Source: a virus. Taken from it: 24,882 bases of DNA. Every line of letters starts with the position of its first letter. Within the stretch, counting starts at the first letter, position 1. The position numbers and the translations under genes are program-made. The notes under the pieces were generated by a model. That model worked only from the letters and a program-made list of their open reading frames with translations. It was not told the origin of the DNA and made no database searches. The stretch lies in IMG/VR virus record IMGVR_UViG_3300030116_007036, positions 1 through 24,882 of that record; one strand, written 5' to 3'. Of the stretch, positions 1 to 24,882 are shown one piece after another.

Positions 1-251
1 GCCACACTCGTATGCGGGTTGAACAAAGCGTCCCAAAAGAAACGGGCAGCAATACCAGTTGTGCTACCTAACTGGCGTGCCTTTAGGAGCATTTGGTGCT
101 TGTTGTTATTAAAGTTGTCGTTAATCTCACGCTGGGCAGCATTAAGAACCAACGGACGCAGCTTTGCATCCTTTGTTACAATCTTTAAATATTTCTTACA
201 GAAATAGTCAAAGTCATTACGACAGAGACGTACCTCTTCCTGTACCGACAT
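1..251 (-). CDS. terL: Terminase large subunit, N-terminal part (runs off window)
   Basis: This is the first 83 codons of a gene that continues beyond position 1. The product would be the ATP-driven motor and nuclease that packages phage DNA. The start of a terminase ATPase is visible: a leading segment with an LNAAQ motif (residues 36-40), then KARQLGSTT at about residues 56-64, which matches the deviant Walker A of many large terminases (an Arg-Gln-x-Gly core rather than a canonical GKS/T). The Walker B, coupling motif and nuclease domain lie outside the window. The ATG forms a TAATG overlap with the stop of the 56-aa gene upstream, and AGGGA lies just before it. The identification rests on this short N-terminus and on the packaging-block context. 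Confidence 0.82.
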   Translation of the reverse strand, partial: MSVQEEVRLCRNDFDYFCKKYLKIVTKDAKLRPLVLNAAQREINDNFNNNKHQMLLKARQLGSTTGIAARFFWDALFNPHTSV

Positions 252-421
252 TATATCCCTAGAACCGCAGCTGCAGCAGGGCCAAGCACAGAAGCGATAG
301 CAACAACAGAAATAATCACCGTCGTATGAAAGTCTAGCTTGCGCTCTATGCGTTTGAGTCGAGCGTCCACGCCGTCAAGGCGTGTGTGCGCTCGTACGAT
401 CTCAGTTTCTACAGTCTGCAT
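251..421 (-). CDS. Small coiled-coil plus C-terminal membrane protein (XhlA- or holin-like)
   Basis: A 56-aa product. Residues 1-30 are charged and heptad-like (TRLDGVDARLKRIERKLDF). Residues 33-56 form one hydrophobic, alanine-rich membrane segment. This layout, a short amphipathic coil followed by a single C-terminal TM helix, resembles the haemolysin XhlA family and other small phage lysis accessories, but no diagnostic motif is present. The start has GGAG about 8 bases upstream. The stop overlaps the large terminase ATG by one base (TAATG), which suggests coupled translation. It could instead be a membrane anchor of unknown role. Confidence 0.72.
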   Translation of the reverse strand: MQTVETEIVRAHTRLDGVDARLKRIERKLDFHTTVIISVVAIASVLGPAAAAVLGI

Positions 422-715
422 CTAGCATCTCCAACGCTTAAGAGCGGCGCCCTTCGGCGTGAGTTTGCCACCCTTGCTTGTTGGCCCCTTAACGCCTCCC
501 ATGCGAGCACAAAAGGATCTTCTTCGTGCAGCCCGCTTCCCTTTGGGGTTGCTTTCAGTAACCGGAGGTTTGAGGTTAGCGCCCTCAGTGCGCTTGAAGT
601 GAGCCCGACCCTTGGCACTAAGACCACCCGTGCGGCTATGCTTCTTAGGATTATAACCAATAAAAGGCTTCTTTAGCTTTCTCTTTGCAGCCTTCTGCCG
701 ATCAGCACTCCTCAT
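422..715 (-). CDS. Small basic phage protein (DUF6321-like)
   Basis: A 97-aa, strongly basic, Cys-containing product. The central motif SRTGGLSAKGRAHFKRTEGANLKPPVT would read as a conserved block; its key parts are TGGL, AKGR and NLKPPVT at about residues 29-53. The C-terminal half has SFCARMGG (about residues 67-74) and ends in KRWRC. This pattern matches a small family I know from marine phages as DUF6321, whose function is unknown. The ATG at 715 overlaps the preceding stop by four bases (ATGA), with GAGGAAGAAG upstream. It may bind nucleic acid, judging by charge only. Confidence 0.75.
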   Translation of the reverse strand: MRSADRQKAAKRKLKKPFIGYNPKKHSRTGGLSAKGRAHFKRTEGANLKPPVTESNPKGKRAARRRSFCARMGGVKGPTSKGGKLTPKGAALKRWRC

Positions 716-1104
716 GTCTTCTTCCTCAGAGATGTGCCGGCCGCTAGACCATGACGAGAATACTGACGGCCGCTCCGAGTAGCAGCAGCTTTCTTTGTTG
801 CTGCCGCACGCAACTGAGATCGGCCAGAAGAAGTAGACTTCAATCTGCTTATCTTCTTGCTGGGAAGATAAACACCGGACCCGCCAGGTCCGGGTTTATC
901 CTTTCCAGAATACTTCCACTTCTGCTTTGACCAATGAGAAAGAGAAGTCTTCTTCTTCGCTCCACGATAGCCGCCGCCCCCACTCTTATAAAACTTGGTA
1001 GCCAATTGCATGGCACGGGCAGAATGCTTCCCGCCCATCTTAGCTTTTGCTCTAGCCTTAGATCGCTCCCAAAGCGCAGGGTTCGTCTTCTGTGCAATAC
1101 TCAT
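712..1104 (-). CDS. Basic Gly/Lys-rich phage protein (DUF5872-like)
   Basis: A 130-aa product with an N-terminal pattern NPALWERSKARAKAKMGGKHSARA split across residues 8-31 (key parts NPALWE, GGKHSAR), then AMQLATKFYKSGGGGYRG and a W-rich stretch SLSHWSKQKWKYSGKD. It ends in a Lys/Arg-rich tail. The NPxLWE ... W/HSARxxQLAxxxYK ... GGGYRG ... LSxWxxQKW layout fits DUF5872, found in phages and some giant viruses, with no known function. GGAG lies 9 bases before the ATG, and the start overlaps the preceding stop as ATGA. It is probably expressed with the other small late genes; a structural or DNA-binding role is only inferred from its charge. Confidence 0.75.
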   Translation of the reverse strand: MSIAQKTNPALWERSKARAKAKMGGKHSARAMQLATKFYKSGGGGYRGAKKKTSLSHWSKQKWKYSGKDKPGPGGSGVYLPSKKISRLKSTSSGRSQLRAAATKKAAATRSGRQYSRHGLAAGTSLRKKT

Positions 1105-1259
1105 TTCTTTTTGCTCCGAAGCATCCTTAACGCCGCATTCAGCCTGGCTACCTCGTCCTTTGTCAGCCGATCCTTCTTCCGGGTGCTAATACCAGCAAGC
1201 CGAAATGCAGCACGGTTCTCCTTGATCACACGGTCAATCTCAGACTGAGGAGGACGCAT
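1101..1259 (-). CDS. Small basic hypothetical protein
   Basis: A 52-aa product starting MRPPQSEIDRVIKENRAAF and ending RMLRSKKK, predicted largely helical and basic. It fits exactly between its neighbours: its ATG forms TAATG with the 120-aa gene upstream and its TGA forms ATGA with the DUF5872-like gene downstream. AAGGTG is present about 5 bases before the start. I do not recognise the family. Its reality is supported mainly by the two overlaps and the ribosome-binding site. Confidence 0.7.
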   Translation of the reverse strand: MRPPQSEIDRVIKENRAAFRLAGISTRKKDRLTKDEVARLNAALRMLRSKKK

Positions 1260-1621
1260 TACACCTTCTTACCAAGAACAGCGCTCAACCGAGAGTAATG
1301 ATCACGCATCTCAGTCAGACCCTCCTTCACCATACTCTCCATATCTTTCACTTCTTTCTCCAAGGAATCAAGCTTACTTCCTAGTTGCTGAAGTGTCTGG
1401 AGCCGCTCGTCATCGTACTTGCGGACAACAGCATCATACCGATCACGCACCTCCGCCTCACGACGATTGCACTCGTCGGCCTGCTCTTTGAGCTGTGCCT
1501 GGAAAGAATCTACCTGCTCCTGCTGGCGCTTGTTCCCCTGAACATAAAGCCAGAAGATAGCCCCGGAAGCTAACCCCAGCGCACCAAAATCTAATAACGC
1601 TGAGGTTAACTCGGGAGGCAT
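1259..1621 (-). CDS. N-terminal membrane anchor plus long coiled coil (spanin- or structural-type candidate)
   Basis: A 120-aa product with one hydrophobic segment at about residues 8-27, followed by roughly 85 charged residues with heptad character (QEQVDSFQAQLKEQADECN, then KLDSLEKEVKDMESMVKEGL). This N-in, coil-out layout is typical of i-spanins (Rz) and of some membrane-linked phage proteins. There is no lipobox partner nested in another frame that I can see, so the spanin assignment is weak. The ATG directly abuts the TAA of the upstream ORF. It continues the tightly packed minus-strand packaging block. Confidence 0.72.
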   Translation of the reverse strand: MPPELTSALLDFGALGLASGAIFWLYVQGNKRQQEQVDSFQAQLKEQADECNRREAEVRDRYDAVVRKYDDERLQTLQQLGSKLDSLEKEVKDMESMVKEGLTEMRDHYSRLSAVLGKKV

Positions 1622-1804
1622 TTAACTCTTTCGGTGGTTCCGAATCTCTTGGACGCTAACACGAATACCCTTACAGGATTTCGCTACCTCAGAGCAAACC
1701 TTACGGACACGTCGGCCCGCAGCATCGTTGCCCTTCTCGAAGCGCTCAAGATCCTCGACCGCAGCTTGCAGCCCCTCAATCATTTCTAATAAATCTGCTT
1801 TCAT
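1622..1804 (-). CDS. Histone H1/Hc1-like DNA-binding protein
   Basis: A 60-aa product starting MKADLLEMIEGLQAAVEDL and containing FEKGNDAAGRRVRKVCSEV (residues 22-40), then a basic end VQEIRNHRKS. The KGNxAAGxRxRKxxxE core followed by a K-rich helix is the hallmark of chlamydial Hc1-like and other bacterial histone H1-like proteins, which bind and condense DNA. It has its own GAGGAG about 11 bases upstream, inside the end of the small terminase gene. It shares its stop and frame with the 401-codon ORF, so it could be made alone or as that protein's C-terminus. Independent translation seems likely. Confidence 0.65.
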   Translation of the reverse strand: MKADLLEMIEGLQAAVEDLERFEKGNDAAGRRVRKVCSEVAKSCKGIRVSVQEIRNHRKS

Positions 1805-2827
1805 GGCTAATACTTCTCCTCTATGCGCAGAGCTTTCTTCTCTGCTGTTGTTTCCATGCCGCTCAAGACTTCGTAGATAGCCGTCGTCGAAGTCTTCGCC
1901 CGGTCGTCCAAGCCCCAGGTTTTCCGGTCCAAAAACGACACGTTCTTTACGATCTCCGATGCTACCTTGATCACCAGCAGCTGCTTGAACGGATCCTCGT
2001 TCGGATACGCCATAGCTCTCGCTAGTGCTTCGTTCATCATTTCCATCAGTGTGGAGGTCGCTGCCTTGTGCCTCGCTAACACTCCCTCCACCTCCGCTGT
2101 TACTTCGATCTCCGAGGTCTGGATCTTCTGCTCGATCACTCCCCTCGCCCTCTCCAGAATCGCGTCCGAGGTTAGACGAGTCGACCGCTGCCAATCCCCC
2201 GATTCTTTCCAGCGGTGGATAGTTCTTTCCGTTACTCCGTGCCTTACCGCCAGAGTCGCTACCTTCTCCCCGCTCTCGTACTCCGCCTGAATCATTGCTC
2301 GAAGTTCTGGATGGATTCTTCCCCCCGGACCTTTTGGCAACCTTTCGTTTAGAGGCAAGTCGGACGGGAGACTTGTAGATAGCTCCCCGCTTCTTGAGTT
2401 CTTTGATTTCTCCGCCATAGGTCAAATACTCCCTAATGTTCTCAGGTGTGTTCTCGTGCAGAATCAAGTGAGCGTCACCAAGAAGCTTCACGATCAGCTT
2501 CAATGCCTTAACATGGTCCTCAGTCTCACCAGGTTCGTTTCCTAGCGTGATAGAGGACTCCTCCTTATGATACCGCCGGAGACGCTCTACAAACATCCAG
2601 TGCTTCGGCCTGAGAGTTTTAGACGTGTGATACTGCGTCACATCTAAGACATTCCAAACCTCATCACGGGTAATCGTCTTCGTCGCTGAAACATTCTGAG
2701 CCAGGGTCATATTAGACTTCTGCCATTCATTGCAGCAATCCAGACTCATCTTAATCTGAGAGATGCACTCAGCGAGCAATCCCTCAACAAGATTAGAATC
2801 CAGAGTCGGTCGGAACTTATCGGACAT
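1622..2827 (-). CDS. 401-codon ORF: unknown N-terminal domain, disordered middle, histone H1-like C-terminus
   Basis: The ORF is open for 401 codons and starts with a strong AAGGAG four bases from ATG. Residues 1 to about 150 look like an ordinary folded protein (for example DEVWNVLDVTQYHTSKTL and HVKALKLIVKLLGDAHLIL) that I do not recognise. Residues 137-340 are read in a different frame from a probable small terminase gene and are very rich in Gly, Ser, Asp, Glu and Arg, as expected of an overprinted or non-coding frame. Residues 342-401 equal the separately startable histone-like protein. Either this is one real long protein with a disordered linker, or the upstream gene lost its stop and reads through. 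The N-terminal part is well supported as coding; the middle is not. Confidence 0.5.
   Translation of the reverse strand: MSDKFRPTLDSNLVEGLLAECISQIKMSLDCCNEWQKSNMTLAQNVSATKTITRDEVWNVLDVTQYHTSKTLRPKHWMFVERLRRYHKEESSITLGNEPGETEDHVKALKLIVKLLGDAHLILHENTPENIREYLTYGGEIKELKKRGAIYKSPVRLASKRKVAKRSGGKNPSRTSSNDSGGVRERGEGSDSGGKARSNGKNYPPLERIGGLAAVDSSNLGRDSGEGEGSDRAEDPDLGDRSNSGGGGSVSEAQGSDLHTDGNDERSTSESYGVSERGSVQAAAGDQGSIGDRKERVVFGPENLGLGRPGEDFDDGYLRSLERHGNNSREESSAHRGEVLAMKADLLEMIEGLQAAVEDLERFEKGNDAAGRRVRKVCSEVAKSCKGIRVSVQEIRNHRKS
1807..2418 (-). CDS. terS: Terminase small subunit-like protein (HTH)
   Basis: A 203-aa product in the frame shifted +1 from the surrounding 401-codon ORF. Residues 35-75 form a helix-turn-helix: EKVATLAVRHGVTERTIHRW, then KESGDW, the resolvase/transposase-like HTH found in many phage small terminases. 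After it comes a long helical region (residues 80-170, EIEVTAEVEGVLARHKAAT and onward) and a charged end. AGGGAG precedes the ATG by about 10 bases. Small terminases recognise the packaging site and load the large subunit. The large subunit lies a few genes downstream on the same strand, which supports the role. Other HTH DNA-binding functions are possible. Confidence 0.72.
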   Translation of the reverse strand: MAEKSKNSRSGELSTSLPSDLPLNERLPKGPGGRIHPELRAMIQAEYESGEKVATLAVRHGVTERTIHRWKESGDWQRSTRLTSDAILERARGVIEQKIQTSEIEVTAEVEGVLARHKAATSTLMEMMNEALARAMAYPNEDPFKQLLVIKVASEIVKNVSFLDRKTWGLDDRAKTSTTAIYEVLSGMETTAEKKALRIEEKY

Positions 2828-3108
2828 GTCACTCCTTTATGCGTTTTTTGGTGCGCAGAAAATTTCTCATATAGTGGGTGAGTGTGGATGCGGAGAGGAG
2901 GGGGTGGGGGTAGTGGTGTAGTGTAGTGTCATGCATGTCATGGATGTCAGTGGTTGTGCAAGTAGTATGCATCCACACTGCAGTTGTCATGCTCTCGTGC
3001 GGTAGTGAGTGTCATGAGGGAGAGTATATGTATCCCTGGATCTGCCCATCCTGCTTGCCCTTTGGGCAGGATGGTCCTGTCCAGTTCGCTAACGCATGGA
3101 GGTATGCA
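2828..3108. promoter_or_regulatory. Divergent intergenic region between packaging and early blocks
   Basis: These 281 bases separate the minus-strand packaging genes from the plus-strand early genes, so promoters for both are expected here. I see no convincing sigma-70 pair. A plus-strand ORF runs through from 2926, but the good ribosome-binding site and start are at 3109. A G-rich stretch (2892-2910) and GTCATG/ATGTCA near-repeats (2928-2960) lie here, along with a hairpin at 3046-3074. Function as a promoter region is inferred from the divergent layout. Confidence 0.45.
3046..3074 (+). promoter_or_regulatory. Hairpin in leader of the SSB-tail gene
   Basis: CCATCCTGC (3046-3054) pairs perfectly with GCAGGATGG (3066-3074). 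A smaller hairpin, TGCCC with GGGCA (3056-3068), would compete for the same bases. No T-tract follows, so this is more likely a leader or attenuator structure than a terminator. It lies 25 bases before the GGAGGT of the next gene. Confidence 0.45.
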
Positions 3109-3459
3109 ATGAAGAACGAAGTGTTTATTCTTAGGTCCACTGGCTTTAACAACGAGAACGGAACGTCGATCATGCTCAAGCAGATCAGCTTCTACAACGG
3201 TCAAGCGTACAAGCAGACGACCAAGGCTTGGGTGGCCGTCAAGAGCTACACCACCGAAGAGCTTGATGCTATGGTCGGCCAGGTGGTGATGGTCGATGGC
3301 AACATCCCCGGTGTCCGTGAAGGCGCTGAGAACGTGTCGTGCCGAGTGTGGCGCATCACTCCGGTGCTCGGCATGGTCAAGGACATGCTGAGGTCCGAGG
3401 GCTTGCTGCATGAGCCATCGGCGGACGGTGAGCTCGATGACGGTCCCATCCCGTTCTAG
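3109..3459 (+). CDS. Hypothetical protein with SSB-like acidic C-terminal tip
   Basis: A 116-aa product. The start at 3109 is chosen over an upstream in-frame ATG because GGAGGT lies six bases before it and the added N-terminus is not protein-like. It begins MKNEVFILRSTGFNNENG and has beta-rich stretches with QVVMVDGNIPG at about residues 58-68. It ends ADGELDDGPIPF, close to the DDDIPF tip with which bacterial SSB recruits repair and replication enzymes. The body is short enough for an OB fold, but I see no diagnostic SSB signature. It is the first early gene and is followed by a terminator. SSB-like or SSB-mimic function is an inference from the tip. Confidence 0.72.
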   Translation: MKNEVFILRSTGFNNENGTSIMLKQISFYNGQAYKQTTKAWVAVKSYTTEELDAMVGQVVMVDGNIPGVREGAENVSCRVWRITPVLGMVKDMLRSEGLLHEPSADGELDDGPIPF

Positions 3460-3466
3460 CAGAGAG

Positions 3467-3499
3467 GAGGCAGTCGAAAGGCTGCCTCTTTCTCTTTTT
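3467..3499 (+). terminator. Rho-independent terminator after the SSB-tail gene
   Basis: GAGGCAG (3467-3473) pairs with CTGCCTC (3482-3488) around an 8-base loop, followed by a T-rich run to 3499. It sits seven bases after the stop codon at 3457-3459. Confidence 0.75.
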
Positions 3500-3504
3500 A
3501 AACA

Positions 3505-3618
3505 GCACGTCGCTTCGCTCCCCATTTGTTTAAACTCCATCTGCTTGACGCAGATTACGTAAGCTGCGTTGACACGCAGCAAATGCACGTCACTTCGTTC
3601 CTATTTTGTTTAAGACTC
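3505..3618. repeat. Imperfect direct repeat pair, 80-base period
   Basis: Copy one is at 3505-3537 and copy two at 3585-3618. Both read GCACGTC, then (G/A)CTTCG(C/T)TCC, then ATTTGTTTAA with one extra T in copy two, then ACTC or GACTC. The starts are exactly 80 bases apart, close to eight helical turns. Confidence 0.75.
3539..3580. promoter_or_regulatory. Twin hairpins with shared TTGAC/TGAC loop
   Basis: The first is ATCTGC-TTGAC-GCAGAT (3539-3555). The second is GCTGCGT-TGAC-ACGCAGC (3563-3580). Both stems are perfect and both show TGAC in the loop. They lie between the two direct repeats. They could be protein-binding sites on DNA or RNA, or part of a small RNA. Confidence 0.6.
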
Positions 3619-3700
3619 GACTCGCCTCGCTTCGCTCGCCTCGTCTCGTCTCCCTTGGGTGTTGTAAAGTAACCTGGTTTTTTTATTCAGAGCTTCGCCT

Positions 3701-3727
3701 GATTTCTCTCTCCCTACGGGAGAAATC
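3701..3727 (+). promoter_or_regulatory. Leader hairpin upstream of the 236-aa gene
   Basis: GATTTCTC (3701-3708) pairs with GAGAAATC (3720-3727). An alternative inner stem TCTCCC/GGGAGA (3709-3723) is also possible. It ends 20 bases before AGGAGGT, so it may protect the mRNA 5' end or tune translation. A terminator is less likely because no clean T-run follows. Confidence 0.5.
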
Positions 3728-3759
3728 ATTCTCCCTCTTTACACAGTAGGAGGTTAGCT

Positions 3760-4470
3760 GTGTTTGATATTGAGGTAGAAGTTAGTGATCGTGATTACTC
3801 TGAGTGGACTGGGTTCCAAGTAATGGAGAGGGTAGCAACTCCTGATCCACACTATGATTCACCAATGCATGTGCACACAGAGTATGTATCTAATGATGGA
3901 GATGTGTTCCGTCCTTGGAAGAGTCGCAATGAGTTGTGCATCGAGACGTTGTACATGATGATTGGTTTCATCGGCGACTGGGATGAGAGCGACATCGATT
4001 ATGTCCTTACCCATGGTGCACACAACGGCATGGATTGTGAGACAGGTGAGTTGATAGCTGGTCCTCGTTGCAGTACGTGTGGCAGCCCAGAGTGCCGCAA
4101 GTTCGGTATGAAGAACGAGTGGTTGTGTGACAACTGCATCGTGAAGAAAGAGGACAGGGCTTATCGTCGCAAGCCTCGTGTGCAGTTGACACAAGAGGTG
4201 CATGGTAACAGTGGCTTCTGGGCTATGATCAATGAGCAGAGAGAAGAGAGAGGCGAGCAACCATTTGATATGGGTGTCAACATGATGCCGATGGGTGGTT
4301 TCGTTGAGACTCGTAGCTACATGGATGCTGCACCAAATGTGAACAAGCCACTCAGTGAAAAGGAACTAGAAGTGAAGGGAAGAAACCCTCATCAGCCAGA
4401 AACACTAGAGCATAGAATCTGGGAAGAGAATACCGCTGAGTTCAATGCAGGCTACAAGATGGGATTGTAG
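3760..4470 (+). CDS. Zinc-ribbon hypothetical protein
   Basis: A 236-aa product with a GTG start five bases after a perfect AGGAGGT. The central region has C104-x2-C107, an extra C112, and C123-x2-C126 (CSTCGSPEC then WLCDNCIVKK), a typical zinc-ribbon spacing. The N-terminus is acidic and Tyr/His-rich. The C-terminus ends with a helical segment resembling ENTAEFNAGYKMGL. I do not recognise the family. Zinc ribbons of this kind commonly bind nucleic acids or proteins. It is the first gene of the early cluster and is closed by a strong hairpin. Confidence 0.82.
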   Translation: MFDIEVEVSDRDYSEWTGFQVMERVATPDPHYDSPMHVHTEYVSNDGDVFRPWKSRNELCIETLYMMIGFIGDWDESDIDYVLTHGAHNGMDCETGELIAGPRCSTCGSPECRKFGMKNEWLCDNCIVKKEDRAYRRKPRVQLTQEVHGNSGFWAMINEQREERGEQPFDMGVNMMPMGGFVETRSYMDAAPNVNKPLSEKELEVKGRNPHQPETLEHRIWEENTAEFNAGYKMGL

Positions 4471-4476
4471 CAGATC

Positions 4477-4516
4477 GGGGTAGCCCCTTTAGCGGGGGCT
4501 ACCCCATCACTGCTTT
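4477..4516 (+). terminator. Strong hairpin, probable terminator or processing site
   Basis: GGGGTAGCCCC (4477-4487) pairs perfectly with GGGGCTACCCC (4495-4505) around a 7-base loop. A short T-run (4513-4517) follows only after eight bases, so termination may be partial. Confidence 0.65.
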
Positions 4517-4527
4517 TTGGAGAAAGA

Positions 4528-4764
4528 ATGTACAAAATGTATAAGTGCTCAAACAATATTTTCACACCAGTAAAGAAGGAAACAATGAACAGAAGAGAGA
4601 TTGCATTACTGGTTAAGACCGAGGCTGGATGGCTGCAGGTAGATGTCACAACCAGAGTAACTGATGTCGAGCAGATGATCATTGATAACCTAGAAGGTTA
4701 TCCTGCTGACACACCATACAAAGTGCAACAAAGGATTATCCTTCATGAAAGGGAGCAAGCATGA
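4528..4764 (+). CDS. Small hypothetical early protein
   Basis: A 78-aa product starting at 4528 with GGAGAAAGA directly upstream. An internal ATG at 4585 (MNRREIALLVKTEAGW) also has a purine-rich AAGGAAACA before it and would give 59 aa; the shorter form looks more protein-like. Its end overlaps the next gene as ATGA, suggesting coupled translation. No motif is recognised. Confidence 0.68.
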   Translation: MYKMYKCSNNIFTPVKKETMNRREIALLVKTEAGWLQVDVTTRVTDVEQMIIDNLEGYPADTPYKVQQRIILHEREQA

Positions 4765-5231
4765 ACTTCCATCCACTGTATATGAAAGATAGACCCGAGC
4801 GTCCGTATGTTACCACTGAAGAAGTCTTCCCTGTTGAGGATGAAGATAGAAGAATGAACAGGGAAGAGGGGACCTGGGATGGCTTCAGGGTGTACACATC
4901 AATCGACATTGGCAAGTGCCAGCAGCTTGCAGTGTCCAGCTTTGGTGATTGGCATGGTCGATTCAAGCGTCAAGCCATCGGTCCTGACAGGTGGTATGAG
5001 ACAGCGGTGATTGTCGAAAGCCAGACAGCGTGGGGACCTGTCAGGGTGACCGAGGTTATGGGTGGCGTGTTCACCGATGACCTAACAGGAACCAAGGAAG
5101 GTGATGATGCCAAGGCTCTTGCAGTACACAGAAAGCATGTAGCTAGGTTGGTTGCTGAGATTAACACACAGCTAGATCATGGTGTAGATACTCAGTGTAT
5201 TCTTTCAGCGATTAAGAGACGCTATCAATAG
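4761..5231 (+). CDS. Hypothetical early protein
   Basis: A 156-aa product overlapping the preceding stop by four bases, with AAAGGGAGC a few bases before the ATG. It begins MNFHPLYMKDRPERPYVTTE with an acidic region, then a mixed alpha/beta body (TWDGFRVYTSIDIGKCQQL; WGPVRVTEVMGGVFTDDLTG) and a helical, basic C-terminus with AVHRKHVARLVAEIN. The family is not recognised. It is the last gene of the pair before a GC-rich hairpin. Confidence 0.78.
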   Translation: MNFHPLYMKDRPERPYVTTEEVFPVEDEDRRMNREEGTWDGFRVYTSIDIGKCQQLAVSSFGDWHGRFKRQAIGPDRWYETAVIVESQTAWGPVRVTEVMGGVFTDDLTGTKEGDDAKALAVHRKHVARLVAEINTQLDHGVDTQCILSAIKRRYQ

Positions 5232-5250
5232 CAGTATAGATACAGAGAAA

Positions 5251-5278
5251 GAGGGCCCCCCTTTAGGGGGGGGCCCTC
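5251..5278 (+). terminator. GC-rich hairpin after the 156-aa gene
   Basis: GAGGGCCCCCC (5251-5261) pairs with GGGGGGCCCTC (5268-5278). The stem is very stable, but the following bases are CTCTCTTGATA rather than a T-run. It may act as a weak terminator, a pause site or an mRNA-end stabiliser. Confidence 0.55.
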
Positions 5279-5317
5279 CTCTCTTGATATGCATAGATAG
5301 AAAGTATAGAAAGTCTC

Positions 5318-5485
5318 ATGCTCTACCGATTCAACATTGTGCTTTACTCTGGTGGCGACACCCCAGAGGATGCGTTCAGTAACCTGCTGCACGACATACA
5401 GCAGACAGGCATGTCTCTCGAAGAAGAGATTGTATTCGAAAAGGTAGAGCTCCCTTTCAGTATAGACGAGACTCCTCCTTCCTAA
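5318..5485 (+). CDS. Small acidic hypothetical protein
   Basis: A 55-aa product starting MLYRFNIVLYSGGDTPEDAF and ending FSIDETPPS. The sequence has a plausible beta-alpha-beta feel and normal amino-acid composition. The ribosome-binding site is weak (AGAAAG about six bases away). Its last codons form the 5' arm of a hairpin that hides the next gene's ribosome-binding site, so translation of this ORF may control the neighbour. It could be a real protein or mainly a regulatory leader peptide. Confidence 0.58.
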   Translation: MLYRFNIVLYSGGDTPEDAFSNLLHDIQQTGMSLEEEIVFEKVELPFSIDETPPS

Positions 5486-5521
5486 GCCGTCGCTTCCTAC
5501 GGGCGACAGCCCGGAAGGAGG
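5474..5521 (+). promoter_or_regulatory. Hairpin sequestering the ribosome-binding site of the 123-aa gene
   Basis: CCTCCTTCC (5474-5482) is a perfect complement of GGAAGGAGG (5513-5521), which contains the Shine-Dalgarno of the gene at 5526. An inner stem GTCGC (5489-5493) with GCGAC (5503-5507) extends the structure. The upstream stop codon (5483-5485) lies just inside the 5' arm, so a ribosome finishing that ORF would open the hairpin. Confidence 0.7.
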
Positions 5522-5525
5522 TTGA

Positions 5526-5897
5526 ATGGATATTTCGGATGAGGAGATTGAGCATCTATATCAGATAGTTCATTCAGAAGCAGAGTCCTATGAGAGGGCT
5601 CTTGATTTAGTTGAGCACGAGCGACTGGATGCTAGTGCTCTTAGCCATTTCAATGGAGGTTATATGGCTGGACAGAATAGTTCTCGGGTAGAAATCAATG
5701 ATCTTACTGGCTCTGCTATTTGTGCGGACCATGAACGTGGGACTGTCGTTCAGTTGCACGGCTATGGTTACACACATCGCAAGCCATCGTTCTCTGTGAG
5801 CGAGCATACTGTTAGCCTGTTTATCAGTGTCGAAGAAGCACGTGACATGGCAGCCAAGCTGCTTGACTTCATTGCTAAGAAGGAGAAGGCATCATGA
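5526..5897 (+). CDS. Hypothetical early protein
   Basis: A 123-aa product with a very strong GGAAGGAGG four bases before its ATG. The N-terminal half is helical and acidic (DEEIEHLYQIVHSEAESYER). The C-terminal half has a beta-rich stretch (GTVVQLHGYGYTH; HTVSLFISVEEARDMAAKL) and a basic end. No family is recognised. Its stop overlaps the next start as ATGA. It is probably translationally coupled to the preceding 55-aa ORF through the hairpin. Confidence 0.78.
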   Translation: MDISDEEIEHLYQIVHSEAESYERALDLVEHERLDASALSHFNGGYMAGQNSSRVEINDLTGSAICADHERGTVVQLHGYGYTHRKPSFSVSEHTVSLFISVEEARDMAAKLLDFIAKKEKAS

Positions 5898-6130
5898 GTA
5901 TCACCGCACAAGTAGACACAGCATCTATTGAGGTATCCCTGGACATGCACCAGCTACGCACTGAGATTTCCGAAGTGCTTAGCGAAGAGTTCAATGAGCT
6001 AATAGAAAACGCAACTCCGAGCGAGCACATTCATATCAACAAAAGAATTGATGCGCTTGAAAAGAGAGTCGATGAACTGACTGCTCGGATTGTCGGAGCT
6101 GGATGCATGCTTACAGGGACGAGGACTTAA
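5894..6130 (+). CDS. Small coiled-coil hypothetical protein
   Basis: A 78-aa, acidic, mostly helical product. Residues 15-40 (DMHQLRTEISEVLSEEFNEL) and 47-66 (NKRIDALEKRVDELTARI) have heptad repeats suggesting a coiled coil. The ATG overlaps the previous stop by four bases, and AAGGAGAAGG lies just upstream. No family is recognised; it may be an oligomeric regulator or accessory protein. Confidence 0.7.
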   Translation: MSITAQVDTASIEVSLDMHQLRTEISEVLSEEFNELIENATPSEHIHINKRIDALEKRVDELTARIVGAGCMLTGTRT

Positions 6131-6132
6131 TC

Positions 6133-6297
6133 ATGATCGGACTAGTCATTCGCTTTACCGACAAAGAAAAGATGCAGGACTTTGTAGATACACAGCTTAG
6201 TGTCGTCTTTGATTCACCAGATTTGCAGACCAGACCAGCTGATTCCAGTGACCCTAAAGACTTGTACGTCTTAAACCGAGGGAGGGATGGGCGATGA
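6133..6297 (+). CDS. Small hypothetical protein
   Basis: A 54-aa product starting MIGLVIRFTDKEKMQDFVDT. The ATG at 6133 is preferred over an upstream in-frame ATG at 6103 because it avoids a long overlap and has GAGGAC about nine bases before it. A beta strand followed by a helix is suggested at the N-terminus. The end overlaps the next gene as ATGA. No family is recognised. Confidence 0.65.
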   Translation: MIGLVIRFTDKEKMQDFVDTQLSVVFDSPDLQTRPADSSDPKDLYVLNRGRDGR

Positions 6298-6593
6298 CCC
6301 GTATACCCTGCACCGAGTGTCGTAAAAGAAAGGAGACTGAAGCGGCTCTCAAGGCGCTTCAGTCTGACCATAAGAAGTTGCAGAGAAAGGCAGCTCACAG
6401 GATTCATAAGATCGGTGATCTAGAAGAGACCGTAAAGAAACTGAGAGCCAGCGTTGCATCTCTTCGCAAGACAGAAAGGAGAATGAAAGAAAGATACGAA
6501 GATGTGCTTGATGATCGCAACGAACTGAGGCGTGCGCTCAATAGTATTAAGAAGAATGTAACCGCAGCTATGGAGGAAAGTTATCTTGGCTAA
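6294..6593 (+). CDS. Coiled-coil protein with N-terminal CxxC
   Basis: A 99-aa, strongly basic product. It opens with IPCTECRKRK (a CxxC at residues 6-9) and then has a nearly continuous helix with heptads to residue 85 (for example DLEETVKKLRASVASLRKTE). This suggests a dimeric coil; the lone CxxC could bind metal across a dimer. GGGAGGGATGGGC precedes the start. No family is recognised. Confidence 0.72.
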   Translation: MTRIPCTECRKRKETEAALKALQSDHKKLQRKAAHRIHKIGDLEETVKKLRASVASLRKTERRMKERYEDVLDDRNELRRALNSIKKNVTAAMEESYLG

Positions 6594-6852
6594 CAAAGCA
6601 AACGTATATGTAAAGTATTCAGTGCTCGTTGAGTACACAAACGTGGATCTAGATGAGTATGATGTGCCCGACCTGCCTGACCCAACAGTAACGAATAACC
6701 TAATCAGATCAGCACGGATTGACTTTGATGGATTCGAGCCGGGACGTGAGTCGGTTAAGATCCTAGAGGTCGAACCCGAAACAGAGGACATCTACCATAT
6801 TGAAGAGCCGGATGATCGGCCAGATGTAATGCCAGAAGGAGGGGCGTACTAA
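6586..6852 (+). CDS. Acidic hypothetical protein, TTG start
   Basis: An 88-aa product starting at TTG (6586) with GGAGGAAAG seven bases upstream, inside the end of the preceding gene; no ATG alternative fits. It begins ANKANVYVKYSVLVEYTNVD, is very rich in Asp, Glu and Pro toward the end (VEPETEDIYHIEEPDDRPDV), and terminates at the next ATG (TAATG overlap). A beta-rich start with a disordered acidic tail is suggested. It could be a DNA-mimic or inhibitor type early protein, but only composition supports that. Confidence 0.7.
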   Translation: MANKANVYVKYSVLVEYTNVDLDEYDVPDLPDPTVTNNLIRSARIDFDGFEPGRESVKILEVEPETEDIYHIEEPDDRPDVMPEGGAY

Positions 6853-7616
6853 TGGGAATCTTATGCACAAAGAATCCGTCTACTGAGATGGACGTTCGAA
6901 TGGTACCAGTACCTGAAGCAACTCGATCTTACACACCCATGCCGCATGGTGATTTGATTGACACCATTGAGGTGCAGCTCAAGCATCATATGCCGCAATA
7001 CAATATCCACAGCAAACAGTTCGGGCTGGCCCGGGAGGGCCAGCAAATGTTTGGGATGATCAGCCTGAAGAAGGAGCTGGACCCTGAGTATGTTGAGGTA
7101 GAGATTGTAGATCCAGATGACAATCTAGATATTAGCATTGGCTTTCGTAATAGCTACGACAAGAGCATGTCTGTTGGTGTAGTGGGCGGGGCCAAGGTGT
7201 TCATCTGTGACAACATGATGATGACCTCCGATGCAGTAAAGATCATGAAGCGACATACTAAGAATGTCCTGCGTGAGTTTGACTACATGCTTTACACCAG
7301 CATCCCTGAACTACAGAACCAGTTCGTTAATCTTATCGAGGCAAAGAATAAACTAGACCGGGTAGAGATTGACCATGAGCATGGCTATGAGTTTCTCGGT
7401 CGCATGTTTGGGCACAAGCTACTGACACCAGTGCAGATGTCCGGCGCTGTTGAGGACTGGAGGAATCCCAACTTCGAAGTATTCAAAGACAGGACTGCAT
7501 GGTCATTGTACAATGCAGCAACGTGGGGCCTGAAGAAGGGATCTCCTTCCCTGGCAATGAGTCGTTATTGCAATGCCCACGATTGGTTCATGGAGAATCT
7601 TGATAACCTCCAATAA
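6852..7616 (+). CDS. DUF932-family (YfjQ-like) phage/plasmid protein
   Basis: A 254-aa product. The central block GFRNSYDKSMSVGVVGGAKV (about residues 97-116), followed directly by FICDNMMM and then a long helical region beginning AVKIMKRHTKNVL, is characteristic of DUF932, a family found in phages, plasmids and genomic islands. The Asn-Ser-Tyr-Asp-Lys-Ser and Val-Cys-Asp-Asn pattern is its signature. The molecular function is not settled. GGAGGGG lies a few bases upstream, and the ATG overlaps the preceding TAA. A strong terminator follows, making this the end of an early transcription unit. Confidence 0.85.
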   Translation: MGILCTKNPSTEMDVRMVPVPEATRSYTPMPHGDLIDTIEVQLKHHMPQYNIHSKQFGLAREGQQMFGMISLKKELDPEYVEVEIVDPDDNLDISIGFRNSYDKSMSVGVVGGAKVFICDNMMMTSDAVKIMKRHTKNVLREFDYMLYTSIPELQNQFVNLIEAKNKLDRVEIDHEHGYEFLGRMFGHKLLTPVQMSGAVEDWRNPNFEVFKDRTAWSLYNAATWGLKKGSPSLAMSRYCNAHDWFMENLDNLQ

Positions 7617-7638
7617 AGATTCTTGAACCATAGTGATG

Positions 7639-7688
7639 CCCCCTGGCAGTGCATTTTTATGCGCTGCTGGGGGGTTTTCTCTTTTCTT
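7639..7688 (+). terminator. Strong rho-independent terminator after DUF932
   Basis: CCCCCTGGCAGTGCAT (7639-7654) pairs with ATGCGCTGCTGGGGGG (7659-7674) with only G-U wobbles and a four-base TTTT loop. A T-rich run follows. It divides the early region into an upstream part and the replication module. Confidence 0.9.
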
Positions 7689-7716
7689 TTACAATAAAGA
7701 ACGATAGGAAGTGTGC

Positions 7717-7893
7717 ATGGATACACCCGATCAAGACCTATATTGCATTGCTTTGAGTGAGCTAGAGGTTCACATCATACACAGCCTGGTAAGCCAGCAG
7801 CTAGACAATGCTCACATAGAAAACAAGCGAGTGCTTGAGTCCCTTCTTAACCTGCACAAAACAACCAAGGAACTAACGGATGATCTACATTAG
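7717..7893 (+). CDS. Small helical hypothetical protein
   Basis: A 58-aa product starting MDTPDQDLYCIALSELEVHI. ATG at 7717 is preferred to the in-frame GTG at 7711 because AGGAA sits seven bases upstream. The rest is a single long amphipathic helix with a Leu/Lys pattern (NKRVLESLLNLHKTTKELTD). It overlaps the nuclease gene start by 14 bases. No family is recognised. It opens the replication and recombination module after the terminator. Confidence 0.65.
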   Translation: MDTPDQDLYCIALSELEVHIIHSLVSQQLDNAHIENKRVLESLLNLHKTTKELTDDLH

Positions 7894-8962
7894 GTATGTC
7901 CTAGCCAGACCCGTACTACCCAAGCCACCAAAGATTCTGAGTAGTAGTTCGGCTAGTAGAATCAGCAGTGCAAAGAATCAGGATACTACTGCAGAGCTAT
8001 ACCTTGAGGCACACAGTAACCTGGGCACTGAGCCTAACCCTGAGACGCTTGCCCACCTGCGTGACAGGGATACCTATGCATGGACCCATAGCATTACCTA
8101 CCCAGTAGAAGAGTCGGAAGTAATGCAGATGGGAGAGGAGCTGGGCACCATCACACGGGGCATGCGTATAGCTGACAACGAGGTGCCGCATCGTAACCTG
8201 TGGGCATGCACTCGTCCGAGGTGTGACTGGTCTGACCTGTGCCACGGCAATCCTAGTGGAGACATTGATAACTGGTGGGGTATCTCGACATCAGACTACG
8301 ATGGGCTGAGTAGCTACGTAGTTAGATACCAGGGCAGAGAAGACAAGCTACTTGAGCGTAACAAGCCAGGAAAGATTGTTACTGCTAGTGAGATACGGAA
8401 CTACTTAACCTGCCCACGCAAGTGGTACTTTGAGAATGTTAAGAAGGCAGCACGTAGCGAGAGATCGTATTCACACTATAGCGCCAGATGGAAAGGCAAC
8501 ATGGTTCACAAGTATGCTGAACTAATGGCGCTATCAGATATGAATAAGATTCATCATACAGATATTGGTCCTCAGTGGGACGAGTACCTGCAAGAGTACT
8601 CGGACCAGTTAACAGATGAGGATGAGAAGTCACAGTTAGCTATGGATGCTGTAGCCTGCGAGGCAGTAGCCCTGAAGATGTATAACCTGGCAAGGCAACC
8701 GCTCAACTCTGCACCGCATGTTCTCCAAGTAGAACATGCAGAGCAGAGATTCGCAGCAGTGCTTCCCGGTACAAAGACTTGGATTACATGTCAGCCTGAT
8801 CTGATCTGCAGAGACGGAAACGATATTGTGATTGTGGATTACAAAACTCTAAGCAGTTCTAACTTGGTGCGTGACGCTCAGAACTACAGACACTTGCCAT
8901 CAATGTATCTCTACGCATTGGCGGTAACTAAAGGCTTTGTTGCCAGGAAGGTAGAGCAATGA
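7880..8962 (+). CDS. PD-(D/E)XK RecB/Cas4-like nuclease with permuted Fe-S cysteines
   Basis: A 360-aa product. The nuclease motifs are clear: TCPRKWYF (residues 177-184), NMVHKYAEL (His210), QPDLI (Asp307), VDYKT (Asp320, Lys322) and AQNYRH...SMYLYA (Gln334-Tyr343), as in RecB- and Cas4-like exonucleases. Unusually, the cysteine cluster C110-x4-C115-x5-C121, which normally follows the core and pairs with the CPRK cysteine to hold an Fe-S cluster, lies before it, and the protein ends right after the QxxxY motif. The first 20 residues (MIYIRYVLARPVLPKP) resemble the beta strands that usually follow that motif. Neighbours Sak4-like ATPase, DUF669 and RuvC fit a recombination exonuclease role. 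The start overlaps the previous gene; the end overlaps the ATPase start as ATGA. Confidence 0.85.
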   Translation: MIYIRYVLARPVLPKPPKILSSSSASRISSAKNQDTTAELYLEAHSNLGTEPNPETLAHLRDRDTYAWTHSITYPVEESEVMQMGEELGTITRGMRIADNEVPHRNLWACTRPRCDWSDLCHGNPSGDIDNWWGISTSDYDGLSSYVVRYQGREDKLLERNKPGKIVTASEIRNYLTCPRKWYFENVKKAARSERSYSHYSARWKGNMVHKYAELMALSDMNKIHHTDIGPQWDEYLQEYSDQLTDEDEKSQLAMDAVACEAVALKMYNLARQPLNSAPHVLQVEHAEQRFAAVLPGTKTWITCQPDLICRDGNDIVIVDYKTLSSSNLVRDAQNYRHLPSMYLYALAVTKGFVARKVEQ

Positions 8963-9705
8963 ATCTATTTGAGAAAGTTGACTTTCATAAGACGAAGAAG
9001 GGGAAGATGCTAATGGTGTACGGACCTCCCGGTTCGGGCAAATCTACCTTTGCATCTCTCCTTGCTGCAGAGATGGGGATCAAGCAGGTCAACACAGTAG
9101 TCATCGACTTCGAGGTTGGCATGCGTGATGCGTTGGTGCGTGCTGATTGTCAGAGGACAGAGCTGTACGACCTTTCCGATCCCACCCCTGGGATGGGGGT
9201 GGAGATCGCAAAGTTCCTGCGCTCCCTGAGAAGTAGAGATGAGGTAAAGCTAGTGATCCTCGACACCTTGAGTGAGATGTGTTGGTCACTGCTTCGTGGC
9301 ATCTGCGGAACTAAACAAGCAACGCTGCCAATGTATGGTGAGCGGAAGCGCCAACTCAAGGAGATCCTTGTTGAACTAAGAAACTTAACGAAGTCAGGTA
9401 AGCATGTACTCGTACTTACTCATCAGACTGTAGGCGAAGTTGAAGGACTGCCCGGCTACTATGCACCGGAGGCACCTAAGAACGACCGAGCAGATGTGGT
9501 CGGGCAGTTCGATTTCGTTGGCAGGATGCAAGTCGCAACCAAAGCAGCGGCTGAGTATCTAGGTCTGAACGAGGGAGAACGATTCATTGATTACAGACAG
9601 GATCCTCAACAGGTATCGAAGTGCCGTTTCGATATGGATCCAGAGAAGCCGTACGTGTTTGTCCGCAATGCAGATGATGCACGTATATTTATCAATGCTC
9701 TATAA
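8959..9705 (+). CDS. Sak4-like RecA-fold ATPase / recombinase
   Basis: A 248-aa product with Walker A GPPGSGKST (residues 22-30), Walker B VKLVILDT (residues 97-103), a downstream HVLVLTHQT (residues 149-157) and a helicase-like beta core. The family is the AAA_24/Sak4 group of phage single-strand annealing or RecA-like ATPases, typically encoded next to DUF669 and a PD-(D/E)XK nuclease, as here. It likely mediates homology-directed pairing during replication. ATG overlaps the nuclease stop by four bases. The next gene follows after 11 bases. Confidence 0.85.
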   Translation: MNLFEKVDFHKTKKGKMLMVYGPPGSGKSTFASLLAAEMGIKQVNTVVIDFEVGMRDALVRADCQRTELYDLSDPTPGMGVEIAKFLRSLRSRDEVKLVILDTLSEMCWSLLRGICGTKQATLPMYGERKRQLKEILVELRNLTKSGKHVLVLTHQTVGEVEGLPGYYAPEAPKNDRADVVGQFDFVGRMQVATKAAAEYLGLNEGERFIDYRQDPQQVSKCRFDMDPEKPYVFVRNADDARIFINAL

Positions 9706-9716
9706 GGAGATACACA

Positions 9717-10127
9717 ATGAGCATTTTTGCAGAAGCATTCGAGTCAGCAACTGAAACCCCGTCATATGGCCCACTGCCTGATGGCGATTACGAAGCACAG
9801 TTGATTGAGGTAAACACCTCTGATCATCCTATTACTGGGGTGACTGCAACCAATCTAGAGTATCGCATTACTCAGGGAGACAATGCAGATCGCAGGGTCT
9901 GGGATAACGTGACGCATCGTGATGATACGATGTGGAAGGTAGCTAAGATCTGGAATGCGATGGGGATGAATGGTCAACCTACGGACTGGGCAGAGTTCTC
10001 TCTTAAGCTAAGCCAGCACTGCACTAACAAGCACTTTACGATTACCGTAAAGAACCGTGACTACAATGGTAAGACTTATACCAACGTAACCTCGGTTCGC
10101 TTGAACGAAGAGAAGCCTCCGTTCTGA
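9717..10127 (+). CDS. DUF669 phage protein, probable ssDNA-binding partner
   Basis: A 136-aa product. The sequence PLPDGDYEAQLIEV (about residues 19-32) followed by a beta-rich core with RRVWDNVTHRD and WKVAKIWNAMG is typical of DUF669. These proteins sit beside Sak4-type ATPases and probably act as their ssDNA-binding partners. The last residues NEEKPPF resemble the acidic SSB tip. AAGGAG sits 7 bases before the ATG. The stop overlaps the RuvC-like gene start. Confidence 0.85.
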   Translation: MSIFAEAFESATETPSYGPLPDGDYEAQLIEVNTSDHPITGVTATNLEYRITQGDNADRRVWDNVTHRDDTMWKVAKIWNAMGMNGQPTDWAEFSLKLSQHCTNKHFTITVKNRDYNGKTYTNVTSVRLNEEKPPF

Positions 10128-10678
10128 TGGCTATACTGGGTATTGATCCAGGGTTCTCCAGTCTAGGCACGGCCGTCCTCTCCCTCCAGGGAGGGGGCGG
10201 CTCTGCTCAGACCTTCGATGAAGCAAACGTGTTTCGTACGCAGAAGGATAAGAAGAAGGTACTTGTGTGGGATGACAACGTAAAGAGATGCCAACAGATA
10301 CACACGTACCTCTCCGAACTGTGTGACATAAACAATTTTATTATGTTTGCGATTGAAGCAGAGAGCTGGACACGTATGCCAAGCGACAAGCAACTAGGGC
10401 TGGCACGAGGTGTCATCTACTCAGTTGCTGCATCCTTTGACATTCCTATTGTTCAGATAACAGCGAAGGATGTGAAGCACTTCCTTACTGGCTCAAAGAA
10501 AGCCAGCAAGGAAGATGTTCTTACTGCGCTAACTGAACGTTCTAATCTGGAGAAGAAACTTGTCCACCTACCACGAGGCCAATGGCAACATGCGGCAGAT
10601 GCAGCAGGATGTGCACTCTACGCATGGGAATGCAGCGAACTCTCAAGACTATATCGAAGAACACTCCTCTCTACGTAA
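10127..10678 (+). CDS. RuvC-like Holliday junction resolvase
   Basis: A 183-aa product with a RuvC RNase H-fold signature: GIDPG (residues 5-9, catalytic Asp7), FAIEAES (residues 74-80, Glu77 or Glu79), KDVKHFLTGSKKASKEDV (residues 114-131, junction-contacting region) and QHAADAAGCAL (residues 154-164, His155 and Asp158). It would cut branched DNA that arises in replication and before packaging. The ATG overlaps the DUF669 stop by one base (TGATGG). Its last ~90 bases overlap the helicase gene in a different frame. Confidence 0.88.
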   Translation: MAILGIDPGFSSLGTAVLSLQGGGGSAQTFDEANVFRTQKDKKKVLVWDDNVKRCQQIHTYLSELCDINNFIMFAIEAESWTRMPSDKQLGLARGVIYSVAASFDIPIVQITAKDVKHFLTGSKKASKEDVLTALTERSNLEKKLVHLPRGQWQHAADAAGCALYAWECSELSRLYRRTLLST

Positions 10679-11921
10679 CACTGCAGAACCTGTAGAGAGA
10701 CAGCTATTCAGTAACCTGATTTCATCTATAGATATTAAAGAGTCAGAGTTACAGGGGTTGCGGGTTGATGACTTCTGTACGCATCAGAACCAGCTAGTCT
10801 TCGATGCTATATGCAAATCAATCCACAAGAATAATCACTGCACAATCTACAGTGTGTCTGAGATACTCAGGGAGCAAGGCTCACTATACACAGCGGGTGG
10901 CGAGAACTACCTGATTGAGCTATCCGAAGCAGGTATCGGTCAATCAGATCCCCTCAAGGATCTGATTGCCCACGTAAAGAAGTACTCTCAGCTCAGAAGG
11001 ATTGAGCGTGCAGCACGCATGACATTGCGTGCTGTTGAGGGAGACAGTGTTGACCTAGCTACTGTTCAGCAAGTTACACGTCAGATGCTGCAGCAGATTG
11101 AGAAAGAAAAGAAGAAGCAGCCAAAGACCCTATCTGCATTTGATGGCATCACAAAGAAAGCCGCTGATACATTCAAGCCCGCTATTGTAACAGGCTGGCC
11201 CATCTTAGATGCATCAGTAAAGCTATCACCTGGCAGACTCGCAGTGCTTGGTGCGAGACCTGGCATGGGTAAGACCACACTTGCTACGCAGTTGTCAGCA
11301 CAGGTCCTGAAACATAATCGTGAAAGTCATGTGCTTTATTGCAGCGTAGAAATGGACGTAGCAGAAATCGGAGTAAAGGCACTGTCTGCATTATCTAAGA
11401 CAGATTGTGTTACTCCGTTTCAGAATGACAACCAGGAAGCAATAGATTTAGTCAACACCAGGGCTGGACATTACTCGCAGATATTGAGTAGACTTGCTGT
11501 CTTTTACGGTACCCGTCTCGATGAGCTAATCAACATCGCAAACTATCTGCACAAGGAAGTACCACTGAAGCTAGTGGTATGTGACTTCATCAGCAGTATG
11601 TCTCCTGGTGACAAGTACGGAACCAGGAGTGAGGCTATTGGGCATGTATCAAAAGCACTGAAGCAGCTAGCACGGGATCTACAAATCCCGGTGCTAGCCT
11701 GCTCTCAGCTTAACAGAGGAACCGGAGCTAACAGGGCACCAACTATGAAAGACCTGCGTGACTCAGGTGAGATTGAACAGGACGCTGACATCATCATGCT
11801 CCTGCACAAAGAAGATCCCGAGGATGATAGGACCCTTCTTATGATCGAGAAGAACAGGTTCGGAACCAACACTGTCCTGCATCTCGATACTCAGTTCCAG
11901 CATCATAGATTCTCTTTCTAA
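10590..11921 (+). CDS. dnaB: DnaB-like replicative helicase
   Basis: A 443-aa product from the ATG at 10590. A TTG at 10560 or a later start at 10599 is possible; no strong ribosome-binding site decides. The N-terminal domain begins near PVERQLFSNLI. The C-terminal RecA-like domain has Walker A GARPGMGKTT (about residues 221-230), YCSVEMD with the conserved Glu, Walker B LVVCDFIS, CSQLNRG (H3), SGEIEQDADIIMLLH (H4), and KNRFGTN with the arginine finger. This is a hexameric 5'-3' helicase that opens the replication fork. No primase domain is fused to it and none is seen nearby. Confidence 0.92.
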   Translation: MRQMQQDVHSTHGNAANSQDYIEEHSSLRNTAEPVERQLFSNLISSIDIKESELQGLRVDDFCTHQNQLVFDAICKSIHKNNHCTIYSVSEILREQGSLYTAGGENYLIELSEAGIGQSDPLKDLIAHVKKYSQLRRIERAARMTLRAVEGDSVDLATVQQVTRQMLQQIEKEKKKQPKTLSAFDGITKKAADTFKPAIVTGWPILDASVKLSPGRLAVLGARPGMGKTTLATQLSAQVLKHNRESHVLYCSVEMDVAEIGVKALSALSKTDCVTPFQNDNQEAIDLVNTRAGHYSQILSRLAVFYGTRLDELINIANYLHKEVPLKLVVCDFISSMSPGDKYGTRSEAIGHVSKALKQLARDLQIPVLACSQLNRGTGANRAPTMKDLRDSGEIEQDADIIMLLHKEDPEDDRTLLMIEKNRFGTNTVLHLDTQFQHHRFSF

Positions 11922-12000
11922 TGCACGGCGCCAGGGGCATAGAGTTATGGCTGATACTCTCGATACTGGCAGAGATTAACTGTGTTATCGAGTTACCGTA

Positions 12001-12705
12001 TTAACGCAACATAGACCCACGTCCCCGCATCATATCCTTGAACCTGTCAAGCATAGATCGAGATGCACCTCCACGTCCTTTCTCCTTGGAGATACGAGCA
12101 CGGTTCTCAACATCCCTTTTACGCTCCTCAGCGGTCTGAGGCACAGTGCCACGACCAGCAGGAAAACTAAGTCCACGTCTCTTGGTCTCAACCTTCGGAG
12201 TCTTGCCTGCCTGCTTCTTTGGCGTCTTACTGGTTTTAGGCGTTTTGTCTGCGGGATTTTCAGTTTTCTCGCCCGCTTCCTCGTTCTCCTTCATTGCCTC
12301 GGCGACATTCTTTGCAGCTTTTTGCCTTACAAAAGGCTTGGTCCCACGAATGTTTAACATGGCTCCGGCACGGATTTTATTGGCATCCTTAATCCCTTTC
12401 CCTGTCTTGGGATTATATGGATTCAATGCCATCAACTTGCTGACTGTAGTGCCCAGTCTCTTGGCAATACCAGAAAGGGTATCACCACGACGGATGCGAT
12501 AGGTGTTACCTGATGGCATTGGAGCATCACTTCGTTTCTTACCTAGCTGAGCACGCAACCTGCCAGATTTGCCACGAACAAACTTAAAACGCTTGCGTTT
12601 CTTTCCAGCTTTCTTTGACTCAGCAACTCCGATGCGACCGGACTCCTTCATCCGCTCCTCAACTAGTTTGTCTATCTTGCGAGTAGGTGTTTCTTTGCGA
12701 GCCAT
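12001..12705 (-). CDS. LysM-domain basic protein
   Basis: A 234-aa product with a very basic first 60 residues, a LysM at about residues 69-119 (YRIRRGDTLSGIAKRLGTTV, then LMALNPYNP and IRAGAMLNI), and a Lys/Thr/Pro-rich tail. LysM binds peptidoglycan or other GlcNAc polymers. No enzyme domain accompanies it, so the protein may target lysis factors or be virion-associated. The start is in a TAATG overlap with the 59-aa gene. It is the last gene of the late block, facing the helicase gene. Confidence 0.85.
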   Translation of the reverse strand: MARKETPTRKIDKLVEERMKESGRIGVAESKKAGKKRKRFKFVRGKSGRLRAQLGKKRSDAPMPSGNTYRIRRGDTLSGIAKRLGTTVSKLMALNPYNPKTGKGIKDANKIRAGAMLNIRGTKPFVRQKAAKNVAEAMKENEEAGEKTENPADKTPKTSKTPKKQAGKTPKVETKRRGLSFPAGRGTVPQTAEERKRDVENRARISKEKGRGGASRSMLDRFKDMMRGRGSMLR

Positions 12706-12884
12706 TAGTATGATCCTTTGCTCTTCATTCCACGAAGTTTCTTACCTGCAGCAGCAGCTCTAGCCATTGCCTTGTTACCGTATTTCTTTCGTCCGATATT
12801 AGCAGCAATAGCACCAGCGGCTGCAGGACTCTTGCCCTGAGATTGAATGTTCTTCTTTAGTTTCTTAAATCCTAGATACGCCAC
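12705..12884 (-). CDS. Small basic phage protein, GTG start
   Basis: A 59-aa product starting (GTG)AYLGFKKLKKNIQSQGKSP and containing AIAANIGRKKYGNKAMARAA (residues 25-44), a small Gly/Ala/Lys-rich pattern shared by short proteins of other marine phages. It is likely DNA- or capsid-associated, judging from charge only. GTG is the only fitting start, with GGTGG and AGGTT upstream. The stop overlaps the LysM gene start. Confidence 0.7.
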   Translation of the reverse strand: MAYLGFKKLKKNIQSQGKSPAAAGAIAANIGRKKYGNKAMARAAAAGKKLRGMKSKGSY

Positions 12885-12901
12885 AACCTACCACCTTACC
12901 T

Positions 12902-13066
12902 TTAATCCCGCCGTCGCGGCCCAAGCCACAGGTTCTCCCCATTTCGAGCCTGCTTCCAGGGAAGCGATCGCATCCACTCTGTCCCTAACACGGTGACGAG
13001 CGACAAGAGAAGTATCCCACCGATCCACATTAGCTCTTGCGAGAAGATCCAGTCCACCTGACTCAT
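12902..13066 (-). CDS. Small single-TM protein
   Basis: A 54-aa product starting MSQVDWIFSQELMWIGGILL. Residues 13-30 form one hydrophobic segment, followed by WMRSLPWKQA and a basic C-terminus (GPRRRD). AAAGGA lies just before the ATG. Size, single membrane span and position next to a holin-like gene and near an endolysin suggest a lysis accessory (holin or antiholin-type), but this is inference. Confidence 0.68.
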   Translation of the reverse strand: MSQVDWIFSQELMWIGGILLLSLVTVLGTEWMRSLPWKQARNGENLWLGPRRRD

Positions 13067-13085
13067 GATCCTTTAAGAAGAGAGA

Positions 13086-13118
13086 GGGGGCTGAACGCCG
13101 TAAAGCGTTCAGTCCCCC
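13086..13118 (-). terminator. Terminator-like hairpin at the end of the holin-like gene
   Basis: GGGGGCTGAACGC (13086-13098) pairs with GCGTTCAGTCCCCC (13105-13118) with one bulged base. Read on the minus strand it is followed by CTCTCTCTTCTT. It overlaps the last codons of the holin-like gene, so it may terminate or pause transcription there. Confidence 0.7.
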
Positions 13119-13330
13119 TTCTCGGGGTTTGCAGAAGCAGCCTCAACAGCGGCACGCTTCTGCTTAGCAACATCTTCCATGGAGATACCCATGACGCCAG
13201 CTACAGCACCTAACGAAGAAGCAATGATTGCCTCGGTCGGAAGAGTAGGAAAGAAATGTTTGGCCAGGATAGGCAGCACTGCCGCCAGAATAGAGAGCCA
13301 CAGCTTACGAGATTTCATTTTATCAGACAT
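13109..13330 (-). CDS. Two-TM holin-like protein
   Basis: A 73-aa product: SRKLWLSILAAVLPILAKHF (residues 7-26) is the first hydrophobic segment, TEAIIASSLGAVAGVMGI (about residues 32-49) the second, then a charged tail (EDVAKQKRAAVEAA). The SRKLW...AAVLPIL and downstream small-residue TM resemble a common phage holin type. It would make the membrane lesion that lets the endolysin act. AAGGTGG is seven bases before the ATG. The endolysin is encoded upstream on the same strand. Confidence 0.78.
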   Translation of the reverse strand: MSDKMKSRKLWLSILAAVLPILAKHFFPTLPTEAIIASSLGAVAGVMGISMEDVAKQKRAAVEAASANPEKGD

Positions 13331-13346
13331 TATTAACCACCTTTAA

Positions 13347-13697
13347 TTATGAAGAACCTATAGTATACTTTTTGCCAAACTTAGCATCCCTATCCCTCTG
13401 CTGCTTTACAGTAATAGGTTTCTTCTTTTGCTTCTTCTTTGCTTTCAACTTGCTTGAAGCAACCTTGCTTCTTAAACTCGCAATATCTCTCTCGATCTTT
13501 GCACGCTTAAGACCACGTCGCGCTGTTTCCTGAACACCCTTCATAAAATCAGGATGCAACGGATCATCAGGGCCAATGCGGCGAACAGACATCTCAGATT
13601 TAACCATGCGATTTTTGCGACTGGACTTAGAAATCTTTTTTGAACGCTTAATACGCTCAAGAAACAATTCCTTCTTTGTCATCTTCTTTTTAGACAC
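13347..13697 (-). CDS. Lysine-rich hypothetical protein
   Basis: A 116-aa, very basic product opening MSKKKMTKKELFLERIKRSK. Residues 45-62 (GPDDPLHPDFMKGVQETA) are less charged and may fold; the second half is Lys/Arg/Gln-rich and helical (LKAKKKQKKKPITVKQQRDR). GGAG lies about six bases before the ATG. No family is recognised. It may bind DNA or another polyanion, or be a structural component, judging from charge. Confidence 0.7.
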   Translation of the reverse strand: MSKKKMTKKELFLERIKRSKKISKSSRKNRMVKSEMSVRRIGPDDPLHPDFMKGVQETARRGLKRAKIERDIASLRSKVASSKLKAKKKQKKKPITVKQQRDRDAKFGKKYTIGSS

Positions 13698-13699
13698 AA

Positions 13700-14002
13700 C
13701 TACTCCGGACTAAACCAAGTTAAACTATAGGAACCAGTATTAGCAGCAGCATGAACCTTGATCACAGCTCCTGGACCAACAGCAAACTCAAGCGAAGCAC
13801 CTGGCTCAACCAGAATCCCATGAGGATGAGAGCCACCCATCGCAACACCTGTTCCCACATTGATGTTAATCGGCCCCTTGTTACTAATGACAACATAGGT
13901 CCCGTAAACCTCAAGAGCATCGCTATAAGTATTGTTGGGCGTTGCTGTTTCAGGAACAGAAACAGTTCGAGAGTTCCACATTGGAACAGTAAGGTTATTC
14001 AT
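13700..14002 (-). CDS. Beta-rich small protein, possible decoration or tail component
   Basis: A 100-aa product. Start at 14002 (MNNLTVPMWNSRTVSVPETA) is preferred over 14014 because GAGGAA lies just before it. The sequence is rich in beta-forming, Gly-containing stretches: VYGTYVVISNKGPININVG, GILVEPGASLEFAVGPGAVI. Composition resembles small phage capsid-decoration or tail-surface proteins, but I cannot name a family. It follows the LamG protein and a 71-aa protein, which supports a virion surface role. Confidence 0.7.
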   Translation of the reverse strand: MNNLTVPMWNSRTVSVPETATPNNTYSDALEVYGTYVVISNKGPININVGTGVAMGGSHPHGILVEPGASLEFAVGPGAVIKVHAAANTGSYSLTWFSPE

Positions 14003-14210
14003 TTGGTTCCTCATTCCATTCAGGCTTTGCTACTTCCTCAAGTGCTTCAGCATGTGTTAACTGTGTACACCCAGTTGGAACCGGGTCTAGTTGCGTTAGT
14101 CGCTTAGTGAGACCTTTGTCATCCGATGACAGCCGCACCCAAGGCGTTTCCGTGATAGCCTCTATAGCATCCTTCGGGCCAAGGTAATAATAATGAACCG
14201 GATAACTCAT
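13995..14210 (-). CDS. Small hypothetical protein
   Basis: A 71-aa product starting MSYPVHYYYLGPKDAIEAIT. Contains a Trp-Val-Arg-Leu strand (TPWVRLSSDDK) and ends in an acidic EEPNE. The start overlaps the LamG stop by four bases (ATGA) and the end overlaps the next gene by eight. No family is recognised. Its position suggests it belongs to the tail or host-contact group. Confidence 0.65.
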   Translation of the reverse strand: MSYPVHYYYLGPKDAIEAITETPWVRLSSDDKGLTKRLTQLDPVPTGCTQLTHAEALEEVAKPEWNEEPNE

Positions 14211-15205
14211 CCGTTCCTGCCGATCACAATACCTGCATTGCGAGCAATCTCATCAATCGTAAGGTGCCTGGTCCACGCTCTAAACGTGTCTATCTCACCT
14301 TGAGCAAAGTTGTTTATATTGGCAGCAGTACCAATCCAGTAAACACGTTGTGTGACATCAGCGAGATTTCGCCTTGGCGGATAGTCGAAAGTAATAGTGC
14401 CGGTGCCAGTATAATTAGATCCAAGCATACTGGTATCACCAAAGCTAAAGGTGTCTGCACTTAACCTTGTAATTGGAAGCGTTTGCCCATTTAGCATGGT
14501 GCCATACGGGCCGGAAGCTAAACCTGAGAATGTTACAAACATATTGCTAGATAAGTTGTGACCAGTGCAAGTAACTACTCCTGGGTTAGCAGCAGTAATA
14601 CCAGTGATTGTTCTGGTTTGATTTTTTGTAGTAAGTATCTCGGAGCCATCTTTATAAAGGGTGACATGGCCGTTTGTTGGCCCATTTGTTATGGTGTAAT
14701 TTACAGCAAGGTGAGTCCACTTATCTGCTTCAATGTTTACACCAGATGCAAACTGCAATGACTGACTAAAATTTTGTACATTCAAGCCCATGTCGCCGCC
14801 GTCAGACCTAGGGCTAACTACTGTATGGTAGCCTCCATATCTTCTAGCTGCATTAACAGCAGTTGGTCTGACTGCTACTTCAAAGCATCTGTTTGTGATA
14901 AACATACCCCCGCCTAAATCTTCATACCCATTCAGCGGATTCGTTGCGAAGTTAGAGTATTTATATAGCGCAGCGCCACCGCCATCTACTCCTTGTCCTG
15001 TACCGCAGAAATCGCCAACACCATCAAAGTTTGGCCAGTCCCCAGCGGACATGTGCATAATACCAAAGTCAATATCAACACCAGTTAGGTTCGCCAGGTT
15101 GTACCATCTGAGGTTGTCACTATCCCCAGATGCACGCTCAAAACGCAGACCCAGATTGCCATTAGTCAGAGGACGTTTACGATTTAAACTGCGACGCCTA
15201 GCCAT
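14207..15205 (-). CDS. LamG/concanavalin-like protein with inserted FCCH-like domain
   Basis: A 332-aa product. Start at 15205 (MARRRSLNRKRPL) is preferred to the longer in-frame start at 15262, which would overlap the endolysin by 65 bases. A LamG-type carbohydrate- or protein-binding fold begins around residue 108 (CFEVAVRP), includes KWTHLAVNYT (162-171) and TLYKDGSEIL (182-191), and resumes at YWIGTAANINNFAQGEIDTF (about 289-308). Between them, residues ~198-273 (ITGITAANPGVVTCTGHNL; LNGQTLPITRLSADTFSF) look like the FCCH-type insert seen in phage tail fibres. Likely a virion surface or receptor-binding protein. Confidence 0.78.
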   Translation of the reverse strand: MARRRSLNRKRPLTNGNLGLRFERASGDSDNLRWYNLANLTGVDIDFGIMHMSAGDWPNFDGVGDFCGTGQGVDGGGAALYKYSNFATNPLNGYEDLGGGMFITNRCFEVAVRPTAVNAARRYGGYHTVVSPRSDGGDMGLNVQNFSQSLQFASGVNIEADKWTHLAVNYTITNGPTNGHVTLYKDGSEILTTKNQTRTITGITAANPGVVTCTGHNLSSNMFVTFSGLASGPYGTMLNGQTLPITRLSADTFSFGDTSMLGSNYTGTGTITFDYPPRRNLADVTQRVYWIGTAANINNFAQGEIDTFRAWTRHLTIDEIARNAGIVIGRNG

Positions 15206-15584
15206 TCCAACGAGCCTTCTTGGGACGGATGTCATAATGCACAAATGTATTGTACAATCCAAGTCCGCCTTCAGGAATGCGCTTGGAACTTACTAGGTCC
15301 TCAATAGCTGCATGCAACTGTTGAGGCTTCATGCCTTTAGCCTGCAAGTCAGCAGCAGTTCCCAGCTTATGCTGCGAATGAGTAGAACCACCCACATTTT
15401 TATTGTGTTCCTCGCAACGGTAAGAAGAAGTAATCTTAATCGGGACATTAACAAGGTCCCTCACCTGCTGCAGCACCCAGGCTAGGTGCCTGGTTGCTGC
15501 CTTGTTCGGGGGCATACCTAGGCATGTGCCACACTTGCAGTAGAACTCACGAGGTCTGAAGTTTCGAGGATACCCGTCGTTCAC
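15198..15584 (-). CDS. Endolysin: peptidase M15 family
   Basis: A 128-aa product with the M15 zinc motif SQHKLGTAAD (His72, Asp79) and a second metal ligand in FVHYDIRP (His116), plus N-terminal FYCKCGTC resembling the CKCG of M15_3-type proteins. It would cut D-Ala containing cross-bridges or termini in peptidoglycan, helping lysis or, if virion-borne, entry. It starts at GTG in a GTGA overlap with the 42-aa gene. There is no signal peptide, so a holin would be needed; a holin-like gene lies downstream in the same block. Confidence 0.88.
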   Translation of the reverse strand: MNDGYPRNFRPREFYCKCGTCLGMPPNKAATRHLAWVLQQVRDLVNVPIKITSSYRCEEHNKNVGGSTHSQHKLGTAADLQAKGMKPQQLHAAIEDLVSSKRIPEGGLGLYNTFVHYDIRPKKARWNG

Positions 15585-15709
15585 TTCTTCTTCTTTGCTG
15601 GCGCCTTGCGCTTTGCCTTTGGCTTAGCTTCAGGCTCAGGAACTTCAACCTCAATCTCAACAGGTCGAGCGGCTGGGCCAACATAAATGATTTTCTTTTC
15701 GGTAGCCAT
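15581..15709 (-). CDS. Small Lys/Pro-rich protein
   Basis: A 42-aa product: MATEKKIIYVGPAARPVEIE, then an acidic Pro-rich part and a Lys/Ala/Pro tail (KAKRKAPAKKKK). The start is in a TAATG overlap with the giant gene's stop; its own stop overlaps the endolysin start. It may be a small DNA-binding or virion protein; no family is recognised. Confidence 0.65.
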   Translation of the reverse strand: MATEKKIIYVGPAARPVEIEVEVPEPEAKPKAKRKAPAKKKK

Positions 15710-18700
15710 TAGTCTGCATATCTCCCCACGTTAACGTATCTGCCAGGTTTGATTCTTCTGTATTGAAGTATCTTTTTCTGTCTTTCAATCTCGCTGCTAA
15801 GTTCGTTAATCTGATTCTGTATAGAAAGCGCCTTACCAGGATCACTAGTTCTATATATCATTTTGGCTTCACTTTTAAGTGAATCAAGTCTGTCTTGCAT
15901 TGTCTTGGTAAACTTATCTACAAACTTCATTTCCTTCTTAGTCATGTTTACCTTTTTAAATCCACCAAACACACGCTGAATAACCATCTTCCCTATTGGA
16001 ACTGCGTTAGTGTAATCACCATCAGAAAATGGGCTGCTAAACTTAAGAGGCGAGTATTTAAATGTTGGGCTTGTTGGGCCACCGGCAGCAAGCAAGCCAT
16101 AGCCAAGCTGAGCTGGAGTACCACCAATAAAAGCAGCACTAGCCTTTACGAGATATTCAGTAAGACCAGGCTCTTTAAATCCATACTGCTTAGCACCCTG
16201 CCCCATCATTAACATTTCACTAATAACGTTGCCCGTAATGAGAGATATATCGAGTGCTTCCTTCATGCCGACCTTAAGAAAGCCAGACTCAAATGCCTTA
16301 TTAAGCCTCTTGACTTCTTCTGTCGGCTCGATGCCCATTGCCTTATAGGCAGCATCAGTTAGCCCACCAGCGCTTTTGAGACCGATCATCAATGTCTGAA
16401 GAGCAGGAGCAAGGCTGTTCATATTTCTTGCGCTAGACACCCAAGAGTAACCAGCATCATTGGAGTCATATACAACATTGTTACCAAGGGTAAATGTACC
16501 AGGACCAGTCTCATTAACCTGTCCATTGTAAACATCAATATCACTAGCAACACCCTTAAGAGAGTTCATGTAGGCAATAGCACGCAAGGCCCTCAAGGCT
16601 TGCGTGCCTACATGTGCAGGTGAGATAGAGTTACCACTCATCGGCGTGTAGGTGTTATCATCAAAGAATATAGCCGAAAGGATTCCACGTTTACCTGGCA
16701 AGGGAACCATTTTGTATGACCAGGTTGGAAACCAGCTAAACAAACTACCAAGAGTATTAGCTCTAAGAACAGGGATTATTGCACCAACATCAGCTAAGTA
16801 GTTAGGAATAAGACGATAGGCATTTCGCTCTGCAGCAATAGCCATATACCTATCAATTTGCTTTTGGCTTAATGGCTTGCCTTCTTCTAAGTACCACCTG
16901 CCATTCTTGTCTCTGTTTAAAACTATCTTACTATTTAAACTTTGCTCTAGCTGAATGGAGGTAACATCTTTGTTATTCATGTGACCATCCATTACTTTGA
17001 AGTGATGTTCATAGAGAGCTAGCTTCCCGCCTGCATCACCAAAGTTATAACCAGTACGAGCACCACGCTCTATTGCATCAACAGCCCTCTTCGATGGCTT
17101 AGCCCAGTACTTACCACCAAAGTATTCGTTTATATAACTACCAACAGCAGCAAGGCGAGGACTGCCAACAGATGAAAACGCATCAGCCATATCGGGCAGC
17201 TCTGAAAGCTGAGCTAACTCTGCCTGGGCAAGGTCACTCCCTTCAAGTTGAAGGTTTTCTAATTGATCATAAGCACGCTTGGTTTGATCATCGATTTTAA
17301 TTTGACCAGAACGATATGCCTTGGATGAAGCTCCACCTCGTTTTAGTTTGCGATACTTAGCTAGGCGTATAACACTTGTTACAGTTTGTATTACAGTATC
17401 CATAGGCATGTTGCCAAAGTACATGCTCATTGTGCCTACATTAGAAAAGTAATTACCCTGCTGAGTAGGTAGATTCCAAACAGTCATCTTACCCTTACTG
17501 TTAAGAACCATGCGCTCAAGCAAACTACGGCTAACAAATCTTTGATTACTCCAACCAAACGAGTTGTTCATACCCGGAGTAACTTTAAACTTCCAAACAG
17601 CAGGCAGTGCCTTCTGCCTAATATCTGCAGATGTTTTGAATATGGGATCCTGAGAGTTAACAAACATTTCCTGAACAACAGGGGATAGACTGGCAGCCGA
17701 ACCTTTTGTTCTGCCACCAGAAACACCAGGAAAGAAACCCAGCTCTAGGTTCTCGCCAATACCGTTAAGAGTTTTTAACTGAGGCACTTCACGAGCAAGA
17801 AGCCCATTGTCACCAAATATCTTAGTTGTATCAGCCAGTGTAAGCTGAGTTCCATACTTCTCTTTAAGTACACTATCTAAGTGACCAGCAAGCTTTTTTC
17901 TGTTGCTTGGATCTAAGATGTAAGAAGCAAGCTGAGCGCCGTCTAGATTACCGGGTAGGCTATTAGGGATAGAGCGATCATCAATAACACGGCGCTCAAC
18001 AATTTTCTTAGCTGCATCCTCAAGAGTAAGGTTGTTAAATCTTTGCTCAACACGACTCCAGATAACCTCATTGTATCCAGTAGTTTTTCCGGGGCGCTGA
18101 ACATTCTGCCGGTATATAGGTTGCCTGTCTTTGACTGCATCTAAGTGCTCATCAAAGAAGTACCGAAGGTGATAGTTAAACATGCCCTTATAAAAACCAG
18201 CTCGACCAGCTTCTGCAGAAATAACAGAAGCAAGGTTTTTAATAGCATCCCTTGCAATCTGCTGAGCCACGGTAAGCCCATCTGCATCAGGGTTGTTCAT
18301 TTCCTTGCGAAGAGTATCTCTAACAGCACGAGCCATATCGACCTTGCGGCCATTAGATAGCTTTAATGTCCCAGGGATTCTAGCAACAAGGCCCCCCTGC
18401 ATTCCAATAGGAGCAAGCAACGGAAGCCTGTATTGATCTAGGTGATTTAATACTTCTTTTACAAACTTGTAATAAACTGTCCTGTTAGTCTTGGGGTTTA
18501 AACCAGAAGCCTCAAGTGCCTTAGTTGCAATGTCTTTTGCTATAGCATTTTGCAGTTTCTCGCTGGCAAGTATAGACCAGCCAAAACCCGCAGCGTCCTG
18601 AATAGCACGAACAGCTCCGTATACTTTAGGACCAGTGCCACGCTCACGAACAATGCCAAGTCCTTTAAGAATATCCTTCATCTGACCAAGCACTTCAGAA

Positions 18701-21700
18701 ATGTAAATATCTGTTGGCCTCCTCAGAAAAGTAGAGAATCCTTGCCCATCTTTAGAAGGCTTAAGCTCAGGCAGAAGAACAGATGCAAAGTCATACGTAG
18801 GGTTGGTATTATCAGGGCGGGTGCCGGCGGGCACAGCCGCACCGCCCTGGTGCATCTCTGTCTCCTGATCAACAAGAGTATTAGTTGCTTCCTGCTTCTG
18901 TTCCTCTGTTAGATTCTTAGATTTATTAATAGCAGCCTTCTGCTTTTCAATACCAAGAGGAGTTTCTGGTATTAAATTAGCACTGCTCTTTGGAGGAACA
19001 GCTTTATCAACTGCAGACTTCGCTACCCTAGCAGCACGCTTATACGCAGAGGGGGGCAACTCTGGTCCTTGGAGCGGACCAAGCATGCTAGTATTTGCAA
19101 TAGCACGATCAGCGATATTAGCAGCCTGTACATCTGAAAGATAAACAACTGGCTCCTTGGGATCTGCAAACTCAAGTCCGAGACTTTTAGCCTCCTTGGT
19201 AATAGCAGCCAGCTCATCTTTAGTAAGAAACTGACTAACACCAAACTCCTTAGCAGGTGCAGAGTCAGGGCCATATGTTTCAGCCAGACTCCTTGCATAA
19301 GCCTTGCTGACCTCAACAGGCACATTCTCTGGGCCATACTGTTTTACTGCAGCATCAAAGACATTGTGATTAGCATATACGTTTGGGTTATTGCTAATAA
19401 GCTGGGCATAGGTAGCACTCTCAGCAGCAGGCTGTTTGTCCTTACTAAAGCCTTTAGCAAAGTCTTTAATATCTCCAACAATACCATCAAGTGCAATATC
19501 ATCAGCAGCATAACGTGATAAAGCAACATCACGCTTTTGTTGCTCTCGGACACTAGAGGTGTGCTCCTTAACTCTTTCGGGAAAAGACTTAACAACCTCA
19601 CCTTCTCGCCTGACCTTAGCAACAATAGGCTTCCTTGCGGGTGTCGGCTCAGCCCGTTTAGGCTTTGGCCTTTTAGGGCCAGGAAGTTTTTTTCTGCCAG
19701 GTATAAAGGTTTCTTTAGGGACAACGGTTTGCCTAGGAACAGGCCCCTGCAATCCAGCAGAAAGAACATCCTTTACCTTGGCACGGTCATTAAAAACCCT
19801 ATTGCCAGCAACATTAATCGTACGAATATTATTATCTGCTACAAACTTTGAGAACTGCTTTGGTGTTGGATTTTCAATGTAAGGTTTATTGTGCTTGCTG
19901 GCAAAGTTTCTAGTCATCCTTGTGCCAGGAGAGTTTGTGTCTACTGCAAATACAACAGTCCCATCACTATCAATAACATTCTGTTCTGTACGCTGGCGAT
20001 AGCCAGGAGTCTTAGACTCCTTAAGATTAAACCTTGTACGCAAAGTAAAGTCAGCACCGTCTCTAGTCCTAAATCCTTTTGGTGCAGTACCACCTGTCTT
20101 AATGCCAAGCTCACGTGCTACCTCTAGGCCCAGCTTATCTGCACCTACCTGGCCGCCGCTAATAACCTTTTCAATCCTAGCAGCAGGCTCTCTAACCTTG
20201 CCCTGCCCAATAACTTCTCTAGGAGTTGCAGCAGAGGTAGATACAGGGGCTGGTTTACTTGTTCCTTCTTTAGCAAAATCACCCCCATACTTTTCGCTCA
20301 TGCGCTCAGATTCGGTTAATTTCCTTGCACTAGGAGAATCATAGTACCTTGTAGGTATTTTTTTTGTTGGAGCAGTAACGATAGCGGGATCAATAGGAAT
20401 GTCCTGAGTTCTAGCTAGTCCACGCTCAGCAAGCTTTCGTGCAATAAAGCCATCAGGTTTAATAGCACCAGTCTCACTAACTTCTGTTTTTAAAGTAGGG
20501 TTAGTTCGAGACTTACTTCTCTTAGAAATAATCCCCAGCTCTCTAAGCTGATCGATAACACTGTTTCGCTCAAGTCGAAGCTGCTGTTTTACCAGATCAT
20601 TTAAAACCAAAGACCTTTTGTCTAATGCTGACAGGTTGGCAAAGTCTGTTTCACTATCAATACCAAGTTCAGCAAGACGCTTTCTTCCCTGGCTAGTTAG
20701 TCCATCATAAAGACTAAGTGCGGTATCCGGGGCATCAATCTGCTGGCGTATCTGATCAGTAACAGTTCGTACATATGCCTCATCGGCTTTAGGGCCACGA
20801 ATAGTAATAGCCCCTGCTTGTACAGGTGCAGCCTCTCCACCCTCATCGATGGCAGCAAGCACATCTTTAGTTGGAATGTTCTCTTTAGTAAGTGCATCTC
20901 TAGAAAGAGAATCAAGTCTATCGGTAAGAACATCCCTGACAGCAGGGTCACGCTCTGTCTTTAGCCTGCGGACGATTAGCGTTAGCTTAGCTAATGAACC
21001 AGGAACAGTAGCTAAGAGTTTATCAACAGCAGCAATAGCGGTTGCATCTAAAGAACGAACAGTGCCCTCTTCGCCTTTAACAAAAGCAATAACTGCAGCT
21101 TTAAGGTTTTTCTTTTCGGGCAGGCTTTCTCTAACAGCCTTAAGAGACATGCCTCTATACATAGCAAATGCTTTTAGTTCCGGTACGTTCATGCCCTCGA
21201 TCTGATCAAGAACCTTTTGCCTCTCTTCCGCTAAGCGCTTAACAGTTTCTGTCTGGTCAACAGGGGGTTCTTTCTGAATACCAAGTTCTCTGGCCCTAGC
21301 TCCTATAGGCCTTTCGGATATGCCTAGCTCAGACATCTTAATAACAGCAATAGGCGCTGCAGGTGTATAACCCTTTGCAAGCTGAACGTTGCCGCCATCG
21401 CCTACATTGCCGAGATCCTTACGCCGAAATACAACAACATAATTACCATACCCTGCTTCAGTAAACGGAGTTGCCGAAACACCGCCAGCATCTAACTTGC
21501 CAGCATTAACAATATCAAAAGACGATGCCTCATCTGTAGTATGGAAAAGATAGTCCTCTGTTTTTTGGTTCCTAATATCATCTATTAGCTGATCTCTTTG
21601 AGGCTCCTTAAGAAACTCTGGCTTGTCTCTATCTAACCAAGTTCTACTGGCCTCACGCTCCCGCATAGCCTGACGAACTTCTGTTTGTGTTGCTTGCTTA

Positions 21701-23739
21701 GGTGGTGCAGCCTCGGGAGCAGGGGCATCAGCATCCCTGGGCCTAACACGAGTAATAGGAATGGGTTGCTCCATTCCTTCTACATATACAGAGATGCCAG
21801 CCTTATCCTTAACTACAGCCCTTACAGCAGATGGAGTGCCTGGATTCCCCTCGGCATCAACAAAGTTAATAGTCTCGCCCACAACGGGCTCTGGAGGCGG
21901 AGCAACAGTTTCATCTAGCGCCTCTTCGAATCGAGTCTTTCTAGCCTCTGGGGTGATCTCCGCTTGGCGCACAGAAGCAGCAGCATCTTTTCTAGATACT
22001 GGGGTAGCTCTTTGTGCTGTTGTAGCTCTTGAAATAACTTCCGGCGTTACGGCCTCTGATATTTTAGCTGCAGCAGAATCGATAGAAGACCTGCCAGCAA
22101 CAACATCACTAGCCAACTGCCTGGCAATCTGCTCCTGCTCAGGTGTTAACTGCCTAAAGTAATTGATAAAGTTAGTAGCCATAAACGTGCTCATGGCATT
22201 GTAGGTTTTGTTATTTAACCCACCGCCATGAAACTGTTTAAGCAAAGCAATGAATGCACCAGCTTCAGGCACACCAGCCATTAGTCCGTAGAATGCAGCA
22301 GCCGTAAACTCAGCAGCAACCTGACCACGAGTCTTGGTAGAAAGCAGTGAGTCTTTAACTACAAAGTCACTAGCTTTCTTAGGTTTCTTATCCTTAAAGA
22401 GTTGCGCCATCGCATTGATAACTTGAGGGCGATATTCTTTTATGGGGATATTTGTAAGAGGAACAGTAGCCTCTTTGTCGAATCCAATTTTCTTTGCAAC
22501 AGCAGCCTTGGCCTTTGAAACAAGGCCAACTGCTGCTGCTGCCTTGGGTGACAACTCAACAAGCTGATCTACTAAACCGGCAGTCTTGCCACCCTTAGCA
22601 CGAACAGCCTTAGCAAGCTGAAAGCCCAGGAAGCCAATCATTGCAGTATCTAAGGGCCGGGCTCTAATCATCCCAGCAGGGTCGTCATCAATAGCTTTAA
22701 TCATAGCCCTAAAGCCATAACCAAGGCTTTTGCCAATACCAACACCCGACTTAATTCTGTCTTCAATTATGTCAGGAAATATAGACTCGACTAAACCAAA
22801 GTCTATACCTGCATCCCTAATTAAGCGCTCGTATTCATCATCAGGAACAGCAGCAATAATTTGCTTTATAAGATGCCAACTACCCTGATTTAACTCAACA
22901 AAGTTATCGATAAGCAGTTCGCCACGGCCCTTGTCCTTAGACTCCCTAATAGACTTTTTAAAATGACTAAGTGTTTGTACAAATGGATCTACCGAAAAAG
23001 GTTCAGCGCTTTCGTTTAAATAGTTGCGGCTTCGGTTTAAGCTGTTTTTTTCTTCTGTGGTTAACTCATCATACGGATCATCAAGAACACGATGCTCTCT
23101 AATGAGAGTCCTTGCGCTCTTAGCAAATGGGCCCATGCGCCTAGAAATAGCCCGACCTACTAAGGTAAGAGTTTTTTCATTATCACCAAGTTGCGAAAAC
23201 AAATGAGCACGCTTGTCAATATGCGCCTTAACCCAAAGCCCCTCGTCTAATTTAGACTCAGGATTATCTTTCTTCCAACGACGAAACGCAGTGCGAAGCT
23301 TTCGCTCCATGTTTCCAAACTCATCTGCGACAAGAACATCATTGTTAAGAGCCTCGGAGTAAGCACGCTTAGCAACACTTGGCTCTACAAAACCATAAAG
23401 CATTCCAGCCTTAATTGCTGATGTCCCAATAATTGGTGTTAGCAATACCTGAGATGCATCATAAGCAAACTCAGAGCCCAGAAGGGTTTTAGGCCCTTCT
23501 GGCTCTGGTTGCTGAGGCTGTCTAGGTTGAGCAGGTTGCTCGGGCTGCATTTGTTGAACAGGCTGCTGAGGCTGCTGAGGTTGCCGCTGCTCTTGCACAG
23601 GAGCAGGTTGCTGGAGTTCTGCTTCTCTCTCCTCAGCAAGCTCTCTAAGTCTATCCAAACCAGATCCAGCAGGAAGAGCGAACTGATTTTCTCTTTCATT
23701 AGCTAACTCTGCTAAACGCTCAAGGCCACTGCGGTTCAT
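15709..23739 (-). CDS. Giant 2676-aa protein with SLOG/MoCo-carrier domain, probable ejected or polyvalent virion protein
   Basis: The largest ORF here, uninterrupted for 2676 codons. Visible parts: a tandem N-terminal repeat (SGLERLAELANERE at 4-17; SGLDRLRELAEERE at 26-39); a Gln/Pro-rich spacer (42-82); a possible ADP-ribosyltransferase-like segment around 725-815 (LFHTTDEASSFD, GGVSATPF); a clear putative molybdenum-carrier/SLOG-type domain around 1190-1315 (VISGGQVGADKLGLEVAREL, GGTAPKGFR, YRQRTEQNVIDSDGTVVF, IRTINVAGNR); and a long C-terminal half with conserved-looking motifs (NSFGWSNQRFVSRSLLERM at ~2060; SLFSWFPTWSYKMVPLPG at ~2330). Many domains on one phage polypeptide is typical of polyvalent proteins and podophage internal virion proteins delivered with DNA. 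No strong ribosome-binding site precedes it, so coupling to the upstream gene is likely. Confidence 0.82.
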   Translation of the reverse strand: MNRSGLERLAELANERENQFALPAGSGLDRLRELAEEREAELQQPAPVQEQRQPQQPQQPVQQMQPEQPAQPRQPQQPEPEGPKTLLGSEFAYDASQVLLTPIIGTSAIKAGMLYGFVEPSVAKRAYSEALNNDVLVADEFGNMERKLRTAFRRWKKDNPESKLDEGLWVKAHIDKRAHLFSQLGDNEKTLTLVGRAISRRMGPFAKSARTLIREHRVLDDPYDELTTEEKNSLNRSRNYLNESAEPFSVDPFVQTLSHFKKSIRESKDKGRGELLIDNFVELNQGSWHLIKQIIAAVPDDEYERLIRDAGIDFGLVESIFPDIIEDRIKSGVGIGKSLGYGFRAMIKAIDDDPAGMIRARPLDTAMIGFLGFQLAKAVRAKGGKTAGLVDQLVELSPKAAAAVGLVSKAKAAVAKKIGFDKEATVPLTNIPIKEYRPQVINAMAQLFKDKKPKKASDFVVKDSLLSTKTRGQVAAEFTAAAFYGLMAGVPEAGAFIALLKQFHGGGLNNKTYNAMSTFMATNFINYFRQLTPEQEQIARQLASDVVAGRSSIDSAAAKISEAVTPEVISRATTAQRATPVSRKDAAASVRQAEITPEARKTRFEEALDETVAPPPEPVVGETINFVDAEGNPGTPSAVRAVVKDKAGISVYVEGMEQPIPITRVRPRDADAPAPEAAPPKQATQTEVRQAMREREASRTWLDRDKPEFLKEPQRDQLIDDIRNQKTEDYLFHTTDEASSFDIVNAGKLDAGGVSATPFTEAGYGNYVVVFRRKDLGNVGDGGNVQLAKGYTPAAPIAVIKMSELGISERPIGARARELGIQKEPPVDQTETVKRLAEERQKVLDQIEGMNVPELKAFAMYRGMSLKAVRESLPEKKNLKAAVIAFVKGEEGTVRSLDATAIAAVDKLLATVPGSLAKLTLIVRRLKTERDPAVRDVLTDRLDSLSRDALTKENIPTKDVLAAIDEGGEAAPVQAGAITIRGPKADEAYVRTVTDQIRQQIDAPDTALSLYDGLTSQGRKRLAELGIDSETDFANLSALDKRSLVLNDLVKQQLRLERNSVIDQLRELGIISKRSKSRTNPTLKTEVSETGAIKPDGFIARKLAERGLARTQDIPIDPAIVTAPTKKIPTRYYDSPSARKLTESERMSEKYGGDFAKEGTSKPAPVSTSAATPREVIGQGKVREPAARIEKVISGGQVGADKLGLEVARELGIKTGGTAPKGFRTRDGADFTLRTRFNLKESKTPGYRQRTEQNVIDSDGTVVFAVDTNSPGTRMTRNFASKHNKPYIENPTPKQFSKFVADNNIRTINVAGNRVFNDRAKVKDVLSAGLQGPVPRQTVVPKETFIPGRKKLPGPKRPKPKRAEPTPARKPIVAKVRREGEVVKSFPERVKEHTSSVREQQKRDVALSRYAADDIALDGIVGDIKDFAKGFSKDKQPAAESATYAQLISNNPNVYANHNVFDAAVKQYGPENVPVEVSKAYARSLAETYGPDSAPAKEFGVSQFLTKDELAAITKEAKSLGLEFADPKEPVVYLSDVQAANIADRAIANTSMLGPLQGPELPPSAYKRAARVAKSAVDKAVPPKSSANLIPETPLGIEKQKAAINKSKNLTEEQKQEATNTLVDQETEMHQGGAAVPAGTRPDNTNPTYDFASVLLPELKPSKDGQGFSTFLRRPTDIYISEVLGQMKDILKGLGIVRERGTGPKVYGAVRAIQDAAGFGWSILASEKLQNAIAKDIATKALEASGLNPKTNRTVYYKFVKEVLNHLDQYRLPLLAPIGMQGGLVARIPGTLKLSNGRKVDMARAVRDTLRKEMNNPDADGLTVAQQIARDAIKNLASVISAEAGRAGFYKGMFNYHLRYFFDEHLDAVKDRQPIYRQNVQRPGKTTGYNEVIWSRVEQRFNNLTLEDAAKKIVERRVIDDRSIPNSLPGNLDGAQLASYILDPSNRKKLAGHLDSVLKEKYGTQLTLADTTKIFGDNGLLAREVPQLKTLNGIGENLELGFFPGVSGGRTKGSAASLSPVVQEMFVNSQDPIFKTSADIRQKALPAVWKFKVTPGMNNSFGWSNQRFVSRSLLERMVLNSKGKMTVWNLPTQQGNYFSNVGTMSMYFGNMPMDTVIQTVTSVIRLAKYRKLKRGGASSKAYRSGQIKIDDQTKRAYDQLENLQLEGSDLAQAELAQLSELPDMADAFSSVGSPRLAAVGSYINEYFGGKYWAKPSKRAVDAIERGARTGYNFGDAGGKLALYEHHFKVMDGHMNNKDVTSIQLEQSLNSKIVLNRDKNGRWYLEEGKPLSQKQIDRYMAIAAERNAYRLIPNYLADVGAIIPVLRANTLGSLFSWFPTWSYKMVPLPGKRGILSAIFFDDNTYTPMSGNSISPAHVGTQALRALRAIAYMNSLKGVASDIDVYNGQVNETGPGTFTLGNNVVYDSNDAGYSWVSSARNMNSLAPALQTLMIGLKSAGGLTDAAYKAMGIEPTEEVKRLNKAFESGFLKVGMKEALDISLITGNVISEMLMMGQGAKQYGFKEPGLTEYLVKASAAFIGGTPAQLGYGLLAAGGPTSPTFKYSPLKFSSPFSDGDYTNAVPIGKMVIQRVFGGFKKVNMTKKEMKFVDKFTKTMQDRLDSLKSEAKMIYRTSDPGKALSIQNQINELSSEIERQKKILQYRRIKPGRYVNVGRYAD

Positions 23740-23748
23740 AGTTAGATA

Positions 23749-24846
23749 TTAGTTTCTATTTGTCTTAAGATAGATACCGATTGCGTTGCTTCTTCTGCGA
23801 GTATCAGCTTCATCAAAGAACTTTTTATCCATGATCTCCGTATAAAGAGCGCCCAGGTTGTTGTAACTACCTCGCTCTATGCCTGTAAGAAGATCAGTTA
23901 TCTTAGCAATCTTTGCAGTTATCTTTGTAACTTCTTCGCGTTCCTCGTCTGATTGCTCTGTGGGACCTCTTAGATTTACCTCGGCAACCTTAGCAATTAG
24001 CGAAGCAACAGCACCTTGAGACTCATCAATAATACCCTTAGCAGCAAGAGCAGGAGGAGTTTGTCCTAAATCAAAGTTCCTACTAAGAACCTTTTCTGCT
24101 TGTACTCTTGCTCGATTATAGTTTTCTATAATTGCAATTGCCATTCCCTCTACTGATTCATTGTAGCCAGGATCTCCCGCTTTAGGCATTGTTCTAAACT
24201 GATCAGGACTAATACCACCATTTCTAAAGACAGACGTAAGAAGGCTGAACTTTGCCTTTTTTGCTTCTACACTGTCTCCATGTATAGAATTGGTAGGATT
24301 ATTATATTGATCAATAAGCCCAATAAGAGTGTCACTTGGATTTAAGAAAGAGGTAGATACTTCAGGAATCTTAAATGGAATCTTTCCTCTATAAGCCGAC
24401 CTTGCTTTTTGCCTAAGTCCCTGAGACGCCTTTCGGGCTTCTTTTCTTTGCTGAAACTTTAGTCTCTGTAGTGCCAGCCTGTAATTTCTTTCATTGTTGC
24501 GAGCATCCTCAGACAAACGACGCAAAGCTGTTTCGGCATTTGTTTGCTTAACTTCTAGTTCGCCTCTTTCTATCTGGGTCTGATCTGTTCTGCGTTGTGT
24601 CTGAGATTTAACATTTCCTACATCAGCCAGTATTTTTTCAAGACCAGAGACATAAGGAGCAAGTTTGGGATCTTTTAATGCAAGCTGTTTAAAAGTAGCA
24701 ACAGCAGCATCAAGTGCCTTAACCGCATTCTCAGATCGAATGCCCTCAACTTCAGCTTCTGCTTTTTCTACACCAGCAATTGCTCCACGAGTTTTAAGCC
24801 GCTGTGCTTCTAGCTCCGCTTGAGTCTGCGGGAACAACGAGGCCAT
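23749..24846 (-). CDS. Coiled-coil virion protein candidate
   Basis: A 365-aa product if it starts at 24846 (MASLFPQTQAELEAQRLKTR); the frame is open upstream to the window edge, so the true start may lie beyond it. Long helical, charged stretches (for example TALRRLSEDARNNERNYRLA and LQRLKFQQRKEARKAS) indicate coiled coils, with a folded middle (NPSDTLIGLIDQYNNPTNS). It ends ten bases before the giant gene. Size and position are like those of internal core partner proteins of podophages, but no family is recognised. Confidence 0.75.
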   Translation of the reverse strand: MASLFPQTQAELEAQRLKTRGAIAGVEKAEAEVEGIRSENAVKALDAAVATFKQLALKDPKLAPYVSGLEKILADVGNVKSQTQRRTDQTQIERGELEVKQTNAETALRRLSEDARNNERNYRLALQRLKFQQRKEARKASQGLRQKARSAYRGKIPFKIPEVSTSFLNPSDTLIGLIDQYNNPTNSIHGDSVEAKKAKFSLLTSVFRNGGISPDQFRTMPKAGDPGYNESVEGMAIAIIENYNRARVQAEKVLSRNFDLGQTPPALAAKGIIDESQGAVASLIAKVAEVNLRGPTEQSDEEREEVTKITAKIAKITDLLTGIERGSYNNLGALYTEIMDKKFFDEADTRRRSNAIGIYLKTNRN

Positions 24847-24882
24847 TAGTTTCTGCTGAGTACCAATCTGCCCTGCATCAGG
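24846..24882 (-). CDS. Possible C-terminal end of an upstream gene (runs off window)
   Basis: A frame ending LMQGRLVLSRN-stop closes as TAATG over the next ATG, the junction style used repeatedly in this genome. Only 11 codons are visible, so this could also be an out-of-frame read if the next gene starts further upstream. Confidence 0.35.
   Translation of the reverse strand, partial: LMQGRLVLSRN

Follow-up and report, generated by a model that had tools for sequence, protein, structure and literature searches.

A probable small-terminase gene nested within a longer same-strand reading frame that runs into a histone-like domain in a phage

Introduction

At the locus described here, which belongs to a group of uncultured tailed phages, a probable small-terminase gene (terS) lies wholly within a 401-codon open reading frame (ORF) that is read in another frame of the same strand. 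Such a layout raises the question of whether the outer frame is translated across the inner gene and how the outer gene came to extend over it. The original prediction left two explanations side by side, namely genuine overprinting, or loss of the stop codon of an upstream gene that now reads into a histone-like gene. Both were followed here in the window, i.e. the whole stretch of DNA that was analysed (a single virus record of 24,882 bp), and in related contigs.

Layout of the nested locus

The features of the locus are as follows:

2827..1622 (-): outer ORF, 401 aa, ATG start; helical N domain, hydrophilic overprinted tail and Hc1
2418..1807 (-): terS-like gene, 203 aa, ATG start, helix-turn-helix and long helices; wholly within the outer ORF
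2419..2827 (-): single-coded part of the outer ORF (N domain); 16-member alignment, AlphaFold2 model
1805..2418 (-): dual-coded stretch, terS and two bases past its stop; its outer-frame product is the hydrophilic tail
1622..1804 (-): Hc1 (histone H1-like) domain, 60 aa; in the outer frame, own ATG at 1804 also usable
2832..2836 (-): Shine-Dalgarno-like AGGAG, 5' of the outer ORF
2429..2434 (-): Shine-Dalgarno-like AGGGAG, 5' of terS
1816..1821 (-): Shine-Dalgarno-like GAGGAG, 5' of the internal Hc1 ATG; also in two relatives (L001 and L012)
1259..1621 (-): coiled-coil gene, 120 aa, conserved, starting right after the outer stop; marker for finding relatives

The ORF coordinates predicted originally proved exact, and the two ORFs form a same-strand nested pair in which the inner one lies wholly inside the outer one and is offset by one base, terS codon position 3 being outer codon position 1. 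The overlapped middle is a low-complexity stretch of Gly, Ser, Asp and Arg between two protein-like ends, just as had been described. Of these ends, the C-terminal one had been called histone-like, and it does match the Hc1 profile PF07432 above its curated cut-off (E 2.3e-12, 47.0 bits vs 23.5). Hc1 matches of 40-45% were obtained in cultured phages, among which the histone H1 gene of Synechococcus phage S-SRM01 also matches.

Other genes of the window present features of their own. After the coiled-coil gene, 422..715 and 712..1104 (-) encode two small, very basic proteins, one of them a DUF6321 protein (E 3.5e-17; this domain is common to the C-termini of larger phage proteins, phrog_10346) and the other weakly related to DUF5872; counting Hc1, the cluster holds three possible DNA-associated proteins. 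Further along, a replicative-helicase-like ORF named by eye (10560..11921, +) has a candidate TTG start 119 nt inside the preceding RuvC-like ORF (10127..10678). A single 2,676-codon gene (15709..23739, -) takes up a third of the window, and its codons end in T far more often than those of terS.

Relatives and identity of the genes

A scan with the outer protein recovered a single relative, the contig L001, in which the outer ORF (5001-6206) is fully open over 401 codons, without any indel and 74% identical to that of the window, the TerS proteins being 85% identical. Scans with the coiled-coil gene, the large terminase (TerL) and TerS added about 15 further contigs having the gene of the N domain (N gene) beside terS, and scans of genome contigs yielded no relative. 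Roseobacter phage CRP-7 (TerL 30% identical) and Morganella phage Mecenats66 were considered as outgroups and left out.

The gene at 2418..1807 is probably a small terminase, mainly because its orthologues stand beside TerL in relatives. The window ends before any TerL, and in L001 this gene occupies positions 7004-8578, ~1 kb downstream of terS; it also lies downstream of the terS orthologues in L013, L046-L052 and others. The naming is further based on weak helix-turn-helix matches, which fall below the Pfam cut-off, and small-terminase PHROGs appear among the weak matches of up to 13 of the 16 members. The best match among cultured phages is 25%, and the predicted model combines a helix-turn-helix with long helices at a pTM of 0.31.

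As for the N domain, AlphaFold2 predicts a five- or six-helix protein (pLDDT 86, pTM 0.81) with one structural match, to an uncharacterised viral protein (E 1.6e-5). No Pfam or PHROG family matched it and no homologue was found among cultured phages. A sequence search of the PDB gave no match for TerS or the N domain, and Foldseek against the PDB returned nothing significant for either, the match of TerS to Sf6 TerS included. In the close family the N gene is always located directly upstream of terS.

An outer frame kept open across terS

Over terS, the outer frame runs through 203 codons without a stop. Given the offset of the two frames, an outer stop arises only if a T-ending terS codon precedes a codon starting with AA, AG or GA. 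When the synonymous codons of terS were shuffled, a mean of 6.9 outer stops was obtained and only 0.01% of the shuffles had none. Imposing the codon usage of the other window genes on terS raised the mean to 21.9 (minimum 11 in 5000 draws), and with the codon usage of terS orthologues free of overlap the mean was 16.9 and the minimum 6. The equivalent frame of every other window gene tested contains 5-44 stops, or 338 in the 2,676-codon gene, most of these genes having one stop per ~7-20 codons. The outer frame is thus more open than the codons of terS predict, and it is conserved as such in L001. More than 600 stop-free bases in a second frame had been singled out as unusual, and they are so in view of the many stops that both shuffles and codon-usage draws predict.

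Two trivial causes were discarded. Pure chance or codon bias is ruled out by the shuffles, by the other window genes and by the placement of T described below, and an assembly or frameshift error by the independent contig L001, with its 401 open codons, no indel and 74% identity.

A more direct view of selection on the outer frame was obtained by taking the terS codons that can end in T without changing TerS and sorting them by the effect of that T in the outer frame. At sites where T would make a stop, none of 41 codons carries it in the window and none of 41 in L001, compared with 624 of 1295 (48%) in the other window genes; zero T in this class is in part definitional for an open frame, which is not so for the hydrophobic and Ser classes. 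At sites where T would make F, L, Y, C or W, it is present in 7/68 codons in the window and 4/71 in L001, as against 52% in the other window genes. Where T would make Ser, its frequency in terS is normal (13/24 in the window and 12/24 in L001; 47% in the other window genes). The single-coded parts of other terS orthologues have T at 36%, 41% and 47% of stop-, hydrophobic- and Ser-making sites, respectively. The same contrast is seen within single loci. In the terS genes of the partly overlapped relatives L012 and L014, T occupies 3/52 hydrophobic-making sites inside the overlap with the outer gene vs 20/62 outside it (p = 4e-4), whereas at Ser-making sites it occupies 15/35 inside and 10/28 outside (p = 0.6). 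Pooled P values for T placement overstate the evidence since the sequences are related, a fault of which these within-locus contrasts are free. The normal use of Ser-making T shows that this base is not avoided in general; terS avoids it at sites where the outer protein would be terminated or made more hydrophobic.

Divergence between the window and L001 points in the same direction. Four-fold sites of terS differ at 21/79 positions vs 57/104 (~55%) in the flanking genes (p = 1.5e-4), the latter being 17/31 in the N gene, 12/25 in Hc1 and 28/48 in the coiled-coil gene, and the terS four-fold sites that carry a stop risk differ at 1/18. In simulations where only terS was constrained and evolved at the flanking rate, the two lineages together gained ~16 new outer stops, with a minimum of 4. 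At the slow rate of terS itself, with its T-poor composition, 2 new outer stops were expected and the probability of zero was 0.13, which is the weakest point of the argument, although the depressed rate and the composition may themselves stem from the constraint of dual coding.

The absence or rarity of T at stop- and F/L/Y/C/W-making sites, its normal use at Ser-making sites and the halved four-fold divergence together indicate that the outer frame is probably translated, with selection against stops and hydrophobic residues. Selection is thereby seen on both frames, on TerS as 85% identity with codon positions 1 and 2 seldom changed, and on the outer frame as T placement and reduced four-fold divergence. 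It is important to remark that what is selected in the tail appears to be its openness and composition. Substitutions at terS positions 1 and 2 stand at 26:14, the same ratio as in the single-coded N gene (36:19), and the outer product over terS is less conserved than TerS (72% vs 85% identical), so that selection for particular tail residues finds no support.

An open frame could also arise with no outer translation at all, as a by-product of the codon bias of terS, of strand composition or of a DNA signal conserved within the gene, for instance a pac site. Packaging sites within terS genes are known in other phages, and this terS is both GC3-rich (0.66) and synonymously slow. However, none of these causes accounts for the normal use of Ser-making T, nor for the 6.9 stops that shuffles preserving the bias still produce; the pattern is absent from neighbouring genes and from non-overlapped orthologues, and a pac site would not follow the stop of the outer gene in L012 and L014. 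This explanation is regarded as highly improbable.

It might be argued instead that read-through is merely tolerated, the stop having been lost by chance, the tail being harmless, hydrophobic residues being avoided as toxic and the fusion to Hc1 doing nothing. The low complexity of the tail and its faster evolution relative to TerS fit this idea, and overlaps commonly form by 3' elongation of the upstream gene, for which selection is not needed (PMC3887535). Nevertheless, a harmless tail would be unprotected from stops, each of which would just shorten it, and yet stop-making T occurs at 0/82 sites and change at stop-risk four-fold sites is limited to that 1/18, which leaves tolerated read-through improbable. 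The avoidance of T only at sites making stops or bulky hydrophobic residues, together with the halved synonymous divergence of terS, shows that the extension of the outer gene does not amount to decay. The overprinting considered at the outset is supported by these two patterns.

A graded series of overlaps among relatives

The overlap between the N gene and terS varies widely in the family. It amounts to 4 nt in L054, L055 and L084, 32-41 nt at nine loci, 68 nt in L105, 266 nt in L014 and 344 nt in L012, with L013 having the same arrangement as L012 in a different metagenome. Full overlap is found in two sequences only, the window and L001, in which the N gene continues in frame through terS into Hc1. 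L012 has a separate Hc1 gene 3' of terS (match at 4669-4845), in the frame of the N gene, and five stops within terS separate the two. In the TerS tree the window, L001, L012 and L014 form one clade (99/99), to which overlaps longer than 68 nt are confined.

This gradation, from 4-68 nt through 266 and 344 nt to the absence of any stop, argues for stop loss as the origin of the nesting and accords with the proposal of an upstream gene now reading into the histone-like one. An outer-frame stop close to 2418, the feature suggested for comparison among relatives, does exist in the more distant ones outside the clade but not in L001, the closest relative found. L012 and L014 could either represent intermediates or derive from a longer overlap that was truncated later. 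The sequences by themselves establish the nesting, the gradation of overlaps and selection for a stop-free, hydrophobic-poor outer frame.

Outside the group formed by the window, L001, L012 and L013, no Hc1 match lies between terS and the coiled-coil gene in L014 (4360-5001) or L041-L058, and for this reason Hc1 was probably inserted in that subgroup. In the more distant L018 (1170-4479) and L030 (5001-8294) the order is coiled coil, terS and N gene, and the matched parts of the last two do not overlap.

Predicted products of the locus

The outer-frame tail, of ~190 residues, consists of 32% Gly and Ser, 16% V/I/L/M/F/Y/W/C and ~33% charged residues, without Cys or Trp, and from this composition it is expected to be a disordered linker. 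Hc1 has retained its GAGGAG and its own ATG just past the terS stop, as is also the case in L001 and L012, and free Hc1 is probably still made on that account. No Rfam match to a structured RNA was found within 1200-3200.

In the model favoured here, the gene 5' of terS would have lost its stop codons step by step, until its reading frame, one base off that of terS, ran uninterrupted across the whole of terS and joined that of the downstream Hc1 gene. Three proteins would most likely result: a 401-residue fusion, TerS from its own Shine-Dalgarno sequence and ATG, and free Hc1 from those it has kept. The fusion would combine the helical N domain, the hydrophilic disordered tail and the Hc1 DNA-binding domain, and with its Hc1 end it might tether or organise the DNA of the phage close to the packaging machinery. 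This last idea derives from the position of the N gene just upstream of terS in close relatives and from the fact that Hc1 proteins bind DNA. The Hc1 of Chlamydia is known to bind and compact DNA, as cited in PMC12619734, and Hc1-like genes, of unknown role, have been reported in jumbo 'moraphages' (PMC12619734). A genuine same-strand nested pair that arose by stepwise stop loss, with three likely products, is considered very probable; the action of the fusion as a tether is put forward more tentatively.

A narrower function, in which the N domain and its hydrophilic extension make up the functional unit, reading into Hc1 is incidental and Hc1 acts alone, has to be weighed against that model. 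L012 and L014 carry overprinted tails without any fusion, and the internal start signals of Hc1 are in place, both of which would be anticipated if the tail alone mattered. Still, stops are avoided along the entire tail up to the Hc1 start in both fused phages, and this narrower function is judged rather unlikely, if less so than tolerated read-through.

Comparison with known systems

A close parallel to the nested pair is lambda Rz/Rz1, in which a gene of a dsDNA phage also lies wholly inside another on the same strand and in the +1 frame (PMC6139136). Those are lysis genes, whereas here a packaging gene is involved; moreover, the inner gene is there typically located in the 3' part of the outer one, while in the present case the outer gene extends beyond the inner one and is fused to a third. 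Spanin pairs occur embedded, overlapped or separated, but their survey found no family mixing the embedded form with other architectures, and the loss of a stop that extends the upstream gene past its neighbour was only envisioned (PMC6139136). The phage family described here, in contrast, holds 4-nt, partial and full overlaps.

Similarities with phiX174 D/E and other viral overprinted genes reside in the internal overlap and in the hydrophilic, disorder-prone product of the newer frame, in keeping with the tendency of overprinted proteins to be disordered (reviewed in PMC8227390). The new coding sequence extends, in this case, an existing gene at its C-terminal end instead of forming a separate gene with a start of its own. 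Long unidirectional overlaps in prokaryotes share the route of upstream stop loss and 3' elongation, although their frequency falls with length (PMC3887535), whereas here all 612 nt of the downstream gene are covered and selected to stay open. Finally, the domain of Hc1 proteins (PF07432), those of phages included, is the same, but here it is also found at the C-terminus of a longer ORF, the one overprinting terS. Three features are new, namely that the inner gene is a small-terminase gene, that the outer gene passes it to fuse with a third one, and that the family presents a graded series from adjacent to nested; no report of such an arrangement was found among open-licence papers.

Significance

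It is about an even call whether the pair has been caught in the process of forming, with successive steps (4, ~40, 266 and 344 nt, then nesting and fusion) preserved among relatives and one stretch of DNA encoding three co-selected products. In that case, the new fusion would span the whole of terS and link a domain associated with packaging to one that is histone-like and binds DNA. The origins of nested genes are usually guessed from their end states, and a family in which 4-nt, partial and embedded forms coexist makes the route readable and testable. At the same time, the avoidance of third-base T offers a simple codon test to detect translation of a low-complexity overlapping frame. More generally, the locus would represent a form of gene birth in which a domain fusion arises without deletion of the intervening gene.

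Follow-up and report, generated by a model that had tools for sequence, protein, structure and literature searches.

The nuclease gene and its surroundings

The stretch of viral DNA analysed here (referred to as the window) comprises 24,882 nucleotides of IMG/VR record IMGVR_UViG_3300030116_007036. It contains an intact reading frame with an ATG start codon, which codes for a putative iron-sulfur nuclease of the PD-(D/E)XK type (Table 1). The stop codon of this gene and the start codon of the downstream gene overlap in the sequence ATGA. Related nucleases are encoded on two further viral contigs, namely L001 (IMG/VR 3300044301_004812; 79% identical to the window protein, end to end) and L006 (IMG/VR 3300030330_002704, 40 kb; 42% identical). 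These two and the window protein are referred to as the permuted proteins; members of the family with the usual motif order are termed canonical, and their N- and C-terminal halves are termed N-half and C-half.

Table 1. Coordinates of genes, protein segments and predicted key residues in the window.
Feature	Position	Strand	Remark
Small ORF, 60 aa	7711..7893	+	Overlaps the start codon of the nuclease gene; does not resemble nucleases
Putative permuted PD-(D/E)XK iron-sulfur nuclease	7880..8962	+	360 aa
Residues 1-124, predicted C-half	7880..8251	+	HMM, hhalign
Residues 125-165, junction, predicted old C-terminus joined to old N-terminus	8252..8374	+	
Residues 166-360, predicted N-half	8375..8959	+	PF12705, PHROG_1218, HMM, hhalign
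C110, predicted cluster ligand	8207..8209	+	Kept in window, L001, L006, canonical members
C115, predicted cluster ligand	8222..8224	+	Kept in window, L001, L006, canonical members
C121, predicted cluster ligand	8240..8242	+	Kept in window, L001, L006, canonical members
C178 (CPRKW), predicted cluster ligand	8411..8413	+	Corresponds to N-terminal Cys of canonical members
H210 (GNMVH), predicted active-site His	8507..8509	+	Alignment
D307 (CQPD), predicted catalytic Asp	8798..8800	+	Alignment
D320-Y321-K322, (D/E)xK motif	8837..8845	+	Alignment
S341-M-Y-L-Y345, degenerate QxxxY	8900..8914	+	Alignment with L006 and canonical members
Sak4-like annealase/recombinase	8959..9705	+	phrog_124, E 5.5e-26; start overlaps nuclease stop
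DUF669 / phage SSB	9717..10127	+	PF05037, phrog_378
RuvC-like Holliday junction resolvase	10127..10678	+	PF02075, phrog_159
DnaB-like helicase	10560..11921	+	PF03796, E 1e-45
401-aa ORF	1622-2827	-	N-terminus resembles an L006 ORF; C-terminus histone H1-like Hc1, E 1e-10
203-aa ORF	1807-2418	-	Resembles HTH/terminase small subunit; wholly inside the 401-aa ORF, different frame
LysM protein	12001-12705	-	
M15 peptidase	15198-15584	-	Endolysin family
Giant ORF, 2676 aa	15709-23739	-	Two stretches tested (~1,009 and 913 aa), without PHROG match

Outside the nuclease region, the 401-aa and 203-aa ORFs are possibly an overprinted gene pair, and the genes of the LysM protein and the M15 peptidase are probable lysis genes. 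None of the window proteins that were scanned belongs to CRISPR adaptation.

Active site and cysteine motifs

In the second half of the nuclease, PF12705 matches residues 168-353 (E 2e-18) with 67.5 bits, compared to a gathering cut-off of 22 bits. The N-half of PHROG_1218 is found there as well: residues 165-349 align with positions 8-185 of the 364 profile positions (E 3e-16). Residues 1-124 gave nothing significant in Pfam or PHROG; at this level, a nuclease is seen in the second half only. The score for the CRISPR Cas4 equivalog TIGR00372 was 19.2 bits and thus below the curated cut-off of 65.

Residues 1-124 comprise a strand that corresponds to the one after the QxxxY helix of canonical members, a KPPK..DTT..Y region, and a cluster of three cysteines. 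Residues 166-360 contain the first Cys, the H, D and D-x-K residues and the QxxxY helix, and the chain terminates right behind this helix. The original prediction had placed C110, C115 and C121 in front of the nuclease core, which the reading frame bears out. Together with C178, these cysteines are invariant in all three permuted proteins and align with those of canonical members. They form the one-plus-three pattern (C-x2-4-C-x5-C) of the iron-staple nucleases AddB, Cas4 and Dna2. The RecB-type residues H210, D307, D320 and K322 are likewise conserved in three of three permuted proteins.

It had further been claimed that all motifs of the family are present. This holds for the cysteines, the H, the D and the D-x-K motif; the QxxxY motif, in contrast, is degenerate. 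The Gln column is occupied by Ser in the window (S341) and in L001 and by Gln only in L006, so that merely Y345 of the motif is retained in the window nuclease. Q334, which is perhaps the Gln that had been meant, is replaced by a His in L001. In the Cas4 enzyme Pcal_0546, the exchange of the equivalent Gln by Ala nearly abolished activity (PMC4176176); the activity of the window nuclease may therefore be altered. A more drastic explanation is that catalysis was lost and that the protein now assists Sak4 in a structural or DNA-binding role. The Ser in two of the three permuted members would fit this role, and in an archaeal virus a Cas4 homologue is reported to have become a nucleocapsid protein (PMC4625639). 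However, all three members possess the residues equivalent to H210, D307, D320 and K322, and L006 has kept the Gln, which makes a complete loss of catalysis distinctly unlikely.

Both halves of the canonical family are found in swapped order

A tblastn search of phages and plasmids with the native window protein gave no match. When half-queries were used, the real match was Serratia phage Tlacuache, which gave entry to the canonical family; matches to Typha and Pseudomonas 5399 were chance hits on the wrong strand and were rejected. Starting from Tlacuache gp38 (L015), 119 phage records and 42 viral-contig loci with the usual order were collected. A canonical profile was built from 15, and then from 42, non-redundant proteins of canonical order.

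With the 42-member profile, window residues 12-126 correspond to profile positions 189-299 (26.8 bits) and residues 166-327 to positions 9-151 (25.2 bits). Two such domains in swapped order were detected in three of three permuted proteins; the E-values of these two-domain matches were computed for Z=1. In a rotation scan, each sequence was rotated in silico in steps of five residues and the best single profile match was recorded. With a cut at about residues 135-165, one continuous match spanning profile positions 9-299/300 was obtained. The scores thereby rose from 26.8 to 59.5 bits for the window protein, from 20.9 to 44.3 bits for L001, and from 18.8 to 39.2 bits for L006, whereas canonical controls showed no gain on rotation. 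The public PHROG_1218 profile behaved in the same way: the rejoined sequence scored 68.8 bits over positions 10-330, compared to 55.8 bits for the second half alone. This gain of 13 bits, and the 26.8 bits obtained with the C-half of the 42 relatives, identify the first part of the protein as the C-half of PHROG_1218. In the 40-kb L006 record, the same profile was matched in two swapped pieces, with positions 275-334 upstream and 8-187 downstream. The order N-half then C-half of PHROG_1218-type proteins is therefore reversed in the window nuclease, which consists of a C-half followed by an N-half.

The half-by-half alignment that had been proposed as a check was carried out with hhalign. The first half aligned with canonical C-halves (probability 94.9, E 5e-8; N-halves 0.3%) and the second half with canonical N-halves (84%, E 7.5e-6; C-halves 0.2%), as had been expected for a permutation.

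An alternative explanation of these matches is that the nuclease core is truncated and has acquired, by gene fusion, an unrelated Cys-rich domain at its upstream end, whose resemblance to canonical C-termini is convergent. The first half alone has no significant match in PHROG, and at the level of BLAST it shows negligible similarity to the canonical proteins, as this alternative would predict. Yet the profile similarity extends over 110 columns in all three permuted proteins, and the elements KPPK, DTT..Y, Pv, RN..C and CDW.DLC occur in the right order. Moreover, the profile of canonical C-halves matched the first 145 window residues with 33.1 bits, and about 1,500 scored shuffles reached at most 6.0 bits. 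For the first halves of the permuted proteins the scores were 24-33 bits, compared to a shuffle maximum of 6-8 bits (about 1,500-1,700 scored per protein) and to at most 4 bits for other ORFs of the same loci. A fusion with an unrelated domain is thus very unlikely.

We therefore regard the window nuclease as a phage iron-sulfur exonuclease of the PHROG_1218 type, Cas4/RecB-like, that has undergone circular permutation in nature, and we assign a probability of roughly 90% to this reading of the sequence. By the alignments, the new termini are located after the QxxxY helix and ahead of the next strand.

Independent copies and selection

L001 and L006 exhibit the same rotated order as the window, followed by genes for Sak4, SSB, RuvC and DnaB; in both L006 and the window, the nuclease gene is preceded by a DUF932-like gene. 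A motif scan of viral contigs detected the start motif YIRYVL(A/S)RP on the L001 and L006 contigs only, and scans of genome contigs yielded no relatives. Among BFVD entries, A0A516LBA7 (365 aa) can be aligned sequentially over nearly its full length with 37% identity, and for this reason it very likely has the same permuted order. The viral entry A0A516L0S8 (152 aa) matched about half of the structure model (147 columns, 25% identity, E 3.5e-4); it is possibly a split or half-length form of the window-type nuclease.

An assembly or binning artefact, in which a chimeric contig rotated the gene, is so improbable that we exclude it: although every permuted copy originates from metagenomic contigs and the L001 contig begins only 8 nt ahead of the nuclease start codon, three records of 79% and 42% protein identity share the seam and the neighbouring genes on independent contigs, the coding sequence is unbroken across the seam at a dN/dS of about 0.08, and the L006 copy lies inside its contig with its own ribosome-binding site (AAGGAGG before the ATG at 4917) and a terminator-like hairpin upstream. 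The original prediction of a natural permutation is thus supported by both the swapped profile matches and the independent contigs.

The nuclease gene is under purifying selection. For the window and L001, dN/dS was 0.084 overall, with dS near saturation; the values were 0.126 for the first half and 0.064 for the core. The junction (residues 125-165) is the most constrained stretch in this comparison (pN 0.05). It follows from the low dN/dS and from this conservation that the seam is a working part of the protein and not a product of decay.

Polarity and origin of the permutation

Among the fetched loci that contain both halves, the order C-half before N-half occurred only in the window, in L006 and in re-fetched copies, and all others had the N-half first. 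L001 was just under the threshold of this order scan, though significant with the canonical profile. A tree calculated after rotation of the sequences groups the permuted proteins in a single clade with a support of 100/100. The branch of this clade is long and attaches between PHROG_69, the outgroup, and those members of the PHROG_1218 family that were sampled. Every fetched outgroup has the N-half at the N-terminus; the permuted order is therefore derived and one origin suffices. The permutation probably arose once, in the ancestor of these phages. Five loci (L034-L038) encode longer proteins (ORFs of 495-756 aa) that match the N-half profile only, ahead of further C-terminal sequence.

It is plausible that the permutation originated by tandem duplication, in-frame fusion and loss of both ends. 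The records of the window, L006 and L001 contain no second copy of the nuclease, and neither long DNA repeats left over from a tandem duplication nor a remnant or intermediate of this route were found. The contig end of L001 had been considered as a mark of a tandem repeat; this was dropped, as its first bases do not repeat the 3' end of the gene.

Structure model

An AlphaFold model was computed from an input of 41 rows; 28 of these were canonical N-halves and 10 were C-halves, each half being entered as a row of its own. It is of moderate quality (pLDDT 65.8, pTM 0.63); with three sequences only, the pLDDT was 39. Values below 50 were observed for residues 100-109, which are beside C110, and across the junction, for residues 122-167. 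The model shows the expected helices and strands, among them a strand at residues 2-9 that would come after the QxxxY helix in the canonical order. VIA-align reported AdnA (Z 7.2, 141 residues), the Cas4-family protein ACE1 (6.8), RecE (5.9) and RecB (5.4), and these nuclease matches mostly cover model residues 198-356. Support for the core fold is weak, since Z values of 5-7 are tied with those of unrelated helical matches. Foldseek found no significant match of the model in the PDB, and a sequence search of the PDB with the window nuclease found none either.

Implications for fold and function

Solved structures of Cas4 show a single Fe-S cluster that is held by four cysteines, one of them N-terminal and three C-terminal (PMC4176176), and the iron staple known from AddB and related enzymes is a cluster of this one-plus-three type (PMC3466216). 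As the N- and C-terminal cysteines of Cas4 share one cluster, the old chain ends are expected to be close in space, and the fold would thus lend itself to permutation. The ancestral chain would have consisted of the N-half (Cys, H, D, E-x-K, QxxxY) followed by the C-half (strand, helices, Cx2-4Cx5C). By the sequence, its termini are now linked covalently by the conserved stretch of about 40 residues. Neither the fold nor the active site should be disrupted when the ends are joined and the chain is opened at a surface loop instead.

To judge by motifs and synteny, the most likely activity of the nuclease is the degradation of a single strand at the ends of DNA. The resulting single-stranded DNA would be passed to the adjoining Sak4 and SSB, with RuvC and DnaB encoded next; Sak4 is an annealase that is stimulated by its cognate SSB (PMC5928155). 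The window nuclease thus probably resects DNA for the adjoining recombination module. The four predicted cluster ligands lie within 69 residues of sequence in the permuted chain. It is conceivable, if rather doubtful, that the permutation is functional and not neutral: local ligands, and a free C-terminus that directly follows the QxxxY helix and is coupled to Sak4 by translation, might allow the Fe-S module to assemble first, the nuclease to dock onto Sak4, or both.

If confirmed, the permuted proteins would constitute a natural experiment on the need for an Fe-S staple to hold two distant chain ends, because these ends are covalently joined here. Furthermore, standard annotation with linear profiles reads proteins of this kind as truncated, so further permuted proteins of phages may hide in metagenomes.

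Comparison with known systems

Among enzymes, natural circular permutations with good support are uncommon. In the literature searched, the coverage of which is incomplete, no report of a permuted iron-staple (Cas4/AddB-like) nuclease was found, and permutations within the nuclease fold were limited to cases of restriction subunits, if present at all.

The CRISPR Cas4 proteins SSO0001 and Pcal_0546 and AddB have in common with the window nuclease the RecB-like core, the QxxxY region and the arrangement of one N-terminal plus three C-terminal cysteines of the ancestral chain, but they are not permuted, and the window nuclease scores far under the TIGR00372 cut-off. The PHROG_69 or actinophage "Cas4 family exonucleases" (TP-84, Gordonia phage Soups) share the RecB-like core and the N-terminal Cys; they are more distant, with a shorter C-half and canonical order. 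The PHROG_1218 exonucleases, such as gp38 of Serratia phage Tlacuache and gp44 of Pseudomonas phage PMBT14, share the motifs, the four cysteines, the long C-half with its KPP..DT region, and the Sak4/SSB neighbours. In several annotated phages (Yersinia P744, Pseudomonas PMBT14 and Lebethron, Desulfofustis LS06, Bacillus BSTP12, Weizmannia Youna2, bajarodcaudo virus 5), the canonical nuclease is followed by Sak4 or an AAA/RecA-like ATPase, either directly or past small ORFs, and in some canonical phages by a DUF669/SSB gene, an arrangement as in the window. All these PHROG_1218 exonucleases have the canonical order, whereas the window nuclease is rotated, with the loop that follows the QxxxY helix as the point of rotation.

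Follow-up and report, generated by a model that had tools for sequence, protein, structure and literature searches.

The window (the whole stretch of DNA analysed, 24,882 nucleotides) carries on its minus strand an open reading frame of 2676 amino acids that runs from an ATG at 23739 to 15709. This reading frame had been reported in a first-pass annotation, which omitted the strand, and it is real. The giant protein, its segments and the neighbouring genes are arranged as follows.

23749..24882, minus strand: gene just upstream of the giant, present as its 3′ 377 codons and running off the window end; its position makes it a candidate second ejection protein
15709..23739, minus strand: giant protein, 2676 aa, an uninterrupted single ORF (ORF list and translation)
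23494..23616, minus strand: Gln/Pro-rich linker, residues about 42-82, seen in the translation
21937..22566, minus strand: N-terminal chassis segment, residues 392-601, common to sister giants (sister HMM)
21232..21621, minus strand: putative ART-like cassette at residues 707-836, in which an FHTT motif is invariant (sister identity and a weak AF2 model)
19792..20172, minus strand: cpYpsA/SLOG domain, residues 1190-1316 (PF12694, 3imk, motifs)
16408..17598, minus strand: C-terminal chassis segment, residues 2048-2444 (sister HMM)
15198..15584, minus strand: M15 peptidase/endolysin downstream of the giant (PF08291 E 6.5e-21, phrog_894 E 6.2e-34)
14207..15262, minus strand: LamG-like lectin (PF13385 E 6.5e-10), a candidate virion/adhesion protein
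13700..14014, minus strand: 104-aa protein; homologues lie downstream of sister giants

The SLOG domain proposed in the first-pass annotation is confirmed by profile search, as PF12694 (cpYpsA) matches residues 1192-1316 at E 1.1e-28 and 100.2 bits against a curated cut-off of 26.2. A direct PF12694 search of the record gave E 1.9e-32 and 106.3 bits, with matches in 0 of 14 control genomes, and the match is not due to chance. The nearest solved structure is PDB 3imk (‘putative molybdenum carrier protein’), which is matched at E 2.1e-14 by the whole protein and at E 3.5e-16 by the SLOG domain alone. The motifs originally quoted are present (SGGQVGAD at 1194-1201, PKGF at 1220-1223, YRQRTEQNVIDSDGT at 1247-1261 and NVAGNR at 1309-1314), and the pocket motifs SGGQxGxD (1194-1201), RT..N (1250-1254), SD.T (1258-1261) and N.AG.R (1309-1314) are all intact. 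These pocket motifs are invariant or near-invariant across 22 giants, 49 small phage copies and 79 cellular copies, a set that the SGGQ motif itself partly served to find. Outside the SLOG domain the giant matches no Pfam, PHROGs or NCBIfam family significantly. Searches of viral_contigs returned no close relative of the whole giant or of its C-terminal part, for which tblastn against phages gave only matches at E 3-9 and a search of plasmids nothing at E ≤ 1.

Sister phages carry giants at the same operon place, mostly of 2835-3295 aa (3295 at most) and encoded as single ORFs. An HMM built from six sister N-termini matches the window giant at E 1.9e-6 and one built from seven sister C-termini at E 1.7e-25, and we refer to these common terminal stretches as the chassis. 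The chassis has no convincing match in Pfam or PDB, and the AF2 model of its C-terminal part is poor (mean pLDDT 43.8). In the middles of the sister giants we found ART-like, NADAR-like, DUF7831 and P-loop kinase cassettes, and such content can differ between close relatives: L180 has a NADAR-like cassette and L186 does not, despite about 50-75% identity over most of their length. The sequence around residue 1190 of the window giant has no detectable counterpart in the sister giants, and a SLOG domain was found in 0 of 22 sister records. The NADAR-like cassette in turn belongs to sisters L187 and L180 and is absent from the window giant; it matches PF08719 at E 8.7e-5 and 5e-4, both below the curated cut-off, and YbiA (2b3w) at E 5.9e-5. 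Shocker gp37 was considered as a relative and rejected (best BLASTP E 0.40, chassis HMMs E 0.078 and 2.3), leaving a parallel of position only.

The cassette at residues 707-836 is 57% identical to the giant of G019/L187 and 38% identical to L197; in viral_contigs the region matches only the G019 record and L197, and a search of phages found nothing. It has no Pfam match, and ART-PolyVal (PF18760) gave nothing at E ≤ 10 against the window record. A three-sequence AF2 model is weak (pLDDT 64, pTM 0.57), and the structures that it retrieves are of one fold, as the best 12 Foldseek matches (best E 0.16) and all 50 listed VIA-align matches (best Z 6.1) are ART-fold proteins. In the three available sequences H733 is invariant and position 804 is acidic (E/E/D), with the second catalytic position not assignable. 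The model tentatively suggests that residues 707-836 may form an ART-like domain. Its profile is significant only in the window giant and L187 among the giants examined. An initial reading of the cassette as cleanly inserted, from a comparison of L179 and L187, was rejected because in their pairwise alignment a broader part of the middle cannot be aligned; this part is now termed a variable region. The earlier suggestion that further effector domains might be present in the giant is borne out by this cassette, which one sister giant shares, and by the other cassettes in the sister giants.

A cousin contig, L087, overlaps the window end (window 24882-24477 against L087 10001-10406, 90.6% DNA identity) and places the giant in the virion operon of a short-tailed phage. 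The gene order is portal, adaptor, nozzle-like, p201, p263, p549, a gene of ∼200-300 aa, a gene of ∼550-950 aa and the giant, with the M15 endolysin downstream; all of these gene names except portal are labels assigned here. PF12236, used for locating portals, gave one weak match in 22 records. In L087 plus the window, and likewise in 10 sister records (those with giants of at least 1500 aa), the giant is third after two smaller genes that follow portal, adaptor and nozzle, and in 6 of these 10 an M15 endolysin homologue lies downstream of it. In T7 the smaller gp14 and gp15 and then the large gp16 likewise come after the tail proteins. A PDB profile search found no sequence match of the giant to a solved ejection protein. 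The first-pass annotation had called the giant a polyvalent-type protein acting just after injection. The virion-operon position and the pattern of chassis and cassettes speak for this, and the operon position suggests that the giant would enter the host together with the genome. Against it, neither a Pfam scan nor an LPD38 search, which matched no control genome, detected an LPD domain in the window giant; such accessory domains are common in polyvalent proteins and not required of them.

Across phages, 22 of the 80 SLOG loci compared (80 of 240 phage cpYpsA matches) fall within ORFs of 1800 aa or more. A NADAR-like cassette is present in 9 of these 22 SLOG giants, or about 6 of 18 with near-copies merged, and in two the SLOG domain is nested inside the NADAR-like domain. 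One SLOG giant, L007, has an LPD38 match just below the cut-off (E 1.9e-5). A PHROGs scan of 10 neighbours of SLOG giants left 8 without a match, the exceptions being a 647-aa neighbour in L012 (tape-measure family) and a 524-aa neighbour in L007 (family of unknown function). Because the SLOG tree contains no strongly supported grouping around the window, we claim no single origin for the SLOG giants.

On balance we consider it somewhat probable that the giant is an ejection protein of a short-tailed phage in which a conserved chassis carries exchangeable effectors related to NAD+ and ADP-ribose, the SLOG domain most likely binding, and perhaps cleaving, an ADP-ribose alarm signal. The giant occupies the T7 gp16 position, third after two smaller proteins. 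Its N- and C-terminal chassis would be packaged and would help make or cross the envelope channel, and the exchangeable domains of the middle would enter with the DNA, here cpYpsA/SLOG and the ART-like domain, in the sisters ART-like, NADAR-like, DUF7831 or kinase-like ones. SLOG would most likely bind a NAD+-derived ADP-ribose signal, such as cyclic ADP-ribose from TIR-type defences, and may cleave it at the N-glycosidic bond, so that the alarm would be blunted before phage genes are expressed; the ART-like domain would probably modify a host target. Packaging, catalysis and target are all predictions of this reading. SLOG domains are predicted to act on ADP-ribose derivatives in PMC9503650, which calls them experimentally uncharacterised as processors of such compounds, and NADARs hydrolyse ADP-ribosyl-guanosine (PMC11125620). 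A wider generalization is possible rather than probable: one class of ejection proteins of short-tailed phages may serve as exchangeable injection chassis for ADP-ribose-directed enzymes, each phage preloading its own combination of SLOG, NADAR-like and ART-like domains that disarms NAD+-based immunity before transcription, with SLOG within NADAR forming in some a composite signal-destroying unit.

The same domains could be read differently if SLOG were a ligand-gated switch within the ejection protein: upon entry it would detect a host nucleotide and govern either release or the ART-like domain, instead of disarming a defence signal. SLOG domains can indeed be non-catalytic sensors (PMC9503650), and the ART-like domain lies in the same polypeptide; however, the two form no co-occurring unit, given how few giants have a significant ART-like profile, and the recurrent partner of SLOG is instead the NADAR-like domain, which makes such a switch unlikely. 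It is more improbable still that the giant is made late and not packaged, acting inside the cell, for instance to counter superinfection or during lysis. Its gene does lie a short distance upstream of the endolysin, but wherever a sister record extends as far as the giant, the gene sits within a contiguous structural operon, and the virion RNA polymerase of N4-like phages (∼3,500 residues) is a precedent for an ejected giant (PMC12633501).

Two remaining explanations concern the SLOG assignment and the ORF itself. The ‘MoCo-carrier’ wording of the first-pass annotation holds as a match to the SLOG family but carries an old name, the Pfam family now being cpYpsA SLOG; that the domain truly carries molybdenum cofactor is very improbable, as the title of 3imk, which favours it, is an annotation and not a test, and as the companion domains are NADAR-like and ART-like. 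An assembly artefact behind the long ORF or the SLOG fusion is hardly credible: the giant comes from one metagenomic record and has no close relative that we found, but sister phages encode proteins of as many as 3295 aa in one ORF at the same place, and the SLOG loci in long ORFs described above also speak against an artefact.

Several bacterial defences against phages respond to signals derived from NAD+, cyclic ADP-ribose among them, and to our knowledge the known phage answers to these signals are made after infection begins. If the giant is indeed an ejected effector carrier, a signal binder or hydrolase packaged as part of the ejection machinery would be active from the very start of infection. 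The sister phages, with a common chassis and differing cassettes, offer an experimental handle, and the pairing of SLOG with NADAR provides a testable clue to the cpYpsA substrate.

Among known systems, Thoeris ThsA likewise combines a SLOG domain with NAD+-based antiphage biology, but its SLOG is of the STALD type and the protein defends the host (PMC7272460), whereas the window encodes a cpYpsA domain in a phage protein. The viral NAD+-ADPr network (PMC9503650) resembles our case in its SLOG, NADAR and ART superfamilies, its reported SLOG fusions to Macro and NADAR and its predicted role against ADP-ribose signals. There, viral SLOG is described as usually standing alone, and the domains that the abstract lists as packaged are ARTs, Macro, NADAR and Nudix, with SLOG not among them; here SLOG is part of a putative ejection protein, and two relatives have it nested in a NADAR-like domain. 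T7 gp14/gp15/gp16-type ejection proteins share the arrangement of two smaller proteins and one large one after the tail proteins, and mosaic domain swapping is reported for gp15 and gp16, but gp16-like homologues have 609-1337 residues (PMC8954989) against 2676 here and up to 3295 in the sisters. The polyvalent proteins encoded by phages and conjugative elements (Iyer et al. 2017, PMC5512222) are, on the reading favoured here, alike in being very large multidomain proteins with a virion context and host-directed enzyme domains, ART among them, and a podovirus protein described there combines ART domains with an N4-like RNA polymerase. The main text of that paper never uses the words SLOG, NADAR or MoCo. 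Set against the 2 to 15 domains per polypeptide given for polyvalent proteins (PMC5512222), the window giant has SLOG with certainty and, from a weak model, a putative ART-like second effector. It differs from them in that no LPD domain was found in it, and in that here sisters with a common chassis, encoded at a constant place in the operon, carry different cassettes.

The window spans 24,882 bases of a virus record. Its 2676-aa ORF (minus strand, ATG at 23739), which the first-pass annotation had put forward together with its SLOG domain, is real, and the domain holds up as a match to the cpYpsA profile (PF12694, E 1.1e-28; residues 1192–1316), the only recognisable family in this giant protein. 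The closest solved structure in the PDB is 3imk. An NCBIfam search of the giant added no family, and PHROGs returned one family of unknown function overlapping part of the cpYpsA stretch (E 4.9e-7) and nothing further. Across 160 aligned domains (the window's, 80 phage copies and 79 cellular copies, the eightieth, from a 37-aa ORF, being left out), the window keeps the invariant or near-invariant I1193-S-G-G-Q1197, G1199, D1201, G1216-G1217, R1250, T1251, N1254, T1261, G1272, T1276, N1309, A1311 and G1312. The invariance of SGGQ is partly built in because each collection was scanned with two patterns, one of which contained this motif; RT..N, T1261 and N.AG were absent from those patterns. At less strict sites the window has V1198 for the commonest T, R1226 for E and I1308 for L, and F1237 where Y is commonest overall and F commonest among giants.

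Viral contigs hold cpYpsA relatives at 240 places, and of the best 80 of these, 22 fall within ORFs 1800 aa or longer (SLOG giants), some of which run off their locus. Giants are enriched near the window domain (15/18 in the closest rows, L007–L024, versus 7/62 in the rest of the best 80), and among the best 80 of 411 bacterial and archaeal loci 79 have ORFs no longer than 467 aa and one, on a Rhizonema sp. contig (L257), has an ORF of 2065 aa that is open at its start; these fractions are no population estimates because both sets were picked by similarity to the window domain. On the SLOG tree the label 'giant' changes 11 times, against a shuffled mean of 21.7 (0/500 shuffles as low). Closest to the window are five rows, one of them a 1042-aa ORF and the other four giants; no strongly supported set includes the window. 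At L015:2-20380 a single frame is open throughout the 20-kb locus (6,793 codons, both ends open, SLOG mid-way). At L005:2857-3384 (Pseudomonas phage vB_PpS_SYP) the SLOG halves are swapped, the RT/NVAGN part standing ahead of SGGQTGAD, a permutation that differs from the window's arrangement.

The window begins within a virion operon that is carried further upstream by L087, an IMG/VR contig overlapping the window end (406 bases, 90.6% DNA identity).

Gene order in L087
Portal: phrog_156, E 2.5e-38
224-aa protein, after the portal
903-aa protein, next: virion-structural match, phrog_3287, E 6e-8
Proteins of 201, 263, 549 and 243 aa, next
Last gene, after the 243-aa protein: runs on into the window

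Portal alignment gave 80 loci, and 22 sister records were taken further (L002 plus 21 portal loci). The extracted records repeat the order nozzle-like, p201, p263, p549, ∼200–300 aa, ∼550–950 aa, giant, where 'nozzle', like 'adaptor', is a label assigned from gene order and size. Ten records contain sister giants of at least 1500 aa, which measure, from stop to stop, 3295 (twice), 2917, 3014, 2886, 3131, 2882 (open), 2835, 3234 and 1520 aa; a 1181-aa ORF in L184 gave no detectable similarity. Downstream of the giant, homologues of M15 and of p104 are each present in 6/10 of these records, two of which (L180, L185) stop at or inside the giant. Within the SLOG-giant records the phrog_156 portal is present in 8/22, and by coordinates lies on the giant's strand in 8/8. 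The window carries other genes as follows.

1622-2827, minus: 401-aa protein, Hc1 histone-like C-terminus (PF07432 E 9.7e-11) behind a Ser/Gly-rich stretch
7880-11921, plus: replication/recombination block of PD-(D/E)XK nuclease, Sak4-like ATPase, DUF669, RuvC-like and DnaB-like helicase, the last two of these ORFs overlapping
12001-12705, minus: LysM-domain protein of 234 aa (PF01476 E 1.4e-10)

Both ends of the sister giants are conserved and the middle varies. HMMs built from records selected by portal kinship, not by resemblance to the window giant, match it at residues 2048–2444 (seven sister C-termini, E 1.7e-25) and 392–601 (six N-termini, E 1.9e-6); neither matched Microbacterium phage Shocker, L183 or L184 significantly. 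With the window giant as query, 3/22 sister records match, G019 over the ART-like stretch (57% identity) and G007 and G018 over C-terminal stretches. The cpYpsA family was found in 0/22, several being fragments lacking a giant. The middle domains, or cassettes, are identified with graded certainty.

Cassettes of the window giant and sister giants
Window giant, 707-836: ART-like; also in L187 (the giant of G019) and L197 (38%, within a 1699-aa ORF)
L187, L180: NADAR-like; NADAR E 8.7e-5 and 5e-4, both below cut-off
L179, ∼1338-1447: DUF7831, PF25176 E 6.2e-40
L185, ∼1710-1800: P-loop kinase/zeta-toxin-like, AAA_33 E 2.1e-6

The AF2 model of the ART-like cassette is weak (pLDDT 64, three sequences), and with it the 12 best Foldseek rows are all ART-fold proteins (best E 0.16), as are all 50 VIA-align matches listed (best Z 6.1, where Z <8 may reflect a common arrangement); H733 is invariant in the three sequences. 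The NADAR-like cassette matches the YbiA structure (E 5.9e-5) and is missing from L186, though this giant is ∼50–75% identical to L180 along most of its length. Pfam scans of the middles of L177, L181 and L182 gave no convincing match.

A NADAR-like profile from just two sister giants, both lacking SLOG, matches 9/22 SLOG giants (L024, L038, L027, L028, L072, L055, L065, L068 and L011; E 4.6e-9 to 1.3e-55), or ∼6/18 once near-copies are merged (L027/L028 81%, L055/L065/L068 91–92%, L017/L020 97%). L007 is a non-match (E 0.43), reversed sequences gave no match, and two small ORFs of other SLOG loci (L066, L082) match weakly. The two domains adjoin in L024, L038 and L011, and SLOG is nested between two NADAR-like halves in L027 (ORF L027:848-13681, residues 2976–3272) and L028 (ORF L028:827-13681, residues 2982–3280). 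DUF7831 recurs in L027, L028 and L072, ahead of NADAR in the last, and may be part of the ADP-ribose theme as well. Pfam scans of five further SLOG giants found, near SLOG, a GNAT acetyltransferase (L018, 1415–1475) and a PD-(D/E)XK-like stretch (L011, 760–868), an LPD38-like C-terminus slightly below cut-off (L007), and no domain besides SLOG in L008 and L013.

The observations bear out the domain identities at the strengths given, the place in the operon, ends held in common, middles that change and the association of SLOG with NADAR. The simplest account is that the giant, preloaded in the virion, would interfere with NAD+-based immunity: it would be packaged, ejected and folded after ejection, with that immunity the presumptive target of its effectors. 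The main rival gives SLOG the role of a sensor. NADARs, one from a phage included, hydrolyse ADP-ribosyl-guanosine (PMC11125620), large polyvalent virion proteins can bear ARTs (PMC5512222), and in phages SLOG can be fused to NADAR or Macro (PMC9503650). Within the literature covered (main text; few subscription papers), no paper was found to describe an ejection-type giant that carries cpYpsA, a chassis of conserved ends whose ADP-ribose cassettes are exchangeable, or a SLOG lying inside a NADAR.

By position the operon is paralleled in Shocker (244, 417 and 1743 aa, then endolysin), whose giant has no detectable similarity to the window's, and Cellulosimicrobium phage DS1 has a gene order similar to Shocker's. 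The order also matches gp14-gp15-gp16 of T7, as in both two smaller proteins and then a large one follow the tail proteins. The gp16-like homologues described in PMC8954989 have 609–1337 residues.
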